A stretch of DNA of 64,000 nucleotides from Chiridota heheva. Its lineage: Eukaryota; Echinodermata; Holothuroidea; Apodida; Chiridotidae. Below the pieces are notes generated by a model that did no database searches, was not told the DNA's origin, and saw only the letters and a program-made list of their open reading frames with translations. A program made the position numbers and the translations under genes. Below, piece by piece: positions 1 through 64,000 of this stretch. Numbering within the stretch: position 1 is the stretch's first letter; every line of letters starts with the position of its first letter. The stretch covers positions 1 to 64,000 of the forward strand of contig JAIGNY010000178.1 in assembly GCA_020152595.1 (NCBI GenBank), written 5' to 3'.

Positions 1-1090
1 TTAACACGGGCATATTTGTAACCATATGCTTTAGTCTGATATAAACGTGAATTTGTCCATTCCCAGATAACATCTTGTGCAAGTAGATCCCTCAGCATTT
101 TGCTTTCTGCCGACAAATTTGGTAGAAACTTTGATAAATAAATTATCATTCCCAGAAATGGCAAACATGTAAGTTCTTCTTTGTTCTTTGGTATTTTTAT
201 TTCTGTAACGGCTTTTACTTTTTCTGCATAGGGTTTGATTTCTTTGTCACTTAAGATATGTCCAATATATTTGATCTCCTTTTGCAATAATTGGCATTTG
301 TCTTTGTTCAGTTTAATGTTCTTCTCTTTTACTCTTTTGAGCACTTGTTGAAGTCTTTGATCATGTTCTTCTTAGGTTTGCCCCCAAACCAATATGTCGT
401 CGACGACAATTTCAATGCCCTCCAAATCTTCAAATATTTCAGACATGGTTTTTTGGAAAACTTCTGGCGCGGAACAAATTCCAAATGGCAATCTGTTGAA
501 TTTATGCCGACCAAATGGCGTATTAAACATGCACAGTTGTGCACTGTTGTCATCCAATGGCACTTGCCAATATCCACTACTAGCATCTAACACCGAAAAA
601 ACTTTTGCGTTTGGCATTCTCGATGCGATTTCCTCTACAGTTCTCATTGGAAAATGCTCTCGCTTAATAGCTCTGTTCACGTCCTTTGGGTCAATACAAA
701 TCCTAATTTTGTTAGGCTTGACAACAGTTACCATACTGTTGATCCACTCAGTTGGTTCGTCAACTTTCTCTATTACTCCCAAGTCTAACATTCTGTTAAG
801 TTCTTTCCTAACTTTAGTTCTTAGAGAAACGGGCACTCTTCACGGCGGATGCACAACTGGGCTAACATTAGGATCAATACTATTGTGGTGTTTGATTCTG
901 TTAATACATCGTAAACCTGTAGATACATCACTATTCTTCTTGAGAATGCTTTCATTTTGTTGCAATGTTTTTGTGTTTGCTGATTTTCTACTCTGAGAAT
1001 TCCATCAACAAGATGCAGTTCATTGCATGTGTCCAGTCCCAACACATTAGCAACATCTCTCAATCGGCACATCTTTTCCTTCAGAGGCAT
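1..1090 (-). pseudogene. Ty3/gypsy (mag-like) pol fragment: reverse transcriptase, broken
   Basis: Read on the minus strand this is the reverse transcriptase of a Ty3/gypsy LTR retrotransposon. Visible motifs in order are IDPNVSPVVHPP, RICIDPKDVNRAI, VFSVLDASSGYWQV (motif A Asp), FNTPFGRHKFNRLPFG (motif B) and IVVDDILVWGQ (motif C, VVDD in place of the usual YVDD). The RT thumb (KIKYIGHILS, then KFLPNLSAESKMLRDLL) follows until the window edge cuts the element. Lesions are a TGA between the PP and RVPVSL motifs near 836, a TAA directly after WGQT near 371, and a 1-base frameshift near 960. Upstream (1020-1090) are remnants of the protease-RT linker (NVLGLDTCNELHLVDGI). The family call rests on motif recognition; this copy cannot make active enzyme. 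Confidence 0.9.
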
Positions 1091-1745
1091 AGCTAAGAAT
1101 TTTTATTGGGGGGTGTGAAGGAATATTTCCTGATAAAATGTTTAACGCCCCAGTAGGGGTTTAGTGGGTGAAGCCCCCGGAAGCTCTGTAATTTTAGGCA
1201 TTTTATGGCTGATATTTTAACTAAAATCAACACAGATTTACACAGCAATATCACCCTAAAACAGCATGGAAATTTAACTATATAGTTAGGCCCCTATAGG
1301 TTTATAATTTCATGGGGACTTTTTGTTTTAAAATTGAAATGCCAGCGTTCATTTAGGTACCATATGTTATGAACTACAGAAGAAGCAAAAACGCAAAATA
1401 CACTTTTTAAAGGTTCTTCTCAAATGGCGTGGAATCTAGAGGCCTGCCTTAGGGCCCTTAGTGGGGTCCAGGGGCAAAACCCTTGTAGGCGTCCAGGGGG
1501 GAAAAGCCCCCGAAGCTCTGCGATTTTAGGCATTTTATGGCTGATATTTTATCTAAAATCAATACAGATTTACACAGCAATATCACCCCAAAACAGCATG
1601 GAAATTTAACTATTTATCCCCTTATACGTTTCTATTTTTCATGGGGACTTTTTGTTTTAAAACTGAAACACCAGCGTTTATTTAGGTACCATTTGTTTTG
1701 AACTACAGAAGAAGAAAAAAACGCAAACTATTTTTTTTTTAAATT
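1091..1745. repeat. Tandem duplication of an interspersed repeat, inside the gypsy element
   Basis: Two copies of a block of about 240 bp lie about 325 bp apart (roughly 1170-1420 and 1496-1735). Both begin with a GAAGCCCCCGGAAGCTCTG-like start, followed by GGCATTTTATGGCTGATATT, CATGGGGACTTTTTGTTTTAAAA and AACTACAGAAGAAG. The block belongs to the dispersed gcgaagccccc family seen elsewhere in the window. It interrupts the gypsy protease-RT linker, so it arrived after that element. Confidence 0.75.
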
Positions 1746-1779
1746 GTTTTTCCCATCACTATTGACCCACAAATATTTT

Positions 1780-2215
1780 GCTTCGTATTGCCATGGCTTC
1801 TCTCTACAAACACTCTTGTTAACTTATCGTGTACCAGTCAATTCACAATTGATGATGGAAGCCAGTGGTCTATGAAGTCTTAATCTGGATTTCTGTCTCA
1901 GCATCCCCAGTCCGGGTCCCGTTGGTACCTGGTAGGCCTACAGGTAAATGATGAGCTTCATCGGTACTGACTTCCGTAACTTTCACGCTCTTTCTAAATC
2001 CTGATGCAGCTGCCGCTGCCACAAATGGATTACCTGGGGCATTGACAGTTTCAAATGGTATATGCACTCCTTTTGAAAATAGATCCCTATGATATTTTAC
2101 ATTATGGTTTTTCCGATAGTCATCATCAAATTGTCGGTTACACAGTCCACATTGTAACTTAGTTCAGACAGGTTTTTTGCGTGTTTCTCCATCCTGACCG
2201 TGACAAAACTTGCTT
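1780..2215 (-). pseudogene. Zinc-finger-like coding remnant, possibly transposase N-terminus
   Basis: The minus strand shows C-x2-C-x9-H-x4-H spacing (CGLCNRQFDDDYRKNH then NVKYH). It is followed by a conserved-looking segment (GVHIPFETVNAPGNPF) and an Ala run. A stop separates the first Cys region from anything upstream and no start is evident. A single BED/C2H2-like finger before a proline-rich linker is typical of hAT-type transposase N-termini, but I cannot place the family. It lies in the insert that splits the gypsy element, so it is probably transposon debris. Function is unassigned. Confidence 0.35.
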
Positions 2216-2790
2216 TCTCGTAATTGTTATACCAGGGATTTCTTATGATTATACCATTCAATTAAACGAAATTGACGAAGTTAATGAAAAGTGGGACTCG
2301 AAAGATCCTCTACCAACTTGCAGCAGCCACAAGTTGCCATGGTTATAAGGAACGAGAGCGTTATCTGATCTCTTTTACTGTAAAACTGGTTGAAACAATA
2401 GCTTCAATTGTGATTCAATTCAACAAGTTGAAAACAAGATCTGCAGTCTTGTACAGACAAGGAGTTAGTTAATGTGTTTAATCATGTGAATATGATTTTT
2501 TCTCTGTAAACTGAGAACAAAGAATTAGCGGTAAACATGAGTTGATGAAGTTTCGTTTTTAAGGTTATAAATAATTAAGTTTCCCGACAAAGTTCAAATT
2601 TCCCCCACATAACTATTTTTTATTTTTTTGGCAATGCTTTTATTTCCGATTGTTCATCTCATTAGGGAAGATCGGTGAAAATTTTCCAACAAAGTCACCA
2701 TTTCCCTACAAAAATCACGGTTGGAAGGGGGTGTGACACCCCTTCACACGCCCCAATCGCTACGCCCCTGTTTTCCTTTATACAGGCATG
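2216..2790. other. Non-coding stretch, no gene seen
   Basis: AT-rich sequence with no supported exon. It ends in a short GC-rich repeat fragment (GGGGTGTGACACCCC with flanking text near 2727-2770) that resembles the end of another interspersed repeat. Confidence 0.4.
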
Positions 2791-3126
2791 CTTACACAAC
2801 TTTCCCTTTAGTGTTCATCTGGTGTCCACTATAAGCTTCACTTTTGACATTCTGAGTGGTCGCCCACTTACTGATTGATAAGTTCTCTCTGACATTATGT
2901 TGCATTGCGCTCCTATTGTAAAGTTTCTCCTTTGATCATTTACCTCAATTTCTACTGACCATTCATTTATCTTGGCTTTATCAGACGATGTTGCTGTACC
3001 AATACAAACTTCATCATTAGAGTCACTTTCCGAATCATCTGCTTGTGCCGTGGCATGTTGCTTTTTTTGTGTTTTGTGTCCCTCCGATATTTTGATTTTG
3101 ACGGAGTTTGTTGGTGTTTTCGGCAC
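2790..3126 (-). pseudogene. Ty3/gypsy gag C-terminus/protease remnant lacking the catalytic Asp
   Basis: The minus strand carries the retropepsin region of the same gypsy element: INEWSVEIEVNDQRR, then NFTIGAQCNIMSERTYQ. Family members have D-T-G-A at this point. Here the codons for Asp and Thr are missing (FTI-GAQ), so the active-site aspartate is gone. Upstream is a low-complexity charged linker (KIKISEGHKTQKK, DDSESDSNDE). The gag zinc knuckles expected between gag and protease are also absent, implying an internal deletion near 3126-3134. Downstream the ORF runs into foreign repeats. Confidence 0.75.
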
Positions 3127-3133
3127 ATCCTGG

Positions 3134-3593
3134 CTAAGTCTCTCGTAACAATCGAGCTCGTACTATGTCACTTTGTATTCCACAAATGATTCTGTCCCGA
3201 AAACTTTCAGTCAATTCCCCAAACGCACATGATTTGGATAAATTTTGAAGTACAGTAACATACTGATCAGTACTCTCAGTAGCTGATTGAATCCTTGTAA
3301 TAAAAACATGCCTTTCCCGGCCATGTGGTGTTTCATCTTGTGTTGCAATAGTTATGAAACCTTTCAATAACTTTGTCCAATTTCTTATCATTTAGCTTCT
3401 TCTGAATCCCGATGTATGTATTGTATAGCTCTATTGCCTCCTCTCCTGCAACATGTAGCAAAGTTGAACATTTCACTCACTCTGACTTTTTGTTCAGTTC
3501 ACTTGCTTCCATATAACTTTATAACCACTTTCTCCAACTTTCTTACAAATTTCCTTCAAAGTTCAATGTTCCAGGAGGTTTGAAGTGCTCCAT
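3134..3593 (-). pseudogene. Ty3/gypsy gag remnant
   Basis: Gag of the minus-strand gypsy element. It starts with the typical mag-type N-terminus MEHFKPPGTLNFEGN (ATG complement at 3591-3593). Stops follow at 3543-3545 and further on, then an intact tract contains DETPHGRERHVFITRIQ, ESTDQYVTVLQNLSKSCAFG and DRIICGIQSDIVRARLLRE, the classic capsid C-terminal block of mag/SURL-like elements. The reading frame is broken several times and the nucleocapsid part is deleted. The element is clearly ancient and immobile without help. Confidence 0.8.
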
Positions 3594-3604
3594 GGCTGCC
3601 AGTT

Positions 3605-3618
3605 TACCTCTGACACCA
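3605..3618 (-). promoter_or_regulatory. Putative LTR-retrotransposon primer-binding site
   Basis: Minus-strand TGGTGTCAGAGGTA begins with the obligatory TGG. It sits between the LTR end and the gag start 12 bases downstream. It resembles the TGGTGTCAGAAGTGG site of mag-type elements, recalled from family knowledge. It fixes the inner end of the 5' LTR at about 3619. Confidence 0.6.
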
Positions 3619-4050
3619 TATAGTAGTCTAGTGCATACAGAATCACAACACAATTACACAAGCATGTTTACTCTGTGGAGGCTATATAAGAAGACAGATT
3701 GACTACCTACTGTGGTGTAGCGGTTATCATACCTGTCTACAGACCACGAGGCCCTGGGTTCAGGCCTGGGTTGGGTAGACACGCCAGTGCACCACAACTG
3801 GTTATCCAAGGCCGTGGACATTGACTTGGTTGTCGATGTTATGTCTGTCCGTACGTCGTACCTGTGTTCTCGTCCGGGTCGTATTAAGCGTTTCGTGATA
3901 GCATTGTTACTATCATAACCGAAAACGCAGGCGACGACCCCGTCATTGTAATTGTGTGTTCACTCGGCGGCGATAGATTGACAATCTCTAAGTGAGTAAG
4001 GTAATACAGGAAGACCACCACCTGTGGCTTTAAGACATAAACAAACAGTG
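3619..4050 (-). mobile_element. 5' LTR of the gypsy element, interrupted by a SINE
   Basis: Minus-strand sequence upstream of the primer-binding site. A TATATA box lies at 3683-3688, about 65 bases before the LTR end, and probably drove the element. The LTR continues beyond the SINE (3704-3974) to somewhere near 4050, but its outer boundary is not defined because no partner 3' LTR is in the window. Confidence 0.5.
3704..3974 (+). mobile_element. tRNA-derived SINE, copy 1 (full length)
   Basis: The head is tRNA-like: box A-like TGGTGTAGCGGTTAT, box B-like GGTTCAGGCCT, and the CTACC-type ends of a tRNA-Val-like stem. The body contains GACATTGACTTGGTTGTCGA, GTACGTCGTACCTGTG and GGGTCGTATTAAGCGTTTCG. 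It is flanked by the 8-bp direct repeat AGATTGAC (3696-3703 and 3975-3982), a target-site duplication. The same sequence recurs at 39308-39584 (reverse, full length) and 15952-16112 (reverse, partial), which defines a dispersed family. Here it interrupts a gypsy LTR just upstream of its TATA box. Confidence 0.85.
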
Positions 4051-5060
4051 GCGTGGTGGGTCATGTTTCACTGGGGGCAAGGGCATTTTGGCACATATTA
4101 AAATAGTATTTTGATCATATCAGGAATTGCAATATTACTAAGAAAAAGTTGTAACATTGAGAACATTTTGCTCATAAATTAAGAGCATTTTGCTCATATT
4201 AAGCTTAAAATGTTGGGCACATAGATTTAAATTGGTAGCACCGTTTAGATGGCACTGTCTAAGAAATTGCTGAAAATCAATCTAGGGGTAAAGCCCTGGT
4301 AGAGATACCCGAGAGCAAAGATTTTGCTGTAAAATTTTGTAAAATTGAAGAAAACTTCCCAAATTTGAAGAAAATATCCGCAGAATGAATGAAATTTCCA
4401 AAAAATTGAAGATAATTTCGCAAATATGAAGATAATTTCTCAAAATTAAAGGGAATTTCCGAAAAATTGAAGCAAATTTCCACCATAATAAAGGAAATTT
4501 CCTGAAAATTTAGAGCAATTTTAACCAATTTTGAAAAAAACGACAAAAATTGAAGGAAATTTCCAGAAAATGAAGAAAATTTCCTGAAAATGAGCAAAAA
4601 TTTCTGGAAATTGAAGGACATTTGCTGGAATTTGAAGGAAATTTCCTGGAAATTAAAGGAAATTTCCTGAAAATAATGAAATTTCCTGAAAATGAAGCAA
4701 ATTTCCCAGAAATTCGAAAAGATTTTTTAAAGAAAAGATGTGCAGGGAAAATAATTTTGTAAGACCTTGGCAGGTCTTGCTTAACTTAATTGTGTCAAGT
4801 CTAGGCATGCTATGGGCAAAGCCCGATGGGACCTTCGGGGCAAATCCCGATGGGACCTTCGGGGCAAATCCTCCTGGTCCTATATTTCTTGTGATTTTTA
4901 AAGCAGCCGGAAAATTTGTTTCAAATTCTGTCAAATCTTGTGAAAAGCCCCCGAAAGCCCTGCATTTATCAAGATTATGATAGCAGAAATTGCTTAACAT
5001 TGTATCAAATCCAGGGTCGACGTCCTGATAAGCTCCCAGCAGGCTTGAGTTTATCGTTTT
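4051..5060. repeat. Interspersed repeat with degenerate GGAAATTTCC/GAAAATTGAAG tandem core
   Basis: From about 4320 to 4720 the sequence is a loose tandem array of units of about 15-22 bp, such as GAAGGAAATTTCCTGAAAAT, many containing the palindrome GGAAATTTCC. It is bordered by gcaaagcccgatgggac-type and gaaaagcccccgaaagccctg-type segments (4800-4960) and a TTGCTTAACATTGTATCAAA segment. The same architecture is seen at 47040-47415 and, with less of the core, at 48420-48660, so this is one dispersed family. No coding sequence is visible. Confidence 0.6.
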
Positions 5061-5277
5061 TGGCGTGATTAGGATAGCACAAAATTGCTTTAAATCATGT
5101 CAATTCCACACATATCAGGAATATATATTTTGGAATGAATGTTCAAATGTAGGGTCCCATTGACTACAATATGTGTCTTTTAGGGACCAGGGATGAAGTT
5201 CATGTTTTGGATGTAAGAATAAAGCTTTGAGAGAAAACATTTACATGTTTGTTTTGTAAATGACAGGCCTCCCGGTA

Positions 5278-5680
5278 AACCTTTAAAAACCTTTAAAACC
5301 TTTAAAAACCTTTATTGACAAATTGAACCTTTATTCCTTTCAAAATAACCTTTAAAACCTTTAAAAACCTTTATTTTCAAAGTTAAGTAAGGTAAATGAT
5401 TTGAGTGCCAAGGTTTTAGCTTCATTGGTGAGTATACACATCCATTTAATAGCATATCTGTTCTCAACACACATTTAAAAAGTAGCAGGACCAAAATGAA
5501 ATTTACAACTTCACGTAAGTAATGGACTTTTGGCGCCACCAACTGCCTTTTGCCCCAGAATATGCTCATTGTATGAAAATTTATTCCATGAGTTAATCTT
5601 TATAAACCTTTTTATTTAAATCCAAAACCTTTAAAAACCTTTATTTCAACTTTTCCAACCTTTAAAAAACCTTTATTTAA
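5278..5680. repeat. Two clusters of CCTTTAAAAA short tandem repeats
   Basis: Degenerate repeats of ACCTTTAAAA/ACCTTTATT lie at 5278-5380 and 5604-5680, separated by about 220 bp without repeats. The pattern is symmetrical around unrelated sequence. No gene is visible. Confidence 0.7.
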
Positions 5681-7005
5681 AAAAAAAGAGTCAAAAATGA
5701 GTCAAACAGAAGTTGAGGCCTACAAATGTATTTTTCGGGCCCATAGCCATTAGGGAACAAATTGTAACTTGCATAACAATTTGTAATAGAATTTTGTTGA
5801 AATCAACCATTGAGAATATATAAAAAGCTGTCTTGAAATTTCCATGCCTTATCAGTGGCGGATCTAGAGAAATGGGGGGGGTTATGCCCCCTCCTGAAAA
5901 ATATCCAACATTTTGCATTACTCAAATAATAACCAGAACCCCCTCCTTGTAAATTTCCTTTAATTTTTGGGAATTTTCATGGAAATCTCTTTCAATCTTT
6001 GAAAAATTTCCTTAATTCCTCGTGCAATTTTTGGAAAATTTCCTCTATTTTGGGGCAAATTTTCTTTCATTTTCTGTGAATTTTCTTCAATTTTTTGCAA
6101 ATTTCCGTTAATGTCTGGAATTTTTTTAATGATTTTTGATCAATTTTTTTAAATTTGGGGAAAATTTCCTTCAATGTTTGGGAAATTTCATTAAGTTTGG
6201 GCAAATTTCTTGTGCAATTTTTAGAGAATTTCTTTCATTTTGTGGCATGGTTTTTCTTAGATTTTCGGTTAATTACTTCAATTTTTGGGAAATTTCCTTC
6301 AATACTTGGGATATCTCTTCCAATGTTTAGGAGATTTCTTTGATTGTCGTGCAATTTTCTTTAATTTTTTTTATTTGGGGGGCAATTTTTCTTCAATTTT
6401 TGGTAAATTTCATCAATTATAATATGATGCCATTTACTAAAATTTCCAATGATTTTGCCAATTCATTTGAAATGTTTACCACGCCACTGCTGGACAACCC
6501 CTAGTACATTAAAAACTTCACTGGCCCTGGTGCTGCATGGTGACTCACGGGGCGAAGGCACCTGAAGCCATGCTTTTTCCACAGATTTATTGGCAAGAAA
6601 TTGCTTAAAAATCATGTCAAATACAGACTAAAACTATTTTTTAATTTGTTAGCATCCCGCTGTCCCGGGAAGGGAAGGGAAGGGGGTCGGCACTTCCATT
6701 CTAAAGGGGGGTAGGTATGTGCCGCCCATAATTTCAAAATTGGACTGCACAGTATGAGAGATTTTTTGGTGACTGCAGTAAGAAAATAAGTAATTTTTAA
6801 TAAGTGCAGTATAAAAGTATGCAATTTTTTTGAGACCAGCAGTATGAGAGATTGGATTTTTGATACCTGCACTAGGAAAATTCTGAAAAAAGGCAACTGC
6901 TCGGGCAGCACATGTATATATACCTCACATATGGAAGTGCCCCCTTCCTCAGGGCCCCTGTGCTGGTGCCACTTGGTAAGGAGATTAAAAGGAGGAGGTT
7001 GAGAG
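5681..7005. repeat. Diverged interspersed repeats, reverse-oriented GGAAATTTCCTTCAATTTTTG array
   Basis: At 5940-6420 the same degenerate short-repeat family as at 4320-4720 appears in the opposite orientation (AATTTCCTTCAATTTTTGGG). Flanking sequence has ggggcgaaggcacctgaagcc (6560) and ATTGCTTAAAAATCATGTCAA (6600), which match the dispersed gcgaagcccc family. 6640-6990 holds no recognisable exon. Confidence 0.55.
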
Positions 7006-9766
7006 GTGGAGATTGATTTGGTGGGAAGGAGACTGGTTTTTGAGACTGGGGTGGGAAGGAGACTGGTTTGGTGGGAAGGAGACTGGTTTGGTGGGAAGGA
7101 GACTGGTTTGGTGGGAAGGAGACTGGTTTGGTGGGAAGGAGACTGGTTTGGTGGGAAGGAGACTGGTTTGGTGGGAAGGAGACTGGTTTGGTGGGAAGGA
7201 GACTGGTTTGTGGGAAGGAGACTGGTTTGGTGGGAAGGAGACTGGTTTGGTGGGAAGGAGACTGGTTTGGTGGGAAGGAGACTGGTTTGGTGGGAAGGAG
7301 ACTGGTTTGGTGGGAAGGAGACTGGTTTGGTGGGAAGGAGACTGGTTTGGTGGGAAGGAGACTGGTTTGGTGGGAAGGAGACTGGTTTGGTGGGAAGGAG
7401 ACTGGTTTGGTGGGAAGGAGACTGGTTTGGTGGGAAGGGGAAGGAGACTGGTTTTTGGTGGGAAGGAGACTGGTTTGGTGGGAAGGAGACTGGTTTGGTG
7501 GGAAGGAGACTGGTTTGGGAAGGAGACTGGTTTGGTGGGAAGGAGACTGGTTTGGTGGGAAGGAGACTGGTTTGGTGGGAAGGAGACTGGTTTGGTGGGA
7601 AGGAGACTGGTTTGGTGGGAAGGAGACTGGTTTGGTGGGAAGGAGACTGGTTTGGTGGGAAGGAGACTGGTTTGGTGGGAAGGAGACTGGTTTTGGGAAG
7701 GAGACTGGTTTGGGAAGGAGACTGGTTTGGTGGGAAGGAGACTGGTTTGGTGGGAAGGAGACTGTTTTGGAGACTGGTTTGGTGGGAAGGAGACTGGTTT
7801 GGTGGGAAGGAGACTGGTTTGGTGGGATGGAGACTGGTTTGGTGGGAAGGAGACTGGTTTGGTGGGAAGGAGACTGGTTTGGTGGGAAGGAGACTGGTTT
7901 GGTGGGAAGGAGACTGGTTTGGTGGGAAGGAGACTGGTTTGGTGGGAAGGAGACTGGTTTGGTGGGAAGGAGACTGGTTTGGTGGGAAGGAGACTGGTTT
8001 GGTGGGAAGGAGACTGGTTTGGTGGGAAGGAGACTGGTTTGGTGGGAAGGAGACTGGTTTTGGGAAGGAGACTGGGAAGGAAGACTGGTTTGGTGGGAAG
8101 GAGACTGGTTTGGTGGGAAGGAGACTGGTTTGGTGGGAAGGAGACTGGTTTGGTGGGAAGGAGACTGGTTTTGGGGGAAGGAGACTGGTTTGGTGGGAAG
8201 GAGACTGGTTTGGTGGGAAGGAGACTGGTTTGGTGGGAAGGAGACTGGTTTGGTGGGAAGGAGACTGGTTTGGTGGGAAGGAGACTGGTTTGGTGGGAAG
8301 GAGACTGGTTTGGGAAGGAGACTGGTTTGGTGGGAAGGAGACTGGTTTGGTGGGAAGGAGACTGGTTTGGTGGGAAGGAGACTGGTTTGGTGGGAAGGAG
8401 ACTGGTTTGGTGGGAAGGAGACTGGTTTGGTGGGAAGGAGACTGGTTTGGTGGGAAGGAGACTGGTTTGGTGGGAAGGAGACTGGTTTGGTGGGAAGGAG
8501 ACTGGTTTGGTGGGAAGGAGACTGGTTTGGTGGGAAGGAGACTGGTTTGGTGGGAAGGAGACTGGTTTGGTGGGAAGGAGACTGGTTTGGTGGGAAGGAG
8601 ACTGGTTTGGTGGGAAGGAGACTGGTTTGGTGGGAAGGAGACTGGTTTGGTGGGAAGGAGACTGGTTTGGTGGGAAGGAGACTGGTTTGGTGGGAAGGAG
8701 ACTGGTTTGGTGGGAAGGAGACTGGTTTGGCAGGAAGGAGACTGGTTTGGTGGGAAGGAGACTGGTTTGGTGGGGAGGAGACTGGTTTGGTGGGAAGGAG
8801 ACTGGTTTGGTGGGGAGGAGACTGGTTTGGTGGGAAGGAGACTGGTTTGGTGGGAAGGAGACTGGTTTGGTGGGAAGGAGACTGGTTTGGTGGGAAGGAG
8901 ACTGGTTTGGTGGGAAGGAGACTGGTTTGGTGGGAAGGAGACTGGTTTGGTGGGAAGGAGACTGGTTTGGTGGGAAGGAGACTGGTTTGGTGGGAAGGAG
9001 ACTGGTTTGGTGGGAAGGAGACTGGTTTGGTGGGAAGGAGACTGGTTTGGTGGGAAGGAGACTGGTTTGGTGGGAAGGAGACTGGTTTGGTGGGAAGGAG
9101 ACTGGTTTGGTGGGAAGGAGACTGGTTTGGTGGGAAGGAGACTGAATTTGGAAGGAGACTGGTTTGGTGGGAGGGAGACTGGTTTGGTGGGAAGGAGACT
9201 GGTTTGGTGGGAAGGAGACTGGTCTAGTGGGAAGGAGACTGGTTTGGTGGGAAGGAGACTGGTTTGGTGGGAAGGAGACTGGTTTGGTGGGAAGGAGACT
9301 GGTTTGGTGGGAAGGAGACTGGTTTGGTGGGAAGGAGACTGGTTTGGTGGGAAGGAGACTGGTTTGGTGGGAAGGAGACTGGTTTGGTGGGAAGGAGACT
9401 GGTTTGGTGGGGAACTGGTTTGGTGGGAGACTGGTTTGGTGATAAGGAGACTGGTTTGGTGGGAAGGAGACTGGTTTGGTGGGAAGGAGACTGGTTTGGT
9501 GGGAAGGAGACTGGTTTGGTGGGAAGGAGACTGGTTTGGTGGGAAGGAGACTGGTTTGGTGGGAAGGAGAGTGGGAGACTGGTTTGGTGGGAAGGAGACT
9601 GGTTTGGTGGGAAGGAGACTGGTTTGGTGGGAAGGAGACTGGTTTGGTGGGAAGGAGACTGGTTTGGTGGGAAGGAGACTGGTTTGGTGGGAAGGAGACT
9701 GGTTTGGTGGGAAGGAGACTGGTTTGGTGGGAAGGAGACTGGTTTGGTGGGAAGGAGACTGGTTTG
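7006..9766. repeat. 20-bp G-rich minisatellite, about 137 units
   Basis: The consensus unit is TTTGGTGGGAAGGAGACTGG. The centre (8320-9140) is nearly perfect. The flanks carry deletions (for example 7434, 7510, 7690, 7765, 8065) and point variants (8730-8820), and the outer edges decay (7006-7060, 9800-9850), as expected for an array growing in its middle. Because 20 is not divisible by 3 and the unit lacks stops, most frames on both strands read open for hundreds of codons; these are not genes. Each unit contains four G-runs (GG-TTT-GG-T-GGG-AA-GG), a two-tetrad quadruplex pattern. The array ends about 160 bp before the Fn3 exon, so it lies in an intron or upstream region of that gene. Confidence 0.97.
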
Positions 9767-9927
9767 AAGATTAGATAGAATGGGATGTGCAACAGGGTGG
9801 AGCGACTGGTTTTGAGGTGGAGAGAAGTGGAGAAACCGGTTTAGAAGCTGAAGTGAGGAGGTGTAGTACTGGTATGGACTTACCAACATTTGGTGTTTGA
9901 GCAAAAATATTTCTCTTTTCCATGTAG

Positions 9928-10221
9928 ATGTCCCTGGACAGACATGCAAGCCAAAAGTAATCATGTTCAACGAGAAAGAGATCACCATCGAGTGGAATCC
10001 GCCACCATCAAATGGAGGTGATACAATAACTGCTTATGTGGTTGAAAGTGAGGCCCAAAGTGAGCCTCGGTGGAGTATTGCATGCAAGGAGAAAACTGGG
10101 ACCAGGCACACTGTGGGTGGTCTGATCATTGGGCAAGGCTACCAGTTCTGTGTTGCTGCACAGAATAGAGCCGGTCTTGGACAATACAGTGAACCTTCAG
10201 AGGTTATTCACCATCCATGCA
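9928..10221 (+). CDS. Exon encoding one fibronectin type III domain (internal exon of a larger gene)
   Basis: The exon encodes 98 residues forming one complete Fn3 domain: it opens with VPGQTCKPKVI, continues TIEWNPPPSNGGDTITAYVV (conserved Trp and Tyr), then GYQFCVAAQNRAG and GQYSEPSEVI. The style (PPxxNGGxxIxxYxVE, VxAxNxxGxGxxSEPS) is that of titin/twitchin-like Fn3 modules. A good acceptor (TTCTCTTTTCCATGTAG) precedes 9928 and a GTAAGG donor follows at 10222. The exon is 294 nt and bounded by phase-1 introns on both sides, the classic shufflable Fn3 exon. Upstream exons are not seen and probably lie left of the window or beyond the minisatellite. The next compatible phase-1 acceptor is at 25473, where the MIB/HERC2 exons begin. 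That linkage is inferred from phase and strand, not proven. Confidence 0.85.
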
Positions 10222-11318
10222 GTAAGGTTTTTGATTATCTATCACTGTAATGCTCATTGGTATAAGGCTTAATGTTTTAGTGGTTTTACAGGTAACCAAA
10301 AAGGGACAAGATAGCATTCAGTGAAGAAATACTCTTCGCTTAAACCATGGAAAGAGGGTTAGGCTATGGAGTAATTTGGTGGTACCACTTTTAGCTTATT
10401 ATCATACACTTTATACAACCGTTTTTCTAATCTGATTTATACATAGTCAGTGGCATCGGGGGTGGGGGGCAGGAGGGAGGCACATATCCCCCTTCAACTT
10501 TTTTCAAAAATTTCTGGTTCTGAGAGAAAAAGTGCCCTTTTCCTGAGAGAAAAGTGCCTTTTTTTAGAAGGAAAAGTGCGCTTTTCAAAGTGTACAAGTG
10601 CATTACCTTTTTAGAGAAGGAACATGACCTTTCAAACATTGGAAACCTTTTATCTTCAAAGACTATATATCTGATTATTTATTAAAGAGTAACACAAAGA
10701 TCGCTCTAAAAAGACTACAAATGTGAAATTTCACATGCTGCACATGCATACACTATTCAGGATTTTCTCTAGATAGGGCCTTTTTAGAGTATAGGCCAGT
10801 GGGGTGTCTAAGGGGCTTAGCCCCCTAAAAAATACCATAGTCCCCCTCAATTTTGTTTCTTTCTCAAAGCCATAAATATAATTAACTGAAGTATCAAATG
10901 AACCAAATTGAAAGAAAACTATGTTTTCATTGGCTGAAGTGTTAAAATACCATCTGGCACATAAGCTAATTGAGCTTGTTATTCCGTTTGAGATGTCTCT
11001 CAATTTGTAGCCAATTGGGGAATAGCTTTTGTAGTTGAATAGCTTTTGTAGTTGATAGCTCATTTGGGCTATAAATTGGGTTTAAAAAACCTATTAAAAG
11101 CCAAGAATTCTTAAATATCTTAAATAAGTTATTTCAACCATATAAAACGATCGAATCTCTGGCTGTAAAATCATCAAAGTGTTTATAACTCAATGATAAA
11201 AAACACTTTTGAAAATCAGCATGGGTCCCTGTCGCATTAGACGCATGACTTGGCTTGCGTAATTCGTAATCTTATCCAAAATAACTTGTTTTTCGTTTGC
11301 AAGGCTACATATTGCCTT
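10222..11318. other. Intronic sequence with fragments of the aagtgccctttt repeat
   Basis: 10440-10640 has repeated AAGTGCCCTTTTCCTGAGAG-like blocks that recur at 13720, 14150 and 40720. 10730-11090 contains short local duplications (TAGCTTTTGTAGTTGAATAG). No exon is seen. Confidence 0.45.
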
Positions 11319-11323
11319 TTTAA

Positions 11324-12798
11324 AGTGGTCCTGCCATGGGGGTCAGAACTTACATTAAATATGTTAATTGGGTTAATTGATTTACAAAAATATAACTTTT
11401 TCTGCCCAAAACCCAATCGATTGCGAGAAAATTGCAAAAGAAAAATACATTTTTTGTCATCTTGACAAAAAAAACAGAATAAGGCTCATTGCGCATGAAC
11501 GTCATTTTGGGAACGCCTGTATGTAAATTATGCATCGATGCCACGTACAACGTGTGTCCGCCATTGAAATTTCATGACTAGTATCGATAGCATCTCTGTT
11601 TGTTCTTCTAAAACATTACATTTTCCAAGCAAATATTAAACAAAATTTCGCAGCGTTGTGTAGACAATTCTGGATGTGTTTTGTGCACTTGACACGAATC
11701 AAGTTTTTCGGGCTTACCGGGTACAGTGTCATATTCAGCTCACGCCAGATTGTTACCCCTGTTCTGTTCGATTCAAATAGTAGCTTGACCGCATCTTCTC
11801 TGACATGTAATTTTCTACTGTTTCGCGAGTAATACAAATTCAAATGAAAGAAACAGAGGAAGAAAAAAGGAAAACAAAAATTAAGTGAGATTCGAACTCA
11901 TAACCTTTTGCTCAAAAGGCAAAGCCATAACCCACGGGGCTACTTAATCAGATGAAAATTTTAACAATTTATTTTATATATTGTGTGGAATATGATTGAA
12001 GGAAGAAAAATCAATAGAATAGAATTGAATTGTAATCATTGTGTCCATATGCCAAGCCATTAAAAAGTAAACTAACAAATGTTTCACAATTTCTTAAAAA
12101 CTTTCAATTCAAGTGCAAAAACGCAAACGGATTGCGTGAATGAACTATTCAGTTCATGTAGGCCTGTTGACTAAACGTCAAGCGACAGAGACTTGAACAT
12201 TGATAAATACAACTTCACATTTCCATTCGACTTAAAAAAAAAAAAGAAGGTAGATGTTCTTGCAAACACTTCAATTTGATTATGTTTAACAAAATATTAC
12301 CTGCGAAACAGTAAGAATTTCATGCTGACTATACGCAGGCTTTGTACTGTAGGACCATGTAAGGGTTGTAAGCCTGATCCTTCTTTCTTGTCTGCAAGTG
12401 GTTCAAATTCAAAAGGAACGACATCCCTTCATTATGAGAATGTTCTTCATTTATTTCCAAATCATTTTATCATAGCTTGAACTTGAAGATGACAAATTAA
12501 GATCTGAACAGTCCGAAAAACTTTCGCAATCAGAAGCTATTTGTACGTGGTTAGTATGTGTGTGATGCATTGTTTACAATCAGCAGTCCCTGAAATGACG
12601 TAGCAAACTGTTATGATGTCACAAATCCCTTTCAACTTTTTTTTTTGGAGCAAGCAATAAATGATCATTTCTAAGTACTTTTTCATCATGAAAATGGACT
12701 TATTTCCAGGATTTCTTGACAGATTATTTAATTTAGGGATATGAAAAACCTATAACAGGTTAAATCTCAATTTTTTTAGAAGGCATGGCAGGACCACT
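11324..12798. mobile_element. Non-autonomous DNA transposon with TTAA target duplication
   Basis: The ends are perfect inverted repeats: TTTAAAGTGGTCCTGCCATG at 11319-11338 and its reverse complement at 12784-12803. Taking TTAA as the duplicated target (11320-11323 and 12799-12802), the element is 1475 bp with AGTGGTCCTGCCATG termini. TTAA duplication is the signature of piggyBac- and Kolobok-type elements. Since TTTAAA is itself palindromic, a TA target cannot be excluded. No transposase ORF is visible; the longest ORF (75 codons, minus) is unremarkable. A tRNA-like sequence lies inside. Confidence 0.75.
11879..11949 (-). tRNA. tRNA-like sequence or pseudogene inside the TTAA transposon
   Basis: Read on the minus strand: acceptor stem GATTAAG/CTTAATT (7 pairs including one G-U), TA at positions 8-9, a short D stem GCC/GGC with GGG in the loop, an anticodon arm CCTTT/AAAGG with loop TGAGCA, and a T arm with GAGTTCGAATCTC (strong box B). 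Box A resembles TAGCCCCGTGGG. The anticodon loop has six instead of seven bases, so a functional tRNA is unlikely. If read as GAG it would be leucine. It could be a SINE head captured by the transposon or a decayed tRNA gene. Confidence 0.45.
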
Positions 12799-12804
12799 TT
12801 AAAG

Positions 12805-14390
12805 AAATTCTTATAGTGAGGTGGGGGGTGTAAATAAATTTTTGACTTGTTATATACCACCCCCCCCCCTCCCCCCCTCCGAGTAATTTTTACTTCATTT
12901 CCAGACAATTTTCTTTAATTTTCAGAACATTTTTGTGATTTTTTCTTTCATTTTCGGGTAGTTTTCTTCTTCAATTTTCGGGAATTTTTGCTGATTTTCG
13001 GAACATTTTGCTCATTTTCAGAAAATTGTACTCTCGGAAATTTTTTGGCCAATTTTGAGATAATTTTTTTCATTTTCAGACAAATTACTTCAATTATAGG
13101 AACATTTTCTTCCATTTTCGGGAAAATCACTGTTATCTCTGATGGGTATCTTAAAGGATTCGGGGGTCAAGTAAATCCATCTTATATTAAAGAGGACTTC
13201 CAAAGAAAGTTTCAAGTTAAAGATCGTTTTAGTTATATTTTGTTATAATGATTGCCACTTGGAAGTGTATTGGTGGGATGATAGGCCTAGATGTTATTAT
13301 TGATTAATTGTGATTCGTTAGTTGCGATGATTAATTATTTGCTCAGAATAGCTAATACATTATCAATAGTTAAAATCATGTCTTGTTGCAAAGATGTCAA
13401 ATCCATCTTGATTTTATACAAAAGTATTTTGCTGTTGGTATGCCTGTTTATGATTTCTATGAATTCACTTAAAAGCAAACATTGTTAAAATTTGCATCAT
13501 ATTGATGTTGAGGCTTAGCTTTGTTAGGCTTACTTGAAGAACAGTTTTCACATATTAAAATGATATTAAAGCTCTCATACGGTCCCAAACACAGTGGGGC
13601 AACTAGAGTCCTGAGCGCCGGTAGGGATTTTGGCCACTGCAGCAATGTCGAAACCATGGCGGCAAGGGGTGCTTGGGGGGAGGTGGTGGGGGCACTTCCT
13701 CTGTCCCAAGAGTAAGTGGGCAGAAGGTGCCCTTTTAAAACTATGCGGATGGGGGCAGGAGGTGCCCTTTTTAAAGTTGTCGGTGGACCGGTCTGGAACC
13801 TGGAGGCGCCCATTTTAAACTTTTTTGAAGTTATTTTAGGTCATTCTTAAAACTTGAAAACAAATAGATATCCACTCACTCACAAATAATACATTATACA
13901 CAGAGGTTGACACATACATTTAGTATTCATTTGACATAATTAAAGCATAACATATTACCAGGGGCAGGACACTGTGGGCCATGGTGGGAGAATTATGCCC
14001 CTAATAATATTCTAAGCAGCAATTTTCAAAAGAAGCCTTTTACTTGTTCGTCCGATGGGTAATTGTCAACATTAGTCCTGGCTCCCCAATCTTTGGAGAA
14101 TGTAATGTGGGAAAGTCAAAAGTGACAAGCAAAAGCTGTCAACTGACAAGAGTGCCCCTTTTTCAAATGAAAAGTGCCCTCAATTACTGTCAAAAAACAC
14201 ATGAACTTGATTTTATGCCCTCTCCGCTTCCCCGAGTTCCTTTTGACACCTCTGATGCTTTGGGTGCCATAACAAGATATTGCAGTGTCATTGTTAGAAG
14301 CTAGACCCAAATCAATTTTGCCCAGGGCCTGTAAAGTTTTCCCACCCTTCCGGGCATTCCAAACGCTTTTGTTGCGCCACTGCTAATCAA
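12805..14390. other. Intronic repeats; degenerate ATTTTCNGGAA array and gtgccctttt fragments
   Basis: 12850-12885 is a C-run-rich tract. 12890-13130 is a loose tandem array of TTTTCGGGAATTTT-like units, the same family as at 4320 and 15060. 13650-13810 and 14140-14330 hold GGTGCCCTTTT fragments. No supported exon. Confidence 0.45.
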
Positions 14391-14393
14391 ACT

Positions 14394-14680
14394 TGCATTC
14401 TTTTCCTAACAACCCAAGCCTACCCAATAAAACTCCCCACCAACAAAAACTTATACCCACCCCAAAACATATATTGAGCAACTGCATCATTTATGTTCTA
14501 TCATCACAATAATATTAAAGCTCCCGCTTGCATTTCCCCAAAATATAAACATCAAACATGTATTTCTGTCCTAACAATCCCAGCCTACTCGAATGAACAA
14601 CCCACCAACAAAAAAACAAAACAGGTTTAACCACCCCAAAATATGTTGAGCTACATCATCATTGATGTTCTAGTTTGTAA
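14394..14680. repeat. Diverged tandem duplication, about 180 bp period
   Basis: Copies share CCTAACAA-CC-AGCCTAC, CCACCAACAAAAA, ACCACCCCAAAA(C)ATAT, TTGAGC and CATCATT-ATGTTCTA. The second copy starts near 14571. Confidence 0.6.
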
Positions 14681-14699
14681 CCGTATCGACTGAGTTATC

Positions 14700-15320
14700 G
14701 TTAATTTTGGACAAAACCTTTTACAGTTTCGAACCAAAAATCCTCCATTTTGGACAAACATCTTTAATTTTGGCCCCAAAATCTTCAATTTTGACCCCAA
14801 AATCCTCACTTTTGGATAAGAAATCTTCAGGCTTTTATCAAAAATCTTCCATTTTGGACCAAAACTTTGAAGTTCCGACCAAAATCTACAATGAAGAACT
14901 AAAAACTTTTAGATACGAAGGTGAATTTCTTATAATATCAGGGCCATGCATGCACGCATGGCCCCCAACCCACAATAATTTTCAAAGCAATACAATTTCA
15001 TGTTTTTTTTTTGTTACCTTTTCGCCCGTGCTAATTTTTCATGATTTCTCCTTGAACTTTCGGTAAATCTCCTTGAATTTTCAGGAACTTTTCTTAAGTT
15101 TTCAGGAAATTGTCTTCATTTTCAGGAAATTGTCTTCATTTTCAGGAAATGTTCTTCAATTTCCGCAAAATTTTCATGAATTTGAAGGAAATCTTTGTCA
15201 ATTTGGGGAAATCCCCTTCATTTTTCTAGAAATTTCCTTCATTTTCATGAAATCCTCAATTTCCAGGAAAATTCTTCACTTCCTAGGAAATCAGTGTCAA
15301 TTTTGAGATATTTTCAGGAA
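14700..15320. repeat. Degenerate short tandem repeats (ATCTTCAATTTTGGACC and TTTCAGGAAATT types)
   Basis: 14707-14900 is made of ATCTTCAATTTTGGACC-like units, also found at 43620-44000. 15060-15310 is made of TTCAGGAAATTGTCTTCATT-like units. These read as open frames only because they lack stops. Confidence 0.6.
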
Positions 15321-15951
15321 CTGTTGCCAGAAAATCTAACAAAATTTGAACGATGTTTCATTTTCCTTCAATTTTATGTTAATAATTTCACAACTTGTCA
15401 TGGAAATAAAGCATGCATGCAACTGGAATATATAAACCCTTTCCGGGAGTGTGTGTGTGTGTTAGGAAGGGGAGGTGGGAAGGGGAGGGGGAGGGGGTTG
15501 TTTCTATTTTTTAATGATTCTTCACCATGATGATCTACTGGCCGCATTAAAAAGTTGTCCAAATTGGGGTTATACCTATCTAATGATGCATGCAGCATCT
15601 CTCCTCCACCGATTGGAAAAACCCACAAAAGTAATATCGCCTTTCAAGCAACAGAATTTGATCTTGTTAATTGCCACAAGCCAGTGCTACTTTTCATGTA
15701 CTTTCTTTGTGGAGGAAAAAGTACATGCTTGATTTAGCAGCAGTTGCTTCCTCACAACCACATGTGATAGAAAGGATGTATAGATAACTTGACAAGGACT
15801 AGGATTATGGTACTGCAGGATAGCTAATGAAATGACAAACTTGTGTGCTTGATCAATTTGCTCCATGATACACGATCATTTCTGAGTAAATTGTTTTAAG
15901 CAAAACAAACTGTGGTCAATCAAGCATGATATTGGTTTTGCTTGTACGGCG

Positions 15952-16112
15952 ATAACGAGTGAACACACAATTACAATGATGGGGTCGTAGCCTGCCTATT
16001 GGCTTAGGAAAGTAACAATGCTATCACAGAAAGCTTAATACGACCCGGACGAGAACACAAGTACGACGTACGGACAGAGATAAAATCGACAACCAAGTCA
16101 ATGTTTATTGTA
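15952..16112 (-). mobile_element. tRNA-derived SINE, copy 2 (partial, head missing)
   Basis: Matches the 3' part of the SINE at 3704-3974 in reverse: GTGAACACACAATTACAATG, GGGGTCGTAGCCTGCC, CTTAATACGACCCGGACGAG, GTACGACGTACGGACAG, GACAACCAAGTCAATG. It stops before the tRNA-like head, so the copy is truncated at the promoter end, as expected for incomplete reverse transcription. Confidence 0.85.
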
Positions 16113-17590
16113 TGCATTTTCACGGCATATATGCAGCACAGTTTATTATTTACCAGGAACTTAGCCATAAATTTGAATGGGGGAGGCAGGGGGCGACCTC
16201 TGTACAAAAAATAAAATAAACTTTACCTAAATTGTTGGACCTTTTTTTACCGATTTTCTAAAGGGTTTGAAATAGGACTAAGGAAATATTTTTGGAAAAT
16301 TTAACAAATTTTGAGAAAATCGAACAAAGTTTTTTGCAAAATTGAACAAAGTTTTTCGCAAAATTGACTGAATTGAAGAAAATTTGCTGCTGAATTTTTT
16401 GAAAATTTGGCTGATTTTTTAGATAATTGTCAATAACATCAAGATCAGAAGCCCATAAGGCTTCATGTCATAATCAAGCTGCTACAGTTGTTCATTCCAA
16501 AAATGTTCAGGTTGAGGTGGGAGGAGGAAGAGGGGGGGGGAAGGGGGGGGTGGAAGAGGAGGAGAGCGATAGCTCTAAGTGTTATAGATATTTGAATCAC
16601 CACTTGCTGATACCAGCATGGGGGGGGGAGCAACCTTAACAATGGTGGTTCTGGGGTTAGTCCATTGTCAAGATGCCCATCTGTTACCAGAAAAAGACAT
16701 TGCTCATTTAATCTATTTTTAGACCTGATAAAGGTTGGTATATGGAGAGGGGTCCTTCATAGTAAGCAGGATAGTTATTCCCATTTACAATGTATGTGCC
16801 TGGGTGTGTGTATTGGGGTGGGGGGACAAAATGCATGTGCAAAGAAAGAAGTTTTTCGGGCTCTTTCTTAAGGCAAGAGGCCAATTTCCTCCAAAAGGGG
16901 GGGGGGGGACAAGCCCCATAAATTTATCTTGGCCCCAGAACCCAGTCTAGAAATGTTTATAATACAGCTAACAAGTAAAGCGCTAACTTCATTTCAAATG
17001 TAGTTGGTTTAAAGTTATGTATGGAAGGGGACAGCATGAGAGGCATGGTAGACCTGATAAGGGGGTTGACATACAAAATTGTTGGACATGTTGGACGAGC
17101 TAATATTTAGAGCAATTTTCCGAAAACTGACCAAAAGTTACCCTTAAAAAAAAAAAAAGTGCCCCCAAATAATGCCTTCCCCTACCCCCTCCCTTCCCTT
17201 CCTGAGTTCCTTCAGACACCCCTGACCTTGGCCCCTATCTCTCGGATCCTATCACCACTGTATTGTATTAAACTTTCAAACATTGCTATATTATCAGTAT
17301 CATGCAAATCGTGGGACGGGATATCGAGGCCCGGTTTGTTTCAATATTTTTGCAGGCTCCCACCTGCTGAATATTTTGTCCAGAGCTTGTATTTCTTTAA
17401 TCTTGAATTATTAACCATTTAACCCCTTCCCAAACTTCTTTCAGAGAGAACTTATTCCATTATTTCGTGAATGTCTTGCACACATGTATGTTAAAAAGTT
17501 TGTCTCATCTTAACTATCAAGAAACTTTACTGAACAGTAACATATGCATATGTGTAGACACTGATTTACTCAATTCGTGAACCGCGCAAG
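16113..17590. other. Intronic sequence rich in G-runs and repeat fragments
   Basis: 16520-16565, 16620 and 16890-16910 contain long G runs. 16300-16430 has the AAAATTGAACAAA degenerate repeat. No exon is supported. Confidence 0.4.
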
Positions 17591-17593
17591 AAA

Positions 17594-18011
17594 ATGTAGG
17601 CCAAAATAAATTGTAATAATTATGAACAAAAACATTCACTATCGGTTATTTCCTACTGATACTATTTTCTAAACAACTAGTTTTTTTTACCTCTGGTCAT
17701 TTTCATAAGTAAAGGAGAGGTAAATTAATTTGAAATGGAAAGAATGTTTGTGTAATAAGCCTGGCCTGTTGTCCACAAGGTCAACTCATGGCGTATGAAT
17801 ACATGTAGGCCAAAATAAATTGTAATAATTGAGAACAAAAACATTCAATATTGGTTATTTCTTACTGATTCTATTTTCTAAACAACTAGTTTATTTACCT
17901 CTGGTCATTTTCATAAGTAAAGGAGAGGTAAATTAATTTGAAATGGAAAGGATGTTTGTGTAATAAGCCTGGCCTGTTGTCCAGAAGGTCAACTCATGGC
18001 CAAAATAAATT
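17594..18011. repeat. Tandem duplication, about 210 bp, two copies
   Basis: 17594-17803 and 17804-18011 share ATGTAGGCCAAAATAAATTG, AAACAACTAGTTT, GAGAGGTAAATTAATTTGAA and AAGGTCAACTCATGG with only scattered differences, indicating a fairly recent duplication. A further short repeat (GAAACTTTATCGTGTAATTTAA twice) lies at 18087-18150. Confidence 0.85.
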
Positions 18012-18179
18012 GTATGAATACATGAAATCATGGCGTAAGAGAAGTTTGTTTGCGATGTTTGTGTAATTGCATTGTGCCCAGAGCTTGGAAACTTTATCGT
18101 GTAATTTAATGGGTGAGCATTGTGAGCTTGAAACTTTATCGTGTAATTTAAAGTGTAATGCAATTTGGAAGCAGGGGTA

Positions 18180-20440
18180 CGAAATATGATCACCCGACCA
18201 AATTTATGTTAAAGGTTGGGTGTTTGGGATACATTTTTAATGTGGCATTAGGATTGTAATGACTCACAAATACATGTCCCTGCAGGGCTTAAAGGAAGGG
18301 TACTTCCTTAGAGAAGCCTCAAAATTTTAACTTAGTTCTGCAAGTTTCTTTCTCTCGGCAGACAAAACTAAATCAAACTAAACTTGGTGCAAGATGAGAT
18401 ACATAACTAGCACCCAGAGTATTGTATAAATTACATAAATGTTAAAGGTATAGCTCGAATGAGCATTAAAAAACAACAAAGTTTTAAATAACCAGGAAGC
18501 ACCTAGCTTCCTCAAAATTTACTTCTAATGGAAAGTTTAACAGACGGAGCTAGAATAAACCAGAAACATTCCCTTTTCAAGCAAGTTTTGTTGCAAACTC
18601 AAATTAATAACTTTAAATAAAATCAACACTTTTAAAGAAACTTACCGGGGCATGGGCTTGGGAAACTAATATTTCACGAGACCGACATCATCAATCAGGG
18701 TCGCCGGTACGGAGGGGACCTGAAAACTTTGCTCACGAGGAATGCCAACCCTCTATACCAAGAAATCCCTCAAGTACCCGGCAATGGTGAACTCGGAAAT
18801 TACCAAGTGCCACGCCCTTGCCCCTACACAAATTGTACAAGCCTATTGCCGAATTTAGAATAAACAAATAACAGTGTACCAGCCAGAAAACGGGAGGAAG
18901 GGCCCAGCATATCTAAATCTGACCCCAATCCCGGACTTTGCTCCCCTTAAAAGAATCGAATAGAATTACATGCCGAAAAGTTTCTCTTTAAGCCTACCTG
19001 CACCTGACACCTGAGTTAATCCTGAAAATTCAGGTATGGCAATTACCAACCCGACGTTCTGTTCGGTCTATTGTGTTTCCATTCCAAACAATGATTGTTT
19101 ATCTGCCATTCCCATGCACACCACAATCAAGTAGCCCAAGGTTATTTGTGTGTATAAGATTACAGAAGCCAGTGCTGAGTAATCAGGGCACTTTTGTGAT
19201 TGAAATCACTGTTGGGTGTTATATGCTTGAGGTGATGTTTACATTAACTGTGAATGATTGACAGACCATTTCTCCTAAGGAAAGATATTGCTTCATGTAA
19301 GATACAGTACACTTACAATGAGCCATAATGCTGCATGTCTCCTGGGTAGCCTCCACCTGTCAAGCTGTATCCAATGCAAAAAAAAAACTAAATCATGGCT
19401 AACCACCCAAAATTCTCTCCTAGAAAACACATGAAATACATCTATATTCAAAGGCTAGGGAGCAAGTGTTTGGGTGTTCCCAAACAACATAAATACATTA
19501 CGCCCAATCCTCGCTACAAATTTTCAGTCTTTTTACCAGCAACAAGCTCCATTTTGGCGGGTATGACAATTAGAACCCACCACAGATAGTTCAGTGATAT
19601 TACGCATCAGTAATTAACACTCCCAATCATCTATATGAACACAATGGAACTTATTGTGAAGAGCCAGATATTGTGGATTTGGTTACTGCGGGGCCAAGTC
19701 ATGCGAGTAATGTGGGGCTGAGGATTCATATGGACTTTTAAAAGGATGTTTTCATCAGTGAGTTATAAACACTCTGGTGAGTTTGGATGCATTAGACTGA
19801 AAATTTATAGCCAGAGTTATTCATCATGTAAACGTTAACTACTATTACAAAGGAAAGGAATGCAGTCCATGGCACTGGCTATGTGGACGGCTGGGCCATC
19901 TGGACTTGCACAAAAGAAAAGCAGAAGAAAACATGTTAATGAGTATACCACCTAGATACCTGAACTTCTTAACTTATGTTCCCGCATTTGAATGTCACAT
20001 GGCACATACATTATGTAGTTCATTTACAATCAAATTACAGTTATGATAAGCTAAGCCTAATATGGGAAATAAGCTAAGTGACAACCCCGGGGCGTCACAC
20101 AAACATTTTCCACCGCCTCTGGATTTACATGATAAATGCCTTATGACAACATCAAATTTGGGGAATTCTTTTTTAACCAAAAATTATCATTTGGTTTGCT
20201 GTAATCTAAGCTATAAAGTAAACATTTTTAAAAGGTGGGAAAAGCACATGAATAATTTCAAGTTAAAAAAAGAATTTCAGTCATTATTTTATATCTCCAT
20301 ATTTCCATATAATTGTTATTGAAGGTTCCAGACAAGGGACATCACAAATATCCCTGGAGACACACAGGTCCATCATCTGCCATTTCTTATTTCTAATTAA
20401 AACAAATTAAGCAAATTGATTTGAACAAAAAATTATGTAA
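18180..20440. other. Apparently unique intronic sequence, no gene seen
   Basis: The longest stretch of the big intron without obvious repeats. 18640-19010 is GC-richer and differs in texture from its flanks, but I find no coding frame, tRNA or known small RNA in it. Confidence 0.35.
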
Positions 20441-22857
20441 ACTTTGTTCCTTACCCTTATCGCTCTCCTCTCCTGGCTGTGGAGATACAGTGGTGCCCTC
20501 CATTCTATGCTCTGCTCTATTATGTTTCTTAATGTGAATATTGGTTCTGTTGTTCCCCTCCCACTTCTGAAACCAGCTTGTTCAACTCTCAATGTATCAT
20601 CTACAGCATCCTTAATTCTATCAATAATTAACCTTCCAAAATTTTTGTTGCCAGTCGGTAATAGTGAAATCCCTCTGAAATTGTCACATCTTGTTAAATC
20701 ACCTTTTTACCACGATTATGCTTTTCTTCCATGTCTTAGGAACCTTTTCTTCCTCCATTATCTTTTTAGATAACCCTGTTAATAATTCTTCTGAGACTTC
20801 TCTGCTACCTTTCCACATTTCTGTAGTTATGTCATCTATTCCAGCTGCTTTACCATTTTTCATTTTTGTTAACACTTTTCTCACTTCTTGGGTTGTAATT
20901 CTACTTTCATCTACCTGTAATTCTTTGTCATGTATTCAATAACTCGTCAAACCATTTATAGCCTCTACCATTGCTTGGTTGGTTTAACGTGGATTCAAAA
21001 TGATCCTTCCATCTATCCCCATCTCATCTTCTCCTGTAATTAATTCTCCATCTCTGCTTCTTATTCCTGCACTTTTCTTTCTTCCTTTATAGCATAATTT
21101 GTTTGTAATGTTGTACAAGCTGTTCATGTCACCTCTTGATGCTGTTCATGTCACCTCTTGATGCTGTTCATGTCACCTCTTGATGCTGTTCATGTCACCT
21201 CTTGATGCTGTTCATGTCACCTCTTGATGCTGTTCATGTCACCTCTTGATGCTGTTCATGTCACCTCTTGATGCTGTTCATGTCACCTCTTGATGCTGTT
21301 CATGTCACCTCTTGATGCTGTTCATGTCACCTCTTGATGCTGTTCATGTCACCTCTTGATGCTGTTCATGTCACTTGATGCTGTTCTTGATGCTGTTCAT
21401 GTCACCTCTTGATGCTGTTCATGTCACCTCTTGATGCTGTTCATGTCACCTCTTGATGCTGTTCATGTCACCTCTTGATGATGTTCATGTCACCTCTTGA
21501 TGCTGTTCATGTCGCCTCTTGATGCTGTTCATGTCACCTCTTGATGCTGTTCATGTCACCTCTTGATGCTGTTCATGTCACCTCTTGATGCTGTTCATGT
21601 CACCTCTTGATGCTGTTTATGTTACCTCTTGATGCTGTTCATGTCACCTCTTGATGCTGTTCATGTCACCTCTTGATGCTGTTCATGTCACCTCTTGATG
21701 CTGTTCATGTCACCTCTTGATGCTGTTCATGTCACCTCTTGATGCTGTTCATGTCACCTCTTGATGCTGTTCATGTCACCTCTTGATGCTGTTCATGTCA
21801 CCTCTTGATGCTGTTCATGTCACCTCTTGATGCTGTTCATGTCACCTCTTGATGCTGTTCATGTCACCTCTTGATGCTGTTCATGTCACCTCTTGATGCT
21901 GTTCATGTCACCTCTTGATGCTGTTCATGTCACCTCTTGATGCTGTTCATGTCACCTCTTGATGCTGTTCATGTCACCTCTTGATGCTGTTCATGTCACC
22001 TCTTGATGCTGTTCATGTCACCTCTTGATGCTGTTCATGTCACCTCTTGATGCTGTTCATGTCACCTCTTGATGCTGTTCATGTCACCTCTTGATGCTGT
22101 TCATGTCACCTCTTGATGCTGTTCATGTCACCTCTTGATGCTGTTCATGTCACCTCTTGATGCTGTTCATGTCACCTCTTGATGCTGTTCATGTCACCTC
22201 TTGATGCTGTTCATGTCACCTCTTGATGCTGTTCATGTCACCTCTTGATGCTGTTCATGTCACCTCTTGATGCTGTTCATGTCACCTCTTGATGCTGCTT
22301 CTTCTGCATCTTTTGCTGCATCGTCTACCATTCTTCTTTTGTCCGCACTACTCTCCTTTTCACCTCCTCATCCTTTTTCTCGTAATCACTTTGTATGATC
22401 TGTCTGATGTACAGATTTATTATCTTCCATTTGTTGTTTTAAGAGATTTCTCTCTTCTATTGCACGCCATGACTCCGCAGATATCCAGGGCTTGTTTGAA
22501 TCGTCTCTTCCTGAGTACTTTCATGGCTGTCTTGTTGTGTGCAGTTTCTATCTGTTTCCATTCTTCATTTATACGTTCATTCTTCCTATTTGATGTAATC
22601 TTCTTCAATTCTCTCTCATACTCTTGCCTAACTTCGGTACACTTCAGTTTGTTTGATTCATACACAGTTCTAGTTTGTCCAGGTTTCTTCTGTGCTCTTA
22701 ATTTAATTCTAAAACTGCCAGTAAGTAGGTTGTGATCACTGTGAATATCAGCTCCATGCTTTGTTCTTACGTCTAGAAGTGAGCTTCTGTATTTCTTTGA
22801 TATAGCATTTGTTATACTCATCAAATTTAAATTAACTGTAGAAAAGAAGTAAAACAC
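20440..22857 (-). pseudogene. LINE ORF2 fragment: endonuclease C-terminus, linker, RT N-terminus, split by a minisatellite
   Basis: The minus strand encodes, in order, the end of an APE-type endonuclease (KHGADIHSDHNLLTGSF, catalytic SDH), a basic linker (RAQKKPGQTRTVYESNKLK, EEWKQIETAHNKTAMKVL), AAKDAEEAASRGDMNS, then beyond the array LYNITNKLCYKGRKKSAG, the RT N-terminal block KMKNGKAAGIDDITTEMWK and EKVPKTWKKSIIVVKR, and EQAGFRSGRGTTEPIFTLRN up to EWRAPLYLH. It breaks off just before RT motif A, so the catalytic half is missing. Several stops and frameshifts are present. The protein style is that of RTE/BovB-like or related non-LTR elements; the clade is not resolved. The 22-bp array at 21120-22297 sits exactly within the linker codons. 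Confidence 0.88.
21120..22297. repeat. 22-bp minisatellite, about 53 units, derived from LINE coding sequence
   Basis: Unit GATGCTGTTCATGTCACCTCTT. On the minus strand it corresponds to codons for the LINE linker peptide ASRGDMNS, and the LINE reading resumes on both sides (DAEEAASRGDMNS before, LYNITNKLC after). Units are nearly identical. One irregular deletion block is at 21370-21395 and a few point variants at 21481, 21513 and 21617. Confidence 0.96.
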
Positions 22858-24057
22858 CTTTTCTTTGCATGTGTACGTACTATTTTTGTTTCCTTGTTTT
22901 CCATAAATGCTTTCCCCTTAAACGCTAATTGTTTTGTGATGTAGGAAGATATTTAACATTCAGGCCAAATTTTATTTTTGTCTCAACTGAAGGAAATTTC
23001 ATGAAAATTGAAGGAAACTTAAAGCAAATTTCCCAATAATCAAAGAAAATTTTCAAAATTGGAGATTTCCCAAAAATTGAAAATTCCGGAAGAAAAGATG
23101 CCATGGAATCTGACTCTTCAAATCAATTATTAGACCTTCATTATTGGGGGACCAAAATGGTACTTGGCACTCCAATAAAATTATTGGAGGGGCCTTGGCC
23201 CCTCTGGCCCCTGGTTCCAATGCCACTGCATGGTAAACAGTGACAAGACTAGCTTGGAAGGGAACAGAACCACATTATCATTCATGTCAATGTCAGTATC
23301 AAGTCTATAGACTGGCTTTCACACTACCATGAAGTTGAGGAAAGTATTCTCTGTAGTAATGTAATAGCAATACCCCTTAACATCTGAGTACGGACAGTTA
23401 GCAACAACTTGAGCTTTAATTTGGAACACAATATGCAAAATAGCAAAAGGTTTCATCAAAATTGGTTAAAAATGAACCAGTGTACAGAATTGTTTATTTT
23501 AAGGCCTTATCATAATAAGTTATTTTTGCAACTTTTGATCCATTGCTTTGATCAGCCATATCTCAGAAACTACAGGTGCTTTTGACATAATTTGAAGACA
23601 ACTCTCTTCAGAATTGAAAGCTCCCTCTGGTGCATATGAGATCTACCTGTCCATATACCTTTAATTTCTACATATTCCAATATACCATGAGCCATAAATA
23701 TCCAACCATGGATATTTGACTCTGATAGATTTGGTGCTGTGTGCACCCAACATTCATAAATGCACCCCGCCCCCTACACCCACACACCCGCACCCACACA
23801 CACACCCAAAAAATGCTATTCATTGTTTTTTTGCATTGGATTATAATAAGTATAACTAAAAAGATGTTCATATTTTGCCCCAATCATGCTTTGCTCCCCC
23901 AATCATGCTTTGTCCCCAGTCATGCTTTGCCCCTCCAACTAAAATCTCTTAAAGCCCCTGATGATAAATGAGATCACATATGTGTGTGAAGGGGTTCAAT
24001 AATTTTTGAGGATGATTGCTTTAGGTGCTGTGCAGTGGTATAACCAGGGCTCGATCT
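22858..24057. other. Intronic repeats, no gene seen
   Basis: 22980-23100 carries the GAAGGAAATTTCATGAAAATTG degenerate repeat. 23130-23230 resembles an interspersed repeat end. 23760-23815 is a CACACCC-rich tract. 23880-23940 repeats CAATCATGCTTTGCCCC. Confidence 0.4.
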
Positions 24058-24111
24058 ACTTCCAAATTGAATTTTGTCCCCAAATTGTAGTTCACATTCC
24101 CAAGTTCTATA

Positions 24112-24970
24112 GCTGGCTACAGTGTATATCACAGTGGCAGTGTCACAGCTGGTACAGTGTATATCACAGTGGCAGTGTCACAGCTGGTACAGTGTATATC
24201 ACAGTGGCAGTGTCACAGCTGGCTACAGTGTATATCACAGTGGCAGTGTCACAGCTGGCTACAGTGTATATCACAGTGGCAGTGCCACAGCTGGCTACAG
24301 TGTATATCACAGTGGCAGTGTCACAGCTGGTACAGTGTATATCACAGTGGCAGTGTCACAGCTGGCTACAGTGTATATCACAGTGGCAGTGTCACAGCTG
24401 GCTACAGTGTATATCACAGTGGCAGTGTCACAGCTGGCTACAGTGTATATCACAGTGGCAGTGTCACAGCTGGTACAGTGTATATCACAGTGGCAGTGTC
24501 ACAGCTGGCTACAGTGTATATCACAGTGGCAGTGTCACAGCTGGCTACAGTGTATATCACAGTGGCAGTGTCACAGCTGGTACAGTGTATATCACAGTGG
24601 CAGTGTCACAGCTGGCTACAGTGTATATCACAGTGGCAGTGTCACAGCTGGCTACAGTGTATATCACAGTGGCAGTGTCACAGCTGGTACAGTGTATATC
24701 ACAGTGGCAGTGTCACAGCTGGCTACAGTGTATATCACAGTGGCAGTGTCACAGCTGGCTACAGTGTATATCACAGTGGCAGTGTCACAGCTGGCTACAG
24801 TGTATATCACAGTGGCAGTGTCACAGCTGGCTACAGTGTATATCACAGTGGCAGTGTCACAGCTGGCTACAGTGTATATCACAGTGGCAGTGTCACAGCT
24901 GGCTACAGTGTATATCACAGTGGCAGTGTCACAGCTGGCTACAGTGTATATCACAGTGGCAGTGTCACAG
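24112..24970. repeat. 35/36-bp minisatellite, about 24 units
   Basis: The 36-bp unit starts CTGGCTACAGTGTATATCAC and ends AGTGGCAGTGTCACAG. A 35-bp variant lacks one C (CTGGTACAG). One unit has GCCACAG. All three plus frames stay open; the frame shifts at each 35-bp unit, giving 12-residue repeats (YITVAVSQLATV, CISQWQCHSWLQ, YHSGSVTAGYSV) that are not evidence of a protein. The array lies inside the intron just upstream of a decayed duplicate of the MIB exon. Confidence 0.96.
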
Positions 24971-25130
24971 CACACATGTATTTCCCATTTAAAAGACTGA
25001 TCAGCTTAATCTTAGAATTCTCTGCAAAACTGGAGACTATTACATGTAGAGAGACCGTAAAGCTCTGAAATATTTGTTCTTGGTAAGTCAGTATTTTCAG
25101 AATGTATCATATTATTGCAACTTTCTGTTT

Positions 25131-25200
25131 GGCAAATTACTCACTGGAGCAAGAGTCATAATAAGACAGAACCTTGGTGTATGGGACACTCTCTGGCACT
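25131..25200 (+). pseudogene. Decayed duplicate of the MIB/HERC2 first exon
   Basis: GGCAAATTACTCACTGGAGC followed by AAGAGTCATAATAAGACAG and AACCTTGGTGTATGGGACAC parallels the functional exon at 25473 (LLIGARVVIRQ, NLGVWD). The copy lacks 9 bases (EHE codons). It has lost the pyrimidine-rich acceptor (TTCTTCTATTCAAG is missing) and its donor. Flanking intron sequence is duplicated too, so this is a block duplication, not a retrocopy. Confidence 0.75.
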
Positions 25201-25472
25201 GTTTCTGAATTAATTGCGGTGGGGTATGATTGCTTTTATTGCCTTGCGGTGGTGAGTCAAAGGGTCCTACCCCCAAATTGAATTTTGCCCCCAAATCGCA
25301 ATTTGCACTCCAAATTTCTAGGCCTGATCAGCTAACTTAAGTCTGAGTCTATGCAAAGCTGGAAAACTATGTTTAGAGAAATAGGCTGTAAAGCTTTGAA
25401 GTGAAAATTTGTTTGGTTTGTCAGTATTTGAGAATTGAATAATTGTAACTTTCTACTTTTCTTCTATTCAAG

Positions 25473-25579
25473 AGAATGGCACATTACTCATTGGAGCAAG
25501 AGTTGTGATAAGACAGGAGCATGAGAACCTTGGTGTATGGGACCATGATTCCTGGAAGTCTTATCAGCAGATGAAAGAA
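25473..25579 (+). CDS. Exon encoding first half of a MIB/HERC2 domain
   Basis: The acceptor AG ends at 25472 and the exact donor GTAAGT starts at 25580. The exon contributes two bases to a split codon plus 35 codons: NGTLLIGARVVIRQ, then NLGVWDHDSWKSYQQMKE. GARVVRG..W.WG.QDG is the start of the MIB/HERC2 domain (Pfam Mib_herc2), found in mind bomb ubiquitin ligases and HERC2. Here the usual G-x-D-W pair is replaced by E-N-L-G-V-W-D-H-D, still recognisable. The start phase (1) matches the end phase of the Fn3 exon; the end phase is 0. Confidence 0.8.
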
Positions 25580-26411
25580 GTAAGTGTTTATTTATGTTTT
25601 ACGTTTTCATTATGAAATCTCTTGTGAATCTGTGCCTTAGAGAATGCAAGAGTAAGACTAGTCCACTCAGAAAGAGAGCTTATTTCTTTGTTAATACTTG
25701 AGGAGTAGCTTGAGGTTATTGCTAAGGCAATGTAATATTTTAAAGGTCTATGGACAGATACATAATAATATTTATGTTCAACGTACCACCCACCAAAAAG
25801 AGCCTGCATTAAATTCTTAATTTTAATAATCTCTGAGTTTTGAAAATAGTATGGGTAGTTTTCAAATTATGAGTACAGGTAATGAAATTTGGAATTTTGA
25901 AAAGTTTTGATATATTGCAAAAATGTGATGAACAGGAAATCCTCTTCATTCAAATTATTTTCCCCTTTTTGAAAGAGAAATGGCAGAGGGTTAAAAACAA
26001 TGGATTTACACAAGTAAATAGAGACTATGTTCATACAGTACATCACGAGAGTAACACAAAAATGTGCATATTTGCATAATAAATCCATAAGCTGTAAAGA
26101 CTTTGATGAATTTTTCTTCATGTTGTTTTAGTTTATTTTAGTTCAATTTAGCTAATGTTGCCTTTACCTGTCCATATACGAGTACAAATATTTTTCTTTC
26201 ATGTTGTATAATTACTGTATATCTGAATAGCATTTCATCAATATTGAGTGATTGCACATTAGATGTGCTTGTATGCATTATATCAAAGCCAGGCTGCATA
26301 AACCTAAACCCAACCAATCAACTATAGGATATAGGTCTTGGTCTAGAGTATTATGCAAGCATGATCTTTGCCTTCAGCTCTAAGCTACATCATTTTTATC
26401 TTTCTTCACAG
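25580..26411 (+). other. Intron between the MIB exons
   Basis: GTAAGT at 25580 and TTTCTTCACAG ending at 26411, phase 0. AT-rich with no other exon seen. ORFs within it have no coding character. Confidence 0.75.
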
Positions 26412-26522
26412 CATTCACCAGGTGTGGGGACAGTTACAGGATTGTATGATTGGAACAATACAATGGTCATTGTGACATGGGCCAATGGAAATCAATATGC
26501 CTATAACATGGGATACAAGTAA
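26412..26522 (+). CDS. Terminal exon: second half of the MIB/HERC2 domain and stop
   Basis: In phase 0 from a clear acceptor this encodes HSPGVGTVTGLYDWNNTMVI then VTWANGNQYAYNMGYK and TAA (26520-26522). G-x-V-G-T-V and V-x-W-x-N-G-x-x-x-x-Y-x-x-G are the second-half signatures of the MIB/HERC2 fold. The usual last strand (YDL.. after GY.G) is missing because the ORF stops after GYK. Either the protein ends here with a clipped domain, or a weak donor (GTAATT at 26519) leads to a further exon. No polyadenylation signal is obvious nearby. Confidence 0.78.
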   Translation, partial: HSPGVGTVTGLYDWNNTMVIVTWANGNQYAYNMGYK

Positions 26523-26668
26523 TTCATATCGACTGACACTCGCTCCTTTGGATACAGGAGATGTGCAGATCTGAGTCCATCAAATGAAAGGTTGCTGGAA
26601 AAAAGAAGGTGGCAGAGGCAGCTTACTTCAGTAAAAGATCTTGAACAAGTATGAAGGAAAGATCATTT

Positions 26669-26972
<304 letters not shown>

Positions 26973-27825
26973 GGTAGGAGACTTTCCACACTTTGTATAA
27001 ATCCTTACTACTTCCTCTCATGGCAAAGCAACTAAACTGTGTCACAACTGACCACGAGGTAAATATACAAACCCCTAAAACCCCGCTTGACTGACAGACC
27101 AGGGACCTGGACAGACTGTCAATCAAATCCTAACACTTCCTCTCCCCAGAGAAACATTAGATTTAAGCGCTGAGAAAAATGTCAAATAGGTATTTTCTCA
27201 TGAGATGCCGCACCCACCCAGCCTTATAGTCCTGCTTAACGGATGTAATTACGGTATTTGCACATTTGCCTAACACAAGGACATTAGGAAGAGGATGCAC
27301 CAAAATGTTTAAGAAAATCAAAGCTATCATCCTGGATTGTGATTGGTGGAAATACTTCACTGCTGTACAGCAGGTCACTGCTATCAGAGCAAATATCCAT
27401 TCCTGATTAACAGTCATGGAGAAATCTTCATTTTAAGGATCACTAGGCATTCCTTACAATCAGGGATTCTAGAAACCAAGCTAAGAGCTTTTGTTCTGTA
27501 GGTAAGAGCCATTATAACTGTTGATCAACAATGCTAATTTTAACATCTATTTACGATCCCAGCATAAAATGATTGGGTTGATAGAAGTGTAGAAATATCC
27601 AAACCAAAAGATTTTGCTTAATGAATCTTGTTGTTTAACTCATATTTTCTCAAATCGGGAGATTTTTGCAGCCCTAGCAGGAGATTTGTGAAGCTCTAGC
27701 GAGAGATTTTCGCAGTTCTACTAGCAGGAGATTTATGAAGCCCTAATGGGAAGCCCTAAACGGGGATTTTTGCACGTGACTCATGTCACCTGTCATTTGA
27801 AAGCTTGACTTTCGTCAAAAAATTT
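26973..27825. other. Non-coding sequence 3' of the Fn3/MIB gene
   Basis: 27650-27770 has a short imperfect repeat (GCAGGAGATTTNTGAAGCCCTA). 27797-27815 (ATTTGAAAGCTTGACTTTCG) already resembles the satellite unit that follows. No exon is seen. Confidence 0.4.
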
Positions 27826-28076
27826 GGCTAAGTCACGGCCTGATTCACTGGGTAACTCTATTGTGTTTTAACGAGATTAGTGTAATCCTGCTTTCTTTAA
27901 ACAAAACACACTTCACACCTCTTTACTGTCAGAGATACAACAATCCAGCAGGTAGTGCATAATAAGGCAAAGAAAGCCAAGCAGGCAGTCACAACAAAGG
28001 CTTCTGTGGAGATCACTTTAGTGAAACCAAGTGAACCTATACTATAGGTGCATGTAGCTTGCACAAAATACAGTGA
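27826..28076. repeat. Satellite module head H1
   Basis: A 250-bp block that precedes the satellite: GGCTAAGTCACGGCCTGATT through CCAGCAGGTAGTGCATAATA to CTATACTATAGGTGCATG. It recurs at 37396 and 40159. The potential terminal exon it contains (after CTCTTTACTGTCAG) is frameshifted in this copy by loss of one base (GAGATACAAC versus GAGACCACAAC). Confidence 0.8.
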
Positions 28077-31000
28077 CTATCAAAGTTAAAATAAATTTAC
28101 TGTGTGCTTGGCACAAATATCTGTTTTAAGTTCATATCTATTTCCTAAGAGGACTTGTGTAATACCAAAATGTGAAAGCTTGACTTTTCTCAAATTATGC
28201 ATATTATGTCTTTAAAAATACATATATAATGTTTTGAATGAAAATACTTATAATACTTCATAAACTTTTAAGCCCAAAGCCTGTGCTAATACATGGAAAT
28301 ACAGGTAAAACCCTGAAAACATGTGTCAGAACAATGAAAGAGTTATGTGAAAAAGTGTGTCAATGCGTGTCTTAATCCTTTTAAAGTTAAATAAATTCAC
28401 AGTGTGGTTGGCACAAATATCTGTTTTAAGTTCATATCTATTTCCTAGGAAGAATTGTGTAATACTAAATTTTGAAAGCTCGACTTTCCTCATATTATGT
28501 CTTTTATAAAATACATATATTATATTTTTAAATGAAAATACCTATAATACTTCATAAACTTTTAAGCCCAAAGCCTGTGCTAATACATGGAAATACAGGT
28601 AAAACCCTGAAAAAATGTGTCAGAACAATGAAAGAGTTATGTGAAAAAGTGTGTCAATGCGTGTCTTAATCCAATCAAACCTAAATAAATGCACTGTGTG
28701 GTTGGCACAAATATCTGTTTTTAAGTCCATATCTATTTCCTAGGAAGAAATGTGTAATACCAAATTTTGAAGCTTGACTTTCCTCATATTATATCTTTTA
28801 CAAAATACATATATTAATGTTTTTGAATGAAAATACCTATAATACTTATAAACTTTTAAGCCCAAAACATGTGCCAACACATGGAAATACGTGTAAACCC
28901 CTGAAAACCTGTGTCAGAACAATGAAAGAGTTCTGTGAAAAAGTGTGTCAATGCGTGTCTTAATCCTATCAAACCTAAATAAATGCACTGTGTGGTTGGC
29001 ACAAATATCTGTTTTTAAGGCCATATCTATTTCCTAGGAAGAACTGTGTAATACCAAATTTTGAAGCTTGACTTTCCTCATATTATATCTTTTACAAAAT
29101 ACATATTAATGTTTTTGAATAAAAATACCTATAATACTTCATAAACCTTTAAGCCCAAAACATGTGCCAACACATGGAAATACGTGTAAACCCCTGAAAA
29201 CCTGTGTCAGAACAATGAAAGAGTTATGTGAAAAAGTGTGTCAATGCGTGTCTTAATCCTATCAAACCTAGATAAATGCACTGTGTGGTTGGCACAAATA
29301 TCTGTTTTTAAGTCCATTTCTATTTCCTAGGAAGAATTGTGTAATACCAAATTTTGAAGCTTGACTTTCCTCATATTATGTCTTTTACAAAATACATATA
29401 TTATATTTGTAAATGAAAATACCTATAATACTTCATAAACTTTTAAGCCAAAAGCCTGTGCAAATACATGGAAATACGTGTAAAACCCTGAAAACATGTG
29501 TCAGAACAATGAAAGAGTTCTGTGAAAAAGTGTGTCAATGCATGTCTTAATCCTATCAAAGTTAAATAAATTCACAGGATCAAGTGATTGGCACAAATAT
29601 CTGTTTTAGGTCCATATCTATTTCCTAGAAAGCATTGTGTAATACCAAATTTTGAAAGCTCGACTTTCCTCATATTATGTCTTTTACAAAATACATATAT
29701 TATATTTGTAAATGAAAATACCTATAATACTTCATAAACTTTTAAGCCAAAAGCCTGTGCAAATACATGGAAATACGTGTAAAACCCTGAAAACATGTGT
29801 CAGAACAATGAAAGAGTTCTGTGAAAAAGTGTGTCAATGCATGTCTTAATCCTATCAAAGTTAAATAAATTCACAGGATCAAGTGATTGGCACAAATATC
29901 TGTTTTAGGTTCATATCTCTTTCTTAGGAAGATTTAAGTAATACCAATTTTTGAAGCTTGACTTTCCTTATATTATACCTTTTACAAAATACATATATTA
30001 TGTTTTTGAATGAAAATACCTATAATACTTCATAAACTTTTAAGCCCAAAACACGTGCCAACACATGGAAATACGTGTAAAACCCTGAAAACCTGTGTCA
30101 GAACAATGAAAGAGTCCTGTAAAAAAGTGTGTCAATGCGTGTCTCAATCCTATCAAAGTTAAATAAATTCACAGGATGAAGTGGTTGGCACAAATATCTG
30201 TTTTAAGTGCATATCTATTTCCTAGGAAGAATAGTGTAATACCAGATTTTGAAAGCTTGACTTTCCTCATATTATATCTTTTATAAAATACATATTACTG
30301 TTTTTGAATAAAAATACCTATAATACTTCATAAACTTTTAAGCCCAAAACACGTGCCAACACATGGAAATACGTGTAAAACCCTGAAAACCTGTGTCAGA
30401 ACAATGAAAGAGTTATGTGAAAAAGTGTGTCAATGCGTGTCTTAATCCTTTTAAAGTTAAATAATTTCACAGTGTGGTTGGCACAAATATCTGTTTTAAG
30501 TTCATATTTATTTCCTAGGAAGAATTGTGTAATACTAAATTTTGAAAGCTCGACTTTCCTCATATTATGTCTTTTATAAAATACATATATTATATTTTTA
30601 AATGAAAATACCTATAATACTTCATAAACTTTTAAGCCCAAAGCCTGTGCTAATACATGGAAATACAGGTAAAACCCTGAAAACATGTGTCAGAACAATG
30701 AAAGAGTTCTGTGAAAAAGTGTGTCAATGCATGTCTTAATCCTATCAAAGTTAAATAAAATCACAGGATGAAGTGATTGGCACAAATATCTGTTTTAGAT
30801 TCATATCTCTTTCTTAGGAAGATTTAAGTAATACCAATTTTGAAGCTTGACTTTCCTTATATTATATCTTTTATAAAATACATATTAATGTTTTTGAATA
30901 AAAATACCTATAATACTTTATAAACTTTTAAGCCCAAAACATGTGCCAACACATGGAAATACGTGTAAACCCCTGAAAACCTGTGTCAGAACAATGAAAG

Positions 31001-34000
31001 AGTTATGTGAAAAAGTGTGTCAATGCGTGTCTTAATCCAATCAAACCTAAATAAATGCACTGTGTGGTTGGCACAAATATATGTTTTTAAGGCCATATCT
31101 ATTTCCTAGGAAGAATTGTGTAATACCAAATTTTGAAGCTTGACTTTCCTCATATTATATCTTTTACAAAATGCATATATTATGTTTTTGAATGAAAATA
31201 CCTATAATACTTCATAAACTTTTAAGCCAAAATCATGTGCCAACACATGGAAATACGTGTAAAACCCTGAAAACCTGTGTCAGAACAATGAAAGAGTTCT
31301 GTGAAAAAGTGTGTCAATGCGTGTCTTAATCCTTTTAAAGTTAAATAAATTCACAGGATCAAGTGGTTGGCACAAATATCTGTTTTAAGTCCATATCTAT
31401 TTCCTAGAAAGCATTGTGTAATACCAAATTTTGAAAGCTCGACTTTCCTCATATTATGTCTTTTACAAAATACATATATTATATTTTTAAATGAAAATAC
31501 CTATAATACTTCATAAACTTTTAAGCCAAAAGCCTGTGCAAATACATGGAAATACGTGTAAAACCCTGAAAACATGTGTCAGAACAATGAAAGAGTTCTG
31601 TGAAAAAGTGTGTCAATGCATGTCTTAATCCTATCAAAGTTAAATAAATTCACAGGATCAAGTGATTGGCACAAATATCTGTTTTAGGTTCATATCTCTT
31701 TCTTAGGAAGATTTAAGTAATACCAATTTTGAAGCTTGACTTTCCTTATATTATATCTTTTACAAAATACATATATTATGTTTTTGAATGAAAATACCTA
31801 TAATACTTCATAAACTTTTAAGCCCAAAACATGTGCCAACACATGGAAATACGTGTAAAACCCTGAAAACCTGTGTCAGAACAATGAAAGAGTCCTGTAA
31901 AAAGTGTGTCAATGCGTGTCTCAATCCTATCAACGTTAAATAAATTCACAGGATGAAGTGGTTGGCACAAATATCTGTTTTAAGTGCATATCTATTTCCT
32001 AGGAAGAATAGTGTAATACCAGATTTTGAAAGCTTGACTTTCCTCATATTATATCTTTTATAAAATACATATTACTGTTTTTGAATAAAAATACCTATAA
32101 TACTTTATAAACTTTTAAGCCCAAAACATGTGCCAACACATGGAAATACGTGTAAACCCCTGAAAACCTGTGTCAGAACAATGAAAGAGTTATGTGAAAA
32201 AGTGTGTCAATGCGTGTCTTAATCCTTTTAAAGTTAAATAAATTCACTGTGTGGTTGGCACAAATATCTGTTTTAAGTTCATATCTATTTCCTAGGAAGA
32301 ATTGTGTAATACTAAATTTTGAAAGCTTGACTTTCCTCATATTATATCTTTTATAAAATTCATATATTATATTTTTAAATGAAAATACCCATAATACTTC
32401 ATAAACTTTTAAGCCCAAAGCCTGTGCTAATACATGGAAATACAGGTAAAACCCTGAAAACCTGTGTCAGAACAATGAAAGAGTTCTGTGAAAAAGTGTG
32501 TCAATGCGTGTCTTAATCCTTTTAAACTTAAATAAATTCACAGGATCAAGTGGTTGGCACAAATATCTGTTTTAAGTCCATATCTATTTCCTAGAAAGCA
32601 TTGTGTAATACCAAATTTTGAAAGCTCGACTTTCCTCATATTATGTCTTTTACAAAATACATATATTATATTTTTAAATGAAAATACCTATAATACTTCA
32701 TAAACTTTTAAGCCAAAAGCCTGTGCAAATACATGGAAATACGTGTAAAACCCTGAAAACATGTGTCAGAACAATGAAAGAGTTCTGTGAAAAAGTGTGT
32801 CAATGCATGTCTTAATCCTATCAAAGTTAAATAAATTCACAGGATCAAGTGATTGGCACAAATATCTGTTTTAGGTTCATATCTCTTTCTTAGGAAGATT
32901 TAAGTAATACCAATTTTTGAAGCTTGACTTTCCTTATATTATACCTTTTACAAAATACATATATTATGTTTTTGAATGAAAATACCTATAATACTTCATA
33001 AACTTTTAAGCCCAAAACATGTGCCAACACATGGAAATACGTGTAAAACCCTGAAAACCTGTGTCAGAACAATGAAAGAGTCCTGTAAAAAAGTGTGTCA
33101 ATGCGTGTCTCAATCCTATCAAAGTTAAATAAATTCACAGGATGAAGTGGTTGGCACAAATATCTGTTTTAAGTGCATATCTATTTCCTAGGAAGAATAG
33201 TGTAATACCAGATTTTGAAAGCTTGACTTTCCTCATATTATATCTTTTATAAAATACATATATTATGTTTTTGAATGAAAATACCTATAATACTTCATAA
33301 ACTTTTAAGCCCAAAACATGTGCCAACACATGGAAATACGTGTAAAACCCTGAAAACCTGTGTCAGAACAATGAAAGAGTTATGTGAAAAAGTGTGTCAA
33401 TGCGTGTCTTAATCCTTTTAAAGTTAAATAAATTCACAGTGTGGTTGGCACAAATATCTGTTTTAAGTTCATATCTATTTCCTAGGAAGAATTGTGTAAT
33501 ACTAAATTTTGAAAGCTGACTTTCCTCATATTATGTCTTTTATAAAATACATATATTATATTTTTAAATGAAAATACCTATAATACTTCATAAACTTTTA
33601 AGCCCAAAGCCTGTGCTAATACATGGAAATACAGGTAAAACCCTGAAAACATGTGTCAGAACAATGAAAGAGTTCTGTGAAAAAGTGTGTCAATGCATGT
33701 CTTAATCCTATCAAAGTTAAATAAATCACAGGATGAAGTGGTTGGCACAAATATCTGTTTTAGATTCATATCTCTTTCTTAGGAAGATTTAAGTAATACC
33801 AATTTTGAAGCTTGACTTTCCTTATATATATCTTTTATAAAATACATATTATGTTTTTGAATAAAAATACCTATAATACTTTATAAACTTTTAAGCCCAA
33901 AACATGTGCCAACACATGGAAATACGTGTAAACCCCTGAAAACCTGTGTCAGAACAATGAAAGAGTTATGTGAAAAAGTGTGTCAATGCGTGTCTTAATC

Positions 34001-36778
34001 CAATCAAACCTAAATAAATGCACTGTGTGGTTGGCACAAATATCTGTTTTTAAGGCCATATCTATTTCCTAGGAAGAATTGTGTAATACCAAATTTTGAA
34101 GCTTGACTTTCCTCATATTATATCTTTTACAAAATGCATATATTATGTTTTTAAATGAAAATACCTATAATACTTCATAAACTTTTAAGCCAAAATCATG
34201 TGCCAACACATGGAAATACGTGTAAAACCCTGAAAACATGTGTCAGAACAATGAAAGAGTTCTGTGAAAAAGTGTGTCAATGCATGTCTTAATCCTATCA
34301 AAGTTAAATAAATTCACAGGATCAAGTGATTGGCACAAATATCTGTTTTAGGTTCATATCTCTTTCTTAGGAAGATTTAAGTAATACCAATTTTTGAAGC
34401 TTGACTTTCCTTATATTATATCTTTTACAAAATACATATATTATGTTTTTGAATGAAAATACCTATAATACTTCATAAACTTTTAAGCCCAAAACATGTG
34501 CCAACACATGGAAATACGTGTAAAACCCTGAAAACCTGTGTCAGAACAATGAAAGAGTCCTGTAAAAAGTGTGTCAATGCGTGTCTCAATCCAATCAAAG
34601 TTAAATAAATTCACAGGATGAAGTGGTTGGCACAAATATCTGTTTTAAGTGCATATCTATTTCCTAGGAAGAATAGTGTAATACCAGATTTTGAAAGCTT
34701 GACTTTCCTCATATTATATCTTTTATAAAATACATATTATGTTTTTGAATAAAAATACCTATAATACTTCATAAACTTTTAAGCCAAAAGCCTGTGCAAA
34801 CACATGGAAATACGTGTAAAACCCTGAAAACCTGTGTCAGAACAATGAAAGAGTTATGTGAAAAAGTGTGTCAATGCGTGTCTTAATCCTTTTAAAGTTA
34901 AATAATTTCACAGTGTGGTTGGCACAAATATCTGTTTTAAGTTCATATTTATTTCCTAGGAAGAATTGTGTAATACTAAATTTTGAAAGCTCGACTTTCC
35001 TCATATTATGTCTTTTACAAAATACATATATTATATTTTTAAATGAAAATACCTATAATACTTCATAAACTTTTAAGCCAAAAGCCTGTGCAAATACATG
35101 GAAATATGTGTAAAACCCTGAAAACATGTGTCAGAACAATGAAAGAGTTCTGTGAAAAAGTGTGTCAATGCATGTCTTAATCCTATCAAAGTTAAATAAA
35201 TTCACAGGATCAAGTGATTGGCACAAATATCTGTTTTAGGTTCATATCTCTTTCTTAGGAAGATTTAATTAATACCAATTTTTGAAGCTTGACTTTCCTT
35301 ATATTATATCTTTTACAAAATACATATATTATGTTTTTGAATGAAAATACCTATAATACTTCATAAACTTTTAAGCCCAAAACAAAACATGTGCCAACAC
35401 ATGGAAATACGTGTAAACCCCTGAAAACCTGTGTCAGAACAATGAAAGAGTCCTGTAAAAAAGTGTGTCAATGCGTGTCTCAATCCTATCAAAGTTAAAT
35501 AAATTCACAGGATGAAGTGGTTGGCACAAATATCTGTTTTAAGTGCATATCTATTTCCTAGGAAGAATAGTGTAATACCAAATTTTGAAAGCTTGACTTT
35601 CCTCATATTATATCTTTTATAAAATACATATTAATGTTTTTGAATGAAAATACCTATAATACTTCATAAACTTTTAAGCCAAAATCATGTGCCAACACAT
35701 GGAAATACGTGTAAAACCCTGAAAACCTGTGTCAGAACAATGAAAGAGTTCTGTGAAAAAGTGTGTCCTAATCCTTTTAAAGTTAAATAAATTCACAGTG
35801 TGGTTGGAACAAACATCTGTTTTTAGTTTATATCTATTTCCTAGGAAGAATTGTGTAATACTAAATTTTGAAAGCTCGACTTTCCTCATATTATGTCTTT
35901 TACAAAATACATATATTATATTTTTAAATGAAAATACCTATAATACTTCATAAACTTTTAAGCCAAAAGCCTGTGCAAATACATGGAAATATGTGTAAAA
36001 CCCTGAAAACATGTGTCAGAACAATGAAAGAGTTCTGTGAAAAAGTGTGTCAATGCATGTCTTAATCCTATCAAAGTTAAATAAATTCACAGGATCAAGT
36101 GATTGGCACAAATATCTGTTTTAGGTTCATATCTCTTTCTTAGGAAGATTTAAGTAATACCAATTTTTGAAGCTTGACTTTCCTTATATTATATCTTTTA
36201 CAAAATACATATATTATGTTTTTGAATGAAAATACCTATAATACTTTATAAACTTTTAAGCCCAAAACATGTGCCAACACATGGAAATACGTGTAAACCC
36301 CTGAAAACCTGTGTCAGAACAATGAAAGAGTTATGTGAAAAAGTGTGTCAATGCGTGTCTTAATCCAATCAAACCTAAATAAATGCACTGTGTGGTTGGC
36401 ACAAATATCTGTTTTTAAGGCCATATCTATTTCCTAGGAAGAATTGTGTAATACCAAATTTTGAAGCTTGACTTTCCTCATATTATATCTTTTACAAAAT
36501 GCATATATTATGTTTTGAATGAAAATACCTATAATACTTCATAAACTTTTAAGCCAAAATCATGTGCCAACACATGGAAATACGTGTAAAACCCTGAAAA
36601 CCTGTGTCAGAACAATGAAAGAGTTATGTGAAAAAGTGTGTCAATGCGTGTCTTAATCCTATCAAAGTTAAATAAATTCACAGGATCAAGTGGTTGGCAC
36701 AAATATCTGTTTTAAGTTCATATCTATTTCCTAGGAAGAATTGTGTAATTTTGAAGCTTGACTTTCCTCAGAATTATT
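28077..36778. repeat. Satellite array 1, about 295-bp unit, about 29 copies
   Basis: Units start ATCAAAGTTAAATAAATTCAC. They contain TTGGCACAAATATCTGTTTT, GAAGCTTGACTTTCCTCATA, AATACCTATAATACTTCATA, CCTGTGTCAGAACAATGAAA and GTGTCAATGCGTGTCTTAAT. Variant types (TCTATTTCCTAGG versus TCTCTTTCTTAGG; CAGGATCAAGTG versus CAGTGTGGTTGG) alternate in a recurring order, suggesting duplication of multi-unit blocks. No conserved ORF is present. The array ends in a unit truncated after GAATTGTGTAATTTTGAAGC. Confidence 0.95.
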
Positions 36779-37395
36779 ACTTTTAATACTGAACAAGTAG
36801 AGAAAGTGACTGGTTTACATGGTCTCTTAAAGAGATAATTATATTTTACATCTTTATCTAAAACCAGTGGCATATCTTAAAAGAAGGAAAAGGGCCTTGT
36901 AAGGAATTTCCAAAAATCCAGAAAATTTGCATAACAGAAAAATCAGTATGTTGAATTGTTTTGGTAATCCTGATGAAAGCCATCTTGAAAAAATTAATAG
37001 AATATTTCGAAAATTGAATCTTTATGTTAGGCCTACTTAGCGGTTAGAGTTATCAAGTTATTTCCTAACATTTTAGATGTTTGTCCTTAAATTATCTTAC
37101 TCAAAAACTCCAAAGCTTTCCTTAAAATATCATAACTTGTCCTAAAAATTTCTGAAGTATCTTTTCTAAAATTATGCAACATTCTCCCCAAAACTTCTCA
37201 GGTTTTCCTCAAAATATCTTAATTTTCTTTAAAATGTTCTTATTTTCCCCTCAAAATACCCAAAGTCACTTTTCCTCATATTTCAAAATTCTCAAAGTTT
37301 TTCTCTTAGAATTTCATTTCTTCTATGTGTAGGGAAGGGAGGGTAAACTGGGCTTTTATTCATGATCCCCACTCCCCCTTCCTTTAAAAAAGTCT
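36779..37395. repeat. Satellite module tail T1
   Basis: Begins GAATTATTACTTTTAATACT and includes TGGTCTCTTAAAGAGATAAT (the empty SINE site) and a CTCAAAATAT/TTTTCCT-rich stretch. Repeated with few changes at 39231-40158. Confidence 0.85.
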
Positions 37396-37666
37396 TAGCT
37401 AAGTCACGGCCTGATTCACTGGGTAACTCTATTGTGTTTTAACGAGATTAGTGTAATCCTGCTTTCTTTAAACAAAAACACACTTCACACCTCTTTACTG
37501 TCAGAGACCACAACAATCCAGCAGGTAGTGCATAATAAGGCAAAGAAAGCCAAGCAGGCAGTCACAACAAAGGCTTCTGTGGAGATCACTTTAGTGAAAC
37601 CAAGTGAACCTATACTATAGGTGCATGTAGCTTGCACAAAGTACAGTGTTTATCTTAATTGACTAT
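37396..37666 (+). repeat. Satellite module head H2, with possible captured terminal exon
   Basis: Same block as H1. After a good acceptor-like tract (CACCTCTTTACTGTCAG, about 37486-37502) an open frame encodes TTIQQVVHNKAKKAKQAVTT and then KASVEITLVKPSEPIL, stop near 37618. The H3 copy keeps the frame but with Ala-Glu, Thr-Ser, Pro-Leu and Glu-Lys changes. The protein is unknown to me. It could be the captured last exon of a host gene, but the mostly amino-acid-changing differences suggest it is no longer constrained. Confidence 0.6.
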
Positions 37667-39230
37667 CAAAGTTAAAATAAATTTACTGTGTGCTTGGCAC
37701 AAATATCTGTTTTAAGTTCATATCTATTTCGAAGAGGACTTGTGTAATACCAAATTGTGAAAGCTTGACTTTTCTCAAAATATGCATATTATGTCTTTAA
37801 AAAAATACATATATAATGTTTTGAATGAAAATACTTATAATACTTCATAAACTTTAAAGCAAAAACCTGTGCCAACACATGGAAATACATGTAAAACCCT
37901 GAAAACCTGTGTCAGAACAATGAAAGAGTTATGTGAAAAAGTGTGTCCTAATCCTTTTAAAGTTAAATAAATTCACAGTGTGGTTGGAACAAACATCTGT
38001 TTTTAGTTTATATCTATTTCCTAGGAAGAATTGTGTAATACTAAATTTTGAAAGCTCGACTTTCCTCATATTATGTCTTTTATAAAATACATATATTATA
38101 TTTTTAAATGAAAATACCTATAATACTTCATAAACTTTTAAGCCCAAAGCCTGTGCCAATACATGGAAATACGTGTAAACCCCTGAAAACCTGTGTCAGA
38201 ACAATGAAAAAGTTATGTGAAAAAGTGTGTCAATGCGTGTCTTAATCCAATCAAACCTAAATAAATGCACTGTGTGGTTGGCACAAATATCTGTTTTTAA
38301 GTCCATTTCTATTTCCTAGTAAGAATTGTGTAATACCAAATTTTGAAGCTTGACTTTCCTCATATTATATCTTTTACAAAATGCATATATTATGTTTTTG
38401 AATGAAAATACCTATAATACTTCATAAACTTTTAAGCCAAAATCATGTGCCAACACATGGAAATATGTAAAACCCTGAAAACCTGTGTCAGAACAATGAA
38501 AGAGTTATGTGAAAAAGTGTGTCAATGCATGTCTTAATCCTATCAAAGTTAAATAAATTCACAGAATCAAGTGGTTGGCACAAATATCTGTTTTAGGTTC
38601 ATATCTCTTTCTTAGGAAGATTTAAGTGATACCAAATTTTGAGGCTTGACTTTCCTCATATTATATCTTTTACAAAATACATATATTATGTTTTGAATGA
38701 AAATACCTATAATACTTTATAAACTTTTAAGCCCAAAACATGTGCCAACACATGGAAATACGTGTAAACCCCTGAAAACCTGTGTCAGAACAATGAAAAG
38801 TTATGTGAAAAAGTGTGTCAATGCGTGTCTTAATCCAATCAAACCTAAATAAATGCACTGTGTGGTTGGCACAAATATCTGTTTTTAAGTCCATTCTATT
38901 TCCTAGGAAGAATTGTGTAATACCAAATTTTGAAGCTTGACTTTCCTCATATTATATCTTTTACAAAATGCATATATTATGTTTTTGAATGAAAATACCT
39001 ATAATACTTCATAAACTTTTAAGCCAAAATCATGTGCCAACACATGGAAATACGTGTAAAACCCTGAAAACCTGTGTCAGAACAATGAAAGAGTTATGTG
39101 AAAAAGTGTGTCAATGCGTGTCTTAATCCTATCAAAGTTAAATAAATTCACAGGATCAAGTGGTTGGCACAAATATCTGTTTTAAGTTCATATCTATTTC
39201 CTAGGAAGAATTGTGTAATTTTGAAGCTTG
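37667..39230. repeat. Satellite array 2, about 5 units
   Basis: Same 295-bp satellite: five units and a partial one, ending in the same truncated unit (GAATTGTGTAATTTTGAAGC) as array 1. This shows the whole head-array-tail module was duplicated. Confidence 0.95.
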
Positions 39231-40158
39231 ACTTTCCTCAGAATTATTACTTTTAATACTGAACAAGTAGAGAAAGTGACTGGTTTACATGGTCTTTTAA
39301 AGAGATAGAGAGAGAGAGAGAGTTGAACACACAATTACAATGACGGGGTCGTCGCCTGCGTATTCGCTTATGATAGTACAAATGCTATCACGAAACGCTT
39401 AATACGACCCAGACGAGAACACAGGTACGACGTACGGACAGACATAACATCGACAACCAAGTCAATGTCCACGGCCTTTGATAACCAGTTGTGGTGCACT
39501 GGCGTGTCTACCCACCCCAGGATTGAACCCGGGGCCTCGTGGTCTGTAGACAGGTATTATAACCGCTACACCACAGTAGGTAGATTTTAAAGAGATAATT
39601 ATATTTTACATCTTTATCTAAAACCAGTGGCATATCTAAAAGGAAGGAAAAGGGCCTTGTCAGGAATTTCCAAAAATCCAGAAAATTTGCACAACAGAAA
39701 AATCAGTATGTTGAATTGTTTTGGTAATCCTGATGAAAGCCATCTTGAGAAAAATTAATAGAATATTTCCGAAAATTGAATCTTTATGTTAGGCCTACTT
39801 TGCTGGTTAGAGTTATCAAGTTATTTCTTAACATTTTAGATGTTTGTCCTCAAATTATCTTACTCAAAAACTCCAAAGCTTTCCTTAAAATATCATAACT
39901 TGTCCTAAAAATTTCTGAAGTATCTTTTCTAAAAAATATGCAACATTTTTCAAAAACTTCTCAGGTTTTCCTTAAAATATCTTAATTTTCTTTAAAATGT
40001 TCTTATTTTCCCCTCAAAATACCCAAAGTTACTTTTCCTCAAATTTCAAAATTCTCAAAGTATTTCTCTTAGAATTTCATTTCTTCTGTGTGTAGGGAAG
40101 GGAGGGTAAACTGGGATTTTATTTATGATCCCCACTCCCCTTCCTTAAAAAAAAGTAT
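39231..40158. repeat. Satellite module tail T2, containing a SINE
   Basis: Matches T1 apart from the SINE insertion and scattered substitutions. Confidence 0.85.
39308..39584 (-). mobile_element. tRNA-derived SINE, copy 3 (full length) with 13-bp target duplication
   Basis: Reverse-oriented copy with a complete tRNA-like head: minus-strand TGTGGTGTAGCGGTTATAAT, box B GGGTTCAATCCTGGG (a better match than copy 1). It ends in a (CT)n tail (AGAGAGAG on the plus strand, 39308-39322). It is flanked by TTTTAAAGAGATA at 39295-39307 and 39585-39597. The sister module at about 36823-36838 has the uninterrupted sequence, which proves insertion. Confidence 0.93.
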
Positions 40159-40423
40159 AGCTAAGTCACTGCCTGATTCACTGGGTAACTCTATTGTGTT
40201 TCAACGAGTTTAGTGTAATCCTGCTTTCTTTAAACAAAACCACACTTCACACCTCTCCACTGTCAGAGACCACAACAATCCAGCAGGTAGTGCATAATAA
40301 GGCAAAGAAAGCCAAGCAGGAAGTCACAACAAAGGCTTCTGTGGAGATCAGTTTAGTAAAATTAAGTAAACCTATACTATAGGTACATGTAGCTTGCACA
40401 GAGCAGTGTCCATCTTAATTGAC
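40159..40423 (+). repeat. Satellite module head H3
   Basis: Third head copy, with the open frame TTIQQVVHNKAKKAKQEVTT followed by KASVEISLVKLSKPIL. More diverged than H2 (for example CTGCCTGATTCAC, AGCAGTGTCCATC). Confidence 0.75.
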
Positions 40424-40535
40424 CATCAAAGTTAGATAAATTCACTGTGTGGTTGGCACAAATATCTGTTTTAAGTTCATATCTATTTCCTAGAAAGAAT
40501 TGTGTTATACCAAATTTTGAAGCTTGACTTTTCTT
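40424..40535. repeat. Satellite array 3, single partial unit
   Basis: ATCAAAGTTAGATAAATTCA to GAAGCTTGACTTTTCTTAAA: the first third of one unit, after which similarity ends. This marks the right edge of the satellite domain. Confidence 0.85.
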
Positions 40536-42944
40536 AAAATTATTTTGTTAATATACACCGTATGTTGGAGTCAAAATTTTGAATACATTTTAAGTTTTAG
40601 TTTCACTAAAAATCTATTACATTGGAGCTGAAAGTCATGTGCACAGGTAATGGAACCGGGGGAGGGAATTTGGCAGGAGCTAGGGCATGTTCCCCCCCAC
40701 TTTTCTGAAAAATGACAAACGAAGAGTCCCCCTTTCAAAAGTGAAAAGTGCAGGCCCTCAATAACAGTTGAAGGTGCAATTACTGGTGGCATGCGCAGCT
40801 TTGAAAAAAATGAAATTAAGTGCCCCTTTTAAAATGAAGTTCTGCATTAACTCTGTTGATTTGGATTCACTATATCTACAGACTGGAGGACATATGTCTA
40901 TGACTTAAGAAGTAGCCCCTAAGAGGCTGTGCCACCCTCACCTAAGCTTCCTATGCACCCCTGGTCATGTGGTTATTCAAACTTTCATGATTGACTTCTC
41001 TCACAAGATACGTAGAGTGAATGTTTGGTTCCATTCAATAATTACACAGTAGGAACTTATGAAGAATGTAGTGTCAACTAAATGTACAAGGCATAAAGAG
41101 GCAATAAATTAAAATAACATTAAAAATCTCTGATAATTGGATGTGCAAGATTCACAAGTTTTATTGGTTTACCTTTATTATGCAGCTACACTACTAAAAT
41201 TTGCATGCTTTTTCATATATTGTGAACATTAATTTAAGTTTGTCCAGTAGCGTGGCTAGGCACTGGCATTTGGGAGGGAGGAGGGGAGTTTGGCAGGGTT
41301 TTGCGGGGAGAGGTTAATGATGCAATTAATAATTACAATATATTGTGAAACTTGGGGCTCATGCCTCCGCCCTCTCTGGCTATGCCCCGTCTCCTTGCCT
41401 ATGCCTCTGAGTTTATTTTAAGACTGTTTGTAGTATTAGTCAAGTAATTTATAAACTTGTTTTATATTGTGCTATTTTCATCCAACCCCTCTAGAAATAT
41501 CAATTAAACCAGCCTACTTTTTGCATTACAAAAATATGCAGATCATGTCATGCACATACATGCTTCTGAGTTTATTATAAGACTGTTTGTAGTATAGTTG
41601 AAGTGATTTATAAAATTGTTTTCTATTGTGCTATTTTCATCCAACCCCACATTAGAAATATCAATGAAACCAGCCTACTTTTTGCATTACAAAAATATGC
41701 AGATCATGTCATGCACATACATGCAGTCATGGAGCTCCATGATACAATTTCCTCCTATTCAACTTAGCAGAGCTACAGACTAGTTGTTGCCTCCACAATA
41801 AACTTTGGGAATTGGACAGTCACAATGGCAGCCATTTCTAAGAAATCTGAGCAAAGCTCTTTGTTTACAAACAAATCCTAGACTGTTTGCTTTCATGCTT
41901 GAGTGAGTTTGGTGATTTGACTTATAAGATTAGTGGCTGTTATTAGATTATGCTACATGTGTTAAATTTAAAACCTTGTTTTGTGTTAAAAGGAATCCAT
42001 GGTAGCATAGGCCCTAGCATAGGTAGCTAGAAAATTTAATTGGAAGGCAATGATTTGTGTGTGGGGAAAGAGGTGGGAGGGGGCAAGGATGAACATCCTC
42101 TTATTATATAGATAATTAAGGATGTTTTGTATTCTTAAATACAAAATAAAAGATCATTTTGAGAAGGAAAGAAGAGGGGGGTGGGGGCAAGTGTATAATT
42201 GCCCCAATGGTGAGTTGTGCATATGCATGGTAGATATCTCCAAAGGAACTTGAATATAATTATGTAGCATTTATGTTGATTTTTGTTAGTGCTTAACTGC
42301 TCTCCTTTTCAGTATTTCATTGCAAAAGTTAATATACAAAACAAATGAATTAAATCAGAAACCAGCCCTGGCTGAATGCCAGCATTGAATGCCGGCATGA
42401 ATCCCACCCATAATCAGAGGTGTAAGAATCAGGGAGGCAGAGAGAAACTTTCCCCCTATGAGAGAAATTTTGAAATCATTATTGGATATTTGGGTTAAAT
42501 TTTCAGAGGCATTGTCCAAAAGTTCCTGGAAAACTCACCCCAAAAATCTAGCAGCAACTTTTGATGGAAACTTTATTAACTACTGCAATTTTTTCCACTT
42601 GTCACCAGGAAATATGGGGAGTATTTATCCCTGAGAAGTGACCTTTCCTATGCCCCTTGGTTTAATTTAATACTTGTTCAATATTTTCATTTCATAAAAG
42701 TATTAACATTCAGAAAATTTAGTAAAAGGAACATAATTCATATCAAGATATCAATATTTGTTGAATTTAATGCATTTATTTTCACTGTATATGTTAACGA
42801 AAAAATAATTTTCTTAACTCTACATTGCGTTTTAACTAGCCTTTCAGGTATGTGAATGTACCTTATGTGCCTACATGCCTTTTGATGCATTGCTAATCCC
42901 AAAACAAAAGTCTATAACCATTATTTGGATACAATTATTATCAT
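40536..42944. other. Non-coding sequence with repeat fragments
   Basis: 40720-40840 holds AAGTGCCCCTTTT fragments; 42380-42670 resembles other interspersed-repeat debris. A separate tandem duplication is listed. No exon is supported. Confidence 0.4.
41401..41726. repeat. Tandem duplication, about 163 bp, two copies
   Basis: Both copies run from CTGAGTTTATTNTAAGACTG through TTGTGCTATTTTCATCCAAC to AAAATATGCAGATCATGTCA and TGCACATACATGC, with few differences. The boundary is near 41565. Confidence 0.9.
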
Positions 42945-42985
<41 letters not shown>

Positions 42986-42989
42986 TTAA

Positions 42990-43080
<91 letters not shown>

Positions 43081-43094
43081 TGTAGTAGTAGTAT
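42945..43094. repeat. (AGT)n microsatellite, about 50 units
   Basis: Nearly pure AGT with interruptions at about 42983 (TATTAATAG) and 43081 (TGT). Homopolymeric Ser, Val, Thr and Leu ORFs on both strands are artefacts. Confidence 0.98.
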
Positions 43095-44390
43095 TTTGAT
43101 GCATGATTGCAAACTGTAATGAAATCATTGTTATGGAAAACTTGAATTAAACCACTGACAATAATTAAAAATAAGAAAGAGAATATTTACCTGTAACATG
43201 AAATGAGAAAGAGAAACAAATATGAATTTTCTTCACTGTGAAAAAATTTAGGTGGGATATATCAGTACAATATGCTATACTGTACATATTCGGGCAATAA
43301 ACTTAAATTTAAATGAAGATATCATAAAATCATCAATTACCCAAATTTGCTGATGATATTTTAAAATAGGCCCAATTTGGTAATAACTTTGACCCTAGCA
43401 AATTTCCACTTTCCAATAATTATCGTTTGCCCCAGTGACATGTCTTAGGTAGGATATTGGGTGCTTTATTATTCTCCAGAAGTGAGAAATCCTCCCCTAC
43501 CCCACCCCATATTTTGTCAGTCACAAATTAAAAAAATCTACATATCAAGTGACTCATGGAGAACAGACTGACAGAGATATTGATATTAATTATTTATATC
43601 AACTAACTTATCTTAACAAAACTCTTCCAGCTTGCATAAAAATCTTCAATTTTGGACCAAAAACCATTGATTTTGAGCAAAAAGCTTCAATTCTGTCTGA
43701 GACCATCATCTTCACTTTTAAACTAACTCAAAAAATTCTCAATTTTTGTAATAAAATGTTTCAATTTAAGGCCAAAAACTTAATTAAGAGCCAAAAATAT
43801 TTTGCACAAAGATAATCCATTCTGAACTAAATGTCAAGTCACAAACTTTACAAATGATTTAGGGGAAAGTTTAAATTTAGGAAATAAATTTTCAATTTTG
43901 GACCAAACATTTTCAATTTTGGACCAAAAAATTTCAAGTTTGTTTGAAACAAATAGTACAATTTAGGGCCAATAGTCTTTAAGTTTGGACTGCAATCCAA
44001 CTTTTAGAGACTATTAATTTTCAACCAATTTAGGGAGGAGAAATTGATAGTAGATACAAAATAAATAATGGGTTTACCCTCCCCCTCCCAAAGGTAATTA
44101 AAAGCTAGATATGACCCTGGTTGTCCCCCTCCCCACCCCACCCACCCTGGCATTTAAAGCTAGTGTATAATATATAGTATACTTCAAGTAATAAAACTTA
44201 AGTTACAATGAACATCTACCTGCAAGCATTATGGTCATAATGACCACCATGATGAATCAAAGTTGGCTCACCTGCCTAACTTGCCACTGTCAGTATTTTA
44301 GCAAAGACTCATAAAAGTTATCTCTTTTAATGATATTTTGGTGGCAGTATTTCTTCAAGAATAGTCCAGTGGCTAAATAAAATTTTGTGT
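43095..44390. repeat. Degenerate ATTTTGGACCAAAAA short tandem repeats and flanks
   Basis: 43620-44000 repeats TTCAATTTTGGACCAAAAA-like units. The surrounding sequence shows no gene. Confidence 0.5.
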
Positions 44391-44665
44391 CCTGTGAAAT
44401 CATGTTTTGTCACGTGTTCTTGACACAGGTTTTCTCTTGTTTCATGTATGACACGCATTGTCCTATTCGACACAGGAAAACCTGTGAAGTGTAGTTTCCA
44501 TGTTTTACGTGTAAAAGAGTGTCAATCAGTGTTTTCTGTGGAATGAGTGAGAAAGAGTGTCAAACAGTGGCAAATACCAGGGATTATCCTGTGTTTTCAT
44601 GCGTGTTAATGCATGAAATTGGAACAGCTGACACAGGTTTTTTTGTAAGGGCTGTAACCACTTGA
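44390..44665. mobile_element. MITE-like fragment rich in CCTGTGTCA/GACACAGG inverted words
   Basis: Contains repeated inverted words: GACACAGGTTTTC, GACACAGGAAAACCTGTG, TTTTACGTGTAAAA, ACACGCATTG, and a GCTGACACAGGTTTTTTTGT end. The right end (minus strand) reads CCCTTACAAAAAAACCTGTG, like known MITE termini. Several words also occur in the 295-bp satellite unit. Exact boundaries and target duplication are not established. Confidence 0.4.
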
Positions 44666-47470
44666 AAGCAGCTATGCAATGCATGTGTGTCAACAGACAC
44701 TGACAGACCTGTAGGCTGGAGGATAGGGGAGGCTTCCTATAGTCACCATATTGGCATATAGAAATGTTTGTCTGTCAGTAAGTAACCTGGCCCGTAGCCA
44801 GCATGGGTACAGGGGGCCGTGCTGCCCATTGTGAAGGTATGTACCCCCTTGCGATAAATCAAACGGAAAAATATAACACAACGTGCCCCCTCATTAAGTG
44901 CTTCCCCCCCCTCCCAGTCCTTACTCGAAAATTCCTGGCTAGGGCCTGTTCCTGGTCTTATCACCTCCAACCTTGGTAGGCCTAAGATCAGTAATTAGTG
45001 GCGGGGCATAAGGGGGAAATTTCCCGCTACCAATAATTTTCATTAGCTTAACTGGCCCCTCCCCACCCCAATCAACAAAAATCTAGTGTTTTTCTCCTCC
45101 CCCAATCAGAAAACTATCACATTTTGACAAAAGATGTATGTTGCTCAATTTTGAAGAAAAAAAAATCAGATACTTTAAGCAAATATAAACAAATTTTGAG
45201 GAAAATGTCAGATATATTGGCCAGAAAAATTGATGAGAAATTAGGAAGAACTGTGAAAATTTTGAGGAAAAAGTTGGGTATATTGAGTAAAATATTCAGA
45301 GATATAGAGGAAAGAGTTGGATACTTTCAGGAAAAACTTCAGACATTTTGAAGAACACGTCAGATACTTTGGGGAAAAAATTATGAGATTTTGAGGGAAA
45401 AGTCAGATATTTTAAGGAATAGGTCGGAAATTGCAAATTTTGTGATCCTTTTTTCTAAGATTGCTGGTACAACTGAACTAAGACCAATTGCTTTCACTAG
45501 GATTAACAAAAAAACGTTGTTTCTCAGTTCTGCAAGGAAAACTTCTCTTTTGAAAAAGGAAGGCCTCTGTTGTGCATATAAATTTAAACATGTTTGGTTT
45601 TCCATGTGATAAGATTTTGGATTGTATTATGTTGCTAGCTAAATTTTATATTTGTTGTTGTAAACATTCTGGTAAAAAGCTTGATGTATGGGGTGCAAAA
45701 ATAATTATACAAAGGTACTACAGTAATCAAAAGTACATGCATTGCTGCTATTAATTCTTTGAAGAACAAATTTGATAAAGACTGGAGGTTATGGAAATTT
45801 CTTCTAAATTAATTTTGATTGATGAATAATGGTTAATGATGAGAGTATGTGGATTTAATGAGCTGGTGCATTACATTTGTTATGTTACACACAAATTTGC
45901 AGATTGATCTGAAAGAATGGAAATATGAAAGAGAACAATAAATATTAAAAAAGATTAGAAATTAGAATCTGCACAAATTGTCTGAGTTGTGGGAATTTCC
46001 GGCCAGGGGGCAATTCACTGTCCCCCCGTTATAGCAATGCCACTGGTTTCATGTGTGCCGGGGGATCCACAACTTATTGAGAGGCAGCTAATAGAAAGCT
46101 TTGTCTAATCTTTAGAATGGTGAAATTTGGGGCTAAATCAGGAATGGTAGGATTCAGTGCGCTACACCCTCATCAGGGCCTCTACCTCTTCTTTTTGGAG
46201 ACTAGCCCCCTGGCAAGGAATATTTTCTCAATGGGGAGACAGAATATTTTCCAGGTTAGGGAAACAGTATTTGACCAAGTGGTGGTGTGATTAGGTAATT
46301 GGTATAATTTTTAATGCCATAATTCATAAACTGTGTACACAAGGGTAAAATTTTGGATCTCTAATGTTTGTGTTTTTCTCTTTCACTCTAATTTTGAATT
46401 TGAATTTGAATTTTATAAAAGCTGTATTTGTTGAGCAATCAATCCATTGAATATATTTAGTCTTTCAGCATAATTCGTTTACTTATTCTTAAAGCTAGGT
46501 CCAAGGGTATAGCTAGAGGGGGTTCAAGTTGTATGGGTGTGTAACACCCCCTCCACCCCCCCTCTTCTCCCTCCCTTATTATATTGGTCTGTCGTCATAT
46601 ATATTGGACCTGTCGGCAAATCAACACAGTTTCAGGTAAATGCTGACACAAACAAAACTTACAAATTTTGAAGTTTTTAAGAATCAAGCGGCAAAAAAGT
46701 ATTTTCAAATTAAAATTTTATCACATCGGCAAATGCCGATATAAACAAAAACCTACCAATTTTGAAGCTTTTATTGCAGGGCTTCTGGGGCTTCGCTCCC
46801 GGACCCCAAAATAAACTACTCACGTATAATGTTCCTTTGAATGTATAGCCTACTTTACTTTACTAAAATTTCCTATTATTTCATGCCATTCTGGCATAAA
46901 AATCAAGGAATCTTCAGAGCATCAGAGGCGTCACTCCCAGTGGCATGGTGGGTCATGTTTCACTGGGGGGCAAGGGAATTTTGCCCCGTTTGGCATTAAC
47001 CGTTTAAGAAATTGCTTAAAATCAGTGTTTCAACTCTAGGAACCATCAAAGTCCTGAAAGAGGTCCAGGAGGCGAAGCCCCCGGTAGCGCTGCTTTGATC
47101 AAATTGAAGAATATTTCCCAATTATTTAAGAAAATTTTTAGAAAATGAAGGAAATCTCCCGAAAATGAAGAAATTTTCCCAAATTGAAGAAAAACTTCCC
47201 AACAAGTGAAGAAAAATGCCCAAATAAATATTAAACAAAATGTCGAAAATTTTTAACAAAATGAAGATAATAACCGAAATGAAAAAAATCACAAAAATGG
47301 ATGCAAATTTAATAAAAATGATAGAAATTTTGCGAAAATAGAAGCAATTTTCATGAAAATAAAGGAAAATTGGAGATTTCCAGAAATTGAAGGAGATTTC
47401 CTGAAGAAAATAAATTTGTAACACGTTCATTATTGGGGAACTTAAAATTGTGTCAACTCTAGGCATGCTA
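44666..47470. other. Interspersed repeats, no gene seen
   Basis: 45120-45420 is a GANATATTTTGAGGAAAAAG degenerate array. 46510-46560 is a C-run-rich tract. 47035-47415 repeats the gcgaagcccc head and GGAAATTTCC-type array described at 4051. ORFs reflect stop-poor repeats. Confidence 0.45.
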
Positions 47471-47671
47471 TAGCAGTTTAACAGTTTATTTACTTCTTTG
47501 ATTAGGCCTCTGGTATTTTTCAAAATAATACATGCACAGTGTACAGAAAAACAAAGGTACTGAATGGAAATATGAACAGAAATAATAAGTCTTCAACATA
47601 TTAGTCTTCAACATTAAAAACTTACATACTTTATACAATAAAGACTTGTTTCTAGTATTAAGCAAACTAAT

Positions 47672-47972
47672 ACATTTATGGTACGTTGGTGAACAAAAGA
47701 AATACCGAGTGAAATACAGTAGTACGTTGGTGAACAAAAGAAATACCGAGGTAAATAAAGTAGTACGTTGGTGAACAAAAGAAATACCGCGTGAAATACA
47801 GCAGTACGTTGGTGAACAAAAGAAATACTGAGTGAAATACAGTAGTACGTTGGTGAACAAAAGAAATACCGAGTGAAATACAGTAGTATGTTGGTGAACA
47901 AAAGAAATACCGAGTGAAATACAGTAGTACGTTGGTGAACAAAAGATATACAGAGTGAAATACAGCAGACGA
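47672..47972. repeat. 41-bp minisatellite, about 7 units, within a LINE ORF
   Basis: The unit begins GTACGTTGGTGAACAAAAGA and ends AATACCGAGTGAAATACAGTA. Flanking LINE codons continue on both sides. Minus-strand frames read YFTRYFFCSPTYYCISLGIS-type repeats, open only because the unit lacks stops. Confidence 0.93.
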
Positions 47973-48056
47973 AGTTCGTAATAAAAAGGACACTAACAAA
48001 AAGTGGAATTCATCCTCTGTGTTATGTAAATCACAAAGAGAGCACAATTTTTGGTG

Positions 48057-48125
48057 ATGTGGTATATTAAATCTTTGGTCACGTGGTATATTAAATCTTT
48101 GGTCACATGGTATATTAAATCTACG
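48057..48125. repeat. 23-bp tandem triplet in the LINE fragment
   Basis: GGTATATTAAATCTTTGGTCAC occurs three times with small changes. It encodes the repeated RFNIPxDQ on the minus strand. Confidence 0.85.
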
Positions 48126-48399
48126 CCCTTCGTGCATCTCCAGATCGAGACCACATTATCTAAATTTACTTAAAGTTCTTTGTGCATACCAAGAACAAAG
48201 AGCTTACACACAAGCTCTTTGCCAAGAATCAATGTGCGCCAAATAGAATTCATAATCGTTACTGGTTTTGTAGTTTCCATAAAGATACAACTTTTCTATT
48301 GAAATTATATTAGTGGCCCACATTTGTTTATCAATATCATTTAATCTTTGTCAAAAATTACATAAAAACAGTTCATTATTGCTTGTACCCTGTTACCCT

Positions 48400-49560
48400 A
48401 TAGGGGCGATGGTCGCGAAGCCCTGGTGAAGACCCAGGGTTTCGCAAGAAGCCCTACATTTGTCATGGTTTTAATAGCAGAAAAAGGCTTTAAAATGTGT
48501 AATCCAATGGGAGAAGCTGCATAGGGGTGCTGGGGCAAAACCCTAGGAGCCCCTGCATTTCTCACGATAATCAGAGCAGAAAATTGCTTAATATTGTGTC
48601 AAATCCTTGGTCGACGTCCTAGGCGCCCAGGGGGAAAAGCCATAGGAAGCTTTCATGTTTCTGATGTAAAAATAAAACTTTGACATTTTTTTTTTTAAAT
48701 GTTGAGAATAAAAAGTATATAAGAGTATATTTTCATAACGATTTTTGCGCCACTGTGAGCATTCGGCGCCCTCTCAAAAAGCTTCTACCAGCTGTATTTA
48801 ATAAAATTGTTTGCCCTTCATGCTGTCATGGCAGGAGCAGATATTAAATATTGCCGACGAGCTATCGTCGTGCATAGGTTTCTATCCAAGCATGAAATCC
48901 AGTGCCAATCTAGTGCCAATGGTGGGAAAATTGGGTCTTTTCTGTGGAAAATTTATGCGCTTTTGGACTACACAAATGGAATATTACTTGTTTAATAGGA
49001 AGAAGTTATTGATCAACACGTACATTTTCAAAAAACCGAAGATGTTCTTCTCGGGGCGGTTTTGCTTCCCCCCAGAAAGCTTTCCTGGGGGGTATTGGTC
49101 ACCTCTGGCCCCCCTACTCACCCAATTGAATTTGATTATAAAAAGTATATATTGTCATGAATTGAACAGTTTGTGTCCACATGTATGACAGAATCTGGCA
49201 GGGGTTCTTCCCCTGAACCACTAAGGGGCTTCGCTCTTGATTGATTTCTAAAATTAGAAAAAAGTATTCTTTCATCAATTGAACTGTCAAAAATACATGT
49301 CTCATGTAAACTTCATTGAAATTTGTTGTATAGTTTTAAGCCATTTTGGGGCATCGAAATCTCAGAATTTACAGACCTTCTGGTGGCTTCAGCCATGGAC
49401 CCCACCAGGGAACACACGCCGTTATACGCATGGTGCTGTCTATGGTTGCACATCATCTTACCAAAGGCGATATTTGTCGGCAAAAATCACATCTACACCA
49501 TCTCATTCCAAACTTGGTAGCTGTGTCCTGACTAGGTCTTAGTTTTATGCATGATAACTA
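48400..49560. other. Interspersed gcgaagcccc repeat family copies, no gene seen
   Basis: 48420-48500 (GCGAAGCCCTGGTGAAGACC), 48525-48660 (GGTCGACGTCCTAGGCGCCC; compare 5015 GGTCGACGTCCTGATAAGCT) and 49040-49250 are copies or fragments of the dispersed family. Confidence 0.5.
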
Positions 49561-49891
49561 TTATCTTATGTTTCAGAGTTCCTGACATAGCCAGCATCCA
49601 ATAAGTAGGGAGCCAAACTTTGATTTATGAAGCCATCGTCCAGAAGATGGAGGCTGCTAAGGGACCTTGATAATGTTATTTCTTTAAAAAAATTGGGTAT
49701 GGACCCTCCGTTCCCCAAGCGTTGCCAATTTACAGTCCTGGAAACCTGTGGTTTCTTTCTAATAAAGAAAGAAATGTAAATCAAGTAATGCCTAGTGTAT
49801 TTGTTCTTATTTTTTGATGAAGATTTTTTTTATCAAGTTGATCTCATGCTTAATATTATCAGACTTTACTTAAGGTGTAAAAAATATGGTG

Positions 49892-49985
<94 letters not shown>

Positions 49986-50527
49986 ACAAAATATGTAAAT
50001 GTTGCTCGCCATTTTCTGTCTGAATCAGAATGTGGTGTCATAACCGTCCCTTCAGCCAGGTTGGAGCAATGTGGTTATGTTTTCATGCATGTCTTGATTT
50101 GAATCAGAATCACTTTCCCCAGGGCTACAAGAGGAGAAGGCATGATGGAGAATACAAACATATATGTGGAAGCATAAGTTGAATCATCATAGATGGACTA
50201 GTGGGACCCCCCTCCTTCCCTAGAAGGATGAGTCACCAGATTCCGGACCCATTTTCTCAGGCAGGATTACCGGTGAAAAAGGTAGGGGAGAAGGTAGGGG
50301 GGGGAATTGGCCCTCCTATTTTGTGACTTTGCCAAGGCAAAACCTGCCCATGGCACTTTTCTTGGAGAGTTGGGTATATTTTGCCCACATGAAGCTTGGG
50401 TATTGTTTTGATGCTCAAATTCTCAAGTGATACATTTTTCATCAATAAGAATCTGAATAAGGAACTCTCACATTGTCAACAATTTCATTAAGTTTAGATT
50501 ACAGTAGATAGTACAGTATTCAACACT
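49561..50527. other. Non-coding sequence with an (AT)n microsatellite
   Basis: 49896-49979 is a pure AT run. The rest shows no coding signal or known repeat that I recognise. Confidence 0.5.
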
Positions 50528-50866
50528 TCAATAAATAAAAATGAATATAATTTGCATATCATTCTTAAATTGTGTATTCAATTGAATTTTAATACTTTGA
50601 AAGGAAAAGTACAACTGTAAACTGTCTGCTGCTATCACATTATTGATGTATTTCTCAAGTCGAGCAGTACATTTTTTGTGACAATATTTAGGAGATGAAA
50701 ACAATTGTTCCCTAACACCATGGGCCAACCGTGTAACATCACCATAGCCATCGGGGAACATGGGTATGCAAAAGGCAATGTACGTTTTGAAGTTGTTGGC
50801 TGCATTATGAAGTGTAGGCATTTGGATGATGATAATGTTTTGCCTATTTTTACAGGAGAAACTCAC
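50528..50866 (-). CDS. Possible coding fragment, unknown protein
   Basis: A 112-codon open frame with balanced amino-acid composition, for example FKTYIAFCIPMFPDGYGDVT, LAHGVREQLFSSPKYCHKKC and TARLEKYINNVIAADSLQLY. This is unusual against the low-complexity ORFs elsewhere in the window. It might be a host exon or a transposon remnant; I recognise no family. The ATG at the 5' end lies in ordinary sequence and the C-terminus becomes AT-rich, so only about residues 10-95 look protein-like. Confidence 0.25.
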   Translation of the reverse strand: MSFSCKNRQNIIIIQMPTLHNAANNFKTYIAFCIPMFPDGYGDVTRLAHGVREQLFSSPKYCHKKCTARLEKYINNVIAADSLQLYFSFQSIKIQLNTQFKNDMQIIFIFIY

Positions 50867-51550
50867 TGATTTATGTCATTGTTATATCTCCCCTCCCCCC
50901 CCTCCAAAAAAAAAAAAAGTACTCCCCTACCAAAAACAATAAAAACTTTCGGGAGGTAATTCCCACAACTTAAAAATTAAGTAAGCATATCCATATAGAA
51001 GTAGTGAAGTTATTTCTTTCCACCCCTAACCCCAAAATAAAAATTAGTAATAAATAATAATGCTTATGAAAATAATAATAATAATAGTAATAATAATAAT
51101 GATAATAATGATAATTAATGATAATTATAATGATAATAATAATAATGATAATGATTATGAAAAATAATTATTAACAATAATATTAATAATTATTAATAAT
51201 AATTAATAATAATAATAAATTTTCCTCCAGTTTGTTTATAGAAAAAATAATTAACAATCCTTTTCTAAAAAAAAGTTTTGCAATATAAACTCGTTCTACA
51301 TTTAAAGAATGCCATGAAATGTGATTAATATGAAATGACATTGTTTTATGCAACATAAATTCAAAACAATATAAGAACGCCTATCATATTTGTATACATA
51401 TACCAGAATCGCACTCGGCATATCCTCGGGAAATTAGCAAAATGCAAAAAAATAAGAATAAACCGTATATCCTCAGCAAAGAAAAACGTGAACCTGAAAA
51501 TGAATGAACTCAATAGTGAAACTTGTGTAAATCATTTAATTACAAATACA
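50867..51550. repeat. (AAT/GAT)n-rich low-complexity tract and flanks
   Basis: 51060-51220 is an imperfect AATAATGATAATAATA microsatellite. The rest is AT-rich with no gene seen. Confidence 0.8.
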
Positions 51551-51827
51551 CCAATATAGTATTGGCATATAATAGATAGTATTGGCATATAATAGATAGT
51601 ATTGGCATATAATAGATAGTATTGGTATATAATAGATAGTATTGGTATATAATAGATAGTATTGGTATGTAATACATAGTATTGGTATGTAATAGATATC
51701 ATTGGTATATAATAGATACTATTGGTATATAATAGATAGTATTGGTATATAATAGATAGTATTGGTATATAATAGATAGTATTGGTATATAATAGATAGT
51801 ATTGGTATATAATAGATAGTATTGGTA
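51551..51827. repeat. 20-bp AT-rich minisatellite, left part
   Basis: Unit AGTATTGGTATATAATAGAT, about 14 copies with point variants (GGCATATAAT, GGTATGTAAT). The same unit resumes at 59676-59865, so the DIRS-like element inserted into this array. Confidence 0.95.
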
Positions 51828-51966
51828 TTTACTTCAAGTTATACCTTACCTTCCATGCTATTAATATGCAATCTGGTCACATGACCTGATTGTAACGCAC
51901 TTCTAACCGACCCTAAAAAAACGTAGTAACCAGCCAAGCCCTGACCTCCATAATACCTCTGTACTA
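51828..51966. repeat. Left inverted terminal repeat of the DIRS-like element
   Basis: Starts TTTACTTCAAGTTATACCTT. It runs inverted to 59500-59640 and its extreme end is inverted to the internal complementary region. Confidence 0.88.
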
Positions 51967-53039
51967 CATCACTCTTTTTCAGCGCGTTGTTAGCACTAAC
52001 ATCGCTGAAAACTGGTAATTTTTATTTTATTAATAATTTACCTTTCTAACTCTTTTCTCTTCGGCAGCATCTACCTGGAGGGTTTTTACGCTGCCCTTTC
52101 TCATCTGGCTCGCCTTTTTAAAGTCTTTCGAGGTAAGGGCGAGGTAGCCATGGGTCCGAGATTTCTTCGGCCGACCTACACGACTTTACCCGTGTAGCCT
52201 ACACTTAGAATAGCGGGTTTCTGTCTCCATTCGTACAAAGCGAGTGGCTAGTCCGAGAGCGTCCTACTCTCGTGGTGAGTGTTTTAGGTCCTAGAGCACC
52301 AGGTGTGCCTGTCTAGGGGACCTCTTACCCGGGTTTAGGTTTTCCACCCTTTGCCCGCCCCACGACGAGGAACCTAGCGTTATAACTTTGCATATGTTTT
52401 AACACCTTAGGATATCTCTGTACAAGTTCTCGTATGCATTAGGCCAATTTCTTTTTCTGATTTTGGCGCATGCGCATTGGGTCGACGTCTCCGTCGGTGT
52501 TCGGGAGTCGGCTCGAGCTTCTCCAAGGAGCTACAGTTGTTACAAGAGAGCTTATTTTTGTATTAACGTTACCAGCATATGAATATTTTCATTTTTCTTA
52601 CATAAATTAAAGACAAAGTTTTTAATTTTCAAGCTTGTTTGTTGGGGCTTGGGAGAGACCGGATGGGGGTCTCTCTGATGTACTGTTTAAAGGATATCTA
52701 ATCTCTTCTTTTTATCTTTACAGTCTCCGAGTACTCAGTGGTTTGTGTTTTCCACGCTACCCCAGCGCTTGTAAAGGTTTAACGTTGGATGCGTTTTCTC
52801 GGGTTTATAATTTTTTTTCAGATAGACAATTTTTTCTGTTGAAATTGTTTTGATGTACTACTCTGCTTTGCCTCGTCTCTCTTTTAGCGTGATCGTAGGA
52901 TCATAGGTACTTCCCCTAGTAGGGGCGCTATTGCCGTATTCGTTGTTTGTACGCATTGATATATGTTCTTCTCTTTTCAGAGATGCTGTATTTGTATGTA
53001 CGCATTGATATATGTTCTTCTCTTTTCAGAAATGTTGAG

Positions 53040-53460
53040 AATGATTAACTCAGTGGCGTTGCGCCTTAGGTTGTGTCCCTAGTAAACCACCTGCTAAAAA
53101 CAGGTTGTGCTCCTAGTGGACCACCTAGAGTTACGAAAGTTCAGAGAGAAAGAAGATACGATCTTAGTCCTCTTCGTGGCGTTGCGTCACTTAAAGTTGA
53201 AGAGCTAAGAGAGAGATAAGATATCCTCTTCGTGGCGTTGCGCCACCTAGAGTTGAAAAGGTAAGAGAGATGAAAAGGTAAGAGAGATAAGCTCTGACTA
53301 GCTCAGTGGCGTTGCACCTTAGGTTGTGTCCCTAGTGAACCACCTGCCAAAAACAGGTTGTGCTCCTAGTGGACCACCTAGAGTTAAGTAAGTTCAGAGA
53401 GAAAGAAGATAACCTCTTAGGGGCGTTGCGCCCCTAAGTTGTAAAGAGATAATTAAGAGC
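53040..53460. repeat. Five hairpin repeats of the GTGGCGTTGCGCCAC type
   Basis: Stem-loops at about 53053, 53178, 53233, 53305 and 53421. They share a GTTGCG-like core with stem variants (GTGGCG/CGCCAC, GGGGCG/CGCCCC), separated by GAGAGATAAG and ACCACCTAGAGTT segments. Confidence 0.75.
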
Positions 53461-53790
53461 CATACCGTTGTAGCGGGGCGAACGGTTCTATTGGACGGTT
53501 CCATACAGTTCCGCGGCCCGTTGTGACGGGGCGAACGGTTCCATTGGACGGTTCCATACGGTTCCGCGGCCCATTGTTACGGGCAAACGGTTCCATTGGA
53601 TGGTTCCATACTGTTCCGCGGCCCGGTGTTACGGGGCGGACCGTTCCATTGGACGGTTCCGCGGCCTGTGTTTACGGGGCGGACGGTTCCATTGGACGGT
53701 GCCGTGACCCATACGGTTCCGCGGCCCGTGTTTACGGGGCAAACGGTTCCATTGGACGGTTCCGCGGCCCGTGCTTACTGTTCCGTTTAT
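53460..53790. repeat. GC-rich tandem repeats with CCCGTGTTTACGGG hairpins
   Basis: About six units of 40-65 bp combining GGTTCCATTGGACGGTTCC, CCGCGGCCCGTG and TTACGGGGCGAACGG. The theme returns more degenerately at 54430-54640. Confidence 0.8.
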
Positions 53791-53794
53791 AACA

Positions 53795-56560
53795 GGATAA
53801 CGTACTCCGTACGGCTAGTCCGGTTATACGCCCACTAGCTACCAAGCTACGTGGTCAGGTGACAGGTGACATTCTTGGCAAGAAAGTATAACATTGAGAC
53901 AGCTATTTTTCTTTTTGGTCCCGTAGCCATTAGCTACGTAGTTCCACGGCTCGTGTGAACGAAATTAAGATTGTCTACGTTGAACGTTACAGTTCCATAT
54001 TTATTTTTACCAGTATCATAGACATGGAGGACAGGTCCCCGCGTGTCAATCTTTTACTCACCCAGGATGTCCCGCGATGCGTAGCGTGCAAACGCTTCTT
54101 TAAATTACGCTCAGGTGACATCCATCTCACGTGATACGCGTGTAGATTATGCTGCGAGTCAAATCCTTGTACTCTTTGCAGCGATTGGGACCTAGTAGCG
54201 TGGGCGGAGCACAGACTCCACCGCGACCGGTACTTTCAAAGAGCGGCGGAAAAAGTGGAGAAGCGACGGGCTGATAGGCCCTCTTTGTCTTCCCCCCACC
54301 GCCACCCAGGCCCAAAGCCAGGGAGGCGGGGCCGCCGCCCACTCTCAGCGGGCGCCTCTTGAAAGCGTGCACTGCGCTTAATCTGGAAGTATAGCATTGA
54401 GACAGCTATTTTTCTTCTTGGTCCCGTAGCCAAAGGCTACGGTCAGTTCACGGTTTCATACGGTTCCACGGCCCATGTTTATGGGTCCGTGCGAGTTCCA
54501 CGGTCCGTGTTTTACGAGTCCGTGCGGTTCCATTGGGCGGTTCCGCGGCCCGTGTTTACGGGTCCGTCACGGTTCCATATGATTCCACGGTCGCGTTTCA
54601 CGGGTCCTCTTGGTTCCATTGGGCGGCTCCAGTGAGCGGAACTTTTTAACGGGATAACGTATACTGTACGGTTAACCGGTTATCGCCCACTAGCTACTAC
54701 GCTCGTGGTCAGGTGACTGATGACTTTCTTTACAAGAAGTATAGCATCACGACAGCTATTTTCTTCTTGGTCCCGTGGCTATTAGCTACGCAGTTCCACG
54801 ACTTCGTGCGACGCAATTAAGATTGTCTGCGTTGAGCATTACAGTTCCGTAATTATTTTCACCAGTATCATGGACATGGAGGACAGGTCTCCAGTGTCAA
54901 TGCTCTACACACCCATGATGTCCCGGCGTGGCGTGCTAACGCTTCTTTGATTTACGCTCGGTCACATCCATCTCACGCTGCGTTGGCGTGCAGATTATGC
55001 TGTGAGTCCATTCTTTGTACTCTTTGCAGCGATTGCATGGGTTCAAGCGGCGTGGTCGGAGCACAGACTCCACCGCGACCCGTATTTTCAAGGTGCAACC
55101 GAGAGTGCGGCTCAGGTGTTCGGATGCGTGCGGCTCCGTAGTTTTGTAACGGTATATATCGTACACCGTCGATTTACCCGGATATGCACCCACTAGCTAC
55201 GAGCTATGTGGCCAGGTGACAAGTGATAATCTTCACAAGAAGTATAGCACCGTGAGCTATTCTCTTCATGGTTCCGTAGCCATTAGCTACGCACTTCCAC
55301 GATCATGTGAACACCATTCATACGATTATCGCGTTGAGCGTTACACTTCGCAATTACTTTCACCAGTATCATAGGCACGGAGGACAGGCCTCTGAGCGTC
55401 GATGCGTTACGCACCTAAGAGGTCCCGCTATGCATAGCGTGCAAACGCTTCTCTGAAGACCGTGCGGGCCTATGCGACTTCAGAGTTTTTAAGCGGGATA
55501 ACGTACACTGTCACGATAAACCCGAAATTGAGTCCGCTAGCTAGGAAGCTACTTGGTCGGGGATAGGTGACAATCTTCACGAGAAGTATAGCATCACGAG
55601 AGCTATTTTCTTCCCGTCTCTGTAGCCATTAGCTATGCTGTTTCACGGCCGTGTGAACTGCCTCTGTAGGATTTTCCGCTGAAGCGTTACAGTTCGCGAT
55701 GTTTTGCACCTATATCGCCGACACGAAGGGCAGGTCTCTAGTGTCGGTGCGTTCTGCGCCTTGAATGTCCTGCGATGCGTCGCATGTAAACGCTTCTTAG
55801 GTTGCGCTTTGGTGTTATCGACATGTTTAAACCCGTGTACACCGCTGTGGTCCTTGGTTCGCGATGGGACGGTAGGCCCACAAGAGGCGGCGCCCTACGG
55901 GTCATCGTGAGTTAGTACCCTTTTTATGGCTAGTCGTAGAGCTATTGGATTACTTGCGGGTCCATTAGGGTCCGTGCGGCTCTGGTGATCGGTTCCATAT
56001 GGCCCCACGGCTTGTTTTTCCACGCCCGTAACGGTCCGTAAAACAACTTTCGGCGCTCCGTCGGGGCATGGGATGCGTTTGGGTCCGTAGGGCTGCATAG
56101 TTCTGCAGCAAGGTAGCGTACAACGTCGTCACCCGATAGTATACCCTTAAGCTTTTTAGCTACATGGTCAGGTGATAGTAACAATCTTAGGAGATCTCCA
56201 CGTCCGTGTGAGCTGACTTGGTGAGATTTTCGCGTTGAGCGTCTCGGTTCCGCATAGTTTTCACCAGTTTCTTGGACACGAGGACAAGTCCCGTTTGTCG
56301 ATGCGTCACGCTCCCAGGATGCGTCGCGTGTTAGCGCTTGCTCGGGTTTCGAGGCCTAGCGCTCGGGTGATAAGAATTCCTTCTTTACGGGAGGCATACC
56401 ATCACGAGCTATTCTCTCCGTGTTACGTAGTTCCGACTGTTCAAACTACTCTGAATATGGTTCTTGCGTCAAACCAGACCTTGGCTCAAATTCTACAGAT
56501 ATTACAGCGGTTTACGTACAGCGTCGATAAACCCTGGTAACGGAACGGAATATTGCGACC
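53795..56560 (+). repeat. Tandem diverged blocks carrying the gag-like ORF (5-6 copies)
   Basis: Each block opens with GGATAACGTACNCTGTACGG-like sequence (about 53795, 54650, 55145, 55495, 56110, and a short 56510). It continues CCCACTAGCTAC, GTGGTCAGGTGAC, GAAGTATAGCATCACGA, GTAGCCATTAGCTACG and CACCAGTATCATGGACA, then enters the gag-like frame. Period varies from 350 to 870 bp because parts are deleted in later copies. Confidence 0.75.
54024..54362 (+). pseudogene. Gag-like zinc-knuckle ORF of the DIRS-like element, copy 1
   Basis: From ATG at 54024: a short leader, then RCVACKRFF, a GDIHLT segment, a TGA (54132-54134), YACRLCCESNPCTLCSDW, WAEHRLHRDRYF, a basic helix (EKVEKRRADRP) and a Pro/Arg-rich tail, stop at 54360-54362. 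The spacing C-x2-C...D-x-H-x2-[stop]-x2-C-x-L matches the C-x2-C...D-x-H-x2-C-x2-C pattern I recall from DIRS gag, with the third Cys replaced by TGA. Copies 2 (54877), 3 (55378), 4 (55718) and 5 (56274) are shorter and more broken. Confidence 0.6.
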
Positions 56561-56619
56561 GTCAGCGCGGGTAGCAGTGTTCGCGTCGCTTTTTCTTGCT
56601 GGGGCGTTTTTAGCGTTCG

Positions 56620-57300
56620 GCGGCAGTCCCCACGCGTAGCCACGGCTCTGGCGGCTCGTAGTGATTATATACAAGCGGAGTTAACGGCCTACACCAGCAG
56701 CGCGGCTGTGGTAGAGGACTAGTAGCCATGAACTACAGAGTTACGCGGCCGTTTTCTCTTACGGGACACGACTGAGTACGGACGGTAGTCCCCTCTTCCC
56801 AGCGCAGCTACCGGTTTCGTAGCTCCGTGATGAAACAAACTAAGTTTACGACTCGTATAGCTTGCGTAGCACGTGAACTCCTCCGTATTCCTTACGGCCC
56901 CAGTATATTTTAGCTATTTTCAGCGGGAATGCGTGCTGAGTACATCTTCCCTACGCGTAGCCACTTACTCGGTGGCCCGTGGTGAATAGAAGTATACTGA
57001 GATAACGACTCACGTTACAGATGTAATGCGTTAACGCTATCATAGACCTCGGCGGTTCTTTCGTACTGATAGCTACTACGTTCGGGACACGTACCAGTAC
57101 CAGTTGTCCCCTCGCATAGCCACGAGCTTTTTGCTCCGTGGTGCACAGAGACAAAGTTGGCGGATGACTAGTGGTTTTTACTTGTCATGCTGGCGCCTTT
57201 GTAGACCCATAACGGATCTATAATACTTAACGGGTCTCATACTTATGCGGCGCAAGTCCCCCCAGTAGCCACGCGCTTCTCAGCTCCGTGGTGCAGGGTG
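56620..57300. repeat. Five hairpins of the TAGCCACG-loop-CTCCGTGGTG type
   Basis: At about 56636, 56806, 56955, 57115 and 57267, spaced about 150-170 bp, each preceded by GTCCCCTC/CTTCCC and followed by a GAATNAACGG-like segment. The stems differ between copies while pairing is largely kept. Confidence 0.7.
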
Positions 57301-59354
57301 TTTAACGGAATTAACGGTCCGTGTAGTATACACAGGGCGTCAACTCTTCGTGATTTCTACCCCAGTGCTGGGGTTTATGACTCATACGGTTGGCGTAGTA
57401 CGTTACACCCCCTTGTCAATATTAACTCCATGAAGGATATTTTTCTTGACAATAGGTGGCCTTTTGATAGACAACCTCACGTTTGGGGTAGCTATTACCA
57501 ACAACAGCGCGTATGGTTCATTCCATACTTTACACCTTCTTAAAGCTGTCTCCATGCGGTTTCACGGCCTGTTACTTAACTGCCCGTACAGACATCGGTA
57601 TTAGTTTTCTCCACACCTGTAGCCGTAGGCTCAGCGGTTTCAAGGTTGTTACTATCGTGAGTGCGTTAACACTTTTTCCAGTCAACTTCTTAGACAAGTT
57701 TCGCTGTTGATAGGTGTGGCCTGGAGCTACGCGATTCATAGCTGCTACAGTTTTCAGACCCGGCAGGTGCCGTCGACTATGTTATGCGGCTCCGCGATCT
57801 TACGACCCATACCGTCTCACAGCTACATAGCCTTACGGTTGGCAGCCCTTCTTGTATCGTTTTATATTAACGGCCTGCCTTTTTATTTCGCTAGCCTTTG
57901 ATTTTTGGTCAGTAGGTTTAAACAACCTTTGCTCAGGATCGGCAGTCTTTTCTGGACTGCAGGTGGTGTCATTCCGTACCTCCGCTTTACACGTTCAGTC
58001 GGTGGCCACCCCCTTTAGTGGTGGTTGGTGCTCCCACCTGGTGTAAGGAACGAGGTTTTCACCCGTCAGATTTCACCGTCGGTGCCACGGAGGCTTCTTG
58101 ATCGAGGTAGGGGCACTTTTCTTGTGACCCCTTATGGTGAAACTTGGACGGGTACTTGACCTTTTCGACAGGCAGAATGCCAGGGTTTTTGTTCACCTTT
58201 TACCGCTAGTGCTGGCGTGGCTTTTCAGTTTCCCGCCGTTTTGCACCACTGTTGTGGTCTCCTCTTCGGACAGAGAGGTATTGACTCCAGGAGTTCTGGA
58301 ATCGTTCCTCGTCTCGGCGCAGGGCGAACTTTGGCTGCTCAAGACCTTGCAGGCTTCACGTCACGAGCCTCGGGTCAGGGGCGATTTTTGTCTCTTTCCG
58401 GGCTCCGAGGACTGCATCTCCGTCCCCGGGCGCCGTTTGATGGTGTGGCCTTAGCCGCCTTTCCTCGGCGTAGCATGGCCTTTCTGAGAGGTTGTTCATC
58501 CCCCTCCCTGTTGTGGAGGTGGGCCCTCTCTCGAACTTGGTTCAGTCATGAGCTCTGGGATAACTTGCAGCTATCCACCGAGGTTTTTCCAGTTGGGTCT
58601 ACGGTCTTTGACTCGCGACCACTGGACAGTTACACGGAGATCTCTTCGTAGTGTGTCATGCATCACTTTCCTCCGTTCGATCGTCCAGCAACTTTCTTTC
58701 CAAGTAGTCCGATCTGTTCATAGAACGGCCGCGGTATGCACTCGGGTTCGGGGCATCACCTCTTTTCACGGTATGCACTCTGGTTCGGGGCATCACCTTT
58801 TTTTACGGGATCTCTCGTGCCGCCGTTCGGGAAAACGCTTTTTCTCTTGTTTTTGGTCTGACTCACTTTTCGACGTTCGTGTTCCGCGCTAACTTTTGCT
58901 CTTACGCGGTTCTGGCGCTTCTAATAATTTTCCCTTGTCCGGGATTTCTTCAATTCGTTTTTGTTGGTACACGCCGTTCCCAATCGTAGTTTCCTCGTCA
59001 GTTCCGTCTCGTGAACGAATCCGGTGTGGTTTGTGGCATTTTTTGTGGACACTTTGCTGTAATTGTGTCCAAACGCTCTTCCGGTTGGCTTGTTTTTCTG
59101 GGCTTTTCGCTCAGGTTATTTCGATGTTTGCCTCCGTTACTGTCAACAAATGGTGCCTTGTTCGGTTTGACCGTACCTCGACGTGGTTTACTATGTTTTA
59201 GTTCTTCCCACTCTTGAGGTCTTTCATCCTTTAGAGGAGAAGGAATTTCGTCCTTTAAACGGGATTCGATTCGTGTGAGTTTTCGTACCAGCAATTAAAA
59301 AAAAAAAAAAAAATGTGCTTCGGTCTGAACTCCCTTCCTTCCTATACTCGGTTG
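57300..59354. other. Interior of the DIRS-like element, unassigned
   Basis: GC-rich with several stop-interrupted frames (for example 58134-58454, 58217-58651 and 58548-58892, plus). This is where RT/RNase H/recombinase would be expected, but I see no diagnostic motif. An A-run lies at 59297-59313. 58736-58805 has a short duplication (GGTATGCACTC-GGTTCGGGGCATCACC). Confidence 0.35.
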
Positions 59355-59460
59355 CAATCTGATTGCATATTGATAGCATGGAAGGTAAGGTATAAATTGA
59401 AGTAAATTTACCCGCTAAGCGTAGCGGGGATATTTCTGAGAGTTATACTTACCTTCCATG
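59355..59460. repeat. Internal complementary region of the DIRS-like element
   Basis: GCATATTGATAGCATGGAAG then GTAAGGTATAAATTGAAG is the inverse of the left terminus. The adjacent TTTACCCGCTAAGCGTAGCG, GGATATTTCTGAGAG and TTATACTTACCTTCC are the inverse of the right terminus. The join is AAATTT at 59404-59409. Confidence 0.78.
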
Positions 59461-59675
59461 CATCCCCCTCGCCTCTCCTCTCGTTCAGGCCTCGGTGGAA
59501 TGTTGGTGAGGTAGTACAGAGGTATTATGGAGGTCAGGGCTTGGCTGGTTACTACGTTTTTTTAGGGTCGGTTAGAAGTGCGTTAGAATCAGGTCATGTG
59601 ACCAGATTGCATATTAATAGCATGGAAGGTAAGTATAACTCTCGTAAATATCCCCGCTACACTTAGCGGGGTAAA
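59461..59675. repeat. Right inverted terminal repeat, ending in a GC hairpin
   Basis: 59500-59640 is inverted to the left repeat. The last 25 bases form the hairpin CCCCGCTACACTTAGCGGGG before GTAAA. Confidence 0.85.
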
Positions 59676-59865
59676 TATAATAAATAGTATTGGTATATAA
59701 TAGATAGTATTGATATATAATAGATAGTATTGGTATGTAATAGATAGTATTGGTATGTAATAGATAGTATTGTTATGTAATAGATAGTATTGGTATGTAA
59801 TAGGAAGTATTGGTATATAATAGATACTCTTGGTATATAATAGATAGTATTGGTATATTAAAGAT
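59676..59865. repeat. 20-bp AT-rich minisatellite, right part
   Basis: About nine AGTATTGGTATATAATAGAT units with variants, continuing the array at 51551-51827. Confidence 0.93.
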
Positions 59866-60249
59866 CCCTGACAACACTCCATGGAATTGCTTGTAAAAAC
59901 CTATCACCATGTGATTGATAAGTAAACTATGTATAGAAAAAAAGTTTAACAAACAATCATAAACATATAGCGTAACTATAACTTCTAAAGGATTAAATTT
60001 ATTCAACAACAAAAACAGATGGCGACCTCCTCACCACCATAATTGGAAGGGATACAATAGACACTAAGTATTATCAAACAGCATATAGGCATAGCGCAAT
60101 TTAAAGAGGCATTCTCTAAAGTAGTATAACTGATACATTTCACTCAGTCGGGGAATCACTAATATGTTTCTCAACTGTAAGTAAGAATTTAAATTTAAAC
60201 AAGAATTCATTGCAGCTTAGGAGATTATTATTACTACGTTTATTGAAAA

Positions 60250-62043
60250 TATAATATTTCAGATGAAAAATCAAAAAGTTGTAAGGATGGCATTTAGTCA
60301 TATTATAGCCTGAAAGCATATCTCTACGAAAAAAACAAATTGACTACTTAAAACGGCTTGTTCAACGTCTAGTAAAAAGATTGAAATGAAAGGGCATTCT
60401 CAGAAAAGGTGACTTATTGTTTCCTCATGTGTCTTACAAAATGTACAAAGCGAGGTAGAACTGATATCCATACGACTTAACAGGTAATTAGTGCCTAAGA
60501 TGCGATGAATACAACGATATTAAAAGAACTGAATTTTACTGTCTCTTACACTACAAAAGGGAGCAAGAAAAATATTTGACCCGCACTGAGAAGTGCTTAA
60601 ATTAAACTCATCATTTCAATGCATCACACAAGAGGGCAAGGTAACACTAGACTTAACTAGACAACGGTAAGTATAAAGAGAAGGTTTGGGAGTTAACAGA
60701 ATGGGAGTTAAAGCATTCAAGGTATCATTATTAGTCGTATCACTGCTTAAGTGATGTTTCCAATCCTGTGGGATGGCATCTAAAAGACCATAATAAAGGG
60801 TGAAAGGACAAATATTAATACCATACGTAAGAATGAAAGGAGTCATATGAAAGAGAGTGTTTGTGATTGCCAAACAAATCAACAATCCGGAGAACACCCT
60901 TAGAGTGAAGAAAATTATAATGAACAATGTTATGATTAATCTTAATTAGGGAATTATTCCAGATGATCTCGTTACCAAAATTATGAGTAGGAACACGGTA
61001 AGTAAACTTTGACCACGCAGAGCACACATCATTTACAAAAGCGTTATCAACCACAACATCATTACACTTAAAATTACAAGAGAAAATAAAAGGACCTCCA
61101 TACTTCTTTAATTATAAATCAAAGAAAATATTCCAAGGTGCGCTATCAACTGAGACATGCCTTTTAACCCATGTAGCTTTCAAACTGTGAATAAAGCTTA
61201 TAATGTGCGTTGCATTCAAACCACCAATAGGTAATGTATTGATAAGAGGTGTACGTTTAACTCTCTCCTGTTTGCAATCCCAGATAAAACGGAAAAGAAT
61301 GGATTATAGACTTTTAATAACACTGGTAGGGGGATTGGGTAGTACTTGAAAAAAAGAAAGAAAAGTTGGGATAAACCAAGTCTTAACAATTGTAATCCCA
61401 CCAATTGGGATAAGGTCTATTGAGACCAAAGATTGAGCATACGTTTTAAGATAGAAAGTTTCGGAGGATAGTTCACACTATTGTGATCAAAGGTAAGACC
61501 TAACATGTGGGCCCAGATTCCAATTAAGACCAAAAAATATTCAGAAAAAACGGAAAGCTGCTCTTTAAATTGCCCAAAGGAAAAATCGAAGTCATTATCT
61601 CTATTAACTTTTAAACCCGACGCCGCTTCAAATATATCAAAAATATGAATAACCTCCTTGAGGGACTCAAAACTACTGTACCATCAATACCAGAAATAGA
61701 AATACCATGAATACGTGGATTATCGATAACATTCAGAGTTAAAATTTCGGCACAAATGATTAAACAGGTACGGACTCAGGGGGCAGCCTTGGCGCACGCC
61801 CCTTGAGATATTAAAATCAGCACAGGTAAAACCATTATTAATAACCCTACCAACACAGCTAGAATAAATTATTTTTATCCACCTTTTAAACATGTCACCA
61901 AAACTGATAAAATCGAAACATTTCATAATAAAACCCCAATCTAGTCCATCAAAGGCCTTTTCAAAGTCAACGAATAATAACAGGACATTTTTACCAGTGT
62001 TAGAACAATAATCAATCAGATCTAATACATAAGGAATAATCAA
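60250..62043 (-). pseudogene. L1/Tx1-like LINE ORF2 fragment, YADD block deleted
   Basis: Minus-strand order: YVLDLIDYCSNTGKN, LLLFVDFEKAFDGLDW (RT motif A), INNGFTCADFNISRGVRQGC then PLSPYLFN (motif B), NPRIHGISISGIDG. The sequence then jumps straight to SLKEVIHIFDIFEAASGLKV, so the motif C (YADD) segment is deleted. Thumb and C-terminal parts follow in pieces: LLKVYNPFFSVLSGIANRRE, GGLNATHIISFIHSLKATWV, NDVCSAWSKFTYRVP, and the terminal zinc knuckle CTFCKTHEETISHLF-stop-EC (C-x2-C-x7-H-x4-C with Trp mutated to stop) near 60401-60460. The 5' side dissolves into the 35-bp array. It cannot encode an active RT. Confidence 0.85.
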
Positions 62044-64000
62044 TCAGATCTAATACATAACGAATATTCAATAATCAATCAGATCTAATACATAACGAAT
62101 ATTCAATAATCAATCAAGGAATAATCAATCAGATCTAATACATAACGAATATTCAATAATCAATCAGATCTAATACATAATTCAATAACCAAACAGATCT
62201 AATTTTAACGATTATTCAATAATCAATCAGATCTAATACATAACGAATATTCAATAATCAATCAGATCTAATACATAACAAATATTCAATAATCAAACAG
62301 ATCTAATACATAACGAATATTCAATAATCAAACAGATCTAACACATAACGAATATTCAATAATCAAACAGATCTAATACATAACGAATATTCAATAATCA
62401 ATCAGATCTAATACATAACAAATATTCAATAATCAATCAGATCTAATACATAACGAATATTCAATAATCAATCAGATCTAATACATAACGAATATTCAAT
62501 AATCAATCAGATCTAATACATAACAAATATTCAATAATCAAACAGATCTAATACATAACGAATATTCAATAATCAAACAGATCTAATACATAACGAATAT
62601 TCAATAATCAATCAGATCTAATACATAACGAATATTCAATAATCAAACAGATCTAATACATAATGAATATTCAATAATCAATCAGATCTAATACATAACT
62701 AATATTCAATAATCAATCAGATCTAATACATAACGAATATTCAATAATCAAACAGATCTAATACATAACGAATATTCAATAATCAATCAGATCTAATACA
62801 TAACGAATATTCTATAATCAATCAGATCTAATAATAACGAATATTCAATAATCAAACAGATCTAATACATAACGAATATTCAATAATCAAACAGATCTAA
62901 TATATAAACGAATATTCAATAATCAATCAGATCTAATACATAACGAATATTCAATAATCAATCAGATCTAATACATAACGAATATTCAATAATCAATCAG
63001 ATCTAATACATAATGAATATTCAATAATCAATCAGATCTAATACATGACTAATATTCAATAATCAATCAGATCTAATACATAACGAATATTCAATAATCA
63101 ATCAGATCTAATACATAACTAATATTCAATAATCAATCAGATCTAATACATAACGAATATTCAATAATCAAACAGATCTAATACATAACGAATATTCAAT
63201 AATCAATCAGATCTAATACATAACAAATATTCAATAATCAAACAGATCTAATACATAAGAATATTCAATAATCAATCAGATCTAATACATAACGAATATT
63301 CAATAATCAATCAGATCTAATACATAACGAATATTCAATAATCAATCAGATCTAATACATAATGAATATTCAATAATCAATCAGATCTAATACATAACTG
63401 GAATATTCAATAATCAATCAGATCTAATACATAACGAATATTCAATAATCAAACAGATCTAATACATAACGAATATTCAATAATCAATCAGATCTAATAC
63501 ATAACGAATATTCAATAATCAATCAGATCTAATACATAACGAATATTCAATAATCAATCAGATCTAATACATAACGAATATTCAATAATCAAACAGATCT
63601 AATACATAATGAATATTCAATAATCAATCAGATCTAATACATAACTGGCCATTTTTAATATTCAATAATCAATCAGATCTAATACATAACGAATATTCAA
63701 TAATTAATCAGATCTAATACATAACTAATATTCAATAATCAATCAGATCTAATACATAACGAATATTCAATAATCAATCAGATCTAATACATAACGAATA
63801 TTCAATAATCAATCAGATCTAATACATAACGAATATTCAATAATCAATCAGATCTAATACATAACGAATATTCAATAATCAATCAGATCTAATACATAAC
63901 GAATATTCAATAATCAATCAGATCTAATACATAACGAATATTCAATAATCAATCAGATCTAATACATAACGAATATTCTATAATCAATCAGATCTAATAC
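62007..64000. repeat. 35-bp minisatellite, 55 or more units, derived from LINE coding sequence, open at window end
   Basis: The unit starts CAATCAGATCTAATACATAA and ends CGAATATTCAATAAT. Its complement contains the LINE codons NIRYVLDLIDY that directly precede CSNTGKN in the adjacent LINE. Variants are CAATCAG/CAAACAG and AACGAAT/AACAAAT/AACTAAT. The first units (62007-62220) are more irregular. It runs off the window, so its length and right flank are unknown. Each unit contains the palindromes AGATCT and GAATATTC. Confidence 0.96.

Follow-up and report, generated by a model that had tools for sequence, protein, structure and literature searches.

The 64,000-nucleotide stretch of Chiridota heheva DNA analysed here (contig JAIGNY010000178.1, hereafter the window) contains an element with the ends of a DIRS-type retrotransposon and an interior without any long reading frame. 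This raises the question of whether an autonomous copy inserted at this site and then lost its genes, or whether the element belongs to a non-autonomous family that is mobilised in trans by a relative and, if so, where its interior came from.

Results

A DIRS1-type element in a minisatellite

A complete DIRS1-type frame of about 7.9 kb is present in the window. Its ends, which an earlier reading of the letters (the sequence-only reading) had set at 51828 and 59675, now lie at 51827 and 59677 (Table 1). The inverted terminal repeats (ITRs) had been described as nearly identical, and their arms (51845–51972 and 59506–59633; 128 nt) are indeed 98% complementary. Beyond the ITR match, the right extension pairs with the right internal complementary region (ICR). 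The complement of the left terminus is found at 59361–59407 (47 nt, 96%) and that of the right terminus at 59411–59461 (against 59620–59670; 51 nt, 94%), so that mismatches between termini and ICRs are few; the ICR version of the right end has one G less than the actual right end. As had been proposed, the complements of both termini are joined at a single junction, and read on the opposite strand the ICR gives ...GCGGGTAAATTTACTTC..., the right end fused to the left start. This circle-junction motif has 961 exact matches in the genome compared to 0 for its reversed control. This result shows that other copies with the same termini are many and that the junction pattern did not arise by chance.

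Once the element is removed, the left flank, the end trinucleotide and the right flank together restore the 20-bp minisatellite, which keeps its period at 81 of 83 positions. Each of the 21 copies examined begins with ATT (ATTTACTTC), and they end with ATT (11 copies), ATA (8), ACT (1) or GTT (1). A 3-bp match between the flanks is seen in four of the 21 (L030 and three copies in (TA)n). Flank matches of at least 4 bp are limited to three of the 21 copies, all within (TA)n, and measure at least 5 bp. The target duplications and the DDE transposase that the sequence-only reading had set against its own claim were not seen: longer flank matches occur only in (TA)n, and no DDE transposase was found when 20 frames of the window and 14 of the partner were scanned against Pfam. 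On the sequence evidence, the element is confirmed to have DIRS1-type termini with two ICRs meeting at AAATTT, and its integration is precise and without target duplication.

Table 1. Features of the element and its flanks, in window positions; identities are to autonomous copies.
Feature	Positions	Strand	Basis or identity
Left flank, 20-bp AT-rich minisatellite (target site)	51556..51826	.	TRF
Left terminus (ATT start) and left ITR	51827..51974	+	
5' leader block; subfamilies differ by ~0.2 or more; common to autonomous lineages	52276..53476	+	Sliding comparisons, tree of element positions 450–1080
Leader minisatellite, ~53-bp units	53465..53785	+	
U1: 5' UTR and gag-like N-terminus (ATG 54024, one in-frame stop)	53787..54366	+	0.90–0.94
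U2	54645..55116	+	0.84–0.85
U3	55144..55469	+	0.75–0.77
U4	55489..55822	+	0.67–0.69
U5, fragmentary	55984..56372	+	0.52–0.55
GC-rich interior, no source assigned, common to non-autonomous copies	56426..57983	.	
pol/YR remnant of autonomous element: degenerate, colinear, internally deleted	57984..58839	+	nhmmer
3' region homologous to autonomous copies, strong from ~59216; A-run 59297–59313	58864..59360	+	
Left ICR, ends in junction AAATTT (59404–59409)	59361..59409	+	
Right ICR	59404..59461	+	
Right ITR	59506..59633	+	Complementarity to left arm
Right extension and end trinucleotide ATA	59634..59677	+	Complementarity to right ICR
Right flank, same 20-bp minisatellite as left	59678..59858	.	TRF and joined flanks

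The interior is shared by a large family

The 1.1-Gb genome has 848 matches to a tag from the interior of the element and 371 to a tag for autonomous copies, against 0 for the reversed control of either tag; both tags were chosen without L045 and L046. Twenty loci were picked among the sequences that best matched the ITR and ICR of the window element, a sample that is biased towards relatives of the window element, with subfamily A coming mostly from the ITR match list and subfamily B from the ICR match list. L047 (2351 N) was dropped from nearly all comparisons and L050 (N at its 5' end) was left out of two trees, the leader tree among them. Both subfamilies have the same interior, which is common to 17 sequenced non-autonomous copies, in the same order and with deletions in some. 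Because these copies share it, the loss of pol and YR is ancestral and not a decay of the window copy.

GC content in 1-kb bins is 0.43–0.54 in the element interior and 0.22–0.42 in most other bins of the window, the GC-rich exceptions being tandem repeats at 7–10 kb, 21 kb and 24 kb. The longest stop-to-stop frame within the window element is 163 aa. A Pfam scan of 20 window frames gave one weak unrelated match and found no RT-RNase H, gag or YR frame belonging to the element itself; tblastn on the window copy matched gag-N pieces, and for RT and YR it yielded nothing significant (E 0.06 for the best YR piece). The description of the interior as GC-rich and broken stands, and the term 'decayed' gives way to ancestral gene loss. 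Variable sites of the interior have no clear 3-base periodicity. In some copies, stop-to-stop frames reach 311 aa in the minisatellite/U1 region, from which a short product may be made.

An autonomous-type partner in the same genome

The same genome contains an autonomous-type family that has the termini of the window element, with a reverse transcriptase between them. Pfam detects RVT_1 in L049 (E 1.3e-21, in a 780-aa frame) and in L040 (E 3.1e-17), together with RNase H matches that both fall under the curated cut-offs (RT_RNaseH, 16.1 bits in L040; RVT_3, 13.1 bits in L049). Ahead of the RT frame, L049 has a 725-aa frame without Pfam match, which we take to be gag-like from its position and Cys pattern. 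An overlapping 978-aa frame carries R...HxxR-23-W-10-Y, whose spacing was compared with that of tyrosine recombinases; motif and position are the grounds for calling it tyrosine-recombinase-like. Searches of this region in Pfam, PHROGs and NCBIfam gave no match, a PDB chain was matched only at chance level, viral_contigs gave no relative, and none of the 40 Phage_integrase matches listed in the genome lies on the L049 contig. No methyltransferase domain was matched by Pfam in the L049 frames. Across window and partner frames, the families named by Pfam were RT, weak RNase H and a few weak unrelated ones. Among the autonomous-type copies, L034 and L033 are broken or carry deletions.

The autonomous relative that the sequence-only reading had looked to is represented by the autonomous-type copies L040 and L049, which have RT between the same termini, and L049 also a tyrosine-recombinase-like frame. 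Many copies share common termini and lesions, and an autonomous-type partner resides in the same genome. As judged from these comparisons, the window element belongs to a large family of non-autonomous elements of DIRS1-like descent, whose RT- and YR-less interior is found in about 850 tag matches. Between the two options offered earlier, a non-autonomous element mobilised in trans is the better one, with mobilisation itself inferred.

The interior carries a graded stack of leader and gag-start units

The interior derives largely from the partner, comprising a pol remnant and five 5'-leader/gag-start units. The identity of these units to the partner drops away from the 5' end, from U1 to U5: 94, 85, 76, 68 and 55%. 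The order U1–U4 is monotone in all 12 copies measured, out of 17; L035, L042, L043, L044 and L046 do not have a complete U1–U4 series and were left out. In each of the 12 copies, U1 resembles autonomous copies (0.92–0.96) more than it does its own U2 (0.81–0.88). Four units of the window and two from autonomous copies went into the unit profile.

A tree of units from eight of the 17 non-autonomous copies and the three autonomous-type copies with a unit (L033 is absent, no unit having been found) forms a ladder of U4, U3, U2 and (U1 + autonomous), with U1 polyphyletic. Clade tests rejected a single clade of all units (p 3e-4), of U1 (p 5e-4) and of U1 and U2 (p 4e-5). The U1 gag-start frame is open over 79–100 aa in three of the 17 copies (L041, L045 and L048), as expected of a recent acquisition; in the remaining 14 it is interrupted or incomplete, and the window copy has one stop. 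The pol remnant has about 58% identity to the partner (0.54–0.67 in up to three aligned pieces by nhmmer), and none of 31 shuffled or reversed controls matched. The signal is weak in some of the six copies tested (L045, E 0.0065; L031, one piece).

The 5' leader follows autonomous lineages

In a tree of element positions 450–1080, which places four autonomous-type leaders (the internally deleted L033 was left out), subfamily A groups with L040, L049 and L051, and subfamily B with L034. A single clade of non-autonomous leaders is rejected (p-AU 2e-78). Between the subfamilies, the leader at element positions 451–900 differs by 0.21–0.25 and the interior mostly by 0.06–0.13; within them, the corresponding values are 0.024–0.040 and mostly 0.02–0.09 (14 of the 17 rows, 6 from A and 8 from B; a second sliding comparison used single representatives in its pairs). 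Past element position 900, the subfamily A leader is itself variable (0.07–0.12). At the 3' end, subfamily B lies apart from L034 and L033 (support 100/99), and a joint clade of A and B, at support 77/92, is neither established nor rejected.

By these trees and distances, the 5' leader follows the autonomous copies and the interior does not. Repeat homogenisation, the other option of the sequence-only reading, is in this respect partly right. The leader exchange is undirected, and L034 could be the recipient from subfamily B.

Discussion

We propose that the window element belongs to a long-lived non-autonomous DIRS lineage that is mobilised in trans and repeatedly re-acquires the 5' end of its helper, an account that we regard as probable, mobilisation and capture both being inferred. 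Transcription of the non-autonomous element would begin at the left terminus, the partner's proteins would serve to package and reverse transcribe the RNA, and circularisation would use the ICR to template the two ends; the partner's tyrosine recombinase would then integrate the circle at an ATT-like site. The mosaic trees suggest that leader and gag start are taken repeatedly from whichever autonomous lineage accompanies the element, either by template switching in co-replication or by exchange between genomic copies. Each time the autonomous 5' leader/gag start changed, the new version would be adopted, and the previous unit would stay and decay as the next rung of the graded stack U1–U5. 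The element may accordingly be read as a time-ordered record of a parasite tracking its helper, with U1 newest, U5 oldest, and A and B having taken their latest leaders independently from two autonomous lineages; we give this more specific history somewhat better than an even chance.

Insertion of one autonomous DIRS copy, followed by decay at the site, would explain an interior without long frame and a broken gag start; this is rejected by the 848 tag occurrences and by 17 copies with the same interior order, and is very improbable. Furthermore, the few mismatches between termini and ICRs, set against a pol remnant only about 58% identical to the partner, indicate that gene loss long predates the insertion in the window. 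Inverted termini would also suit a DNA transposon with terminal inverted repeats, but target duplication is not consistent, the ICRs encode a circle junction and RT copies have the same termini, which leaves this reading next to no probability. Selection on the interior, retained as structured or packaging RNA or for a short gag-start peptide, is unlikely. In its favour, the 17 copies keep their interior in one order despite deletions in some of them, CpG sites show hardly any excess of C>T, the tag matches listed (out of 848, exact ones apparently first) are all exact, and U1 is open in three copies; against this, diversity is roughly even along the interior and the gag start is interrupted or incomplete in 14 of 17.

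A further reading is an ordinary history, in which U1–U5 arose by internal tandem duplication, A and B co-diverged with their helpers, and the leader simply evolves fast. The leader and U1 splits do match autonomous lineages, the exchanges could have run in either direction, and the leader past element position 900 varies within A. However, between positions 451 and 900 the leader is no more variable than the interior within subfamilies, yet strongly divergent between them, and U1 is nearer to autonomous copies than to its neighbour U2 in 12 of 12. The three clade tests reject simple versions, and purely internal duplication of the units is demoted; we consider this history improbable. That genomic copies share leaders through gene conversion or ectopic exchange, in place of template switching, is a serious possibility, to which we give clearly less than an even chance. 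About 960 junction-bearing copies in one genome offer ample substrate and nothing decisive speaks against it, although conversion would be expected to spread interior tracts among copies as well.

Non-autonomous elements with an autonomous partner are known from LTR elements of the Dasheng/RIRE2, LARD and BARE-2 type, which, unlike the window element, use an LTR/integrase mechanism and leave target duplications. In the published DIRS1-like pattern, NTT termini go with a complementary junction (PMC3266345), and the ends of the 21 copies fit it. The window element resembles the DIRS1-like retrotransposons described there in its ITRs, its left and right ICRs at a 3-bp circular junction, its right extension, its ATT start and the absence of target duplication, and it has the same ATT/ATA/AAT set as BmDIRS1. 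It differs from them in lacking intact gag, RT and YR, in its leader/gag-start stack, and in its length (7.9 kb versus 3.8–6.3 kb for the elements tabulated; PMC3266345). A limited literature search found no large non-autonomous DIRS elements, the nearest tyrosine-recombinase case being SIRE/VIPER. SIRE is a truncated non-autonomous form of VIPER in trypanosomes, and thus likewise a non-autonomous derivative of a tyrosine-recombinase retrotransposon; its mobility was left open, it differs from the window element in its size (~0.4 kb) and its VIPER YR group, and no stack or helper-lineage mosaics are reported in the account used here (PMC6681497). In grasses, the regulatory sequence of non-autonomous pararetroviruses likewise stays matched to that of autonomous partners through region-specific recombination; unlike the window element, they are plant DNA-genome viruses (endogenous copies), and no graded series of superseded units is mentioned in the abstract (PMC5491270).

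If serial capture is true, the unit stack would be an internal chronology of helper–parasite coevolution. It could then be used to test directly how a retroelement lineage that has neither RT nor recombinase survives one helper lineage after another, and what portion of the helper (leader and gag start) must stay matched for carriage.

Termini, junction and target site

The DIRS1-type element of the window is bounded by inverted terminal repeats (ITRs), and its internal complementary region (ICR) contains complements of the two termini that meet at AAATTT. Save for one G, the reverse complement of the ICR is the predicted circle sequence, that is, the right end followed by the left start. The insertion is precise: the target site is a 20-bp AT minisatellite, and left flank, end trinucleotide and right flank, once joined, follow the 20-bp period at 81 of 83 positions. 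A run of A lies directly upstream of the ICR; the translated frames of L033 and L034, two autonomous-type copies, have a comparable lysine-coding A-run close to their 3' ends.

Features of the window element and of the remaining window
Feature	Positions	Remarks
Window element	51827-59677	
ITR arms	51845-51972 / 59506-59633	128 nt, 98% complementary
Internal complement of left terminus	59361-59407	
Internal complement of right terminus	59411-59461	
A run upstream of ICR	59297-59313	17 A
Duplicated stretch in leader	52940-53035	polypyrimidine-AG end, resembling a repeated 3' splice site
Interior stretch with no source assigned	56426-57983	about 1.5 kb
20-bp minisatellite	7050-9766	about 137 copies, extreme GC skew (up to 0.8)
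294-bp satellite	28104-39219	about 37 copies
35-bp satellite	62035-64000	about 56 copies, continues past window end
tRNA-like match	11878-11949, minus strand	only Rfam match in window at gathering score

Genomic copies

ITR and ICR searches of the window's assembly (1.1-Gb genome, 3744 contigs) each gave many matches, 40 of about 1600 first-look candidates being scored in each. We fetched 20 loci and one later, and checked the ends of 20 of these 21 (L047 was left out because of N) together with the window copy. All 21 copies checked start with ATTTACTTC, and their last three bases are ATT (11), ATA (8), ACT (1) or GTT (1). Flanks match over 3 bp in four copies, namely three within (TA)n plus L030, and over at least 5 bp in three, all of them in (TA)n runs. 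Such runs are the insertion site of four copies (L034, L035, L043 and L049), and flanks average 73% A+T.

The window's interior is common to 17 copies of 5.5-8.0 kb, with its order kept and deletions in some, and is absent from L033, L034, L040 and L049. Genome-wide, the exact ICR junction pattern occurs 961 times; with up to 3 mismatches, an interior tag occurs 848 times and an autonomous tag 371 times, a rough ratio because the tags were picked on unequal numbers of copies. Reversed-pattern controls gave 0 in all three cases. Observed/expected CpG is 0.95-1.29 in the 21 elements versus 0.33 in the window's first 51.5 kb, and C>T in the interior is barely raised at CpG (3.5% versus 2.6% elsewhere), so that the copies seem to have been spared methylation-type CpG decay.

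An autonomous-type partner with the same termini

Autonomous-type DIRS copies of the same genome, here L040 and L049, share these ends. L040 has a reverse transcriptase (RT) frame (RVT_1, E 3.1e-17). In L049, a 725-aa gag-like frame is accompanied by an RT frame (780 aa; RVT_1, E 1.3e-21) and, overlapping the latter, a 978-aa frame. The terminal region of this last frame contains an R...HxxR motif followed by W (+23) and Y (+10), a spacing that we take to be that of tyrosine recombinases (YRs). The YR-like region had no match in the family libraries searched and one chance-level chain in PDB, and of the 40 Phage_integrase matches in the genome listing, none lies on the L049 contig. Fifteen of those listed, all elsewhere (e.g. 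C984:10928-11365), exceed Pfam's cut-off and may belong to other YR elements. Searching the genome with the L040 RT protein gave at least 118 matches (116 of 3860 candidates scored).

Origin of the interior

The common interior holds no RT or YR genes. With partner proteins as queries, tblastn located gag N-terminal sequence at five or more positions of the window element (identity 81, 50, 48, 39 and 40%; E 0.004 and 0.018 for the last two) and found nothing significant for RT or YR, the best YR piece reaching E 0.06. A DNA profile of the leader/gag-start unit recovered five units in the window element, U1 (nearest the 5' end) to U5. The profile from three autonomous copies recovers the units and, to their right, short colinear pol/YR pieces (window copy: E 1.3e-11, 2.1e-12 and 0.0046). 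Among the six copies tested, some give a weaker signal. The controls, 30 dinucleotide-shuffled sequences plus a single reversed one, produced no match at E 0.01. Single-sequence searches reached E 3e-15. The three pieces are 0.58, 0.62 and 0.55 identical to L049, and shuffles of the first gave a mean of 0.44 and a maximum of 0.49.

We looked for 3-base periodicity at variable interior sites and none was clear, and the interior, its start excepted, is therefore taken as probably non-coding. In three of the 17 copies (L041, L045 and L048) the gag-like frame of U1 stays open for 79-100 aa; in the other 14, the window copy among them, it is incomplete or interrupted by stops or frame breaks. Some copies have frames of up to 311 aa within the minisatellite/U1 region. 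Because the window element does not show the coding hallmarks of DIRS1-like elements, it is classed as a non-autonomous DIRS1-like derivative.

A ladder of units and mosaic leaders

Identity of the window units to those of L049, L040 and L034 is 0.90-0.94 for U1, 0.84-0.85 for U2, 0.75-0.77 for U3, 0.67-0.68 for U4 and 0.52-0.55 for U5. In 12 of 12 copies measured, identity to the autonomous unit drops in order from U1 to U4, and U1 is closer to that unit than to its own copy's U2. A tree of four units from each of eight copies plus three autonomous units has the form of a ladder, in which U4, U3 and U2 each fall on one side of a branch (support at least 100/98) and U1 is intermingled with autonomous units. 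The U1 units of subfamilies A and B, non-autonomous copies with like interiors and differing leaders (5' blocks), there group with L040 and L034, respectively (99/97 each). Single clades of all units (p-AU 3.4e-4), of U1 alone (4.6e-4) and of U1 with U2 (3.8e-5) were rejected. Each of the three autonomous-type copies with any unit has exactly one; a search of L033 found zero.

The interiors of A and B differ mostly by 0.06-0.13. Over element positions 451-900, their leaders differ by 0.21-0.25 between and 0.024-0.040 within subfamilies; past 900, A leaders vary by 0.07-0.12. For the B leader block (L031), the distance is 0.03-0.07 to L034 and 0.18-0.27 to L040 and L049; the A block (L048) lies 0.03-0.05 away from L051, which is the leader of a copy with RT. 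In a leader tree (positions 450-1080; 17 non-autonomous and 4 autonomous-type rows), one non-autonomous clade was rejected (log-likelihood 299 lower, p-AU 2e-78). In a tree of the 3' 430 bp, B groups with A, L040 and L049, apart from L034 and L033 (100/99); an A+B clade (77/92) is neither established nor rejected. Taken together, the leader groupings and the differing 3' grouping of B show that one or both subfamilies, or else L034, are mosaic, with exchange possible in either direction.

Known systems and proposed mechanism

Dasheng/RIRE2 reportedly represents a non-autonomous element with shared ends among LTR elements; the window element would work likewise. For tyrosine-recombinase retrotransposons, the precedent encountered is SIRE, described in PMC6681497 as a 0.4-kb derivative of VIPER, its mobility being left open there. 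PMC5491270 describes region-specific recombination in grass pararetroviruses by which non-autonomous partners keep their regulatory sequences in step. Term searches of the open literature, which took in passages of PMC9210276 and PMC8498967, turned up no paper about non-autonomous DIRS elements.

We propose that the element RNA, once transcribed, would be packaged and reverse-transcribed by the partner, that the ICR would template circle formation, and that a recombinase would carry out integration. Mismatches between termini and ICRs are few and the pol remnant has diverged by roughly 40%, which indicates recent insertions of an old lineage. The element would repeatedly re-acquire its 5' end. 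We hypothesize that the helper leader and gag start contain the signal that lets helper proteins accept an RNA, in which case keeping them up to date would be sensible.
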